A DNA stretch of 64,000 bases from assembly GCF_037975245.1 (NCBI RefSeq), contig NC_092576.1, forward strand, positions 27,479,611-27,543,610, in the 5' to 3' direction. Source of the stretch: Apostichopus japonicus (lineage: Eukaryota; Echinodermata; Holothuroidea; Aspidochirotida; Stichopodidae). Under the pieces are notes generated by a model, which saw only the letters and a program-made list of their open reading frames with translations, ran no database searches and was not told the DNA's origin. A program made the translations under genes and the position numbers. Each line of letters opens with the position of its first letter. Positions within the stretch are counted from its first letter, which is position 1. This document shows positions 1 through 64,000 of the stretch, in pieces.

Positions 1-3000
1 TGTAGATAAAAGGCACCACAAAAAGATCCGGGACACGAAGACGAAACAACATGTTTCGACTCTCAAACCCTTACGTCGGGACTTTAACTATGGGATTATG
101 CGTTGCGTTGTCAAATAATGTATGACGGGTTCCTTCAAAAGGAAATATATATTACACAAAGTCTTGGTTATCGTCTATGTATTGTGTATCAGAAGATAAC
201 AGATACTACCACGGTCTTATACAAAACGCTTGGATGAACGTTGTCACTCCTTTGAGGAATTATACACTTTTGTATGTGACAAGTACACTGTACAATAACT
301 AATTATCTTCTCTCAGATAAATGTTTAAAACGAAAGGTCCCAACTTCGTTTGGGTTCGAACGTGCTTGAACAATTTACAATAAGTAATAATAATAATAAT
401 AATAAGTAATATTTATAGAGCGCCTAATCAGCAAAGCTGCTCAAAGCGCTTTCCAAATGTAAAACATAAAAACAAATAGTAACAAAAACCTATATATTAA
501 ATATATAGAACCAATAAGTCATAAAAAGTAAAAAAGTCATAAAAGTCATAAATGTAAAAGCCATAAGTACAAAAATAAAAACACCCGTACTCAACGATAA
601 ATAGAAATATACTAAAAAATGAAAAAAAAAAACATCAACGTATATAGTCCAAAACAACTCAGAACTATGTAAATATTAAAATAGTTTAAAAAAGAATACA
701 CAAAAGATTAAATCAAAGTCAATGTTTAAAGTACAAAAACAGTTATTAACCGAATGATTTTACTTTTACAGAAAAACGGAATAGGCGTTCGTAGAAATGG
801 TCATATGAAACATCACCTTTGTAAAATTACAAGTAACAGAAAACTGTGTATCTGTTCCCATAGGTTTAACGATTGCTTCGCTTATAAAAGACATGCCCAC
901 TCCTTTCGCTTTCAATATGCATTGATATTTCTATAAAACAAAACAGAGGAAGACGCGTTAGAATTTGTCTTTTCTCATTTACATAGAAAGTAAGGAATTT
1001 TAGCGTCTCTCCGTCCCACGTCGATGTGTCTTGTAACTTGTAGCAAGTTTATAATGGGTACGGAGACACACACATGATCACAAAATTCGTAAATTGAAGA
1101 ATTATATGTTAGTACAATATGAATAGTCTCGTTGTTTAAATTTGTGTCAAGAATGTGTTTAATGAAGTTAACATAGTTTGATGGAGACAATAGAATATAT
1201 GGAGGCAGGACTCAAATTATGACATTGATATCAATAACAATATCAAAACTCTTCCTGCAAGCAAATTGAACTTACTCTTTCAATTAGGGTTTGAGTCATA
1301 TTCAGATTAACAGCTTTAAGTTCAATCCTTCGCTCCACATCAACGGGGATAAAGATTCTTCCCGGTACGACTCTTGGGCACGATCTACCAGCCTCCTCTA
1401 ACGAACTCTAAAAATAATCAAATGTCGTTGTTGGTACGTTTGACCATCTTTAACAAATGACCAAGACTAATCCAGTATCAGCTTCATATTTCGTCGGTGT
1501 TCAAGCGCAGATAATGGTGGCGGAAACCGGTTTAATCAGGGGAGCGTGACAAAAAATTCAAAGGACAGTAGCATATGTGAATTTGATATGAGCGAGCAAA
1601 CCGCCCAATCACTTTAAAACGGTCCAAAACTGAATCCTCTTTGAATTCTGTATCACAAATTAACTATATCAATATTTGCAAAGAAAACGGTACTTTTTTT
1701 ATAAACTATTTTCGGTTACTTTTTCAACGGAAAAAATCTCAACAAAAATTCCTGTTTAACCCTTTTCATTGCTTCGGTTGAGAAGTGGGGCTTTTGACTA
1801 ACTACAAAACGGGCAATTTTGATATATAATAAAGGATGATTTTGCGGTTTGTCAAAATTCTGGGGGTACTTGACTAGTCCTCTCCCCGTCTCAGCATCCA
1901 CGACCTCTAAATGTTAATTGCTCTAGAAGATTTGATCTGTTTCATGATCAAGGGTGCCCGCGATAGCAGGTAATGGAAAAGATACTGTAACATAATAAGT
2001 TGGCGTGATTTGTTCAGTGAAGAAACAATTATCACATGACCTCTGTGCTGCTAGTTTCAATTTAATGTGACACTGTGGTGGTCATTATACAGTTTGCGTT
2101 TGGGGGAACTACCGACGCTATTATATTTAATAATGGACATGTTTAAATCATTCTCCAACACACGCAAGAGAAGAGGCGTAAGGCTTAGAATATTACATAC
2201 CGGGGTTAAAGCTTTAAATTCACATATGTAAAAGTTAGCCTAACCTTGTTTGAGACATTAATATAATGTTAATGAGGCAGTCCATAGGAAACCAAGCTTG
2301 CCTGCATTAAGATTATTGTTTCTTTTTAGTGTGAACATCGTGAAGATTTAAGATTGGTCTTCTTTACATGGAGACTATCTACGTCTATTCCTTCCATTAT
2401 GATACTTACACTAACATTCAAGCATATTTTAGTTTCACCTCTCGCTTTACAAGATAGGCTGTTGATGCACCAGTCACATTCCCATTTGGTCACGCAATCT
2501 ACACATCTGACGAAAAACAAATACAGTTGTAGTTTATTTTGGAAGACATTGTCAATAAACATTTTTCGATTAAAACAGAAAGAAAACTTTTAAATATAAT
2601 ATCAGCTGTATCGCATCAGTCTAAAATTTTCATTCTTGATGAAAAGGAATGCTTAGAATATTTCAATCTGCAACCCTGCAATCGTCGAGAAGGAAAAACT
2701 GTAGATATTCATTAGAAAACCAGGGCTTTTTGTCCTACGAGTCACGTTACATGCATTGTCAAACATGAAGGCGCTGTTAATATCTTTGGTTTGATACATA
2801 ATGCTATACAACGATTCTAAGACTGATTTCCCCATAACCACTTATTTGTTAGTTCCTTTACGTTCCTCTGGAATTGCTTATTGCCACTCTTTTAATTTTG
2901 TGTAAAATGGAATTTCGTGTGGGTATTCCCTTTGTACAATACAATATGTGCTCTGCAATTGTTTTTATCTTGTAAGGTTCTTCTTTAAACCATCATAGCT

Positions 3001-6000
3001 TTCCTTAGTATGTATTGATTAGCAGTCTCCTGATGTGCGTCACAGAAGTTGTTTCCATGTTTAATTCTGAGGTCTCTGGCCGGAATCTTGTATTTCTAGC
3101 CAAACAATCGTCCGTTTTAAAAGCGTGATTTTAGTTACCCTGTCAGGATCCGAAGTTGATTTAACAATTTGTTAGATTTTTACGTAGAATTATATTTCTG
3201 TAAGCAAATTGTGCACCAAAATTACATGGGATGCATATTTAAAAGACTGTCGTAGCTATATACTCACCCCATCACTTCGTTACAATCAACAATGGAAAAC
3301 GTTGTGCCAACAAATTCAATTTCGAAATGTGATGTGGAGAGTGAAAGCACGACCGTTACGGCATCATCTGGTATTAGAAAGGGTAACAAATAACTTAAAC
3401 GATAAACTATCAATATATTGAACTTTACTTATTAAACTTTCTGATAAGTATCAATTGATAAACTAACCCAAATATGGTTTAAGATACTTCAAAACACACT
3501 ACTGTTTGCAAACATACCATGTGGTGGAATAGAAATGTTTCTAAAACCGGGACTGCGACATGACACCTTGTTGTCGTCAATCGTAAACGCCAGAGATGTA
3601 GCTAAGTGACCGTAGTGACATGTGTAAGAGAATCCGATAGCACGAGGCAGCGAAGTAACTCTCATAATGACCTGAGGATAGAGAAGAACAGTAAGAATAA
3701 AAAAAATCTCCTCCACAAATTGAACGGCAGAATATTCAGGTATTTTATAACAAGCTAGATCTACTTACATTTTCGTCGCTTGCGCTATAATGTAGAAATT
3801 TTGGATGAACCTCTGAAATCGCAACACAAACATCATCTGAAGTATGAAGCCACCTGCGCAATGTATGGCTGTTCTGACACTCAATATACCTTGTACATCT
3901 GATATGGTAGAAAAAACAAAGATAATTTGGGTATTTGTAGTTGCTTACAAAAGCAAAGGTGGTTACAGATGGTTTGAAACAATTTACCATTTTCAATCAA
4001 TTTCAACGGCCACATACACGGAGCAAGGGAGGACATTTAAAAAGGTGGGTGTGGTAGTCGTTTCAAACAAGTATCATTTAACTGGTTTAATTTTGGTATG
4101 ACGTCCTCCTTTCTGTTTGTGTGGCCAGGCTATGTACGTGTTATCGGATGTTTTCAGTTAACCAGAAAAAAAAAGCACATAGATTGTCTTTTACGTTGGC
4201 TATGTACCTGATTTTGCAAATAGTACGTTCTGTTTCAATCACAAAAGACAAACTCAAATTATGAAACAGTCGTTGCAAAAGCAGAAAGTGAGTTTTTCGA
4301 TAGAAATATTGCTCATATTTATAGGAAAGATGGTTAAAATTGAAATTATATACCGAGCATTATTATGGAAGTCCATCATAAATTATATCTTTCGTATAAA
4401 GTTATAATCGAAAATCAAAATAGTAAACTATTATACTGAAACATTGTGATAGTTATTTGGCTTTGCAGATCACAAAGTTATCCGGAGCATTCATCGTGGC
4501 TGGTTTAGTACATTTATTGCTTATAAAATTATTCGTGTTGTTGTCAAAATGCTCAAATATAAAAAACCTAAAGTTTTCCCTGTTCCCAAAACTGACATAT
4601 TGAGATTTTGACTCATCCTTTTATGAGACTAACCTTGGGATCCGATTTGCTTCTAACCCTCAAAGAGTGTGGTACCCCCCTCCCCCAATGTAATTACACA
4701 GGCTTATAGTTATGGCAGGTGGCGATTAATGCCATTCATTTTTATTGAAACAAGTTTGCTTCATGTCGGATAGACTGTAAGGGTGGGTTCATCTGGACTC
4801 TGTTTCAAGTCCGTGATAAGGACACCATACATTTCGAGTCAACAGAAGAAGGGACTCGATAGGTTATCGGATTAGTTTTAGTGCATTTAGATCATATCTG
4901 ACATATAGGTCTGACCTACCTGTTTTCTAATGTACACCAACCGCAATACGGGTCAGTTGCACCAAGTCCTTCATAAAGACAGTCGTTGCAGGTATAGTAT
5001 TTACTACAGTTAGCCACCGCGAGTTTTATCAGCTAAGACGACAGGAAAAAAAGGTATTATGACAATATTATGTTTTCTATGCTGAAAGGGGGCAACACAA
5101 TGAAAGTATACGGAAGCATCGTTATGATTACTCCAAGTAATATAAATGCACGCAGTGCATCATGCAAAGAACGTTTTTTAAAAAGTTTCACTTGAAAACA
5201 TTATTCTATGTCCACCTTAAATATACTATTAGCAGATCACGCTGCAATGACAGCTGACTTAAACAACACTTGCCAAGTATGCAAGTAAACAGTACTCCAA
5301 CGCAAGAAATAACAATATCAGTAATATAAAACCGTTGACTTGCAGGAGGAACGTGTTTGTGTAATATCTGCTGATGGAATTCCTGTAATGGCGATGTCGG
5401 CTTGCAATAATTAGTGATTTTTCACCCTTGCATACATTTTTTGAACTACTGAACTTAACAAATAGTGCATATGGCAGGCTATACCTGTTTTTCAGTTAGG
5501 ACAATGATGGTGTTATTGTCGTTGCTAATCCACGTGTCACTTAACACCGGGTATGGCATATGTATTACCTCGTACAGGACCCCACTGAAGTTAGCGTGCA
5601 TTCTGACCTGTAGATATATCATTGATCATCTTTCGTAAGCTTAATATTGACAAAAATAACTATGAATGTACGTTTTTCCGGCGTTCATTGGCTTTTTGTC
5701 TTAACAAATAATCATTAACTAGGACAAGATGTTCTAGGATGAAATTGTCTAGCATGGTACAGAGAGGTTACAATAAACGAGGCTGATGAAAAGTGAAACC
5801 TATCAACAGTAATCTAGATTAAAGTACTTTGATTGTTTTGTAAATGAATTCATTCGCGACTGAATGGCAAGTGCAGGTATTTGTATTATCAATAGTTACC
5901 AAGTCTCTTGGATATAACACTCATCGAAACTACAAGTGTGAAAAACTAGAGCATAATAATGGCTAATCGGACAAAATTGTGAACAGTTGCCGAACCCTCA

Positions 6001-8754
6001 TCAGTCTTAAAGTAGCAACACAAAACTGGTGACCTTATATCTTCTTCACCCCATGATCAATTGCATGTAACCACTTACAAATGTGTAATGCTTAAATCGC
6101 TGACCCAAAAACTGTGTAAGACTAGTGCTGTTTTAATATAAAGACATTAACGCAGATGATTTCCCAACCAATGTAGTCTTACAGAAGTTAAAGGGAAGTG
6201 AATCAGTAACTCATTTATTATTAACTAGTAAATGATATAATCTGTGAGATAATACGAAGGACAAACCTTTATCAAGTGACATTCCTTGGTTCCAATGAAA
6301 GCCACGCTCGATGATATAGAGTTGGTCGGTACTTGGGCAATCAATATAGAGGTAAAAGTCTTTCCCACCTGTTCAAATATCACCTTTCCAATGAGTGCTC
6401 CGAGTTCTGGTTTGCGTTCGGGGTATTTTACCGCAGATGGTTCACCGTTACATGCAAGCCAATGCACCAAACTCGGGTCCCCGCATAGATTGGGATTCTG
6501 GACATATACAAGCAATATCATTTTAATATACCATAGGTTAATGGTCATGTTTTTAAAATTTTGGTAAAATCGACCAGTGGTTAAACTGAAAATGGTAAAC
6601 CGAGCAAGGAGAGGAAGTGTTTTTTACAAAACGATTGTGGTATAAGTTAATAATTCATCATAAGTGCAGTAGTCTTTCTATAATACTAAGCTGGCAACTG
6701 CTTCTCTTCCGCGAAATCAAAGTTTTCTCAGCTCACTCTGTAACAATATATCCACAAGGGTCAAAACAGAACTATAGCTGCAAAAAAGGAGATCAGATTA
6801 CTACTGATACGATATGTCTATTTCTATTATTGAACTTTCACCCCAACGATGTCTTCTATAGTTATAATTTGTTATAAGCTGCAAAGTAAGAGACCAACAG
6901 TCAGACTGATTTCATTGGGACTTTTCCAAATCAACAGGTAGACCAAGAAGGTTAAGAAGTTGGTACAAATTGCTGGTTATGGTAAGACAGGACTTTACAG
7001 AATGAGCCCAAATTTATACAAGAATAATCAATTTGATTAATTGTGTTTACGCTTTGTGAAATGGTTACTACCAATTTTCATGTAGAAACTCTTCTACAAA
7101 CTGTTTAATTTTGAGTTGTTTCCATATTGAATTTATATTTTTGCTTTTTAATTTTTGTTTAAATTGTTGTTGTTTCATTTCTTGGTATGTTTTATTCTCA
7201 TTTTTTTATTATCTTGTACAAGGCCTTCAGTTTTTTCTCCATTGTTAGATGCTTTAAAGATTTAATTTATTCATACAATTATTAATGTAGGCAGTATTAA
7301 AAGGGATGACTAGATCTACCATTTCACATTGTGATTTTTCTCTGAATTAAATTATATCGAAATAACAAGTAGAGGAATGTGCTTTGCGTTCATTTTTACG
7401 GTCTATAAAATATTGAATTATTGTTTGTAGTTATATTTACTGGAGATGGTATGGAAACTAAAAGCAAGATCGGAATATAGTCAGGCATGCGTTTTTACAC
7501 GTATCCCTTACTGTATTAATATATGCAGCTGTTTGTTTTTGAAGATTCTAGGCCTTAAGTAAACTACAAGAACAAAGTAACGCATTTTAAAAACAAGAGT
7601 AGGGACGCCCAGCTGAACCACACACTTCCTCAATTTAATTAAAATGACAATAACATTGCAAACATTCGCAACTGTACCCACTCGAATTGGTTTCAGTAAC
7701 ACTTTGTTTATAAAAGAATCAAATTAGTAATTACACTTACAGCGTGGCAGCGGCCTCCTTTCAGATAATTAATATGGCTTCCATGATCATCTCCGCATGC
7801 GCATTCAGTTGTCGCTTCTACGAACGCTTGAACAAGGTCCTCCATTTTATACATGCACAGAGCTGATGTGCTGGTTGGGTTAAAATCTGAAAGAGGTTTA
7901 CCATTCTTAACAAATACACCGAAAAGTCGATCGTTGAAAACATGCGCAGCTTTAGCAATGTTGTACAGAGTGTCGTTTGCCCCCCTACATTTCAGTGTGA
8001 TTTCAGTAAATCCAACCAATTCCGAAGATGTGTGATTGTGACATAATCTGCTTAACTTTGGAACGATTGGGCTTACAGACGTCGCATCTTGCATTTGTGA
8101 TGACAAAAAGTACGTGTAGCCACGATATGAAAATACTGCTGCGTATTTGATGTAAAAAATTTCCTGCAGGTCAGTGCCAATCGCCATTGTTCTCCTGTTG
8201 GTCATACGAGGACTCTCGTCGTTTGAGAGAAAATTGACTGAAACTGGATTTCTGATGATAAGGTCGGTATGTTTTATAGTCTGTGCAACATAAAGGGCTA
8301 AGTCAGCATACGTGTCATCTCTATATGTGCCTACTATCCCGACAACAGTCTGATCGCCGAGAGCTCTTGCTAATGAGCACAATTCCTTAATTTCTGTTAA
8401 TTGATACAATCTCCTCAACTGGCATCTTGAATGTTCACCACTGACACAAGTAATAAGCTTGTTCATCGGGTAAGGCGCAATTGTTATGATCTCAGTGACA
8501 TCGTCATCGCGAACGGCCACTTGAGTTAAAATTTCAAAGTGTGTAGATAAATGATATAGAATACCCAGTCCTGCAACGTAAATGCTATTGCTGTCCTCTG
8601 ACACCGTGAAATGGGTCAATGTTGAGTTGAATTTTGCAGATTGAAATAATTCTCGGATGTATGTCTCCAACGCCGTGAAACTTACTTGACTATCGCCTTG
8701 CCTGAAAGATAACATTACCAACAGCAAGCACAGCGTTCCCTGGCGTCTTGCCAT
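1..8754 (-). CDS. Plexin, N-terminal part (10 exons, gene continues off left edge)
   Basis: Semaphorin receptor. Ten exons join in frame on the minus strand: 7741-8754, 6267-6497, 5485-5607, 4920-5032, 3769-3898, 3518-3671, 3268-3367, 2410-2506, 1276-1407 and 817-930, giving 736 residues. Seen: a signal peptide after ATG 8754 (MARRQGTLCLLLVML), a sema domain of about 450 residues ending near VAFIGTKECHLIK, a first PSI domain (CNDC...DPYCGWC), a region ending in VSCRSP, a second PSI domain (CVDCVTKWECDWC), and an IPT-like start (IFIPVDVERRIELKAVNL) followed by YQCILKAKGVG. This is plexin order; known plexins are about 1900 residues, so the remaining ectodomain, membrane segment and cytoplasmic GAP lie beyond position 1. 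ATG 8754 has G at -3 and +4. An in-frame ATG at 8832 lies upstream but is not followed by a signal peptide. Subfamily not determined. Confidence 0.9.
380..460 (-). repeat. 3' end of a non-LTR retrotransposon or SINE, with (ATT)n tail
   Basis: On the minus strand an AGCGCTTT...GCGCTCTATAAATATTA stretch runs into an ATT-rich microsatellite (plus-strand 'aataataataat' at about 387-405). The same kind of 'gcgctatataaatg(c)atttattatt' end recurs at 46921-46975 and 49509-49545. It lies beyond plexin exon 10, inside an intron. Family assignment is inferred. Confidence 0.5.
817..930 (-). CDS. Plexin exon 10
   Basis: 38 codons between TTATAG|AAA and AAAG|GTGATG, phase 0. Reads YQCILKAKGVGMSFISEAIV and ends VTCNFTK, matching the IPT 'Y.CvL...G' strand. 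A possible next exon at about 75-132 (minus; LFDNATHNPIVKVP, donor GAC|GTAAGG) resembles the following plexin segment, but its frame needs an intervening exon I could not place. Confidence 0.8.
1276..1407 (-). CDS. Plexin exon 9: start of IPT region
   Basis: 44 codons between TTTTAG|AGT and AAGA|GTAAGT, phase 0. CPRVVPGRIFIPVDVERRIE followed by LKAVNL matches the plexin 'CPq...ilipv.v.k.I.lkakNL' segment. Confidence 0.88.
2410..2506 (-). CDS. Plexin exon 8: second PSI domain
   Basis: 97 nt between CGTCAG|ATG and TAGT|GTAAGT. The split glycine codon joins exon 7 to CVDCVTKWECDWCINSLSC, a clear PSI domain core. Confidence 0.88.
3268..3367 (-). CDS. Plexin exon 7: strand before second PSI
   Basis: 100 nt between ACCAG|ATG and TGGG|GTGAGT, phase 1 to phase 2. 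Reads VTVVLSLSTSHFEIEFVGTT then FSIVDCN, with the first cysteine of the second PSI domain. Confidence 0.82.
3518..3671 (-). CDS. Plexin exon 6: inter-PSI region
   Basis: 154 nt between CCTCAG|GTC and CATG|GTATGT, ending phase 1. Encodes FSYTCHYGHL and VSCRSPGF, like the plexin segment that precedes the second PSI domain. Confidence 0.8.
3769..3898 (-). CDS. Plexin exon 5: end of PSI and linker
   Basis: 130 nt between ATATCAG|ATG and AAAT|GTAAGT. The split arginine codon AG|A joins exon 4 to RCTRYIEC, completing the PSI domain, followed by the W-rich linker (RRWLHTSDDVC). Confidence 0.85.
4920..5032 (-). CDS. Plexin exon 4: first PSI domain
   Basis: 113 nt between TCTTAG|CTG and ACAG|GTAGGT, ending phase 2. 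Encodes CSKYYTCNDCLYEG then DPYCGWCTLENR, the PSI cysteine pattern. Confidence 0.9.
5485..5607 (-). CDS. Plexin exon 3: sema to PSI linker
   Basis: 41 codons between CTACAG|GTC and CAG|GTATAG, phase 0. Reads VRMHANFSGVLYEVIHMPYP, then NNTIIVLTEKQ, matching the last propeller strands before the PSI domain. Confidence 0.85.
6267..6497 (-). CDS. Plexin exon 2: end of sema domain
   Basis: 77 codons between GTCCAG|AAT and AAAG|GTTTG, phase 0. Contains TSILIAQVPTNS followed by VAFIGTKECHLIK, the usual last sema blade (compare 'hsVaFiGTrsGhLkKV'). Confidence 0.88.
7741..8754 (-). CDS. Plexin exon 1: signal peptide and most of sema domain
   Basis: 338 codons, ending phase 0 at GCT|GTAAGT. One large exon carries most of the sema beta-propeller, with plexin-like ECACGDDHGSHINYLKGGRC at its end. 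Confidence 0.88.
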
Positions 8755-8835
8755 CACCGAGTTAATACCGGGGTGAATTCCCAATAAGTGTCTAAGTACG
8801 TCTGTAAAGTAGAAGAAAGAAAGTGTCCGCATCAC

Positions 8836-11800
8836 TTCAATGACGCAATTTGAAAACTTTCATATCTTTTACTTTGACAATATTTGTTTTGAAGGATAAC
8901 GACTTCTGTTGAAAAGTCTGTAGAAAATCACAAATCTAAAATTTCAAACAAAGGAATATATTGTAAAAGCGGCCGCCTCCACGACGTCTCTTTCACCTGT
9001 AGCTCAACTTCCCCAGAAATTACCCCGGCAGATACTATCCGGGGACCCTGAGCCACCGTGCGTTCTTTTACGCTTCCTCAATAAGGTCAACACGAAGTTG
9101 GCCCTTACGTTAAACAAACTTGAAAGTAACGAAAATGTTGTGGGACAGAGATTTTGATTGGTTGAACATCACGCATCACGCGAGCCTTTGGGCGGGACTT
9201 ATTCTTCTTATTATGGGACGATGGAGTTTGAGGGTGGGGGCGTTTATGGACTGGCCGTATGAGGTTTATAAGGTCAGTTGATAGGATGGCGTCGGTGGCA
9301 AGTGAGGAGGTGGGCGACGTGGTGGGGGTGGGGGTTTGGTGGGTGGAGGCGGTTGATTGGATGTTACGGATGAGGCGGAAAATTTCGACATCTTCGTTGC
9401 TGTGCTTTTGTTGTGCCGTTTTAGTGCATTTGGTGTCATTACATTTATGTGGTTTCGCATTGATACGTACAATGTACCATGATACCTTATTTTTATACAT
9501 TGTATAGGCCTACCTCAAATATTCATGCCAACTCAATAATTGATCTTGAAACTTAGTGAGATGCATATCTTTCGCTTTTGCCTCTCTTTCCTCACTGAAA
9601 TAATTGTGACACGATATATGTTGCGTATGCATTAGCAACTACAACACGCTACCAGTTCGTGGTTCCAACACTTAAAGCATTGTTAACTTATTAAAAGTAA
9701 AAAGGCCGTTTCACGAGAAGAAAGTGGACAAGATAAAAACCACCAATCTGTAAACGACAAACTCAAGACAGACTAAACTTTTCATTATCAATGTCTTCTT
9801 GAGTGTGATATTAGTATCATCGAAATTGAGACAAAAACTACCGAATTTGTAAAGTGATGAGAATGCATTCGCTTAGAGTAAGTAAATGAAAACGATCCAT
9901 TAAAGTATTGATTAATGCTTACCTTAAAACTCTGTGCCACGCATCTTACTTCTTAATTTGAAAGTTTATACTTTGACGAGTCTAACCAACCATGCATCAG
10001 TTAAAGCTTTGCATAAATGATCCTACTAACATCAGTTTGCCAAAGTCATTTTGACAATGCTGCAATGGCATTATTTAATCACGCCATAAGAAAGAGTTAA
10101 TAAGTTAATGGCTGACGAAAGCTTTACTTTCGTTAGCAAAAAGGGTCAAGCTGAAAGTATAAGTGCACTTACTTTTCATGGTTGAAAGTGAAATTATGTC
10201 ATTAACAAACAGCAAACAGTGTATATAGTGAGATAAGTTGATTAACTGATTAGGTTTTTTTGTTCTGTATAGTCAGGCAAGTCCAGGGGCGTATTCTTAT
10301 ACAGAGATTCTACGTTTTATATGTCCAATGACTCTATCCATAATAATTTTACCAGACAGGCTTGTCATCTACGTACCCCTTTATGCTCAACTCAACGTCG
10401 TAACCGTGCTTTTCACGTGACCCGCCCTACAGGAACCTAAACGTCACGGCCAAACGGCACTACCAAACCAGCCCACTCTGACAAACAAAACTCAAGTCAA
10501 GCGAGCCAGAAAAAAAAAGTAAAAACGCCCAACGACCTGCAGAGACAAACCCCCATCCACCCACTGGAACATTAAAGAGCCACAAAAGGACGACCAGCAC
10601 GCAGCGAAACGAAACACCCCTCCCCAGCACACCAACCTCCAAAAAAGGCAGCCTCAGATAAACGGCGAAAATCGCATTGAACCTGAAGGCGAATGTCAGA
10701 CTTCACCGCCTCCAGGATTGCCTGCCAACTGGCAAATTTTCCCCTAAAACTATATCACATCTTTTCCTTCAAATATTTAATTTCCTACAGCACAGACACA
10801 AATTATACGGTGCAACACAGCAACAGAACAAACCGGAGGATCTATCCCATTTAATAACAAAGCCCTGTCCTACCGACCAGGAACGGTTACCCGTTAAACG
10901 GTCGGTCCAAGTCTGAAACCACTCTCACATGCTTGAAACAAAGGTAGAAATGCCACAAAACATGAGCAGTACTTTCAAAGCTGTCGTAATAATCGTAGTC
11001 TTACTTCCCGCTCATTGTAGAATGAGCTTCCCGTATTTTTTTTTTAAGTTAAAAGATGTGACGACTCGCGCACAAAGAAACGACTGACTCCGGGAATTTT
11101 ACCTAGTTTCGAATGAGGTGTAACAGAAGTGTTAGAAACCACCATCGATCCCAGAAAATACACACACAGCTTGCTACCGTCGGTAATTGACACTAGTGAA
11201 CAGTCTATACATACCGCTACGGTCAATACCCACAACACAGTGTACATAGCAGCGATGGACATCGCAGGTCCAGCTAAAGATAACAAGGTATCACGTTTCT
11301 GCATTTTGTATCGACAAGAAGAAAACTTCACTTGCAAGCAACGGAAAGTTAACTATTTCATAGCGCGACACGCGGTGTGGGGCAAGTGTTCAATGCTTTT
11401 AACTACCCAAACCCTAACAAAATAAAATTTAAAAAAGAAATCGTTTTTAGACGGTAAAAAATATGCAATTTATGAAAGCTTTCTGCGTTAATTTATACAG
11501 TCGTGAAAGGGTTGTGACACTCATTAACATTAACAAACGAATAAATTATGTTTTTAGTTTTTATGTTGTGCTGTTGACATTTTGTATTAATTCATACCGT
11601 CGTAAAAGTTATATAAAAAGTTATATAAAAAGTTTTAAAAAGTTTATATATAGATATAGATATATATGTATACATAAAAAATAGGGCATTAGAAATCACA
11701 ATATACAAACACGTCTCACTATACATTGCGTCATGCAAGTTATTGGCACGCTCGTACCTTCTTTTTCAAGTTAGCCGTTTCTAGCTAAAGAACTTTCAGG

Positions 11801-12260
11801 TAAGTTATTGATGCTCATTTTCTCTTTTTTTTTGTGTGGTTGTAATCATGTTTACTGGCAAGTCGATTACTATTTCACAATTATTAAAAGCAAATCTAGC
11901 TTCAGTGATCATAGCCAATGTTCGCCTTTCAATAGCAATAACATCGAGAGAGAGAGGACTGTCTAGGGGCAAGTCAGGAGAATGTAAACGAATTAATTTC
12001 ATGAAACTCGCAGCATGCAGATCATTTCAGAGACAGTATTTACAGTTCAGTGGCTCTCTCTCTTACTTTTTCGTAGACGTTCTGAAGTTGCTTGGCATCG
12101 ATAAGTGACATTTGTGCCAGATATTGTTGTAGAAAAAGACGGTTGTGTGCGTTTGATTTGATTGTGTTTCATCTATGGTATAAGCAAAAGTACCCAAATG
12201 ATAGTCTCGTATCATTTGGAAATTTATCAATTTTTCAACCTAGCACGGCGAAACGACAAC
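8836..12260. other. Intergenic stretch with no convincing gene
   Basis: Several short open frames exist, none with family similarity that I recognise. A purine-rich block at 9225-9390 makes a proline-rich antisense frame by composition alone. On the minus strand at 11210-11257 an ATG is followed by a hydrophobic MSIAAMYTVLWVLTVA and a GTATGT donor; this could be a signal-peptide exon, but no second exon was found. The segment 11402-11780 is one arm of a direct repeat (listed separately). Confidence 0.4.
11402..11780 (+). repeat. Left copy of a direct repeat flanking the LRR gene
   Basis: Shares long near-identical tracts with 15130-15460, for example 'gctttctgcgttaatttata' and 'cattaacattaacaaacgaa', in the same order and orientation, with diverged spacers and small indels. 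The two copies lie about 3.7 kb apart around the LRR gene, suggesting an old tandem duplication. Confidence 0.7.
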
Positions 12261-13706
12261 ATGGAGACGGTAAACATTCAGTTGGCTTTACTGATCCTCG
12301 CGTCCAGTGTCCAGGGGGAACCTTGTCCGCAAACCTGTCGGTGCTCTTACGGTAGTATCTTCTGTGACGGAGACAGAGACAACATCACTACTATCTTTCC
12401 GATAAGCCAATCCTATTCTTGGCCAAGCTCGCTTTTTGTGTCTGATACGGACATTCCAAGTCTTCAGTCAGGACAGATTGTCCTTCCATTTATGCCTAAT
12501 CTTTTCTCGTTGAACCTTCCCCACAATCAAATTTGGGCTGTGAATGAATCGCTGATTGGTAACAATTCACACATCTCCTATCTGAGTCTAACGTACAACA
12601 ACTTGACAAGGATTCCGACGGAATTGCTGCTAGTTCTAGAAGATCTCGAGAGTGTTTACTTAGATTGGAATCAAATCGTGTCTGTGCCACCGTTCGCTTT
12701 CCACATGAACATGAAACTTCTCTCTCTGTCCTTGACGTACAACAAGATACATACAACCACACCTGACTCATTCAGAGGGTTAGAACAGTTAAAAGAGTTA
12801 CAACTGTTTGATAATATCTTAAGCGATTTTCCTCTTGATGAACTTAAACATGGTTCACTTACAAACTTAACGAGTCTACATCTCCACGAGAATGTTATGT
12901 CCAACATAATATTAACGGTTAGTGAATCATGCTTTTCTTTAAGTTCGCTGAGAGTCATTTCCTTCAACTTCAATAGGCTTAATCGTTTAGACAAAAATGC
13001 ATTCTCTGCTTTTAGAAACCTTAACTCTTTCTATGCTCGTGATAACACCATACATGAAGTAGATGATTTGCTGTTTGGAAGTGAACCACATCATTTAGAG
13101 ATTTTGATTTTGCGCAATAATTCCTTAAGTGAAATTCCTACGCAACTACTACTGCATTTGCCTGATCTGCGTTTGTTATCGTTACGCGCGAACAAAATCA
13201 CGTATGTGCCGAAAAATGCTTTCGTAAGTAACGATCGCTTAGCTACCGTTTCTTTGTCACATAACTGGATAGTTTCGCTAGACATTTCATCCCTCCAAGG
13301 ACTAAATAGACTTGACCGGCTTGATCTGCAAGGAAACAACTTGACCAGATTACCCGAGGAGATATTTGACCCTGTCGGGGACTTCGGCATCGACTTGCGT
13401 GATAATCCTTGGTTTTGCGATTGCAAAATTATATTCCTTAAGACCTGGATCTTGAGAAGTCAATATTTTCGACATGAAATGTTATGCACTAATCCGATCG
13501 AATATCGTGGTATAGATGTGAACGCGTTACCGTTTATTCCATGCGTAGCGACGACCAGTAGGCCTACTGTAGTCATGGATACGTCGGTTGCTTTAGTAAC
13601 AGGGAGCTTAGCAAACGACGCACACTATAATAACAGTTCATCAGGCCCTTTATATTTTGCTGTATGTTTTGTTATGTTCCTATTCTTTTCGGTCAGAATT
13701 GAATAG
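12261..13706 (+). CDS. Leucine-rich-repeat cell-surface protein, possibly GPI-anchored
   Basis: 481 residues from ATG 12261 (A at -3, G at +4); the frame is open upstream, but only here does a signal peptide follow (METVNIQLALLILASSVQG). Then an LRRNT cap with C22, C26, C28 and C35 (CPQTCRC), roughly 11-12 LRRs of the 'LxxLxLxxNxL' type at about 80-380, and an LRRCT cap starting NPWFCDCK. A threonine/serine-rich stalk with NNSSSG precedes a terminal hydrophobic run (GPLYFAVCFVMFLFFSV) and only four further residues, which fits either a GPI signal or a tail-less membrane anchor. It is uninterrupted in one exon, although a GTAAGT at 13706 overlaps the stop codon and could be a donor. Ligand unknown. 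The LRRNT-LRR-LRRCT-stalk-GPI plan is shared with many receptors, including lamprey VLRs; that resemblance is architectural only. Confidence 0.85.
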   Translation: METVNIQLALLILASSVQGEPCPQTCRCSYGSIFCDGDRDNITTIFPISQSYSWPSSLFVSDTDIPSLQSGQIVLPFMPNLFSLNLPHNQIWAVNESLIGNNSHISYLSLTYNNLTRIPTELLLVLEDLESVYLDWNQIVSVPPFAFHMNMKLLSLSLTYNKIHTTTPDSFRGLEQLKELQLFDNILSDFPLDELKHGSLTNLTSLHLHENVMSNIILTVSESCFSLSSLRVISFNFNRLNRLDKNAFSAFRNLNSFYARDNTIHEVDDLLFGSEPHHLEILILRNNSLSEIPTQLLLHLPDLRLLSLRANKITYVPKNAFVSNDRLATVSLSHNWIVSLDISSLQGLNRLDRLDLQGNNLTRLPEEIFDPVGDFGIDLRDNPWFCDCKIIFLKTWILRSQYFRHEMLCTNPIEYRGIDVNALPFIPCVATTSRPTVVMDTSVALVTGSLANDAHYNNSSSGPLYFAVCFVMFLFFSVRIE

Positions 13707-13783
13707 TAAGTATTCAAACACATATCTTCTACAATACGTAGATACTAAAGGAAAACATATAAATTGTGTTTGCTCATGTTTCG

Positions 13784-13862
13784 GTGTCGAGGACTTCAGC
13801 ATCAATTTGCATGATAACCCTTGGTTTTGCGATTGCAAAATTATATTCCTTAAGACCAGGCA
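13784..13862 (+). pseudogene. Orphan LRRCT fragment duplicated from the upstream LRR gene
   Basis: About 72 bases match 13376-13447 with roughly seven differences. It keeps the NPWFCDCKIIFLKT core in an open frame, but no LRRs precede it and the rest of the LRRCT is missing. It sits about 80 bp after the stop of the intact gene. It could be a relic of a second copy or an alternative terminal exon reached from the GTAAGT at 13706. Confidence 0.7.
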
Positions 13863-13955
13863 ACCGATACTCATAGCTAGTACAGTAACTACTGTTCATG
13901 TTCCACAACCGTGCATCAGTTACTACTGCGCTGTGTTCGTAACACGGTAACAGCT

Positions 13956-14383
13956 GTTACAGGTGGCACAGTAATTACTGCAAAGCTGTAACACGTTCCC
14001 ATTTAAGACAAAGAACTGCGCGACTGGACAAGGAGTCTATGAGTATTTGACGTGGTAAACTATTACTATATAAAGGCCTATTTTAGACGTGGAGCTACCC
14101 ATAAGGCTAATCTAGGTTCCCCCTCCCCCACACTAGGTCCCATTTTGTGTATCTGTTTTGTATCTATTTGAGACTTGCACACAATCACCTGTCCGTGAAG
14201 AATGTTTCAATCAAATGGATTTACTAATACGATTTTAGAAAAAAGGTTAGGCTATTATCTGAATCTCGCATGCAGTATCAAACTAGGGAGTAGTCTTCGT
14301 TACCCGCTGCCGCGCTTTTTCACCTTCGGACTAGTAGTTCAACGTGTAACAGCTTTGCAGTAATTACTGTGCCACTTGTAACA
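13956..14383. mobile_element. Non-autonomous element with 43-bp terminal inverted repeats
   Basis: 13956-13998 and 14341-14383 are inverted copies: TGTTACARGTGGCACAGTAA, then TTACTGCAAAGCTGTWACAC and GTT, differing at about two positions. The 428-bp element has no coding frame. I could not identify a target-site duplication, so the superfamily is unassigned. Confidence 0.65.
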
Positions 14384-14389
14384 CAATAT

Positions 14390-16340
14390 TTTTTGGGGTA
14401 AAATTACTCATGTTTTTGATCCAATAAACTTTTTCTTAATTCATTGTAAATAGTATATTTTCAGCTGTAAATTAACTAATAGCTACCCCGGTTGCAACGA
14501 TTTTTTAGTTAGAATGAAATACATTTTGAGGGTTGAAAATTACATTGAGTCAGAAAGGAACAGCTCACGAAATAAACGACTAAGATATAGGAAACTCAGA
14601 GCATGTTTATCATACTCTATGCCAATGGCTGATAATTAAATTACACACCGTCTTTTGTTGGCTTCGGTCGTTAAATTAACCCCTAGTATGCCTAATCTAT
14701 GTTGTCATACCATTAATCGATTAAAATTGATTATTGTTTACAATGTTATGCTTTCATTACTTTACAATAAAATTATATTACAATATGATAGATGTTATTA
14801 CCACCGCACTGTACTACAAATCACGTGAATAAATGATGGGGGAAAAAACATGAAAAAACATTTCATTGGAATGATGATATCAATTGAATATCCAAGTAAA
14901 ATTGTAATATTTCTAAAGGTCTTAGTCACCCTTATCTGTTTTTTTTTTTTTGTATTGTACACTTGTTTAGTACAGCAGTTATACTGTTCTAAGATTCAAC
15001 CGTTATTCGTCTTACAGAACACGAGTCTATCTCGATGGCATGTTTATGGTATTGTCACTGGTAGCCCATTTCAACCTCGGTTTTGTTTTCTACGTTTGTC
15101 CTCGTGAGGCGGAATCTGGCCTTTTTTAAATATAACCCAAGCCTAACAAACTGACATGTTAAAAAACAGAAAATTGTTATGAGACGGTAAAAATTATGCC
15201 GTTTTTAAAAGCTTTCTGCGTTAATTTATACAGTCGTGAATGGTTGTGACACTCATTAACATTAACAAACGAATAAATTATCACTGACAAGTTGCTTATA
15301 GGCTTACTTTGTTCTGTTAACTTCCTGTATTAACTCATACCGTCGTAAAGTTTTGATGACAATACGTCACGAAATAAAGCTCATCGAAAAACATAAAAAT
15401 GCTTCATTTAAGTTATTGTCAGGCCTGCACCTTCATTTTATATTTAAGCAAAGAAATATACCTTCGGGAGTTTTCCCAATTAAATTGCAATTAAATAGAA
15501 ATAAAAGTATAGTCACCTTATAACTATAAAAATGCCATCACAAAAATAAAACGATGTTCACTGCATTGATAAACACACAGCCCGAATCGCGCTGTCATCG
15601 GCTCTAGAATGATTTGCTATGTTTTACCACTGTTACGAGGGCCCATTGTAGCCTAACGCTAATCACTGCTAGTGAGAACCTAATGTTATGATATAGAAAG
15701 TATTTGAAATTGCCTACGTGATAAATCAATATTTGAGAAATTAGGTCGGGTTACCGTGTCAGATATCGATACCAAGATTGATTCTACACTTCCATTCAGA
15801 AGTTTGAAGAGGACTTTGCTGTGAATACAGTTTTTCAGTATTTATTTCGGAGAAGGTGAAGAATTTCTGTCTCTGTTGAGGAAGTTCGTTACGCCAAGAG
15901 TTGGTGGCTATAAAGCTGATTTTGGACTGACTCTGGTAATATTCAGTCGGCGAGAAGTTCAACTTGTGCTTCACTCGATTGTGGCTGGAAGTCCGTTTTC
16001 TATTTTGGAGCATCGCCGGAAAGATGGTGACTGCTGTTTCTGGGATCGCGAGAAACTTCGCCGAGGACCAGTGAATTTCGCGGTACAACGGACCGAGAAT
16101 CGTCGTCATCAAGGTCGGGCCGCTGAGGGATATCGCCGTTGGAAGAGACCAGCGTGTTTTAAAGTGTGTCCTATCTTGTTAAGTTTGTGAGTAATTTTCT
16201 ATATATTTGTAATTACCACTTATTGTTGTTGATTCAAACTCCATTGTTCAATATAGTTTACGTTCTCATTCAAATTCTCTAGACTCGTCAGTTTGTCTGT
16301 GTTCCTTACAGAAACGAACCCAGGCTCGTGTCTCGTTAAA
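14390..16340. other. Non-coding stretch including right copy of the direct repeat
   Basis: 15130-15460 is the right arm of the repeat that flanks the LRR gene. The rest is AT-rich with no recognisable gene. 15760-16190 is relatively GC-rich, with open frames on both strands of 104-117 codons that I do not recognise. Confidence 0.45.
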
Positions 16341-16346
16341 AATTAA

Positions 16347-17125
16347 TTATCGAGACCTCTCGCATTCAAACGTAACACTACCAATAGTACGGCTGGCAGC
16401 CCTTACAACCTTCTCTAATTTAATCGAAGAATCCTTTGTAAGCAGCCCGTAAAAACAAATAATACTAAAAGTCAGCACGCTTTGTATCACTGACTGGTAA
16501 AAAAGTACAAGAATAGTGTTGTCGATATTAAAATATTTCAGTTTACGTAAAAAGTACAATCGTTGGCAAGCTTTTGATCTAATTGCATCAACCTGGTCTT
16601 TGAAGTTAAGTTTACAGTCAATGATAGTACCTAGATATTTATAGCGGTGCACCTTTTCGACAATCTCATCATTAACCCTGATTTGAGCATGATCATGTGG
16701 CTGTTTTCTGAAGTCAAATACTATCTCCTTAGTTTTTTTGCCATTCAATTTGAGGTAGTTTTGGTTGCACCAAGTAACAAAATCTTTGATTTCCTTCTCA
16801 TACGGAGCAACAACATCGGTTTGCAGGTAACCCGTTATCACTGTATCATCAGCATATTTAATAATAGAACAGACATCGTGTTTACTTCTGCAATCGTTAG
16901 TGTATAAGCAGAAAGGGACAGGAGATAGATAGCATCCCTGAGGGGCACCAGTACTAACGGATCGAACATCAGAGCAAATGCCATTTAATTTAACAAACTG
17001 TGGTCTGTCTCTTAAATAGTTTAAGATCCACAACAGTAACCTGCAATTTACACCAATAGCTAACAGTTTATTAATTAATAAGTGCGGCTGAATGGAGTTG
17101 AAGGCACTTGAAAAGTCAACAAAGA
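16347..17125 (-). pseudogene. Reverse transcriptase fragment of an L2/CR1-like non-LTR retrotransposon
   Basis: The minus strand reads continuously VDFSSAFNSIQPHLLINKLL, then WILNYLRDRPQFVKLNG, TGAPQGCYLSPVPFCLYTND, the catalytic KYADDTVI motif, and a thumb region with LKLNGKKTKEIVFDFRK. This is the Jockey-superfamily RT palm. It starts inside the palm and stops soon after the thumb, so the EN domain, N-terminal fingers and 3' end are gone. A GAAA microsatellite abuts its 5' break at 17125-17140. Confidence 0.85.
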
Positions 17126-17139
17126 AAGAAAGAAAGAAA

Positions 17140-18290
17140 ATAAACTAGAGCACCAATGGTGCAGAAGCTCATACCTTTTCGAGCTTAAAAATGTAGGGCC
17201 CACAAAACTTTATGGCCCACCAAATTTCAGATTCCTCCAATTTTGGGCCTAGAGGGATAACCCCCCCCCCCCTCCGTTAGCAGCATCCTGGCCACACCAC
17301 TGGCTATAATTCCTATTTTCCCCCTTTAATTCCTATTTTACCCACTCTCTCAAACAATACCACTGACCTACCCTATTTAACTTTCTCCCCTCTACCTGAG
17401 CAGACATAACTCCTTCCCAAAATTTTGGCTGGCTACCTACATACCTCAGGCTCAAAGACTTCTAAGAATCGGCAAGTGCTGATTGGCTATAGGGCTCTCA
17501 TGCTTACAGTTCAACAGTTAATAACAACTCCCAATACTGCTTTAATACCACTAACAGCCTCTGCAGAGCTTAACCACAAATGTAAACAAACACTGCAGAG
17601 ACTGGGAGACAAATTAAAGGAGCTTTGGAAAAAGGTGAAGGCTCAGATTTTTCTAAAAGATGGGGATTAATTGTAATTAAATAACTTTTGACCAAAATTA
17701 TTAGGCATCACCTTATTCATACACAATCCAACAATCATCAGTTCAACTTTGAATATGATCCATCAAAATCTTGAGGAGATTGAGATATTTGAAAATATTA
17801 CAAAGAATGACCCCCGATGACCCCCTAAATAACATTTGACCTCAATTTTCCGAACACCCCTCGTAACCCTCATCCCGAGGAACGTTGTGACTAAGTTTCA
17901 TTATAACTGGCCATACACTGTACGAACGGAAGCAATTTGAAAATATAGGGCCGCGGCCCGGGCCAAAAAGACCCCTAGTTGATCTTTGATCTCAAATTCA
18001 TGAACACCCTGAAGGTAAAACTTCCATAGCACTATCGTGACAAACCCTCAACATTGTACCATGGAATCTGTAGGAGAAGAAGCATTTTGCGTATTTCCAC
18101 AAAATGGCCCATTACGGCCCACAGGTGACCTTTGACCCCAAATTTCGGACCATCTCTGATGGCCCTATACCCAATGGTCCTCGTGTCCAAGTTTCATGAA
18201 ATTCCATCAAACACTGTGCGAGTGGGAGCGGTTTTACCAATTGTTGACGGATAGAGTGATAGACGCCGCACTGTAACAATAGCACACACC
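17140..18290. repeat. Degenerate interspersed repeat, non-coding
   Basis: Contains at least three diverged units with a 'ttgacctcaaattt'-type phrase at about 17838, 17987 and 18131, each followed by a 'aagtttcat...ccatacactgtacga' phrase. No coding frame. It lies between the RT fragment and the 3' end of ILVBL and could be the internal part of an old transposon. Confidence 0.45.
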
Positions 18291-18550
18291 AGCATGCTGG
18301 TATGAGCTAAAAAACAGAATTTGTGGTAAAGAGAAACAAAGAATGCAATGAAAGAGAATCTACAGTCTCGAGTCGACCCTGTGTGTTTCAACGCAACCTT
18401 TTTGGGCTATCATGCTTTTCCCTCTAATTCTTAAAACAGTTTCCTCTCACTCAAAAGGGAGCATCTAGTCAGCAAAAAACCTCCAGATAGGCCCGGCAAG
18501 CAGGACAGCCCTTCTCGACTGCTTTAATCTCATCCCTTTAATCTAATCCC

Positions 18551-18736
18551 TCACACCGATAGAGAGCCTTCCCTGAAGTCTGTTTTTCCGATCAAACAAT
18601 TGACCAGAGCCGGTTTGTTGTTTTTGCTGTCTTCTTTGGCCTTCATTAGTATTTCCCTGATCCCTTCTGTTGTCTCCTCACTGAGACGGTAACCGGTCCC
18701 GCCGTAGCCTATTGCGACTTTGTCATAGTCGCAGAA
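18551..18736 (-). CDS. ILVBL: ILVBL exon 13: C-terminus
   Basis: 61 codons plus stop after [29 protein letters not shown], then [22 protein letters not shown] and stop, matching the conserved family C-terminus. Confidence 0.94.
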   Translation of the reverse strand, partial: FCDYDKVAIGYGGTGYRLSEETTEGIREILMKAKEDSKNNKPALVNCLIGKTDFREGSLSV

Positions 18737-21700
18737 CTGTAGAGGGCGACGAGAGAAGAGCAAACACATATTCAAGAGTTTTCTGATCAGAAAGGTATGT
18801 TAAAAACAAAACTTTGCAAAGGATGTGTTTAATTGTATAATACAGTGCTGGTGAAATTTACTTTACCACCTCACAAAGACTGCTATGTACGTAACGTTGA
18901 GTGGCTTGACTGGTCTGTTAACAAATTGTTGTTATCGGTAAATATTTTCAAAACTTGTGTCTTCTCTTTGACCAGCTGATCGGCATATCGACCACTGGCT
19001 ATTTATCAAAATCCAAACTGAGGCTAAAGAAATGGGTTGTTTAGGGCAGATTAATGAATCGTCACAAGTAACAAGAAGTGGCTTTGTTGTGCCCAAAAAA
19101 AATGTTCAATATTGGTTTGCTGTTATCGGCAACGAGGCTAAATTTTACAAAAAGATACCGATACGCCATCAATGATGCAAATATCGTTGCATACCGACAC
19201 AACACAATCATGGTTCTCATAGGCGTAGGGGGCGGGGGGACTGGGGGGGCTGCAGCCCCCCAACCAATCGGGCAATATGCTGTGAATTTTTTGGGCACCT
19301 ACAGAAAGAAAAGTAATTTGCACTGTGTTTTTCAATGGTTAAACTTATATTATTATTATTATCATTATTATTGTAACGACTTCCCCAATAATTATAACCA
19401 ATATGGAAGGGTAATAACAGGGCAAATGATTGTATGCTATTGGTGTGCGATGTTATAACTGATACATGCCCTAATGATATGCACATTAACATGATGAACA
19501 CCAACCATTCTTCAAGGAAATCTCTACCTCCCCCCACTCCCCGCAAGTGTATGAATGATGAAATATCAATGTCTTTTTTCTCCTCCTGCCAAACTGTTTC
19601 AAAGACAAGACCAGGATGATAATATTGAGAGTGAACTCACCGTCAAGTCACAAGCCACCCTGGTGCTGAAGATCTTTTCTTGGTCTCGTAAGATCTGAGT
19701 CCAGCAGGCGTCGTTGCCAACCACTGCTATGACCGGTATCTTATGTCTACTGAAGGTGTCAAACTCGGCCACGCTGTACCCCAGGGTCCCGTCCCCGTAG
19801 ATGATCCAGACCTCGCAGTCCGGTCGACACAACTTGGCACCGAGAGCGAAACCGCCACCTACTCCCAGAGTGCCAAAGGCTCCCGGGTCCAGCCACTTCA
19901 AGGGTCCACGGGGCCTAGAGGGAAAGAAGGTTAAACGATTTAGGGATACAAAGATTTAGGAATGAAGTAAAACAGAGAATATTATACAGATACTAAACCA
20001 TTACAAACAGGATATCTATGATTGGCTGTTGCTATTGGTTATCGCTTGCGAGAAGATATGAACCCACGTATTATTTGCCGTTTTGTCACTCTGGCAAGCT
20101 ATTGATGGAATCGAAGTAACAGAGTAACAATTTGTGGTTAATAATATGTGCATCCCTTGTGTTGGGAAAATAATAGATATCACTTTCATCAGCTCTGTTT
20201 GGACTAATGTTAAATAATGTAAGAAGGACAATCTTTATAGATTCACTGGCATAAAACACTCAAGACTGTATTGTTGAAGTAACAAGTATATATTTCACCA
20301 TTCAAACCAAGGATGCGTGCATGCAGCTGTTTAATTCAGTTAGAGACGTTTTTATTAGACTGTTCACACCTCTCAACCCACCTCACCTCAAGAAACTACC
20401 CCATGTGAAGATGTTAACTGTACTACCAAATGTGTACACCTAAGTAGACTTGAATAAGCTGAAGTAAGTCCACCTCATCCCCACCTTCAAAGTACAGTAA
20501 CTCCTCTAAGTGTTAACTGTTCTACCTATAACATCAAAGCAAATACTGTTGTGACAATGATTTAGTTGAGACACCACACCACACCCCACCCCACCACAAC
20601 CCCTCCAACCTCAAGTAATTCAATATAACTATTTAAACTTCACTAACTGTGAATCAGACCAAACTAGACTTTACCAACCATACAGTAGAACTCTCTTTTC
20701 CTCTTAATAATTTCCTTCAACACAAGGATGTCAAGAACACACAACCACTGTGCCAACCAAACTAGACTTTACCGACCCTACACAAAACTGTTTCTACTGT
20801 TTATTTCCTCCTACCTGAGGATGTCACTTTATTTCCTCCTACTTGAGGATGTCACTTTATTTCCTCCTACCTGAGGATGTCACTTTATTTCCTCCTACCT
20901 GAGGATGTCACTTTATTTCCTCCTACCTAAGGATGTCACTTTATTTCCTCCTACCTAAGGATGTCACTTTCTCCTACCTGAGGATGTCACTTTATTTTCT
21001 CCTACCTGAGGATGTCACTTTATTTTCTCCTACCTGAGGATGTCACTTTATTTCCTCCTACCTAAGGATGTCACTTTATATCCTCCTACCTAAGGATGTC
21101 ACTTTATATCCTCCTACCTAAGGATGTCACTTTATTTCCTCCTACCTGAGGATGTCACTTTATTTCCTCCTTCCTGAGGATGTCACTTTATTTCCTCCTA
21201 CCTGGGGATGTCACTTTATCGCCTCCTACCTGAGGATGTCACTTTATATCCTCCTACATAAGGATGTCACTTTATTTCCTCCTTCCTGAGGATGTCACTT
21301 TATTTCCTCCTACCTGAGGATGTCACTTTATATCCTCCTACCTAAGGATGTCACTTTATATCCTCCTACCTAAGGATGTCACTTTATTTCCTCCTTCCTG
21401 AGGATGTCACTTTATTTCCTCCTACCTGAGGATGTCACTTTATATCCTCCTACCTAAGAATGTCACTTTATATCCTCCTACCTATGGATGTCACTTTATT
21501 TCCTCCTACCTGAGGATGTCACTTTATTTCCTCCTACCTGAGGATGTCACTTTATTTCCTCCTACCTGAGGATGTCACTTTATATCCTCCTACCTAAGGA
21601 TGTCACTTTATTTCCTCCTACCTGAGGATGTCACTTTATATCCTCCTACCTGAGGATGTCACTTTATTTCCTCCTACCTATGGATGTCACTTTATATCCT

Positions 21701-24700
21701 CCTACCTGAGGATGTCACTTTATATCCTCCTACCTGAGGATGTCACTTTATTTCCTCCTACCTGAGGATGTCACTTTATTTCCTCCTACCTGAGGATGTC
21801 ACTTTATTTCCTCCTACCTGAGGATGTCACTTTATTTCCTCCTACCTGAGGATGTCACTTTATTTCCTCCTACCTGAGGATGTCACTTTATTTCCTCCTA
21901 CCTGAGGATGTCACTTTATTTCCTCCTACCTGAGGATGTCACTTTATTTCCTCCTACCTGAGGATGTCACTTTATTTCCTCCTACCTGAGGATGTCACTT
22001 TATATCCTCCTACCTGAGGATGTCACTTTATTTCCTCCTACCTGAGGATGTCACTTTATTTCCTCCTACCTGAGGATGTCACTTTATATCCTCCTACCTG
22101 AGGATGTCACTTTATATCCTCCTACCTGAGGATGTCACTTTATTTCCTCCTACCTGAGGATGTCACTTTATATCCTGCTACCTGAGGATGTCACTTTATA
22201 ACCTCCTACCTAAGGATGTCACTTTATTTCCTCCTACCTGAAGATGTCACTTTATATCCTCCTACCTAAGGATGTCACTTTATTTCCTCCTACCTGAGGA
22301 TGTCACTTTATATCCTCCTACCTGAGGATGTCACTTTATTTCCTCTTACCTGAGGATGTCACTTTATTTCCTCCTACCTAAGAATGTCACTTTATATCCT
22401 CCTACCTGAGGATGTCACTTTATTTCCTCCTACCTGAGGATGTCACTTTATATCCTCCTACCTGAGGATGTCACTTTATTTCCTCCTACCTGAGGATGTC
22501 ACTTTATATCCTGCTACCTGAGGATGTCACTTTATAACCTCCTACCTAAGGATGTCACTTTATATCCTCCTACCTGAAGATGTCACTTTATATCCTCCTA
22601 CCTAAGGATGTCACTTTATTTCCTCCTACCTGAGGATGTCACTTTATATCCTCCTACCTGAGGATGTCACTTTATTTCCTCCTACCTGAGGATGTCACTT
22701 TATTTCCTCCTACCTGAGGATGTCACTTTATATCCTCCTACCTGAGGATGTCACTTTATTTCCTCCTACCTGAGGATGTCACTTTATTTCCTCCTACCTG
22801 AGGATGTCACTTTATATCCTCCTACCTGAGGATGTCACTTTATTTCCTCCTACCTGAGGATGTCACTTTATTTCCTCCTACCTGAGGATGTCACTTTATT
22901 TCCTCCTACCTGAGGATGTCACTTTATTTCCTCCTACCTGAGGATGTCACTTTATTTCCTCCTACCTGAGGATGTCACTTTATTTCCTCCTACCTGAGGA
23001 TGTCACTTTATTTCCTCCTACCTGAGGATGTCACTTTATTTCCTCCTACCTAAGGATGTCACTTTCTCCTACCTGAGGATGTCACTTTATTTTCTCCTAC
23101 CTGAGGATGTCACTTTATTTTCTCCTACCTGAGGATGTCACCTTATTTCCTCCTACCTAAGGATGTCACTTTATATCCTCCTACCTAAGGATGTCACTTT
23201 ATATCCTCCTACCTAAGGATGTCACTTTATTTCCTCCTACCTGAGGATGTCACCTTATTTCCTCCTTCCTGAGGATGTCACTTTATTTCCTCCTACCTGA
23301 GGATGTCACTTTATCGCCGCCTACCTGAGGATGTCACTTTATATCCTCCTACCTGAGGATGTCACTTTATTTCCTCCTTCCTGAGGATGTCACTTTATTT
23401 CCTCCTACCTGAGGATGTCACTTTATATCCTCCTACCTAAGGATGTCACTTTATATCCTCCTACCTAAGGATGTCACTTTATTTCCTCCTACCTATGGAT
23501 GTCACTTTATATCCTCCTACCTGAGGATGTCACTTTATTTCCTCCTACCTATGGATGTCACTTTATATCCTCCTACCTGAGGATGTCACTTTATTTCCTC
23601 CTACGTGAGGATGTCACTTTATTTCCTCCCACCTAAGGATGCCACTTTATTTCCTCCTACCTGAGGATGTCACTTTATTTCCTCCTACGTGAGGATGTCA
23701 CTTTATTTCCTCCTACCTGAGGATGTCACTTTATTTCCTCCTACCTGAGGATGTCACTTTATTTCCTCCTACCTGAGGATGTCACTTTATTTCCTCCTAC
23801 CTGAGGATGTCACTTTATTTCCATCTACCTGAGGATGTCACTTTATTTCCTCCTACGTGAGGATGTCACTTTATTTCCTCCTACCTGAGGATGTCACTTT
23901 ATTTCCTCCTTCCTGAGGATGTCACTTTATTTTCTCCTACCTGAGGATGTCACTTTATTTCCTCCTACCTGAGGATGTCACTTTATTTCCTCCTACCTGA
24001 GGATGTAAGCTGCGCTGCCTACAAAGTCCCCTCCGTCAGCTACTATGATGCTCTCCTCGTCCATCGCCTCCTCCACCTGGTAGAGGACCTTAAGAGGATT
24101 CAGGAAATGATTCACTTTATCTTCAGCTTTCTTCCTGGAATATTAAAACCAAAATACAGCGATTAACGCTTAAATACGCTAAAAAGTCATCAGGCGCGTA
24201 GCCAAGGGGGGGGGGGGATGGGGTGACTCCCCCTTGAGCATTTTTTTTTGTAAGTTTTTATGATATCCCTAGTAATTTCAAACTAGAAAATGCTTAGATG
24301 CAACTTGCAAGGCCTGGGAAGTGCCATTTTCAGCGATCTGGGAGGCATTTTCGGCCCAAATTTTCTTGTTTGATTCGCGCCAACTCATGGTGGTGACACG
24401 CTTAGATATTGCCCAATGCTGAATCTACGGTTCCGATAATTTGACTACAGGTTCGCCCCTCCCTTGGCAAATTCCTTGCTAAGCGCCTGAAAGTCATCTC
24501 CTACTGGATGGTAGGGCGGTGCACTGTAAGTTCACAATGCTAAAGGGAACAAATGTCCTTCTGAAAGGACCATGATACCAACAAACTCTATGATTTTTGC
24601 TATGTGGTTTAGTTCTACCCTTCATCTCGGTGCTTTCGTTGATGGATTCATCAGCTTCCACTAGATCGACGCAGATTTTGACGTGGATTTATAACTTGTC

Positions 24701-27700
24701 AAGTTGAGAATGTGACAAAAGATTAAAAGGAAGAAACCAGTAATTGTGGTTGATAATGAATTGTGAAAAGTGATTCAGATTACAAATATTTCCGTTTCAA
24801 CTTTTTTTATCTTTGGGATGTTTATATTCAATTTGTATCGCTGTATTAATTGGTACTGTAGTTGCAGTGTGCAAAAAGTAATATGAACACAATATAACCT
24901 CCATTTACTTTTCATTATTTTATAAATGGCAAAACTACACTGGAGACTGCATGTTTAAGGCTAGCTTCATTCATACCGACCACATGGTCTTGTCAACACA
25001 TTCCCATATCTCTCAAAACAGGCAAAACTTTCAAGACAGGCAAAATCAAATTTATATCAAATTTGTATCAACCTTTGAGATCTTGTGAACACATTCAGCC
25101 CATTATTACATCATTATATATGTCACAGTTAAGTATCTCTTTTAGTATCATTTAGTTCATTTTGGTAATTTTAAAACTCATATTTCTTTTCAACGATAAA
25201 AGTTTGAAAAGAGACCTAGGCTCTGACTCGACACTGAACTGAGGAAAAAGTAAAACAGAAGGAAAATACCCAAGAAAGCTGCTGGACATGCAGGCTACCA
25301 AAACTTGAATCACACTTAACAACTCCATTCCCCCCCCCCTCTGACCCCCACCCTTTCATTGAGGCTGTGACCATATGATCATGGTGGTAGCAAGCCAAGG
25401 AAAGTCCTGCAACAGAAGTGAGAGAGTTCCTCTGTGTCTTGGAGCAATTTCAGATATTTTACGGAGTTGACTTACAAGTTCAACGTTTCCTTCTCTTCGT
25501 CTCTGGCCTTCAACGATTGTATCCACTCACTGCTACAGTTGAATCCTGTTAGACCCTTGGATACCTCCAGCAAGAAGGAACCTACATCAGCCTGAACTGC
25601 CAGGGCTGGTCTCCACATGACACCGGCATTCTGAACAACAATAATAACAACAGAAATTAAGATCAATTAAAATTAGACAATTGATTAGAAATTAGAAAAT
25701 TAATATATTAAGAATGAGTTAAGGAAACTGGTAGATTGGCCACAAGAGAGCCAGTTGGGACAATTTCTTCATGCTAATATATAGATAGAAACATGAATAT
25801 TCATACTATATATCTATGTCTCTGAATATGCATAGAGAGTCCTCTAAAACGTAATGAATATGTATATACTTACAAGAAGAAGTTGACTCTTGTTTCTGTT
25901 GACAGCTATGATCTTGGATCGTTTACTGCGTTAAACACACACATGAATAAATATATCTATGTCTCTGAATATGCATAGAGAGTCCTCTAAATGTAATGAA
26001 TATGTATATACTTACAAGAAGAAGTTGACTCTTGTTTCTGTTGACAGCTATGATCTTGGACCGCTTACTGAGCACTTGACCGTAGTTAAGTCTGAAGTCG
26101 GGAACAGCACCTGGGAAGTGGGAGACATTTCAAAAAAGGGGGTTGAATGCCTTGGAAGCACAGCACATAAGTGAACCACTGGTGGAAGGGTTCTCAAATT
26201 CATCACAGATAGGGTCTCATTGGGGGTGCGTGCAGTGCGAGAATGTTACCAGTTAATAGGCTGGGGTAGATAGGTGTGCATAGGTACAGGTCGGTGAGGG
26301 GTGAAGTAAGTCAGAGTAGATACCAATCACTTCACCCAACTGCAGTCATTTTGCTGGTGATTTCTCTGACCGGAATCTGGTCGTCGAATAGTCCGTTTCC
26401 GAATTACCTCAGCAGGAAGAATTTTACAAGGTTCTCCCTATCGTATTACTCTTGATATTCAGAGGTTGGCAAATGCCTTGTCGAAACAATGCAAACACGT
26501 CTCATGAGAAATCAGATTTAAAAAAAACAAGAGAGAAATGCCAAAAGGGTTTTTCAAGAAAAATGTTGAAAAGGAAAGATGACAACCTGACGATAATTTG
26601 CATATTGTATCTACAAGTGATCTGATTTGTTACTGATATACTGATATATACCATTAAACAGTAAACCTTCAAGAATGTTGTAAGTGTACAGGTTTTATAT
26701 TACAACTCCTGCTACAGTCTTAAAATAAGGAAACTTTCAATATCATCTCCAAACCAGCACTTTTGTATGTAGTATATTTTAAGGCACATTTTATATGTAG
26801 TATATTATAAGGCACATTTTATATGTAGCATATTTTAAGGCACATTTTGTATGTAGCATATTTAAATGCACATTTTGCATGTAGCATATTGTAATGCACA
26901 TTTTGTATAGCATATTGTAATGCACATTTTGTATGTAGCATATTGTAATGCACATTTTGTATGTAGCATATTGTAATGCACATTTTGTATGTAGAATTTG
27001 TAATGCACATTTTGTATGTAGTATATATTGTAATGCACATTTTGTATGTAGCATTTTGTAATGCACAGTTTGAATGAAGCATTTTGTAATGCACATTTTG
27101 TATGTAGTATATTTTAACGCACATTTTGTATGTAGTATATTGTAATGCACATTTTGTAAGTAGTATATTGTAATGCACATTTTATATGTAGCATATTGTA
27201 ATGCACATTTTGTATGTAGTACATTTTAATGCACCTTTTGTATGTAGTATATTTTAAGGCACATATTAAATGCAGCATATTTTAATGCACATTTTGTATG
27301 TAGCATATTTCAATGCACATATTAAATGCAGAATAATTTAATGCACATTTTGTATGTAGCATATTGTATTGCACATTTGGTATGTATCATATTGTAATGC
27401 ACAATTTGTATGTAGTATATTGTAATGCACATTTTGTATGCAGCATTTTGTAATGCAAATTTTGTATGTAGTATATTGTAATCAAATTTTGTATGTAGTA
27501 CATTTTAATGCACATTTTGTAGGTAGTATATTTTAATGCACATTTTGTATGTAGTACATTTTAATGCACAATTTGTATTTTGTATGAAGCATATTTTAAT
27601 GCACATATTAAATGCAGCATATTTTAATGCACATTGTATATGTATCATATTGTATTGCACATTTGGTATGTATCATATTGTAATGCACAATTTGTATGTA

Positions 27701-30700
27701 GTATATTGTAATGCACATTTTATATTCAGCATATTGTAACACACATTTTGTATGTAGTACATTTTAATGCACATTTTGTATGTTGCATATTGTTATGCAC
27801 ATGCAATTTATTTTATATATAATTTGTATGTACCATATTGCATATTGTTATGCACATGCAATTTATTTTATATATAATTTGTATGTACCATATTGTATTG
27901 CACATTTTGTATGTATCATATTGTATTGCACATTTGGTATGTATCATATTGTAATGCACAATTTGTATGTAGTATATTTTAATGCACATTTTGTATGTAG
28001 CATATTGTTACTGTATGCACATGCAATATATTTTATATATTTTGTATGTATCATATTGTATTGCACATTTCATATGTATTATATTTTATTGCACATTTTG
28101 TATGTAGCATATTGAAAACTGGTTGTTGTCCCTCACTTTTCAAGACTACAAAATTTTGCACTGATGGTCAGGAAGCAATGACAAGTTTTTAAGGCTCCAA
28201 CAACATGCAATTCGACATACAAAAACCCAAAATTAAGTTGCACTAAACCTCAACGTCGCAATTTTGGCCCAATTTTCAAGGTCATATTTTCTCCAAAGAA
28301 CAAGAGTCGAATCCAAGAGGTGACATGCCGAGAGATACTGAAGATTTGATGATTTGAAAAATGAAAAGTCTACTCACCGGCTAAAATAACCACATCTGCT
28401 TCTTTCAAAGCGTCCCTCCTTCTCTGACGGATATGTAGAGGACTGTTCCTTCCCAGCATGCCTCTGGTCATTCCGCCCAAGAAGCATGGTATACCCATTG
28501 CCTGTTAAGGATTCAAATGTTGAATGTTAATTTTTAGGGGGCGATGCTGCACAGAGTAAATACCAAATAAAAAATAATAACACTTTCTCAATTTTTTTCT
28601 CCAAAATTGTTTCTCCCATTTTTGGTGACATTGCATGCGTGTTAACACACGTGTGTGAAAAATGAACGTCACCTCTAGTGCTTTCCTGAGCTCGTCGACT
28701 GGAGTTGGAGGTAAGGTGGCTTGACTACCGAGGATGATAAGAGGTTTCTTCGCACGACTGACTAATTCTACAGCTTGCTGTACTGTAAAGATAGAAAAAG
28801 GAAATGAGTATGTGAATGTCTATAGTTCAACACTCTGATTTATCCTAACTTTATATATCAATACTACTGACTGACTAATTCTACAGCTTGCTGTACTGTA
28901 AAGATAGGGAAAGAAATGAGTATGTGAATGTCTATAGTTCAACACTCTGATTTATCCTAACTTTATATATCAATACTACTGACTGACTAATTCTACAGCT
29001 TGCTGTACTGTAAAGATAGGAAAAGAAATGAGTATGTGAATGTCTATAGTTCAACACTCTGATTTATCCTAACTTTATATATCAATACTACTGACTGACT
29101 AATTCTACAGCTTGCTGTACTGTAAAGATAGGGAAAGAAATGAGTATGTGAAAGTCTATAGTCCAACACTCTGATTTATCCTAACTCTATATATCAATAC
29201 TACTGACTGACTAATTCTACAGCTTGCTGTACTGTAAAGATAGGGAAAGAAATGAGTTTGTGAAAGTCTATAGTCAAACCCTCTGATTTATCCTAACTCT
29301 ATATATCAATACTACTGACTGACTAATTCTACAGCTTGCTGTACTGTAAAGATAGGGAAAGAAATGAGTATGTGAAAGTCTATAGTCCAACACTCTGATT
29401 TATCCTAACTCTATATATCAATACTACTGACTGACTAATTCTACAGCTTGCTGTACTGTAAAGATAGGGAAAGAAATGAGTTTGTGAAAGTCTATAGTCA
29501 AACCCTCTGATTTATCCTAACTCTATATATCAATACTACTGACTAATTCTACAGCTTGCTGTACAGTAAAGATAGGGAAAGAAATGAGTATGTGAAAGTC
29601 TAGAGTCCAACCCTCTGATTTATCCTAACTCTATATATCAATACTACTGACTGACTAATTCTACAGCTTGCTGTACTGTAAAGATAGGGAAAGAAATGAG
29701 TTTGTGAAAGTCTATAGTCAAACCTTCTGATTTATCCTAACTCTATATATCAATACTACTGACTGACTAATTCTACAGCTTGCTGTACTGTAAAGATAGG
29801 GAAAGAAATGAGTATGTGAATGTCTATAGTCCAACCCTCTGATTTATCCTAACTCTATATATCAATACTACTGACTGACTAATTCTACAGCTTGCTGTAC
29901 TGTAAAGATAGGGAAAGAAATGAGTATGTGAATGTCTATAGTCCAACCCTCTGATTTATCCTAACTCTATATCAATACTACTGACTGACTAATTCTACAG
30001 CTTGCTGTACTGTAAAGATAGGGAAAGAAATGAGTATGTGAATGTCTATAGTCCAACCCTCTGATTTATCCTAACTCTATATATCAATACTACTTTAAAA
30101 GGTCGATATTTTTGGGCTCTGCTAATATATTTTCCAGAGACTTGGTTTATCGGCAGAAGCAAGAGGAAAGTGCTCGCTTGGAGCGAGGCCAGTGAATAAA
30201 TTAATTCCTGCCATATCTGAATAACTCTAGGACTTCTCTGAATTTGCAAGATAAGGTAATATATCAAAGAAGGCATCTAAAAACAAGCTGATGTCGCCCT
30301 CAACTTTGATGTCGCCCTCAACTTATAATACAAGCCCTTCTCAGCTTAGCCAATTCGGCTTAATACCACAGCGTCTGTACCCATCATAAAGCATTGTTCG
30401 ATACAGGTGTCAAAAAGGTTTCGAACCTCTAGGCATACAATCAGTGTCCATAGCCTAGCCTGGTTAGGGTGTCCACATATAAAGTGGAAGGCCCGGGTTC
30501 GAATCCCGGTGGAGGCTGGAAGGTTTTTCCACTGTTCTGGATTTTCCAACTAATTACAATTGCAACTATATATATATATATACATATCTATATTTATCCT
30601 CTGATTAATCGCATTAACAGCTCCTTAAGCTGTAAGATAAGCCTTAACAGTGGGGTTATTCACAACTGGAAAACTACATTTTGTTGCAATCTAAGAACAC

Positions 30701-33700
30701 CGATAAACATGTCAGCTTGATCAAGGGCACCATACAAACAAAAGTAGTTCACATCAAACGTTGGAAAGAGCCAACAGTACCCTCAGAGGTTAAAAAGCTG
30801 GCATCCACTACTTTAAAATTTCAAAGCCCCCCCTGCAACCCCCTCCCTCCCCATACCCCTTCCACACCCTGATTTCTACCTTGAGATATCATGGCAGATC
30901 AGTGTTATGATAATTAATAGAAAATAAAAATTAGAAAATAAACCCAGTTGAAAAGATTTAGTGACTTGTTTAAGGTGCAAAATTCGACTTTGGAGAAGTG
31001 TCGGCTTTACCTTGGCCCGATGAAGCCATTGGTCTCTTGACAGGCAGAGGACCGTACTCCCTCAGTTCGAAACCGCCGGCGAATATGTTACCTACTAGAG
31101 ACATAGTGTACCTGGAAGAGGAATAGATAAAAAAAAATGTAAAATGTCAGTATTTTGGAGCACTTTTTAATATAATTATGCTGTGTAAAAGTGTACGTGG
31201 TTTTGTCAATGCCTATCACTGACTGCCAAAACACCTGTGTAAAGTGTGCATGGTTTGTTAATGCCTATCACTGACTAAACACCTGTGTAAAGTTTGCATG
31301 GTTTTGTTAATGCCTATCACTGACTACCAAACACCTGTGTAAAGTTTGCATGGTTTTGTCAATGCCTATCATTGACTACCAAAACACCTGTGTAAAGTTT
31401 GCATAGTTTTGTTAATGCCTAACACTGACTACCAAAACACCGATGTAAAGTGTGAGTGGTTTTGTTTAAATGCCTATCATTGACTACCGAAACACCTGTG
31501 TAAAGTGTGCGTGGTTTTGTCAATGCCTATCACTGACTGCCAAAACACCCGTGTAAAGTGTGCATGGTTTTGTTTAAATGCCTATCACTGACTACCGAAA
31601 CACCTGTGTAAAGTGTGAGTGGTTTTGTTAATGCCTATCACCGACTCCCAAAACACCTGTGTAAAGTGTGCGTGGTTTTGTCAATGCCTATCATTGACAA
31701 CCAAAACACCTGTGTAAAGTGTGAGTGGTTTTGTCAATGCCTATCATTGACTACCAAAACACCTGTGTAAAGTGTGAGTGGTTTTGTTAATGCCTATCAT
31801 TGACAACCAAAACACCTGTGTAAAGTGTGAGTGGTTTTGTCAATGCCTAACACTGACTACCAAAACACCTGTGTAAAGTGTGAGTGGTTTTGTCAATGCC
31901 TATCACTGACTGCCAAAACACCCGTGTAAAGTGTGCATGGTTTTGTCAATGCCTATCATTGACTACCAAAACACCTGTGTAAAGTGTGAGTGGTTTTGTC
32001 AATGCCTATCATTGACTACCAAAACACCTGTGTAAAGTGTGAGTGGTTTTGTTAATGCCTATCACTGGCGACCGAAACACCTGTGTAAAGTGTGAGTGGT
32101 TTTGTTAATGCCTAACACTGACTACCAAAACACCTGTGTAAAGTGTGAGTGGTTTTGTCAATGCCTATCATTGACAACCAAAACACCTGTGTAAAGTGTG
32201 AGTGGTTTTGTCAATGCCTATCATTGACTACCAAAACACCTGTGTAAAGTGTGAGTGGTTTTGTTAATGCCTATCACTGGCGACCGAAACACCTGTGTAA
32301 AGTGTGAGTGGTTTTGTTAATGCCTAACACTGACTACCAAAACACCTGTGTAAAGTGTGAGTGGTTTTGTCAATGCCTATCACTGACTGCCAAAACACCC
32401 GTGTAAAGTGTGCATGGTTTTGTTTAAATGCCTATCACTGACTACCGAAACACCTGTGTAAAGTGTGAGTGGTTTTGTTAATGCCTATCACCGACTCCCA
32501 AAACACCTGTGTAAAGTGTGCGTGGTTTTGTCAATGCCTATCATTGACAACCAAAACACCTGTGTAAAGTGTGAGTGGTTTTGTCAATGCCTATCATTGA
32601 CTACCAAAACACCTGTGTAAAGTGTGAGTGGTTTTGTTAATGCCTATCACTGGCGACCGAAACACCTGTGTAAAGTGTGAGTGGTTTTGTTAATGCCTAA
32701 CACTGACTACCAAAACACCTGTGTAAAGAATGTGCTCTTCCCTGTAGGTGTCATATTATCTGGCACAGGAATTTCCCCCCGTAAATAAGCGTGTCTTTAG
32801 TTTACAATTGATTTCCTGGTTGCAAATATTGTAAGACTTGTTAAAATAAAGTTATTCCACACTATTTGTGGAACATCCCTTCTCAATATCGTGTTCCTGA
32901 CTTGAAATTTGGTTGATTGAATGTGACCTATTTTGACTGGCTAAACCTTCAAAGTTTTACTCCACCAGGAAGTTAGATCATACTAGTAGGTCTGTGGTGC
33001 CATCTGGGCAATTGTTCTTTGAAAGCTCTGATGAGTCTATCATAATCTTCTAGTTGGTTTATCCTTGAAAGCTGATACATTTTGAATGCTTGCCTAGCTG
33101 ACAATGTGCTCAACATATTAAAAGTCTGTATAGATGTATATTTTTGGTTGACATATTCTTTCATCTGTGGATAATTGATTGAAATATTATACAGAAAAAC
33201 AAGGGCATTTTCCCTTAAAATTGCCCTGCTGATATTGTTCATTCTGCTGTTGCCAGATGCAATCTACAGAATATCACAAAATTTTGAGAAAATATTCATA
33301 ACTTCACAAAAAAAATTAAAAATCCTATGAGAATCTGTTTAAAAAAAAAAATTACCCAGAATATTATCAGCAACTCGGCTGTTGCAACCAAACTTCAGCC
33401 ACCAGAAAATCTTTCTAATGTTACCTTTGTTTTTAAAAAATCCTTCTATGCCGTCCCTCTGCCATTTCTACATTAAATAAAATGCTATGAGAATGCTTCT
33501 CTTTTTTTATGCTTATTTTTTGGGCCATAATATACTAAGAATAATATTCCCTGAAGACAGTGAATATGTTATAATCCGAACGGTGACATGTTTCTAAACG
33601 TCAAAAACCAACTACAAACAAAGATTTACAGTCAAATACTGTATCATTTAACTGTAGATGTGAGCACTACAAAACAACATGTTACCATAGATACGGTAGT

Positions 33701-35016
33701 GATGCATTTGAGTTCACTATTGATGAGATTATGGTTCAATACTGTATCATTAAACTGTAGATGTGAGCACTACAAAACAACATGTTACCATAGATACGAT
33801 AGTGAGGCATTTGAGTTCACTATTGATGAGACTATGGTTCAATACTGTATCATTAAATTGTAGATGTGAGCACTACAAAACAACATGTTACCATAGATAC
33901 GATAGTGAGGCATTTGAGTTCCCTATTGATGAGATTATGGTTCAATACTGTATCATTTTAAACTGTAGATCTAACTTCCTGTGTTTATCAACCGCTCTTT
34001 GGGAATTACGCCAATATTTGACAATGAGCGTTAATATTTCTATTGTCTTTTTCATTTTTTGGCAGTTTACTTTTCAGAGATTATTAAAACAATGTTGATC
34101 AATTTATCAATAGTATAAATACATCAAAACAGCTGGCCCTCAAAAGTATACACGTTTACCTACACAGGCTTTTTCGTATTAAGTACGACCTACTGTAAAT
34201 TAAGCAGTTCAAGCAATCAAGTATTAATTTCTTTGGCTTTGAAAATATCCGCTGTAATTTGGAAAGCTTCTTGTTTGTGTAGGGATTTATGCAAAGGAAG
34301 TTGTATTGTTTTCTCACATAGAATGAAATGCAATTTCTCTCTGACATACAGTACTGTATTCTTACAATTAATTGACAAAAAAAGGTGTTTTTTTCCCCTT
34401 CTTCTTCTGCTTCATTCTTTAAGATGCATATCTACATTAATCTGCATTTTAATGCAACATCACAATGCACTGTGTATTCATTTCTCTAATGCATAATCAT
34501 TATGCATATATACAGTATATGCATAATAAAAATGATGCATATATATATTCATATCAATTGATAAAGTACCACCAAAATCATTCACTCCCTCTCTAAGATA
34601 TTATCCATGGCAAATATTCTTGTTTGTGAAGTATATATACATGCGTGGGAAGTGTTCTTATTTCTGGTTCAAGGAAATGCCCTTTTTCGATACGCTACAT
34701 GCTTACAACTAAAGCTAACTACTGTACTGTACTGTACTGAACATGGTGATAAGGCGGTCCTACTTATCACTCCACTCACATGTTGACAATTTTACTCATT
34801 AAATCTCCTTTTGGTGAGTTCAATTCGGCCCCCTTCAGTACGTGCTGGTAGTCGTAGAGGACGTCAATGGGGAACTCAACGAATACTGGACCTGGAAGTA
34901 TAAATGTTATGAGTTATATAGATATATATATATATGTATATACATAAATACATATATATATATATATATCTATATATATATATATCTATATATATATATC
35001 TATATATATATATATA

Positions 35017-35053
<37 letters not shown>

Positions 35054-35299
35054 ATTGAATGTGTAGCAAGTGGTACGACAGATATATAGTAAATCAATAA
35101 AGAATAACACACCAGAAAAATTCCACTTCACGACCTGTTTCGTCCTTTTGGGACACATCAGGCGAAGGTACCTTCGGGCTTAGGTTTGTGACACGAAGAT
35201 CCAGGGTTCGATTCCTACCTTCGCCTGATGGGTCCCAAAAGGACGAAACCGGTCGTGAAGTGGAATTTTTCTGGTGTGTTATTCTTTATTGATTTACTA

Positions 35300-35342
<43 letters not shown>

Positions 35343-38300
35343 TATATATAAAACAAAGTTTCATTTTGATTTATTTCACACCATAATACAAAAGACAATA
35401 CAAGACACCTTGACAATACAGGTCACATGGTCTAGGGTTGACACAGAAAAGTCTGTCCAGCAGACTCATGTCCACTGTGGTCCCTGTACATACAAACCAA
35501 TAATACATAAAGAGAAGTTGGAATGCCTAGCAGCATATATAGAAACACACTAGTCTCGCCTTTGTGGGAAACATTTGTTATGATGTGGGTGGCCAAATTC
35601 CAACTCAACCTCATTGCTAAATTTATGTCTTGTCCGATCAGATCCGTGGAAATGGTTAAAGCACTGCTGCTATTGACAATTTCAGACCACCTTGTATAAT
35701 ATACTAAATGTTGTTGGAAGGACCTAAAGGTAAAGCACGGTTTTTTATGAAAGGTTTGTTAATGTACCCTGGATGGTCATGTCAGCTGACAAAAGAGAGG
35801 CCATATCTGGAGTAATTTGGTAAGCTCATACTGGCAGTACAGACAGGTATTAACCCAGTCACTATTTCCTGTATTTACAGTAAGTAGAATGCAGTCACTA
35901 CTGCACATATGGGATAGTGTCACGTGTGTGACAGCTCAGAGCAGGAAATAGTCACTGCCTGTTGTTGCCAGGCTCACAATCATTAGCCACTGGCATAAAA
36001 TAATTAGCCAGTGCATAACAAGTCTACTTGATATAAGCAACAACTCTCTAGAGCTGGCATATTCCTTGAATTATTAAAATACAAAAGCGACATTTGACTG
36101 TTCTGACAGAAAAAAACGTTAGAGCATTTTTTTTTATTTATTCATTTTTTATTTAATTTCGCCTTAATTTTGAGGCCAGCGTGTCACAAACTCTGCAGGA
36201 CAGGCTGGACAGTCACCATGTGACAGTACAACACAATCAGGTACAAACTATTGTACACACTATAGTCACTCAGTGCAGGAGGATACTGTACATTCAATAT
36301 GATGACAGCTGAAGGATACAGTCACTGTGTGACAGTTGACATCTGAAGGATACAGTCACTGTGTGACAGCTGACATCTGAAGGGTACAGTCACTGCGTGA
36401 CCGCTGACATCTGAAAATGCAGTCACTGTGCGACAGCTGACGGATACAGTCACTGTGTGACAGCTGACATCTGAAGGATACAGTCACTGTGTGACAGCTG
36501 ACAGCTCAGACAGGAAAGCAGTCACATTGTGACTGCACCAAAGTCAGAGCTACCAGAAGTTAATATCACAAATGTTTAGATCCTATTTAACACAAAATCT
36601 TAAAATTTGGTGTTGGGGGTTTGTTAATGAACTTAAATACAAGAATGTGACTGACTTGACATCAATAACTAAATATTCATAAGTTTAACCTAATTTTACA
36701 TACCTGGCGTATCAGACTGGGCCACCCGTATGGCCTCCCTCAAGACTGGGGCGATATCTCGGACGGTTTGGACCGCTGCGCAAAACTTGCAGAGCGGTTT
36801 AAATAACGACATCTGATCTATATCTTGGAGGGTACCTTGACCCTGAAAATGAAGGATATATCAACTTTACAGATATAAGGGCATACTGTACAATGATCTC
36901 TCTCCCTGATTAAGGAACATTTTGCAATGAAGCTTTGAGCAACACGATGTGTCCCCCCCCCCCCCCCCGTTTCATCTGAACTCCATAAAGGGGAGGCAGA
37001 TTTAAAGCATCAGGTACAGTAGGGTGGGAGGGAGGGAGGGAAAATCCACTTTTTTATCCCAACATTTTGACTTTTGAGATAAAAAAACCCAAATTTTTGC
37101 ACCTCCTATTTCAACGAAGAGTCTACACAGCAGGCTGTGATTAATCAGGACGGTGATGATAATTTTGTTAAAATCTGCTTTTGAAAAATATCGTAAACTG
37201 CAAACTCTGCACAGATTGTCTTTATGTGAACACTTTGGTGTCGTACCCTAAAATATTACGCAGCACACAAATAATTATTAACAACATTTTGCTTGTAAAA
37301 GCACCATTGCTCACTCAATCCCCCCCCCCCCATTAAGACCCTAGGTCTGGTATACTGTATACATACATTTTGTACTGTTTGTTTCTTGGTTGGGGGAGGG
37401 GGGATCATGGAAACCAGTTTGTGTCCACAGCAGAACCATAAACCATTGTATGCAAACCCCCTTCAACTACTGTAGGCCTACACATGTCCCTATTCCCAGT
37501 TAGCTTACAAGTGTTTATGAAGACAAGCAGACATCACCCTAGAGTCCTATTGTCCAACTGTACTGTACAGTAGTTCAACACTCATCCCATTCGTGTTTTT
37601 TTTTCCTCTCCCTTTCAGATATCTCCAACTGCACCTGTGTAGCTGTAGATAGTCCACCCATTCTGTACGTGGCTTGGGGTCATATTCACTCCAGCAGGAA
37701 GCATAGACCTACACTAAGATATTATTGAGCTTGCCCATATGACCTACAGTACTGTAGGTTCAATTGGCTAAACTGGTGTCTAAGAAAGTTCTTTCTTTAC
37801 CGTACGGTACAGTGTCGACCCCGTTGTAGTACTGGCCACCTACTGTGAAGACCCTACAATACAGTATAATGCCATACAGTATGTACAATGTCTACCACTT
37901 TGTAGCATTGGCCCCCCCCCCCCGTATTGTGAGATGACTACAATACAGTACAGTTGCCATACAGTACAATGTTGACCACGTTGTACATATTGATGGCCCC
38001 CTACTGTGAAAATCCTACAATACAGTATAATGTAGACCATGTTGTATTGGCCCCCTACTGTGAAAAGCCTACAAATACAGTATAATGTCGAACATGTTGT
38101 ATTGGCCCCCTACTGTGCAAAGCCTACAATAGAGCATTATCCTGATCATGAAAATTTGGTTCCCATGAATGTCCCATCTACGGCGATGTCGAGAAGTGTT
38201 TTGAGAAACAGCAGTGCTGACTACGAGATGGCAGATGAAGGAAGCGGATCATAAGGCCCCGATGTGGGGGTTAATCGGGGGGGGTGTTTGCTTTTTGTGG

Positions 38301-41300
38301 AGTAAAGACATGCATCCTGGGAGAAGTGATGTAAATATCTTCATACCTTTAATAGCGAAACAGCTGCTCCTCCCATTAACAGGACGGGAGTCTCTGCCAT
38401 CTGTGCGTTCTTCACCGCTGTGATGGTGTTGGTGAGACAGGGGCCCGCGGTCACCACAGCCGCACCGATGGCACCGGTCATCCTGGCCACTGCATCGGCG
38501 GCAAAGACAGCCGTAACCTGGGAAACAAAAGATTGAAACAATCTGACTGAAGTACTATAGCAGAACTACTGTGCAAACACTGTTTTAGTTGGCATTGGAG
38601 CAGCGATAGGAATTTATGATATCAAATTGGATTTCTCATAAATAAATAAAGTCATAGATATATGTAATGAGAAAAGTGAACATTATTAAAACCGGCTGTC
38701 TGTTTTCATACAGCTCTGTCATGATTGTTTAAATTACAAATCTCCACTTTTTGGGAAACCATATATATACAGTATTATTCATAATCCCCACACCATAGGA
38801 TAATAGTTTTTGTCAACCACATGAAAAGTAAGTCACACATTGGAGACCTGTGAGTGTGCTGAGTCACTGTTTAACAGACTGTACATCTCTCCTTATACAA
38901 CCTACAGTAGAGCCTATAGACCCATCTACATTTTTCACTGTCAGAACCTTCTTGAATACTGTAGTAGGTGATTGCTTGTTATTACTTTGATAAGTTCTAC
39001 CCATATGGCACCTATGTTCTACAGTAGTAGCCAGCCTGCTGTTACCTCTTGTTGTTATTATTGGAATCAGGGTATTATGACAAATCACATTTTTTGGGCC
39101 TGAACATTGTTTTATCTCTGACTGAGTATGCTTGGATCTCAGAGAGGGGTTCACCCGGTTCACCAAACAGCCTTTAGTTAGTGTTCATGTTTTGTAGGCA
39201 GGTTCTGTAGGCGTTTATCTTGTATTAGTAGGAGGCGAACCATATATTTGTTGAGATTTAATGACCTTTACATGCATAACTGTACCGTCCAAAACTTTAT
39301 GAATGTTTAGACTAGTTGATAGACAAGTTTAAAGGTGATAGGTCTGTTTTCTACTGTATACAGCAAACAGTGAACATTTCATGACAGATATATTTCCATG
39401 ACGAACGAAGTAGATAAATATGTTCAGTGTGATTGATGATACCATGGCGTGTGCAACTTAAAGAAAATGTATGGAGGGAGAAAAAAACAAAATTCTAGAC
39501 AACCGCATGTGCTTACTAAAATCTACAAGCAAACCATTCTATGGAACTATAAAGTCTGTAAAGAGTTTTAGAGGAAAATTGTCAAAGTTAGACTGATTTC
39601 ACTACATGATACAGAAGGAGATAAACTGTACAAAACTGTACAAAACTGTTAGAGCAAGTAGATGAGAAAGTGTAACAGTAGTGAGAGGACAGGTGAATCA
39701 GAAAAGCACAGTACTTGAGTGTGATTCAGTCAACAGCAGCTACTCCAGATAGAGGGTGCTCAGGTTGTGGGGAGACAGGTAAGCGAGGAACGAAGTAAAT
39801 AATTTATCCGGTACATTGCACAGCAATTTGCTGTGCAAAAGCAGGAAATTATTATGCAAGTGTAAAGATGTATGTATGGTATATGTAAGCAGCTTTTGTA
39901 AGCATGTAACCATAGTATTTTACACAGGAACCAGGGTATTTTACACAGGAACCAGGGTATTTTACACAGAATCCAGGGTACATAGTTTACACAGGAACCA
40001 GGGTATTTTATAAGACAGGAAGTTGAAAAAGCCTGTTACTGTACACTGTACTGTAGATGTACCAAATTTGAACACTTAACTGTTTTTTCTTTACTTATTG
40101 CCCTGGTGATTGAAACAGTGAGGTTATGTGTAAAATTATTTATATATATAGTAGAGTGTTGTGGTCAAGTGGTAAAAGGCAGTGGGCTTATAAAATAAGG
40201 TTTGCAGGTTTGAGTCCTGGCCAGATCATTGCGTTGTGTCCTTGGGCAAGGCACTCCACTGCATCGTTACCCAGGTCACCAGGTGTATCAACTGGGACTT
40301 GTGAGGTAACTTGTAAATATACAGTAGTCCCATGCACAGGTTTGCAGCTGCACCCTATGGGAAATCCCCCAAGGGACACATAGGACGGGGGTTGTGCACT
40401 GTAGTGCCCCAGAAGGGATTGTTTGAATTGTGCACACTTTGGTGGGTGGGTGTGACGACAAGTTAACAATGACCAGGGGTTAAGTGTTGTAAAGTACTGT
40501 ACTCCTGTGATGACCCTTGGCCTTGGCCCTGACTGTAAAACCTTCAATTTTCAACTAAAGCACTGATAATACAGTGAACTGCTGTAAACTGTATCTCTCT
40601 ATTTGGATTCCATCATTGTACAGTTGCAGGTACAGTACAGTATGACACCATTAACTAGCTAAATAGCTCATTAAAGTCTCTGAAATGAAAATATTGTATA
40701 AAGCTATGCACCCAAGCATCACAACCTATGTACCAGTTGATTGTTCATACAATTATACATGTTTTGTTTTTAAACAACCATCTGTTAGTATTGTCCAAAG
40801 AAATTTGGGCTCTTTTGAGAAGAACTTAGTATCTTTTTCTTTAAAAGAAAGAAAGATAAAAGTTCATAATTAAATGTGTTTTATTATGTTTTGCATAGAC
40901 AGGCCTACAGTAGTTTGTGATTGTACAGTATATATACAGTATACTACTTAAGGTTCATTTATCAAAAACAAAACAAAATGTCCCATGGTCTGGACGGACA
41001 AGCAGTTTTGAAGACTTTGCGGCCCGGGCTAGGACATAGCGTCCCGGCCACGGAATTCTGTGTATTTGTAACAATGCTGGCATTATTTAAGAGTGCTAAT
41101 TATTGTCAAAATAGATCTACTGTACAACTCTGATGCATACTGTACAGGTGCAGTATACATTATGTGCTCAGGCTATTAATAACTGCAAGCAAACACTGTA
41201 ACTGTAACGTAATGTAACATACTGTTACATATTGTACTGTATCAATGATAATACTGTAACTCTACTTTTCTAAGATTGGTGGTCCGTTCCCCCCCACCCC

Positions 41301-44300
41301 CCTCCCTCTACACTCTCCTAATGAAGAATAAAGAAAAACAGGGATTACATTTGGCGAATTTGAAAACACTTTTTTCTTCTCGCATAATAATACATGTATG
41401 GCGGCAAACGTTACTTGGCTTTGCAAGGAGTCTGCCTTACCATGACGACCTATTAAGGCCCGGTCACACTATACCGATTTTTTATCAAAATGCTATCCGA
41501 TTTTTCCCTAGGAACCAGTTTTTCGTTCGGGTCTTCTAGCCACTGTGATAAAGGACCTGATTTGCTATCTGTTGAGCCATTCCGATGTGGAATTAGCCCT
41601 CTCCTAACTTTTGATATTGACTCTGTTTCCTTTTATCGGATAGCTATCCGATTTCTCTTCCGATTTTTATCGTTTTTCGATGTGACGTCACTTTAGAATG
41701 TAGTCCGTTCCAGATCTGGAGTAGGTTTTCGAATATTCCACTGCAGTCATTACATTCACTACCACAAACCTCACTCTTCGACCTATAATCGGAAAAATCG
41801 GACTGTTTTCCGATAAAATATCGCTGTAGTGTGACCGGGCCTTTACCGTGGCTTACCTCATGTCTCGTGTTTATCACTCGGATGCCTTCTCTCTCCGCTG
41901 CGACGTTAATCGGTGAAATGTGACCTCCGCATAGCGTAAAGAGGAACTTGACCCCATGAGCTTTCAGAACCTCAGCCACGATGTCACCTCCATTACTCTT
42001 GCTGTTTACAGCAGGCTATGAAAATATGAAAAAAGCAAATTATTATGAAATGTGATTGCAAACTGAGGGGAGAAAGGGGAAGGGGGGAAGGAGGGGATGG
42101 GAGGGGAAGGAGGGGATGGAAAGATGAAGGTGAGGGAGGGGCAGGGATGTGGGGTTTTGAATGTAATGTGGTACTTGACCCCATGAACTTTCAGAACCTC
42201 AGCCCAAGGGTTGAAATAAGCGGGCGCCCAGGCGCTATTCGCGCCCGCAAGCACTAAAATAGCGCCCCTGGACATGAAAATACAATACGCACAGGTGCTA
42301 CTTTGTCAGCAAATAAGCGCCCGCATACTCCTGTAAATATCAGCCTTATCATGCACTGCACCGAAGCCTGAAACTACATTGCATGCTAGTGCTATATAGT
42401 AACTGCTAGCGATTTGATAAATCACTGATCGATCGAGTGCGTGCACAATAGCACTGGTGCACATGGTTTACTGTATATATCGCACAACACCTGTACTGAT
42501 ACGTACATACATGCCGTACTTGAATTTTGTTTCTCCTTTTTAGCTCCTGGTAGTGAGAAAATAGCTCCTGGTCCTACTGAAATTTCCACGAACCAGGAGC
42601 CACTTTCTTAGAAAGTGGCTCCTGGTCCAGAAATCCTTATTTTAACCCTTGCCTCAGCCACGATGTCACCTCCATTACTCTTGCTGTTTACAGCAGGCTA
42701 TGAAAATATGAAAAAAGCAAATTATTATGAAATGTGATTGCAAACTGAGGGGGAAGGAGGTGATGGGAGGGGAAGGGAGGGGAGGGATGAAAGGTGGTGG
42801 AGGGGCAGGGATGGGGTTTTGAATGTAATGTGGTCCATGTCATCTTTCACTTGCAGAAAGAGCCAATAAGTTGATAACAATTTGAAGTGAGCTCTAATTA
42901 TTCACTCCCCAGCTTAACTTTGCTCCCATAGTCAGTGACTCGTTGATTTGATATAATATTATCAATATATAGCTTAAGTTCAAGGATTGCTCGGTGCTTG
43001 TATACATAGGTAGAGATAACACATGTTGGAAAGCCTGAGATATCGTGGTACACTAAAATAAGGCTAGTATACTGTAACGTTGTAGCATTGCATGGGCATG
43101 AGCCCTGGCAAATGAATCCCAGTTTGTGTAGTGCAAAGCTTCAATGTAAACTAAACACAGTGTTTAAAAGCTAATAACTTATATAGGGAGTTACTGCAGA
43201 ATACCACTCTTGGAACGGTATAGTTTGTACGGCTTAGCCACCTACGCAGTCACTCATTTGGGGCAAATATTTTTCAGAATGATGCATCACTACAATTTGT
43301 TGTCTGTACTGTACATGCATAAGTACCATACAAAGAATGTAGTAATATTGTAGGCCTCTAGGCTAGCACTAGGTTTTTGCACTAAATAAAAGCCTTGAAA
43401 AGTATCTTGTGTGACTGCACATGGGGCATAGGCTCTTTAGGCTGGCATTTACTGAAACAAAATATATCTCAAGGACTTCAAGAGAGTTTTCAGTGTACTG
43501 TAGCTACCTTGATAACAAGAATTAAGTACAGTAGTGTAAATTTAAAAATTTAACAGTTCCTTGGGCAGTTAAAGTAACAGTGTGTACTGTAACAACATAG
43601 CTGGATGCAAGGTGAAGTTAAATTATAGTTGCAGAGTACTCTGCAATTGCGATTCACGGAATTCTTTTCTCAAACTTCTGACCTACGCTTGGGTATAAGT
43701 TTATAACGTCTATTCAGGGCATAAAGTAGGCATAGGTGTCAACTACTGTACACTACCATAGTACCAGTAGACACTATGAAGCCGAGCTTAATAGCGAGCG
43801 TAACGAATCATCTCTAACAGTTAGGCTATACTATAATAGTTAGGCTAGATGTTCACAGCCGACACATTGCTGTGTACTACTGCGTTCCGTATTCACTATC
43901 AGACCTGTTCATTATAATTGACAAGTAGAAAAAATGACTTAACGTTAAACGAATTTTTACTATACACTTTAGCCTAAAGTTTGTTAGAGTCGAACCACAT
44001 TGATCTAATCGAAACAAAGTGAACGCAACGTTACAAATTTCAGGAAGTATTGTGATGGTACTGTATGTCCTTCAAAGCGTGCGACATTGAGCAACAATCC
44101 CTGATAATATATGCAATATCGCTATGCTCAACGAAAACTTGAAGAATAAATGTACAAATGATAATGCAAAAAAAGTATTTAATAACTAACGGGATGGAAG
44201 AATTGATAGATTATACTATATTTATGAGCAGCAAAGGCAATTGCTGCTAAAAGAAGCAAAACGACCGTTCCAATCGTGTACAGAAGCACTTCCACAATCG

Positions 44301-44304
44301 CCAT
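18551..44304 (-). CDS. ILVBL: ILVBL / HACL2: ER-membrane 2-hydroxyacyl-CoA lyase (acetolactate synthase-like), 13 exons
   Basis: Thiamine-diphosphate-dependent enzyme; the vertebrate homologue acts in the ER in alpha-oxidation of 2-hydroxy acyl-CoAs. Coding exons (minus): 44191-44304, 41857-42015, 38347-38517, 36704-36842, 34780-34891, 31011-31111, 28673-28782, 28378-28501, 26016-26110, 25476-25630, 23997-24134, 19641-19914 and 18551-18736; total 1878 nt, 625 residues, close to the human protein (about 632). All junctions are GT-AG with matching phases. Seen: N-terminal membrane helix ([20 protein letters not shown]); catalytic glutamate in [25 protein letters not shown]; middle domain with [25 protein letters not shown]; the diphosphate site GDGTLGYS...NDACWTQI; C-terminal [13 protein letters not shown]. 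Odd: Gly-to-Cys changes at GP(C)LTN and NDA(C)W, and splice-junction-derived tandem repeats in several introns. Confidence 0.96.
19641..19914 (-). CDS. ILVBL: ILVBL exon 12: ThDP diphosphate-binding domain
   Basis: 274 nt between CTCTAG|GCC and GACG|GTGAGT, phase 2 to phase 0. [40 protein letters not shown], then GNDACWTQI: the GDG...N motif binding Mg-ThDP. The usual Gly in NDAGW is Cys. Confidence 0.96.
20801..24005 (-). repeat. 28-bp minisatellite (~114 copies) carrying the ILVBL exon 11 5' splice site
   Basis: On the transcript strand each unit reads ACATCCTCAG|GTAGGAGG followed by AAATAAAGTG. The first ten bases are the last ten of exon 11 and the rest is the intron start, so the array grew from the exon 11/intron 11 junction. 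Common variants swap T for A in the AAATAAA part or G for A in CTCAGG, and a few units are shorter. The array occupies the 5' ~3.2 kb of intron 11 (19915-23996). Any 28-nt exon extension would meet TAG at once, since the frame reads CTC AGG TAG. Confidence 0.95.
23997..24134 (-). CDS. ILVBL: ILVBL exon 11
   Basis: 138 nt between TTCCAG|GAA and [31 protein letters not shown] then [18 protein letters not shown]. The split arginine codon AG|G joins exactly to exon 12. The donor is the first unit of the 28-bp minisatellite. Confidence 0.95.
24191..24489. mobile_element. hAT-type MITE (CAGGCGCGTAGCCA family), copy 1
   Basis: 299 bp, starting CAGGCGCGTAGCCAAGG and ending TTGCTAAGCGCCTG, flanked by a perfect 8-bp duplication AAAGTCAT (24183-24190 and 24490-24497). 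No coding capacity. Lies in ILVBL intron 10. About 80% similar over its length to 47414-47709. The 8-bp target duplication and CAG/CTG ends indicate hAT mobilisation. Confidence 0.9.
25476..25630 (-). CDS. ILVBL: ILVBL exon 10
   Basis: 155 nt between GTTCAG|AAT and ACTT|GTAAGT, ending phase 2. [20 protein letters not shown] then [17 protein letters not shown]. Confidence 0.95.
25810..25945 (-). pseudogene. Duplicated 3' end of ILVBL exon 9 with its donor
   Basis: 25862-25931 repeats the end of exon 9 and its GTAAGT donor (parent 26003-26075); the match extends into the intron through the shared phrase at 25810-25860 and 25955-26005. The copy lies in intron 9, lacks an acceptor and the 5' half of the exon, and differs at a few bases at its far end. 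Confidence 0.85.
26016..26110 (-). CDS. ILVBL: ILVBL exon 9
   Basis: 95 nt between CCCAG|GTG and [30 protein letters not shown] then [11 protein letters not shown]. Its 3' half and donor are duplicated at about 25862-25931. Confidence 0.94.
26765..28110. repeat. AT-rich tandem repeat, ~28-bp unit, in ILVBL intron 8
   Basis: Roughly 45-48 units of the type 'gtagcatattgtaatgcaca' + 'ttttgtat', increasingly diverged towards 28.1 kb, where units fuse with 'atgcaatttattttatatat'. The open frames here ([17 protein letters not shown] strings) are products of the periodicity, not genes. Confidence 0.9.
28378..28501 (-). CDS. ILVBL: ILVBL exon 8
   Basis: 124 nt between TAACAG|GCA and GCCG|GTGAGT, ending phase 1. 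[20 protein letters not shown] then [20 protein letters not shown]. Confidence 0.95.
28673..28782 (-). CDS. ILVBL: ILVBL exon 7
   Basis: 110 nt between TTTACAG|TAC and [30 protein letters not shown] then [17 protein letters not shown]. Its acceptor and first ~25 bases are the seed of the tandem repeat at 28783-30093. Confidence 0.95.
28783..30093 (-). repeat. ~112-bp tandem repeat (~12 copies) carrying the ILVBL exon 7 3' splice site
   Basis: Each unit on the transcript strand contains a pyrimidine-rich tract (CTTTCCCTATCTTTACAG) followed by TACAGCAAGCTGTAGAATTA and GTCAGTC, identical to the first bases of exon 7. The genuine acceptor at 28783 is the last copy in transcript order, so about eleven decoy acceptors precede it at the 3' end of intron 6. 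Units differ by single substitutions and one 4-bp deletion. Confidence 0.93.
30391..30590 (+). mobile_element. tRNA-derived SINE with TA-microsatellite tail, copy 1
   Basis: Box A-like 'tagcctagcctggttagggt' at ~30450, box B 'gggttcgaatcccgg' at ~30496, then 'gaggctgg...cactgttctgg' and a (TA)n tail. Shares the whole unit, including upstream 'ttcgaacctctaggcataca', with 44450-44607 and 48232-48480. All three copies are on the plus strand. It lies in ILVBL intron 6. Confidence 0.82.
31011..31111 (-). CDS. ILVBL: ILVBL exon 6
   Basis: 101 nt between TTCCAG|GTA and CAAG|GTAAAG, phase 2 to phase 1. [20 protein letters not shown] then PLPVKRP, the linker to the middle domain. Confidence 0.92.
31145..32730. 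repeat. ~52-bp minisatellite (~30 copies) with higher-order structure, ILVBL intron 5
   Basis: Unit of the type 'caaaacacctgtgtaaagtg' + 'tgagtggttttgtcaatgcc' + 'tatcattgacta'. Variant units recur in blocks: the series around 31531-31740 (cccgtg, tttaaatg, ccgactccc variants) reappears at about 32370-32580, and 'ctggcgaccgaaacacc' recurs at 32064, 32276 and 32650. This shows block duplications on top of unit expansion. Not derived from a neighbouring exon as far as I can see. Confidence 0.92.
33630..33975. repeat. ~115-bp tandem repeat, ~3 copies, ILVBL intron 5
   Basis: Three copies of a unit beginning 'atactgtatcatttaactgt' and ending 'gagattatggttca', 90% or more alike. Open frames across it are repeat artefacts. 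Confidence 0.85.
34780..34891 (-). CDS. ILVBL: ILVBL exon 5
   Basis: 112 nt between TTCCAG|GTC and [30 protein letters not shown] corresponds to the family 'GPVFVElPvDvLyp' block. Confidence 0.94.
34917..35050. repeat. (TA)n-rich microsatellite, left of the hammerhead-like foldback
   Basis: Interrupted TA/ATATCT tract of about 130 bp in ILVBL intron 4; a second TA tract (35302-35350) follows the foldback, so the hairpin appears inserted into or generated next to TA repeats. Confidence 0.9.
35085..35301. mobile_element. Foldback element: 86-bp inverted arms, each with a hammerhead-ribozyme-like motif
   Basis: Arms 35085-35170 and 35216-35301 are reverse complements with two mismatches; the spacer is 45 bp. 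In the right arm on the plus strand: stem I CTTCGC (35219-35224) pairs with GTGAAG (35255-35260); core CTGATGG (35225-35231); stem II GTCC/GGAC with a CAAAA loop (35232-35244); GAAA (35245-35248); a one-pair stem III plus GTC (35249-35254). The left arm gives the same fold on the minus strand with core CTGATGT. Minimal stem III is the form reported in Penelope-like elements. Position A9 of CUGAUGA is G or U here, so cleavage is doubtful. The spacer contains a box-B-like GGGTTCGATTCC. Confidence 0.7.
36290..36510. repeat. Short tandem repeat of 'cagtcactgtgtgacagctgacatctgaagg' type, ILVBL intron 3-4 region
   Basis: About six imperfect units of 28-36 bp containing the near-palindrome GTCACTGTGTGAC. 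Looser single units extend from 35880 to 36540. It lies downstream (transcript sense) of exon 4, in intron 4. Confidence 0.8.
36704..36842 (-). CDS. ILVBL: ILVBL exon 4
   Basis: 139 nt between TTTCAG|GGT and CCAG|GTATGT, ending phase 1. [20 protein letters not shown] matches the family 'lQ.[13 protein letters not shown]' block. Confidence 0.95.
37790..38130. repeat. ~55-75-bp imperfect tandem repeat, ILVBL intron 3
   Basis: Five imperfect units around 'tactgtgaaaatcctacaat' + 'acagtataatg' and 'gttgtattggccccc', with C homopolymer expansions. Short frames across it are artefacts. Confidence 0.8.
38347..38517 (-). CDS. ILVBL: ILVBL exon 3
   Basis: 57 codons between CCCAG|GTT and AAAG|GTATGA, phase 0. 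[20 protein letters not shown] then [20 protein letters not shown]. The usual GPG is GPC here (codon TGT). Confidence 0.95.
39908..40010. repeat. 21-bp tandem repeat, ~5 copies, ILVBL intron 2
   Basis: Units of 'gtattttacacaggaaccag' + 'g', with one diverged copy. Confidence 0.85.
40146..40550 (+). mobile_element. tRNA-derived SINE of a second family
   Basis: Box A-like 'gtggtcaagtggtaaaaggc' at ~40160, box B 'ggtttgagtcctgg' at ~40208, then the 'ttgtgtccttgggcaaggca' phrase seen in many invertebrate SINE bodies, ending near 'tgtgatgacccttggccttg'. Lies in ILVBL intron 2. Family name not assigned. Confidence 0.7.
41456..41842. mobile_element. PIF/Harbinger-type MITE next to the ILVBL exon 2 donor
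   Basis: 387 bp with terminal inverted repeats AGGCCCGGTCACACTA / TAGTGTGACCGGGCCT, flanked by TTA on both sides (41453-41455 and 41843-41845). The 3-bp TTA duplication fits PIF/Harbinger. Internal 'ttttatcgg...ctatccgattt' sub-repeats; no coding capacity. Its edge is 14 bp from the last base of exon 2. Confidence 0.85.
41857..42015 (-). CDS. ILVBL: ILVBL exon 2: start of PYR domain with catalytic Glu
   Basis: 53 codons between CATAG|CCT and GAG|GTAAGC, phase 0. Reads [20 protein letters not shown] and ends [10 protein letters not shown]; the final glutamate is the expected cofactor-activating residue. A MITE begins 14 bp past the donor, and a partial copy of this exon lies upstream in transcript order. 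Confidence 0.95.
41946..42834 (-). repeat. Tandem duplication covering the 5' part of ILVBL exon 2 and its acceptor
   Basis: Unit 1 (41946-42172) holds the true acceptor and most of exon 2; unit 2 (42173-42834, less the MITE 42205-42651) is about 95% similar, including the CATAG acceptor at 42698 and a purine-rich G-run tract. The pseudo-exon in unit 2 runs 42697-42660 and 42204-42173, is cut by the MITE, and lacks the RHE-encoding 3' part. Confidence 0.9.
42205..42651. mobile_element. hAT-type MITE (CAAGGGTTRAAATAAG family)
   Basis: 447 bp with inverted ends CAAGGGTTGAAATAAG / CTTATTTTAACCCTTG and a perfect 8-bp duplication CCTCAGCC (42197-42204 and 42652-42659). The insertion hit the duplicated copy of exon 2, so it is younger than the duplication. 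Contains inverted 'gcgggcgcccaggcgctatt' and 'agaaagtggctcctggt' motifs; no gene. Confidence 0.92.
44191..44304 (-). CDS. ILVBL: ILVBL exon 1: N-terminal membrane anchor
   Basis: 38 codons from ATG 44304 to CCC|GTTAGT, phase 0. Hydrophobic helix followed by [14 protein letters not shown], which aligns with the signal-anchor region of the vertebrate protein. Confidence 0.9.
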
Positions 44305-44449
44305 TGTTGAGAACGAGTGATCAAAATGTCTTGTACGTACTACTAGTGGTGCGGTTGTAGATTCATGAAGTAAATTTAATCAACTGTCGCGCTGAGATTG
44401 ACCGTCACAAATACATACAGTAAAATTATGACCTTACTTACCAGTCCAG

Positions 44450-44610
44450 TTTCGAACCTCTGGACATACAATCAGCGTCCATAGCCTAGCTGGTTAGGGT
44501 GTCCACGTACAAAGCGGGAAGCCCGGGTTCGAATACCGGTGAAGGCTGGAATTTTTTCACTGTTCTGGTTTTTCCTTCTCATTACGTTTTCATTTATATA
44601 TATATTCATT
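44450..44610 (+). mobile_element. tRNA-derived SINE with TA-microsatellite tail, copy 2
   Basis: Same unit as copy 1: 'tttcgaacctctggacatac', box A 'tagcctagctggttagggtg', box B 'gggttcgaataccgg', 'gaaggctgg', 'ttcactgttctgg' and a short TATATATAT tail. Lies just upstream of ILVBL exon 1. Followed by a 'ctttaggaatcacaaatgat' repeat also present at 48141 and, diverged, at 61420. Confidence 0.82.
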
Positions 44611-44869
44611 TGCCTTCGTAGTTGACCTCCATTTAATTAAAATAAAGTCTGTTCCGGCTTTAGGAATCACAAATGATTTTCGAGTTAATTGTACAGAATG
44701 CACCCCTGGTATTTTGAATCTGACGATACACACTGACTAACCACTCATTAATAAAGGCAAGCAAGGCCGGATGCATTCTGTACAATCATAACACTTGGGT
44801 AATACGCCCTCAATGACATTTTTACAAAGCCAATGTAGGCACATTAACACACCAGTGAATCACTGTGGT

Positions 44870-46800
44870 CGAGTGGTACGGACTTCGGTCTGTTTGATGG
44901 AGCGAATAAAGGATTTGAAGAAGGGGTTGTAACTGGTAACAAACGGAATGCGTGAATTGGGACTCTTAGACTTCACGGCTTGCAACTTGTCGGCAGCGAA
45001 AATACCCTGTCTAAATAAGTGAAGGGGGTATCCGTCGTTCAAGGAATAACCACTTAAAGTGGATACCTGGTGTTCAAAATCTCGTGGATGGGAGCAAATG
45101 CGTTGAAGTCTAAGGCATTGGCTGTAAACAATAGAAACCTTAAGATTACCTGGGTGAAAACTTTTAAAGTGTTAATACATATGAATATCAGTGGGCTTAT
45201 AATAGACCGAAGTGGTCAGGGGCGTCGTGATTTGGTCGCTGTCGGCAAATTTTGGGTCTGTCGGCAAAAGGAGAAAAGGTGAAGAGAGCGGAAGGGGAAG
45301 AAAGAAGGAAAGCTGAATAGAGAAAAGGAGAACGGGAGCTTCTTCCGTGCCAAATTTGACTTAAAATATGCACCAGATTGCATCTAAGGACGTTTCAAAA
45401 CTAAAAGATTTCCAAAGGGGAGGGGTAGACCCCTACCCTTAGACCCCTCCCCCATTCCACTCACCACTTCCAGATCCGTCGACAAATCAAATTTGACTTA
45501 AAATATTCACCAGATTGCATCTAAGGACGTTTCAAAACTAAAAATTTTCCAAAGGGGAGGGGTAGACCCCTACCCTTAGACCCCTCCCTCATTCCAGTCA
45601 CCACTTCCAGATTCGTCGGCAAATCAAATTTGACTTAAAATATGCACCAGATTGCATCTAAGGACGTTTCAAAACTAAAAGATTTCCAAAGGGGAGGGGT
45701 AGACCCCTACCCTTAGACCCCTCCCCCATTCCAGTCACCACTTCCAGATCCGTCGACAAATCAAATTTGACTTAAAATATTCACCAGATTGCATCTAAGG
45801 ACGTTTCAAAACTAAAAATTTTCCAAAGGGGAGGGGTAGACCCCTACCCTTAGACCCCTCCCTCATTCCAGTCACCACTTCCAGATTCGTCGGCAAATCA
45901 AATTTGACTTAAAATATGCACCAGATTGCATCTAAGGACGTTTCAAAACTAAAAGATTTCCAAAGGGGAGGGGTAGACCCCTACCCTTAGACCCCTCCCC
46001 CATTCCAGTCACCACTTCCAGATCCGTCGACAAATCAAATTTGACTTAAAATATTCACCAGATTGCATCTAAGGACGTTTCAAAACTAAAAATTTTCCAA
46101 AGGGGAGGGGTAGACCCCTACCCTTAGACCCCTCCCTCATTCCAGTCACCACTTCCAGATTCGTCGGCAAATCAAATTCTCCACACCCCCAACAAAAACC
46201 CCTTCGCTACGCCCCTGGAAGTGGTTAAGGATTTGTCATCCAACTTGACCAGAGCATCTAGAAATGATATTTGATGTTTAGAAACTTCGGCAGAAAATTT
46301 AATGCTGCCATGAAAAGAATTAACATGATCAAAGAAAGACTTAAGAGATTCTTCACCATGTGGCCAGACAAAAAATAAATCGTCAATGTATTTATAAAAG
46401 CCTGTTGGCTCTAGAGATAGCATTTCCTTTTCCAATGCGTGCATAAATGTGTTGGCGTAACATGGTGCCGTCTTAGTGCCCATGGCGGTACCATTGATTT
46501 GGAGATAATATTTCCCATTAGAAGAGAAATAATTATTACTTAATATGAAACGTAAAATAGGACCAACATCATCAGCTAAAGTGTGGTTGGTGGCATACTT
46601 ACGAAGAAAATGAGGGATATTAGTGTACGAAGAGGATGCGTCAGTGGTAACAAGTAAGGAATTAATCGGTAACCGTCTGAATTGTGTAAAGAATTCTCCA
46701 AAAAATGAGTAGTGTCCTGTATATAAGAAGGAACATGGCTTAATAAAGTTAATAAGGGTTGAGTATGGAGTCTATGTATATATCTGTAATCTAGTTGTGT
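44870..46800 (-). pseudogene. Penelope-like element reverse transcriptase, split by a hAT insertion
   Basis: Minus strand, in order: PSYIQDTTHFLENSLHNS; LLVTTDASSSYTNIPHF (RT motif A, 'LVTLDVsSLYTNIPH' type); QINGTAMGTKTAPCYANTFM; YKYIDDLFFVW (catalytic YxDD); ISFLDALVKLDDKS; then, across the insertion, TTSVYYKPTDIHMY; then IPFVTSYNP. Removing 45217-46217 and one TSD copy restores the reading frame exactly at the insertion. The element also has a frameshift before motif A and a stop after HMY, and ends at 44870 before any GIY-YIG domain, so it is dead. Confidence 0.9.
45217..46217. mobile_element. 1001-bp non-autonomous hAT-type element inside the Penelope RT
   Basis: Ends CAGGGGCGTCG...CTACGCCCCTG with a perfect 8-bp duplication GAAGTGGT (45209-45216 and 46218-46225). 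Most of the interior (45340-46175) is six ~138-bp tandem units that alternate between two variants (tatgcacc/cccccattcc/gatccgtcgaca versus tattcacc/ccctcattcc/gattcgtcggca), so the true period is a ~275-bp dimer repeated three times. No transposase. Confidence 0.93.
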
Positions 46801-46920
46801 TTTAAATTAGTTCTTGACATTGGAAGTAAATAAGAAACATTTCGCTGCCAACAAATTATGGTTTCTCCTACATGACAGTAAAATCGATTACGTATTGATT
46901 GGTTTGTATATAATTGTATA

Positions 46921-48090
46921 ATAATAATAATAATAATAATAATAAATGAACTTATAATGCGCTAAAATCTACGAAGTATTCAATAGCTCTGTACTGAACC
47001 CTGATAGAAAGCCAACTTGAAAAATGAGTCTTCAAGCAAGACTTGAACTGACTGAGAGTGGGAAAACTCCGCACAGATATGGGCCGACCATTCCAGAGCT
47101 TGGGCCCGGCTGATGGAAAGGCACGGTCGCCATAGGTTTTCAGTTTAGTTGTGGGAACAGTGAGAGTGAGTGTATTGCTAGAACGCAAGGTATAACGAGT
47201 ATTGACATGGAAGGAGAGATCTTCGACAAATAGGCAGGTGCCATTCCATGAATGCACTTATACACCAGGAGCAGTACTTTGAACTTAATTCTGAATTCAA
47301 CAGGCAACCAGTGCAAAGAATGGAGGATACTCAACAATGGTGTGTTGAAGTCATAGCAGTCTACAACAAGCCTGGCTGCGCTGTTCTGCAGACGTTGCAG
47401 TCTCTGAATCAGACAGGCGCGTAGCCAAGGGGGGGGGGGGCGAAGGGGGCAGCCGCCCCCCCCCTTGAGCATATTTTTTACAATTTTTTTTAAGGTTTTT
47501 ATGATATTGCTAGTATTTTCAAAAGAGAAAATGCTAAGATGCAACTAACAAGGCATGGGAAGTGCCATTTCCGGCGATCTGGGAGGCATTTACAGCCAAA
47601 ATTTTCTTGTACGCTTCGCGCCAATCATGGTGGCGCTACGCTTAGATAGTTTGCAATGCAGAATCCACAGTTTCGCCCCTCCCTTGGCGAATTCCTGGCT
47701 ACGCGCCTGGAATCAGATACCCTGGAATACCATGGAGCAAACTATTGCAATAATCAAAATGCCTGTGAATATATGAATGAACCAATGTGCTCATAGTTCT
47801 AGAAGACATATGTTTCCTAATCTTCTTTAAATTAAAAATATAATAGAAACCAGTCTTGCAGACTTTACTGATATATGTTTATCCATTTTCATGTGTTTGT
47901 CGAAAATAACCCCGAGGTTGCGGACTTGATCACAATGGAAGCACGACCAACCCTGATAGATTTATTGACGACCTTTGTGAGCTGGACTGGAGTGCCGAGA
48001 ATAATGAACTCAGTTTTACTATCGTTCAGCTTCATTTCATGAGCAGCCATCCAATACCTAATATCAGAGATACAATTTTGCATAAGATTG
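46921..48090 (-). pseudogene. L2/CR1-like retrotransposon RT C-terminal region with (ATT)n 3' tail
   Basis: Minus strand: CISDIRYWMAAHEMKLNDSK then TEFIILGTP (RT thumb), RLQRLQNSAARLV, LLSILHSLHWLPVEFRIKFK then VLLLVYKCIHGMAPAYLS, and GDRAFPSAGPKLWNGRPISV then RSFPTLSQFKSCLKTHF: the usual C-terminal blocks of this clade. Ends in GCGCATTATAAGTTCATTTA then TTATTATT. Interrupted at 47414-47709 by a MITE and frameshifted between blocks. Confidence 0.88.
47414..47709. mobile_element. hAT-type MITE (CAGGCGCGTAGCCA family), copy 2
   Basis: 296 bp with inverted ends CAGGCGCGTAGCCA / TGGCTACGCGCCTG and a perfect 8-bp duplication GAATCAGA (47406-47413 and 47710-47717). It split the retrotransposon RT between the RLQRLQ block and the thumb. 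Near-terminal G/C homopolymers form an internal hairpin. Confidence 0.92.
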
Positions 48091-48231
48091 AAAACTTATA
48101 TATATATCATAAAGTCTGTTCAAAGTATCTCTTTCGAGATCCGGCTTTAGGAATCACAAATGATTTTCGAGTTGGATAGCATCATGTTTGATCTCTAGAG
48201 TAGGGCAAAATATGTCACCAAAAACAGAACT

Positions 48232-48433
48232 AGTATTGTTCGATATAGGTGACAAACGCCTACAGTGGAATTACGATCTTCCTTACCGGTTTCGAACCTC
48301 TGGACATACAATCAGCGTCCATAGCCTAGTGGTTAGGGTGTCCGCGTACAGAGCGGGAGGCCCGTGGTTCGAATCCCGGTGGAGGCTGAAAGTTTTTTCA
48401 CTGTTCTTGATTTTCCAACTCATTACGATTTTC

Positions 48434-48482
<49 letters not shown>
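48232..48482 (+). mobile_element. tRNA-derived SINE with TA-microsatellite tail, copy 3
   Basis: Best-preserved copy: box A 'tagcctagtggttagggtgt', box B 'tggttcgaatcccggtgg', and 48318-48388 can be drawn as a near-complete cloverleaf with AGCGTCC/GGAGGCT acceptor arms (one mismatch) and a CCGC/GCGG anticodon stem. The 3' tail is (TA)n. Upstream 'attgttcgatataggtgaca' is shared with copy 1. Confidence 0.85.
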
Positions 48483-48689
48483 ACACCTAATTGTATTCTG
48501 GTCATTTGATTGGTCAATTGCTCGTTGATTGCATGCAAAGTCCGCTCTGTTCCACTCTATGTAATAGAACCATGGGTTTTACTTATTTGGTAGCACTTTT
48601 TTTCAATGGTAAGAGAGTAGAGAAACCTGTCTGTTCAAAACAATCTGTTGCATGAGTGCGTCTTCCCCATCTTCATATAATATGTTGTA

Positions 48690-48847
48690 TAAAACAAATA
48701 ATGAATGGTTTCCATTCGTGCAATCGTGGAAAATGTCATTCGTTGAAACATGTAATTTGTTCCATTCAACGAGGCGAATGGAACATTCCATCATTCAACT
48801 CATGAAATATTTGCACTATTGCACGAATGGAAACCATTCCTTATTTG

Positions 48848-48850
<3 letters not shown>
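48690..48850. repeat. Foldback repeat beside a TA microsatellite
   Basis: Left arm 'aatgaatggtttccattcgt' + 'gcaat' (48699-48725) and right arm 'attgcacgaatggaaaccat' + 'tccttatttgta' (48818-48849) are reverse complements with one or two mismatches; inner 'cattcgttgaa' and 'ttcaacgaggcgaatg' also pair. The right edge runs into (TA)n (48852-48903). Confidence 0.75.
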
Positions 48851-48905
<55 letters not shown>

Positions 48906-49434
48906 TTGTTTGGCTTCTTTCATTGTTCTTGTTGTTTCAGCCTTTCGTGTCACTTCTTTCTCCTTACAGACCTCGTGATCATAACATACGTCAATCCTTA
49001 TTACCAGGTTGGTTGAGAACGGACATTCTAGAAGTTAACCGAACTACAGGGCAAGTTTCCCTAAATAGTGTTATCATCTACGTATTTCCTTCATAAATTT
49101 AAAGAATAATGCGACAACCTAGTCAGCGGTGCGTCCCGTCATCCAGTTACAGGTTCCAAGGTGAATGCCTATATAGAAATTTCGTTGACAGGTGAACTTC
49201 CTATTTCTGTACCACATGCTCATCGGAAAGACCTTTTGAAGTTTATTTGAGTTTCCCCTTAATTGCCCGTTTTATATCGGTTATTCATCGGCTCAAAGAA
49301 AATCCCCTTCTTTGACAGGAAACGGAAGCCCGGATGCTTGATAATGACTTTAGAAAAGATAATTGCTTCAATAAAACTTGTTGAGTCTCGAAAAATCTGT
49401 CGCTCGCCATATTGTGATATCATTAAAAGTTGTA

Positions 49435-49766
49435 ATAATATATACATATCTGTATATATCTATATATATATTTATATATATATATTTTTATATATATATA
49501 TATATATAACAATAATAATAATAAATGCATTTATATAGCGCTAATTTTGTACAAAACAACTGTATCTATATATCTATATATATCTTTATATATATATATA
49601 TATATATATATCTATAAATATATCTATTTCTATATATCTATATCTATGTCTATATATATATATCTACATATATATAAAAATATATCTACGTATCTATATA
49701 TATATATATCTATATGTCTATATATATATATATCTATATAACTGTATCTATATATCTATATATATA

Positions 49767-49797
<31 letters not shown>

Positions 49798-50095
49798 CTA
49801 TCTATAAATATATCTATATCTATGTCTATATATATATATCTTTATTTCTATATATATCTATATATATCTAGATAAATATATCTATATATACATATATATC
49901 GATATATATATATCTATATCTATCTATATATATATATATATATCTATATCTATCTACATATATATCTCTCTTTATATATCTCTATCTATGTATATCTCTC
50001 TCTATGTATATCTCTCTATGTATATCTCTCTCCCTCTCTCCACATATCTCTCTCCACATATCTCTCTCCACATATCTCTCTCCTCATATCTCGTC
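49435..50095. repeat. Long TA/TATC-rich microsatellite field
   Basis: Over 600 bp of interrupted (TA)n, (ATCT)n and (CTCTCTCCACATAT)n, broken at 49509-49560 by a retrotransposon 3' end ('aataataataataaatgcat' + 'ttatatagcgcta', minus-sense). No gene. Confidence 0.92.
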
Positions 50096-50099
50096 TCGT

Positions 50100-51192
50100 C
50101 TTGGAGGGGGAGTGGAGGGGTGTGCTTTGGTAGTTGGGAGAACACAGCCGTAGAAATTCAATTGCTGTTGTGAAAGATATTTAACTGAAACTCTTTACTT
50201 CAACTAAAGAGTATAATTCTACTGGGGAAGATTTTTTTCGAATGAAACACTCATCAATGTTTCGGAATATGTTGTTTTTCAGAATCGTCAGAAAGAACTT
50301 TGCAATTGTTTTTTCAGCATTCTACATTGATAACCAATGCCGAAAATGTTTAAGCCAAAAGTTCCTACACTGTTCCGTTTCTACATTGGGGCGCGACGAC
50401 TTTTGGACTGGGGTGAGGTGGTGCAAGGGGCTGAGATGTAAAGTCTTCCAGATGATCTAACGGAAGGGGTGTCTCGTTGCCTTTGAAACTTTTGGTACAA
50501 TTGATAGTACTTGTTGCATCCCTTTCCCCGGAAGTATACGTGATTGCGCCGCTCTATCTTTGATATGTTTTACCTCTACTGATGCGCATTAGTCGATTGA
50601 CAACATAACCTCAAAAATGTTTACACCGACAGACAAAACCAGTTAAATTTATTCAGTAATCCGGCAGGTGAGCCCTAGGTACATTCTCTACTTCACCAGT
50701 TGGAGTGTTAACGAAATTGTGGTGAGCGTCCATCTGAAGAATGGGCGATGCTGAGACTTGAGATAGTCCGGGTGGGGAGGATGGGGAAGGGTGGGGAGCA
50801 CTGGGAAATTTTCTTATATGTAAATTACGAAATGTAGCAAAACAAGATATGGAGAGGGAATTTTAACTAATAGGCTTTGTTATCCTTCGTATGCCTGTAG
50901 CTGCCTGCTGCCTGTAGCTGAAATTTAACTGTATATGAACTTGGGAATTCTACCAAAGTACGAAAGACATCGGCAAAATTAACCTATTCTTAGAACCTAT
51001 TTCTGTACAAGATCAAAATGTGATCATGACTAAAACTCTTACAAGCGAACTTGTATCGGAAACGAACAGTAAAGTGAAATCGTAAACTGCCTAAGTGGTC
51101 AAAAAAGTGTTGTATAGCCATTTTAACAGCAGTTTAACCCAATTCGACATTATGACGTCACACACGTCTCCGATTTCAAGTTGTGTTACTAC

Positions 51193-51280
<88 letters not shown>

Positions 51281-52380
51281 CGCTGTTGCTCCATTCATTC
51301 TCGTCATCTCTCCTATTCATATCTCCCAGTATAGTCAATATTGTTTTTATCCTGTCTTACGCAAAGTTGAATACATTAAAAGTCATAAATTCGTCCCTTC
51401 TTTTGTTTATCGATCATGCGTCGATACAAGATACATTATTTTCCTTTTTAAGCCTAATATAAGCATATTTCGTGTCGGCTATATACACAGAGTCCGAGAT
51501 GACCGTACGATTGTACTCAGCTCATACTTGATTAAAATGGTATGCATATATTTTATGATATATTCTCAGTGCTATGCGTGTATTTCTATGAATTATTTTC
51601 AGTGGTTTGCGTGTATTTCCATTATCGACAGACGTTGTTTCTTAAACAGCCTAGTCAAACCTGCACCCAGTTGGGACAAGTTTTAACTATACTGTTCTTC
51701 ACATCCCGCTTCAGAACACTGATAGTGTCAGTATGAACAGTGTCAATATCATGTCTCTATCAGATAAAGGTTAGGAACTGTTTATACTGTCAATACGAGT
51801 GCTTTGAAGTATGATAAGGTGGGACAGTGTAAGAGGTATTAGCATTAGAACACTGTTCCAACTGGCTGAAACATTTTAACATATAGTTACAAATGGTATG
51901 CGTCTATTTCTATTTAAGTGATTCAGACAAGCGTTATGAACCTGACTGAGTTTAACGACTCTACTTTAAGTTCTAGGGACACTTTTGAACAACTTTGTCC
52001 TTATCACACTAATATGCATTAGAAATCATGAAAACAGCTGCAACTCCCATCAAAATCCATCAAAGATTGACCATTTTAAATTATTTTCTTAATTCTAGTT
52101 TTATTTTTGAATAAACATTAGCTAATTACGAACATTGATGATGTTAAAGTAGTGATGGCCTATTTTTCTGTTATATCGTTCCTTTGTTTTTATAACCTTC
52201 ATTTCAAGGACACTTAACACAGGTTTGTGGCCTAAAACGATTTTGTTAGTTATTTTTTTTATTGTCTTCTTTGACAAGAGAAACATCACATTATTCATAT
52301 GATATATGTGTGCTTAAGTTGTAATTAGGCTTACTAAAATAAGTAATTCTGATGAGCACAACACTTCACGTCATAGTTTG
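50100..52380. other. Gene-poor stretch with one (TA)n array
   Basis: A (TA)n array of about 90 bp at 51193-51280. Otherwise AT-rich sequence where I see no gene; the 167-codon frame across the TA array is dominated by IYIYIY and is not credible. Confidence 0.5.
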
Positions 52381-52390
52381 AACATATTTA

Positions 52391-52669
52391 ATGATTTTCC
52401 CAGATTTATTAATAACTTCCAAAATGCGTATAACTTTGACACTAAAGGAGCTTTTCGAAACATTTCAGCAGAATCTGAATGAGATTATCACACACAACAA
52501 ATATACTGAATATATGGCAAAGTGGCTAGAAATCCATAGTACTTTAATTCAAGTAATGTATTTCTATGCCGACGCGGTTGAGGCAGACCTTACAGACACT
52601 GTCCAATCTAATGATCAAGGATGTTATAACGATGGCAACACGACGGGAAGCTGCTGTAAGTTTCAGTAA
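52391..52669 (+). CDS. Unrecognised open frame, candidate exon
   Basis: 92 codons predicted to be mostly amphipathic helix (LFETFQQNLNEIITHNKYTE, YMAKWLEIHSTLIQVMYFYA) then a Cys-containing tail. A TTCCCAG acceptor-like site precedes it (ends 52404) and a CTGCT|GTAAGT donor lies near its end (52650-52660), so it may be an internal exon of an unplaced gene. No family recognised. It is 3.4 kb upstream of the IL-17 gene on the same strand, but nothing links them. Confidence 0.3.
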   Translation: MIFPDLLITSKMRITLTLKELFETFQQNLNEIITHNKYTEYMAKWLEIHSTLIQVMYFYADAVEADLTDTVQSNDQGCYNDGNTTGSCCKFQ

Positions 52670-52679
52670 CAATGTATAT

Positions 52680-55080
52680 CTTAATTAAGTGTTATGTAAC
52701 CCACTTATTCACCTACCCTATTACGTAATATAAGGTACCATTCAAGTCTCCGAGTCTTCCGATTGTTACGATCCCAGATGCACTCACGCATTCTACATAA
52801 CTGGAACTCGCCAACAAAGTGTTTCGCAGACTTCGTGAATATTCATAGCCTACTGGAACATTCCTTTACACTCCGGGTATAAAAGCCGCAGACGCCCGTA
52901 TAAAAAGTCTCACTTTTAAAGAAGAAAACAAAACAATGAAGAGTTACATAATTGAAACATAAGGGGTCTGGGGCTGAGAGCGGATCAGTCGTTTGGTAGT
53001 TTGGTTTTCGTGCCCAGGTTCTTTCCTGAGTGACTTTTTCTTAAAAAGTATATAAAAGTATATTGGTCAAAATCCTACCTCCAATCAGTTCCGTCACCAG
53101 AAATCCTGTATAAAGTAGTAGGACGGTAAAAGGGGGCAAGCCTTTTTTATGTTGAGAGGGGAAGGTGGACAGGTTTGGAATTGCAAAACCGTACCCTTCG
53201 TGAAGTGCACGTCACGAGAGAACCTGGGGGGGGGGGTGTTAGGGAGCACGTTCTTCCCTCTTCTCCCTCCTCACGCTTCATCGATGAACCTCATTGCTAA
53301 GTTGTGAATATTTTCATTTCTAATACAAAAATTAGTTTCTAAATTTGTCTTACATTATAACCATTATTCAAGAATGATGTTGATCGATCTCGAGACAGAC
53401 TTTAACGGCAACCTGGTATATTATTTACAACTGTACACTGTTATTGACTGGGAATTAATCCCCCTGAGCCACCCCCCCCCCCCGAGGCTCCAGCACTTTT
53501 AGATAACGCTAGTTTACAAAAAAAAAAGGCATTTCATGTTATTTGCTGGTTATCTTACAAATTATATTTTCTTTAGTTTGCTAACTATTTGAATTTTCCC
53601 TCTTTTCTTACGTGTACTTTGTAAATAAGTTGCTTAACCTTTCTTTTCTTCCTACATTAGGCTTTTGTTATTCCCCTTACTTAGTTGACAAGGATTTGTA
53701 AGACATCATGACCAAAAATACCAATAATGGTAACTTGATATATAAATACAACTGTACACTGTCGTTGACTGGGAATTGATGCACCTGAGCCCCCCCCCCC
53801 ACCTTCCCGCGGCTCCAGCACTTTTAGTTAACGTTAGTTTAAAAGAATACATTTCATGTTATTTGTTGGTTATCTTACTTAGTATATTTTCTTCAGTTAG
53901 CTACTAATTAGAATTTCCCGTCTCATTGTAGCAATATATTTATAGAACCGTGTTAATAAGAAGTCAATTAAGAAATATAATAATAATACTGATTTTGGTT
54001 TGTATGGAACTCTCTGAACTCTCACAAGTAAATCAACAGCTGATCATTTCGGTGTATGAAAATACGTTCCCAACCCCCCTGCAGGGGACAGAGACAGGAG
54101 ACACATAAATTGAAAGAATTGTTTTAGTTCCTTCTACATTGAGGGACCTCTGGAATACTCATTACATGCCTATTATAACAGAACAAGGGTGTGGGGGGGG
54201 GGGCGGCTCATCGTCCTCTTCACTCGAAACCGCACCTATTATATCAGAGGGCACTCTAGTTTACTTGTTAGAGTAAGAAAGAATTATATTAGCAACAACA
54301 AGAAGCCAGGATACTTGCTATATTAAAACATCAAAGAAAAGAAGAAAAATTTTCTGTATCACTTGATAAATACTAGGCTGAACTTGGGTGGTTTCTTTAT
54401 CCCCCACACCCCACACCCCGCCTGACGCCACATCTTTTCTTCCACCCGGGGGCACTAAAGGAAACTAGTTATATTATAATAATAACAAGGATTATCTGTA
54501 TCACTTTGATACGTACGTGGTTGTCCAGGGGCCTTCCATGATACTTGTTATAGGCCATTTGTAACATTAAAGTGTAGGGTACTGATATTATTGTAAAATC
54601 AATAAACATGGTTGTTAGCTCTGAATTGGGAGTGTTCCGAACGAACCCTTTCCCTCCGTCCCTCTCTACCCCATCCTTCTATCCGGGACCGTCCAGGATA
54701 CCATATTAATGGAAAAGGAGGAGTCGGATGGCCTCTTTACCTTACAATTGACATTTGAGCGAGAACAGCTGTGAACATCAATTAGATAAGGTAATACAAG
54801 GAAGTGAAAGCTATATTCAGTCAAGATGTTGAATCAATGCAACTCCGTAGTACTTTGTGGTATCTCCGCTTCTAGTGAGGTTAGGGGATGTCCCTTACTA
54901 TCTATTTTTAGGCTACTAGAGTGTATAAAATGTGATGGATTTATTTGGGGGACGAGCAGAATCACTTGAGAGTAATTTGATGAAATATCAGAAGATAAAA
55001 ATACCAAAGCAGAGAGAAGCACGGATCATCCAGATTTGAGACCATTGTATGAAAAAGTATATGCAATCAACATGAACATT
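52680..55080. other. Non-coding stretch with a direct duplication
   Basis: 53420-53600 and 53735-53920 are direct copies, about 85% alike (shared 'caactgtacactg', 'gactgggaattgat', 'ggctccagcacttttag', 'atttcatgttatttg'), each with a C homopolymer. The rest contains several poly-G/C runs and no gene. Confidence 0.5.
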
Positions 55081-55299
55081 ATCCAGTATATGGTAAGTCA
55101 TATTATTTATATATAATTATTATATAATATGGTATGGTAATACTGGTGAATTAGGTCTATACTATTTGATACAAAATAAAGTACAGTTATTTATATTTCA
55201 TAACAGTTTGACTGTAATCAAGTTTGGTTTAAGACAATCCCCAAAATCCGATTTCATTTCTTTCTATGTGAGTCATTGCTACTTTCTGTAGTTGGACGA

Positions 55300-56000
55300 A
55301 AACACAATGGAACGAAATTATAAAAGTACACAACACTTACATTAGCTTCATTTCATTTATAAAACCAAAACATTTAAGATGGTATTTACTGCGTCATGAA
55401 TTTCAATCTTATCTTGAAAAGTCTTCGAAATTTTTTGGTTAAATGGATTAGGCAGGTGAAGCATTTGTTTGACAATGATAATCGTCCATTGTCAATACTG
55501 CGTTGCAAAGAGACTGTTACATCTGTTTTGGGATTGCCCTATTAAACCGAACTTCATTTTAGATGTGGAGCAAGCTAGGTTCGGCAGTCAGTTTATATTT
55601 TCGAAGACTGAAATATGCTTGAAGTATCAATTTTCTGTGAATCATCCATATCATTTCTTAATTTTTCATCTCAAGTACTTCATCTTCAGTAAAAAAATTA
55701 CAAACACGGAAATTAGATGCAGAGATTTTTCCTATCAGTTAAAATTTGCTATTTAAACTTAAGAAAGAACTCAAGCAAAGAGGCAAAGCTTTTTATTTCT
55801 CACGAGCAGTAAAAAGACTCATTTAGTATTGCACTATATTGTTCCGTAAATTACGATGAATGATTGTTTTATTTTGAATATATGTACTTGTAAATGATTA
55901 AATCATTACTTGTAAAATATCTTTGACCTTATTGTATTCAAATATGTACGAATTGGCCCAACAATGTTACCAATAAAGTTACCAAGCGTGGTTATCCCAC
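55300..56000 (+). pseudogene. 3' end of a non-LTR retrotransposon (RT C-terminal zinc-knuckle region)
   Basis: The frame at 55487-55756 reads HCQYCVAKRLLHLFWDCPIK, then GSQFIFSKTEICLKYQFSVN and FLIFHLKYFIFSKKI. The C..C...LLHLFWDCP pattern with 'FLIFHLKYFIF' is typical of the C-terminal domain of L1/Tx1-type RT polyproteins. Downstream AT-rich 3' UTR with AATAAA at ~55972. The N-terminal RT core is absent. Confidence 0.65.
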
Positions 56001-56109
56001 CACCCTAAAAAAAAAACACGTATAAACATTAGCAATGGTAAAAAAAACACGCATATAGTTTCTGTTCACTTCAAGCAAAACCAAATGAAACCAATTTCAT
56101 TCAGACAAC

Positions 56110-56711
56110 ATGTTACCTTTCCAGCAAATATTGGCAGCCGTATTCGTGGTGATGATCTCTATGACGTCTGCGTTTGTCGTGAAACAGACAAAGGAAACAA
56201 CAAGGACGACCACAGGATCAATACCATCCAACCATGTAATGGCTGAAAGTGTTTCTACGTCCACTGAACTTAAGTACGACAATATCGAGGGAAAGTCCCC
56301 ATTTTCATCAATTTCCGGGGCATATCAAGAAGGATATGATAGAAAACTGGTAGACCAGTTGCTACTAGCGAACAGTGTACCTGGTAAGCAGGGTGAAATG
56401 TTCAACGAAGACAATCAAAAGGTGTTACATGAAGGCCTGGAACTCGTCGATAAAGCCACCAGTGTTCTGGAAGAGTATCGTGATATGAAGAAAAGGTCTA
56501 CAACATGCCAGAATCCAACAGATCGGGATCTTGAGAAACAGCTATTGATAGCTAAAATATTTGAGACAATGGACGTTGCAGGGACATGGGAAGGTTCAAA
56601 ATACGATGTTAATGCAGATAATTACGTACCAACGAATCCAACAACTAATATGGCCTTAAATAGAAGAACAGCCTGTCCATGGATGTATGACTCAGATGAA
56701 AATGAAGACAG
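56110..56711 (+). CDS. IL-17 exon 1: signal peptide and long N-terminal region
   Basis: ATG 56110 to GACAG|GTAAGA, 602 nt, phase 2. Ser/Thr-rich then acidic helical sequence (LVDKATSVLEEYRDMKKRST), ending with CPWMYDSDENED. Confidence 0.88.
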
Positions 56712-59708
56712 GTAAGACTGACAAACTGCTCGTCCCATTTTCGCATTGTGTCTTTTCTTTACAATCGCTTCTAGGCGAGTTGGTAGAAGTTGGAATACAA
56801 CAAAATCAGATGAAAGCATCCAACTTATTGATTGTAACATCCTGTAGATATTTGGTAGCTGTCTACTATACGTAATACGTTGCAAGATGATAATATACAG
56901 CAGTAAAACATACATCACAGTCCGGTTACTGTGACGCTATCAAGGTTTATTCGATTTGAAATTTAAATAAATATCTTTCCTTTTATAATCGTGCTGTATT
57001 CAAACTTGTTCGAAAAATTGGAAACTTTGCTCAATTATAGTGTGGCATTTAGTGAGTTCAGTTTCACAATTATATCCGTCGCTGAATAAAAGATTCAAAC
57101 ACGACAAATTTAACGTAAACACACATTTTAAACCATTTGCCAAATTTTGGTATATCTAACTATTATAGTAAAGTGCCAGATAATATCATGACAAAGTGTA
57201 TTTTTTATCCTTCCTTGAAACATGCAGTCAATGTAGCTATGGTCCTTCGTAATGAGGATGTTGTCCTCACCTGTAGTAAGTAAAATCCAAGTCGGAACAT
57301 TCTTTATACAGAATAAACATCTACATGATATCATTTGCCTCAGGAGATCTTGAATATGTTGTCACTATCAAGGCGAATGTATGATACGTCATAAATGACG
57401 TCATTAACCTGTTGACATAAATACATTTCAATAGCATTACAGAGAGCAAGCGGTGTCTGATGTATGAAGTATTTATACATATTTTTAAAGTAAATCAATG
57501 TAAGTCTGTGTAAAAAAGAACTTCTCTTTATAGAAAATTTCAGAAATTACGCCTTAATTATAGTGCATACCGTTATATCTATAAAACAGATAACTGGAAT
57601 TATATGTGAACAAAATACTTCAACACCAACATTTCCCATCATTATATAACAAGAAGTATTACAATCAGCATTGCTATTAAACGTAGTTCAAGAAATCCGA
57701 TTTACAGCAGTACAAGTCACAGATTTGAACTAAATTGTTGAAATAAGACTAAATATTACCGGCATTAGTCATTTAGATCCGGAGTTAAGAAAAGCACAAC
57801 TTAACCCTTTTTGGAAACCTTTTTTGTTAAAACGGAGGAAATAAAGATTGATTCTAATATTGTAATATCGGAAATAGCAGGTAGAATATCGAAGACACCA
57901 GAGGTCTCTCAAACGGGAAGGATATTGATGTCAATAACTTCCTTTTTAGCAATAATTAAACGACCATGGATATGACCTAGTTACGTATGGCGTTTGTGTT
58001 AAGACGTATGATATGTTGCCATGTTGATAAAACTGACTGGATTTGCGTTTGTAAGGAGACAGATGCGCAAAATAAGTGATACATTTGGTTGGTTTAGTGA
58101 ATGTTCATCTCGACAAACACATGAAGTAGAATTGCTTATAAAATTGTAATATTGATTAGGAGATAAAAGAAGCCTTTCGGAAAGGGGATAAGTCTGACAA
58201 GCGGTAGTAAATCATGTCAATAAAAAAAAATTGCGCGTGTACATCAATAGCCTACTGTAGACCTATGTAATGTTGAGACAGTTGGTTGCAATAGGGATCG
58301 AAAACGCGGAGTCTGTTTCATCGCAACCAATACATATGCGCAGTTACAAGCTATATCCGTTAGCTTGTATCAAAATGTCACGACAGCTATAAAGTAACTT
58401 CCTAATGACAGACATGGACTTCTAAAATACTTCGAATTTTGCTCGCGCATGCGTCCGAAAGATATTTTGGTTCGACGTATCTATGAGCACTAAGACGAGA
58501 TTCCATTCCTTTTTCCTCCCATGGCCATGGTTGTGTGATTATTCACTACACAATAGTTATATCGATTGTATCATTATGAATCATTAGGTCGTTATTAAAG
58601 TGGAATGCATGATAAGTTTTTATGATATTACGGTCACGGAGAGTGTCACTGCTAAGTGCACTTTCACCACGCGCTAAAAAAACCTCATTGCTATATTTGA
58701 TATCCCTAAATCTAACTTGATGACTAATGTGGATAAAATCAGGACTGATATCTTTTTGTGTTCATTTTCTACCTTTCAGGTATCCTAGAATAATAGCATA
58801 TGCGAAGTGTAAATGTACAAAATGCGTACACCATGAAGTACATAATTGCCGACAACTTACGGTTGATGAAGTGGTACTAATGAAAGACGGAACATGCGAT
58901 GAGGGGAATTATTTTAAGTAAGTATGACTCTTACGTCCACACAAAATCAGTGGTAATAACAAAATGTATTAAACGGTCATAGGTAATTTGTAAGGAACGC
59001 CAGTCAAACACGTTACACATATGAAATACATATTTTATGTTTTATATGAGCGTATTAGAAATAACATCAAATTAAGGCAGCGTAAAATTGTCATCAAGAA
59101 ATAATAGATTTATTGGGATTACACATATCCTCAGTTCTTACTGTAATCCTACTAGCCCATGCTACCGATCTACCAGCACGATCCACATTTTACTTTGGGT
59201 ACAAAACTTTACGATATGAAGTAGTTACTTTGTCCTCTGTCTGTATGGGTTGTTACAATCTGACGTATCGGCATGTCACGGTTGTTACTGATGTGTTATA
59301 TGATAAATAAATATTGTTATGTAAATAATGAAACTTGACTGTCAAGAAGAATACAAAGAAGGATGGAACAACTTTTTTCCTATTTCTCTTTCTTGTTCAT
59401 CGCATTGAGATCATCCTAAAATTGATGAGCTATATATGAACTGTATTATTATTATCATTTATTATTAACATTTAATGTAATTGCAATATGGTATCAACTC
59501 TTCAAGCGGTTGTTTTACAAACACTACATATACATACTAACATTACTGAATCAGTGAGTTACATGCATAATTCTGTAACTCATGTTTGTTTCTTATAATT
59601 ATACATATTATATCATTGACCCTTTCTTCACGTTACTTTTCCAGGTACACAGCGGCTCAAATCAAGATCCCCGTCGCATGTGCCTGTTCCAGAACATCGT
59701 TTAGCTAA
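56110..59708 (+). CDS. Interleukin-17 family cytokine (3 coding exons)
   Basis: Secreted cystine-knot cytokine. Exons 56110-56711, 58780-58917 and 59645-59708 join in frame (AG|G and AA|G split codons) to 267 residues. Signal peptide MLPFQQILAAVFVVMISMTS; then about 165 residues without recognised domain; then the IL-17 fold: TACPWMYDSDENEDRYPRII, AYAKCKCTKCV, NCRQL, VVLMKDGTC, and C-terminal IKIPVACACSRTSFS. W-(10-12)-RYP-x-(I/V)-x-x-A-x-C-x-C and the final PVxCxC are the IL-17 hallmarks (vertebrate W...RYPsvIwEAkC / vGCtCV). The exon break inside ED-R-YP matches the usual IL-17 last-intron position; the further intron before YTAAQ is extra. The N-terminal region is long for the family. Subfamily not assignable. 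Confidence 0.9.
58780..58917 (+). CDS. IL-17 exon 2: core cystine-knot region
   Basis: 138 nt between TTTCAG|GTA and TTAA|GTAAGT. RYPRIIAYAKCKCTKCVHHE then VHNCRQLTVDEVVLMKDGTC. Confidence 0.92.
59645..59708 (+). CDS. IL-17 exon 3: C-terminal CxC
   Basis: 64 nt after TTCCAG|GTA to TAA at 59706. YTAAQIKIPVACACSRTSFS; supplies the final two cysteines of the knot. Confidence 0.9.
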
Positions 59709-62661
59709 TTGGTTTCTTGCAAATCATTTTTCTAACAATTTTTAAGAACTGAAATCGTCTTAATTTACTGTTCAGGTATTGTTATTTCAAAAAGCAATAT
59801 CCTTGTAAAGCCTATGTTAATGTCTCTCAACGTTGGGTTTCTGATACCTCTATAGGGTTTTGTGAAAGGTTTTTGAGGTTCTATGGAAGAGTGGGTTTAT
59901 TTTATTTAGGAGGTAAGATGGGGGTGACTATACGTATGGAAAATTGGACTCCGTAAAGTCGAAAGGGTCAGTCCACATTTATTGACTTGTTTGCTCTGTC
60001 AGAACAGTCCTTGGAATCGAACAAGGCTTAGGATCTATATGGCATTTATGTTGTCATATTTAAATTTAATTGATGTTACAAATTATATATCTCGTGAAGG
60101 GATAGCAACAGTTTCATATATTCTATGATTAATATTAAGGTGAGTATGCAGTATCTGCAACACTATTCAATGTATTCCTTCTAGTTGAAAACACTTATGT
60201 TTCTTAGCTCTGCCTTTCATTTTTGGTCATCTTAGCAAATCAATGTGGATTGTAAATAATATACTTTTTATAACATTATTAATTAATTGAAAATACGCAT
60301 AAATTCCATGCATCAAGTTTCACGAATCAAGGATATGTTTTATTTATTAACAATGACACGCGACAAACACTTCACTGTTTTCATATAAGCATGTGTAACT
60401 GGATTTTAAAATGTATTGTTAAATTAACCCTAAATTAATACTTAAACTGTTAATATTTTTTGGATCAAACATAGTCGATTGTTATTGTAACCAAATACCA
60501 TGTTCTGCAGCAATGAAGTATTTGAAATGATTAATCAGGTATTGTAATATTCAAAGAAATTCCAATTATATGCATGCTCGTTTTTATTATGATTAGTAGG
60601 CGGTACCTGAAACAGCAATTAATTTTAAGAAATAACATCGACTTTTTAATCCAAAAGAAAAACGATAAAAAGTAGATAGGCTTTAAATTGATAGCCCCAC
60701 ATTCAAGATAGTTTATCAGACTAGTACATATCTTTTGCATTTTATATTATACGATACCAGCTAATATATAAACATTTCTTATACAAATTATAAATTTTCA
60801 TCTCTTATTAATATGGTACAAATTCTTTATATTTCTTACGTAAGATATTTGTTACAAACTAATCTTTGCTTTTATATGTTATTTATCACACAAAATACAT
60901 ACAATATAGTCTTTCATTTAATTGCGGTGTTTCAATTTCTACTTTATTACATTTAACATATAATTACTATATTTTGATGAAAAATATGTTGTGTAGCTTG
61001 TAAACATTACTCCGTGATTGTTGTCAGAGTTCTCGTCCAATCGTCCCTCTTCTGTGAAAGGAATAGGACAACTTCACGCACACGCGCGTGGATGCAGGGT
61101 GTATGAGGGTAAAAAAGTTTGCTCTCAGAGTGCAACCCCACACTCCCCTATATAGATGTTGGCCCAGAGCCTCACTCCTCCGTTTTAAGATCGTAGATTT
61201 CCGCTATATGACCTATTCAGCTGACCACAAGATATAGCATTTGTAATGAAAACTCTAAATAGGGCAGATTAATCCACAAATAATAAACATAACATTGTCG
61301 AAATTTCTACAGTTTGAAACAGCATTCCCGAGAACTAGTTCCCGAAAGGAGGCGATTGTACCCCGTACTGCAGTTGTCAAGTAGTAGTGTTAAAGTATGT
61401 TGAAAGTAGTTCTTTTGAGATTCAGCTTTAGGTTTCACTAATAAGTTGGTTAGCATCATGTTTGATCTCTAGAGTAAGGCAAAATATATCACCAACAGAA
61501 TGCTTTTTTTAAAATCGTTAGAAAGTTGGTGTCACATTAGTTTCTGGAACTGCTTCCTCCTTCCAGAGTAATCTCTTAATAGATTCGAGGTGTTCGATGA
61601 AGTTGTTGTCTGAGCATTGTTTGTTCCCTCTAAAAGATTCAATAATCTGAGGGACAAGGACCGTATATATTTGTATGCGGATAATAATACCAAAACCATT
61701 CACCAGTTATCAGAGATAACGAGATTTCAGTATAAAATTAGCATAAACTTTATATTGATACAGAAAATTTATACTCATATATATAAATATCATACTAATA
61801 AACATATATATATATATAGGCTATATATATAGGCCATATACATATATATATATATATATTTTATTATTTATTAGTATAAAGAATATACTAATATAACATA
61901 TGGATATATTATATGTATAAGCATAAACTGTATTATTTCAAAGGTGATTGGAGGACACGAACATCCGCTTACCTCAGTTTCGTATCGACAAATCAAGCTA
62001 TATAAGTTGTATCTTGTTAAATCCAGATCCAATGTATTTTCAAAGGTCTGTATTGGGGAGAAAAGTATGCACATATGCAAATTAAGTGTGTAGATATTTG
62101 CTATTGTACAATCTAAATAAAGTTATAATCAAAGAAAGCCTGTGTGATTGTTTACTGGTCGTGTTGCTATTTTCGCCGTTGTGTTTTGGTCAGGCTAAGC
62201 ACGTGGCGTTGTACGCACTACTATAGCTTTTTCATTGCTAATGGAAAGAGTTTTTCGCTGTTTTTTAGTTAACTTAATGTGCTTCATACATATCCCGCCT
62301 AAGCCGAACGGATGATATCGCAACGAGGGTTATGCTTAAAAAGTATCGACGGAAAGTCCATCGTCATAGACGGTTTGGCCCTGTATCCCGATTGATGGGA
62401 ATCACGTCACTTTAAAATAAAGTAGACATTTGTCGAAAGAATTAAAGGCACGTGGTTTAATCGATATTTAACTGTAATTTGCACAGTAATTATACTTAGT
62501 GAAAATCTACAGAACACGAAGAATAGAGGAATGCAGGTGTTAGTGCTATGTACAATGTTAATATATCAATACATATATACCAAAGGACTCAAGCAGTGAT
62601 TATCTCCTTAATGCAAAACTTTACTTTACAGTTATTGCATAATAATATGTAGTAAATTGTC
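59709..62661. other. AT-rich intergenic stretch
   Basis: No gene seen. 61420-61500 matches the repeat at 48141-48220 ('tagcatcatgtttgatctct' + 'agagta'). (TA)n tracts at 61795-61865. Convergent 3' ends: IL-17 enters from the left (plus), the right-hand plexin ends at 62662 (minus). Confidence 0.5.
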
Positions 62662-62868
62662 CTATTTCCCTCTCCCCGTCCACCCCATAAAACTATTACG
62701 TCTAAGTTTATTGTACGTTATGAATACCTCTTTCACCTCACTGTTGACAGACAGTATGTCCTCGTTATTGAGACTTTCCATATCCTGAACTAGGCTGTAA
62801 TATTTATCAAGTTTCGTGGAGTATTCAGGTAACAGATGTGCGTATAAATTTCTGCTGTAGGATGCATC
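62662..62868 (-). CDS. Plexin 2, last exon
   Basis: 68 codons plus TAG after TTTCAAG|GAT. The intron before it carries a CTCT/CTGT/TATA microsatellite at 62930-62975. Confidence 0.88.
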   Translation of the reverse strand, partial: DASYSRNLYAHLLPEYSTKLDKYYSLVQDMESLNNEDILSVNSEVKEVFITYNKLRRNSFMGWTGRGK

Positions 62869-63734
62869 CTTGAAATAAAAGAAAAACAAAGTAAATTATG
62901 CTTTCATTCATGTAATCTTTTACGGCATATCTCTCTCTCTCTGTCTGTCTGTCTATCTATATATATATATATATCATTAGTTTCATGCGACCGCAATTGA
63001 AAATCCATTGTGCGATGTTTCTATAATTTCCAACTTCTCTATGTTAGTAACTCTGTTTATGTATGATTTCACAATTCATAGCATTGATATTGATGCTACA
63101 TTTTACTTTCATTTAATGTATACAAGATATGAATGTATAGTAGACACGAAAATACAATAGGAAGCAGAATTACAGAATAAGACACAAAGTAAATGTTTAT
63201 ATCTAGACAGAGGTGAGATTCCTTCAATGTCTTCATTATGTTATATTTATGCTATTTTATTCTAGATTTAATTTATTCATTCATTTGATTTTGTTTTTAT
63301 TACATTTAGAGTACAAAGAGTTGGTATGAAGAGTACACAGTATAGGCAATATGAAAGGTAGTTTACTAATAACACTTGAGAGCTTAAAAAGTAAAATACT
63401 CCCCGAATGAAAAACACAAAAGAAAATGAAGCAAAGAAACTATACTTAAATAATCAACGCTTAAACAACATCCCACCGTACCACCTCCACCAATTTGTGA
63501 ACATCATGCTGATTTTGTTTTGGCCCTTAGATAGTATAACCGACAAGTGCTGATGAATAGTATTCGACCAAACTAGCCATAAAACTCACATCTGGTATTT
63601 CGTCTCTTCTGAGGCAAACATCGTGAAGAATTTGGACAAGAGTCTGAAGACAGGCCTTGACATAGTAACAATCCTGGATATCATACATTAAGGCAGGGTT
63701 ATTCAGGATAAATGTCCACAAACCCCTTGGCAAC
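62662..63734 (-). CDS. Second plexin, C-terminal cytoplasmic end (last two exons)
   Basis: Exons 63590-63734 and 62662-62868 join phase 0 to phase 0, giving 116 residues and the stop. The first reads LPRGLWTFILNNPALMYDIQ then VKACLQTLVQILHDVC, matching the plexin GAP-domain segment 'LPlRFWvNilKNPqFvFDi...vdacLsviaqafmDa'; the second reads DASYSRNLYAHLLPEYSTKL then DKYYSLVQDME, matching 'DSPtNKLLYAkdIp.Yk..V..YY..I.dm'. The tail after VKEVFITYNKLRR is shorter than in vertebrate plexins and lacks their C-terminal basic stretch. The upstream part lies beyond 64000. This cannot be the left-hand plexin, which starts at 8754 and is transcribed away from here, so it is a second locus unless the assembly is rearranged. 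Confidence 0.9.
63590..63734 (-). CDS. Plexin 2, penultimate exon
   Basis: 145 nt after GAGAAG|GTT to AGAT|GTGAGT; enters in phase 2 (one base completing a split codon). The acceptor has a weak pyrimidine tract, so the exact start is the least certain part. Confidence 0.85.
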
Positions 63735-64000
63735 CTTCTCGGGAAGGAGATGGTAATAATTAAAAAAAAAGCAAATATAACCTAAAACAATATCATTAAT
63801 GTTACATGTTAGAACTATTATCTACAATACAGGATGTTATCATTAATACATCAAACAATGAAAGACTTTTAATTATTTTGAATAAGCTGACATTATACCC
63901 ATGCATTACTTTAAGTTTGAATACAATGGAGAAGACGTTGTTTAACATTGACGGATCTGTATTTTATTTATACACTAGCTCAATGTATATCTTAAAAGAT

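Follow-up and report, generated by a model that had tools for sequence, protein, structure and literature searches.

Intron 11 of one copy of ILVBL (2-hydroxyacyl-CoA lyase 2) in Apostichopus japonicus begins with 115 tandem units, each of which repeats the last 10 nt of exon 11 together with the exon 11 donor. Arrays of the same unit occur at the same exon edge in four of the five ILVBL copies (A-E) found in this genome. We consider it likely that these arrays are a neutral minisatellite, of satellite size in copy A, which was seeded at the splice junction and is tolerated as a by-product, with the exon-adjacent donor being the one used. What the DNA shows directly is the origin of the unit at the junction, together with the copy numbers, the intact frames of copies B and C and the stop codons that follow the wrong splice choices tested.

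The exon 11 array in the window

The window, a stretch of 64,000 nucleotides, contains copy C. The features of this copy are listed in Table 1.

Table 1. ILVBL copy C and its tandem duplications (positions in the window)
Feature	Position	Strand	Description
ILVBL (2-hydroxyacyl-CoA lyase 2), copy C	18551..44304	(-)	13 exons, GT-AG introns, 625-aa open frame
Exon 12	19641..19914	(-)	boundary ...CCCTCTAG|GCCCCGTGG
Diverged extra unit copy past the array	20705..20732	(-)	19/28 positions, best of 200 shuffles 18
28-bp array	20800..24006	(-)	115 units ACATCCTCAG|GTAGGAGGAAATAAAGTG; its first 10 nt (23997-24006) form the exon 11 end
Exon 11	23997..24134	(-)	donor CAG|GTAGGA touching the exon; boundary ...GCTTACATCCTCAG|GTAGGAGG
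Duplication, 142 bp x 1.8	25808..26070	(-)	end of exon 9 and donor CTT|GTAAGT
Exon 9	26016-26110	(-)	
Exon 7	28673-28782	(-)	
Sister array, 112-bp unit x 12.0	28756..30094	(-)	exon 7 acceptor TTTACAG|TACAGCAAGC and first 27 nt of exon 7

Tandem Repeats Finder described the array, over the interval given in Table 1, with a period of 28, 114.9 copies, 94% matches and 0% indels. On the minus strand, which is the transcript strand, it is made up of 113 28-bp units and two 23-bp units, and its first 10 nt still belong to exon 11. Intron 11 (19915-23996) is 4,082 bp long and 3,197 bp of it are array. The preliminary description of this DNA had identified the unit as the exon 11/intron 11 junction of ILVBL, and the four array-bearing copies of the gene confirmed this. 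Its count of more than 110 near-consensus donors was slightly too high: GT is kept in 109/115 units, AG|GT in 104/115 and the exact CAG|GTAGGA in 74/115. The diverged unit copy past the array lies within a more extensive duplication of greater age, which had a local score of 73 (best of 1000 shuffles, 44).

With the exon-touching donor, the join of exons 11 and 12 in copy C reads L-R-P-R-G-P, which identifies this first donor as the correct one.

In copies B and C the gene is intact, with 13 exons. The pairwise dN/dS between them is 0.16 (20 synonymous and 10 non-synonymous changes), and together with the intact frames this value suggests that the decoy donors are tolerated. The intact frame and the dN/dS also disfavour the reading of copy C as a plain pseudogene; the low B-C value would also be compatible with gene conversion or with a recent loss of function. 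Copy C departs from five of 291 columns that are invariant across eight related proteins. The five copies lie on one chromosome, the paralogues are 95-98% alike in coding sequence, and the A. japonicus reference protein matches the product of copy E at 625/625 residues. No exon 1 of copy A was found within 27155001-27225000, the stretch covered.

Array length in the five ILVBL copies

The number of donor units is 1 in copy E, 18 in D, 30 in B, 115 in C and an estimated ~9,400 in A, in agreement with the fast length evolution that had been proposed for the array. The 30 units of copy B comprise 29 full units and one of 25 bp, the latter counted by eye; a diverged unit copy lies beyond the array in this copy also (one of 30 sequence matches). 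An array without homology to the exon edge had been named as the observation that would speak against the proposal. It was looked for among the four array-bearing paralogues, and in all of them, copies A-D, the array is joined to the exon edge. Minisatellites are made of head-to-tail units of about 10-100 bp in variable copy number, and the 28-bp unit, whose count differs between the paralogues, is of this kind. Shared unit order between different copies exceeded that of shuffled arrays in one case only, by a single unit (A-C, 9 vs 8), indicating that the arrays turned over independently; a large common array found no support in the same comparison.

The array of copy A spans 264 kb of intron 11 between its ends and is the only one of the size of satellite DNA (about 100 kb or more). 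Of this span, about 67 kb were read, all of it array. In the 41-kb end read, 1471/1471 spacings were exactly 28 bp, and three 1-kb samples from the middle were array throughout (105 units). In the parts read, 57 variants occur among 1472 units, and blocks of identical unit order extend over at most 126 units (3.5 kb). In a genome search for the unit, all matches listed (~150/210; 40/176 candidates scored) were located inside the ILVBL cluster.

Assembly artefacts are a very improbable explanation of the long arrays, and in particular of the 264 kb in copy A. This length greatly exceeds that of a HiFi read, for which a mean of 14.7 kb is given in a passage of the report on the published A. japonicus assembly (PMC10344927), and the part of copy A that was read is ~67 kb of the span. 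However, the arrays of B, C and D are much shorter than such a read, the three samples from the middle of copy A were all array, and its variants and short identical blocks are such that reads could be placed. For the window array, an artefact, which the preliminary description had set as its other refutation, is unlikely, since its 3.2 kb are shorter than the mean HiFi read.

Choice among identical splice sites

Calculated pairing of the unit donor with the U1 5' end gave -10.7 kcal/mol, the second strongest value among the 12 donors of the gene. Elsewhere in the gene span, array excluded, only 2/1522 GT sites were as strong by the same calculation. The claim that use of a downstream donor gives an in-frame TAG at once was confirmed: each of the 108 GT-bearing downstream units of copy C leads to an in-frame stop, and the first such stop begins 1 nt beyond the true donor. 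In copy B, 29/29 matches used as wrong exon 11 donors gave a stop inside intron 11. Wrong acceptors of exon 7 led to a stop in 11/11 cases in C and 2/2 in B, and wrong choices at exon 9 did so in C (1/1), B (1/1) and E (2/2). These stops support the earlier proposal that the first donor must be favoured, provided that the gene works.

The donor T(+2) differs in 6/115 units of copy C (5.2%) and in 62/818 and 61/1472 units of copy A (4-8%), and is no less variable than many other positions of the unit. G(+1) was the same in 2,557/2,557 units read, an observation that speaks against neutrality, although the T at unit position 4 was equally invariant and plays no part in splicing. A higher conservation of the donor bases than of the rest of the unit was not seen in the position counts of the C and A units, in which T(+2) varies freely, and these counts gave no sign of selection keeping the donor copies.

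These results bear on whether the array acts in splicing. Identical strong donors might compete, any internal choice yielding a TAG-bearing mRNA that is degraded, so that array length would set the output of each ILVBL copy. Such a dial would be favoured by the retention of GT in most units, by the strength of the unit donor, by the stop that every internal choice tested carries and by the wide differences in array length between copies. We regard it as unlikely: the donor T varies as much as many other positions in both C and A, coding constraint is kept in B and C despite 30 and 115 donors, and splice junctions were not preferred for duplication in the coarse control described below. Improbable too, in our judgement from the DNA, is a broader form in which a donor-founded satellite provides acting U1 sites: the 265-kb intron of copy A, almost wholly thousands of strong donors, would be transcribed, donor competition or U1 loading in B and C would set ILVBL output via nonsense-mediated decay, and array length would be a fast-evolving splicing dial. 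Recursive splicing, in which each CCTCAG|GTAGGA would be an acceptor with a regenerated donor and the array a ladder of ratchet points, is extremely unlikely. The AG|GT units do show the CAG|GT motif, and use of any of them as an acceptor would recreate the same exon end, but a recursive site combines a good pyrimidine tract with an acceptor fused to a donor. As an acceptor the unit is poor: it is purine-rich on its transcript side, and pyrimidines occupy 6/16 positions from -20 to -5, whereas the gene's 12 real acceptors have 9-15.

For the preferred reading, a tolerated neutral array, we infer both neutrality and the donor used. Splicing would take the exon-touching donor and the remaining units would leave as intron, which would explain why the array is tolerated. 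Exon definition offers the simplest mechanism: the genuine exon 11 and the acceptor in front of it would be paired with the nearest donor. By the same logic the acceptor used in the exon 7 array would be the exon-touching one, which is the last copy. When two donors are equal, the acceptor-proximal one has been reported in older splicing work to be able to win if U1 is abundant. Such an outcome would spoil ILVBL mRNAs and, the unit donor being strong, counts against use of the exon-adjacent donor.

Origin of the array and related systems

Four junctions of copy C have extra copies: the exon 2 acceptor, the exon 7 acceptor, the exon 9 donor and the exon 11 donor. The exon 7 acceptor occurs in 1 tandem copy in E, 3 in B, 12 in C and 92 in A. 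Splice sites might seed tandem arrays themselves, for example through R-loops or U1-bound nascent RNA, and the four copy C junctions would fit this. The 30-mer control showed no enrichment of junctions among duplicated sequences: extra copies were found for 11/90 junctions vs 341/1600 intron 30-mers in copies B-E. The proportions for intron 30-mers and junctions were 82/400 vs 4/24 in B, 133/400 vs 4/24 in C, 69/400 vs 2/18 in D, 57/400 vs 1/24 in E and 297/400 vs 4/20 in A. Intron sequence away from junctions was thus duplicated at least as often in all five copies, a result that a general abundance of tandem duplications in the region would produce; because the control measures area and not the number of events, it is a coarse test. 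Targeting of duplication to junctions was rejected on this result and appears very unlikely.

The seed would have been a tandem duplication of 28 bp across the exon 11/intron 11 junction, which took place among the ancestors of four of the five ILVBL copies. Each copy would then have gained and lost units independently through slippage, unequal exchange and the duplication of blocks, and in copy A the array would have reached satellite size. The single unit of copy E is bounded by a 7-bp repeat, ACATCCT, exactly 28 bp (one unit) apart. The minisatellite-origin model of Haber and Louis (1998), as outlined in passages of PMC6947457 and PMC3389668, requires short repeats of 5-10 bp at the flanks, between which slippage or unequal exchange takes place; the copy E repeat is of this kind. 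In contrast to that model, one half of this repeat is coding and lies at the exon end, so that a splice donor was trapped in the unit. Beyond the array, copies A-D contain a stretch of 388-487 bp that is absent from E. A genome search for this stretch as a dispersed repeat gave four matches, those of A-D, and an inserted transposon, which would make E ancestral, was rejected on this basis. Copy E may be a product of contraction rather than the ancestral state, which makes the seeding step tentative.

The closest precedent is the minisatellite of the human 6-16 (IFI6) gene, which, like the ILVBL array, lies at an exon/intron junction and has a donor in every unit. It reportedly has a 12-bp unit and about 26 units, and by the title of its description several of its donors are said to be used in mRNA. 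The ILVBL array is of the same kind, its units carrying donors and its start lying at a genuine exon end. Unlike 6-16, it belongs to a sea cucumber enzyme gene, has a 28-bp unit in 115 to an estimated 9,400 copies, can be compared among five paralogues, is accompanied by an acceptor array in the same gene and is known here from DNA. The 264 kb of head-to-tail units in copy A resemble satellite DNA; unlike satellite DNA they are intronic, and the matches listed for the unit (~150/210) are confined to one gene cluster. In the Rogers model introns are gained by tandem duplication of an AGGT segment, and a 24-bp segment of this type is tandemly duplicated in fission yeasts, according to a passage of PMC4974935. 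The ILVBL unit likewise has AG|GT, and the basic event was likewise a junction-spanning tandem duplication, but here an old intron was lengthened and no new one arose. The top-ranked literature matches included no publication that deals with this locus or with a sea cucumber satellite built on a splice donor.

Across the ILVBL copies one gene carries between 1 and an estimated 9,400 near-identical donors and between 1 and 92 copies of one acceptor, a naturally occurring series with which the choice of the spliceosome among identical sites can readily be tested. Under exon definition the donor and acceptor that touch the exon should be used, whereas under intron definition the innermost ones should be. 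The ILVBL copies also provide a traceable case of satellite-sized DNA derived from the edge of a coding exon.

The exon 11 donor array and its host gene

Tandem Repeats Finder analysis (period 28 bp, 114.9 copies) confirmed the minisatellite that the preliminary description had recognized at the exon 11 splice donor of ILVBL, the 2-hydroxyacyl-CoA lyase 2 gene. A unit-by-unit count gave 115 units, of which 113 measure 28 bp and two measure 23 bp; the minus-strand unit is ACATCCTCAG|GTAGGAGGAAATAAAGTG, and its first 10 nt form the end of exon 11. The gene model has 13 exons separated by GT-AG introns, with an open frame of 625 aa, the best named relative of its product being P0121, the A. japonicus HACL2-like reference protein. 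The exon 11/exon 12 join (AG|G) encodes Arg, the same residue as in four aligned relatives. The array makes up 78% of the 4,082-bp intron 11.

GT was kept in 109 of the 115 units, AG|GT in 104 and CAG|GTAGGA in 74. Pairing of the unit donor with the 5' end of U1 gave -10.7 kcal/mol, rank 2 among the 12 donors of the gene; elsewhere in the gene span, 2 of 1522 GT sites were equally strong by U1 pairing. The unit was poor when tested as an acceptor. The earlier claim that the choice of a downstream donor gives an in-frame stop held for all downstream donors of this copy (108/108).

Tandem copying was found at other ILVBL junctions. At exon 7, all 11 upstream acceptors, 10 with an intact AG, led to stops, as did the single decoy donor of exon 9; the exon 2 acceptor has one extra copy, 682 nt upstream.

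Features of the window and of the ILVBL copies on the same chromosome (C16)
Feature	Position	Description
ILVBL model, copy C	44304 -> 18551	
Exon 11 donor array, copy C	20800-24006	
Exon 9 donor duplication	25808-26070	142-bp unit x 1.8; spans the splice junction
Intron 8 array	26757-28114	second array of 28-bp period, degenerate; GCACATTTTGTATGTAGCATATTGTAAT, ~49 copies
Exon 7 acceptor array	28756-30094	112-bp unit x 12.0; spans the splice junction
Hammerhead ribozyme type I match	35126-35167 (-)	ILVBL intron 4; 34.4 bits, family threshold 34
tRNA-like matches	30444-30517, 44475-44547, 48315-48387 (+)	odd anticodons ATA, ACA, ACA; possibly tRNA-derived short repeats
Leucine-rich-repeat ORF	12162-13706 (+)	uninterrupted, 514 aa
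Sema-domain ORF and two reverse-transcriptase fragments	7708-8859, 16347-17144, 46172-46771 (-)	
Copy A exon 11 array matches	C16:27177923 -> 26913759	264,165 bp
Copy A exon 7 acceptor array	C16:~27182983-27193100	112-bp unit, ~92 copies over ~10 kb
Copy E, extra copies of exon 9 end	C16:27721293 and downstream	two, at +144 and +279

The two best database proteins for the leucine-rich-repeat ORF were from A. japonicus (93% and 91%) and the next reached 47%; hence this ORF, too, appears to be a member of a local gene family.

Five copies of ILVBL on one chromosome

In the search of the 671.6-Mb genome, the window fell at C16:27479611-27543610; PMC10344927 describes the HiFi assembly published for A. 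japonicus as 671.6 Mb in 34 scaffolds. Among the matches listed, the complete exon 11-array probe matched at four places, and a protein search located the ILVBL exons of five copies (A to E, copy C being that of the window), all on this chromosome. Copy E, on the plus strand, is complete, has one unit and translates to P0121 with no difference (625/625 residues). Copies B (29 full-length units plus a 25-bp one) and C are also complete. Copy D, with 18 units, is missing exons 6-8, and its exon 12 carries a 1-nt deletion. In copy A, a 1-nt deletion interrupts exon 2 and the first donor reads CAT|GT; exon 1 was not found up to 27225000.

The span of the copy A array, at 28 bp each, corresponds to an estimated ~9,430 units, about a quarter of the span being read directly, in three portions: 818 units in 22.9 kb on the exon side, 1472 units in 41.2 kb on the far side (spacing of 28 in 1471/1471), and 105 units in three 1-kb samples taken from the middle, two of them inside the widest gap between the listed genome-search matches. 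Identical blocks of unit order extended up to 126 units on the far side and 77 on the exon side, versus 8 and 5, respectively, in shuffled order. The donor T differed in 5.2% of the units of C and in 4-8% of those of A; among the 2,557 units read, not one differed at G(+1) or at the T of unit position 4.

The exon 7 acceptor is present once in E, 3 times in B, 12 times in C and 92 times in A (exon 7 was not found in D), a growth across copies that parallels that of the exon 11 array. At exon 9 of copy E, the +144 copy keeps GT in a weaker site and the +279 copy keeps GTAAGT; an in-frame stop would follow the use of either. No excess of duplicated stretches at junctions over intron 30-mers was detected in copies B-E (11/90 versus 341/1600) or in copy A (4/20 versus 297/400).

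Comparison of copy B with copy C gave 20 synonymous changes against 10 non-synonymous ones (dN/dS 0.16); dN/dS was 0.14 for C-E and 0.12 for B-E. Since the broken copies A and D gave similar values (0.15-0.28), these ratios also reflect the time before A and D broke. B and C look as if kept under constraint, two cautions being possible gene conversion and the departure of C at 5 of the 291 columns that do not vary among eight related proteins (seven from named echinoderms). Changes at positions that are conserved in relatives (e.g. D91N, G122C) are common to B, C and D, where E keeps the conserved residues; the duplicated copies may therefore have shifted in function.

Proposed working and origin of the arrays

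The array would most likely be treated as intron, with the exon-touching donor of exon 11 used, because the other tested choices put a stop after this exon; on the same reasoning, exon 7 would use its last acceptor. Both are the choices that exon definition, the proposed reason for selection of the exon-touching site, would predict, and both arrays would expand solely on the intron side. Use of the innermost sites would give stop-bearing mRNAs, and the constraint on B and C would then be hard to maintain.

The copy E junction, TTACATCCTCAG|GTAGGAGGAAATAAAGTGACATCCTTGGTTTG, contains a 7-bp repeat spaced exactly one unit, one half of it coding. In the Haber and Louis model, as set out in PMC6947457 and PMC3389668, the seed comes from slippage between two repeats 5-10 bp long; judged by its sequence, the copy E repeat is the kind of seed expected. 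Copy E may, instead of representing the ancestral single-unit state, have arisen by deletion at ATCCT microhomology, because a stretch of 388-487 bp after the array in A-D (388 in A, 487 in C) is absent from E, and the four places where the genome search found it are those of A-D.

Unit order was not shared between different copies beyond shuffles, bar an excess of one unit in A-C, and some unit variants were common to different copies, so that a small mixed array probably predated the A-D split, each array then turning over separately. The tree of the copies was weakly resolved (support 55-60, with E chosen by hand as outgroup). An older round of duplication is indicated by one further, diverged unit that lies past the array.

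Relation to known systems

The closest precedent for the ILVBL donor array is the human 6-16 minisatellite, which reportedly carries multiple splice donors. Tandem duplication of AGGT is a source of introns (PMC4974935); its anatomy is related to that of the ILVBL array but the outcome is different. The minisatellites in an earthworm metallothionein intron, which, unlike the exons, diverge from one gene copy to another, resemble the ILVBL case, although their unit, as far as described, is without splice sites (PMC12783039). The novelty of the ILVBL case lies in its scale, the series of paralogues, the pairing with an acceptor array and the growth to satellite size.
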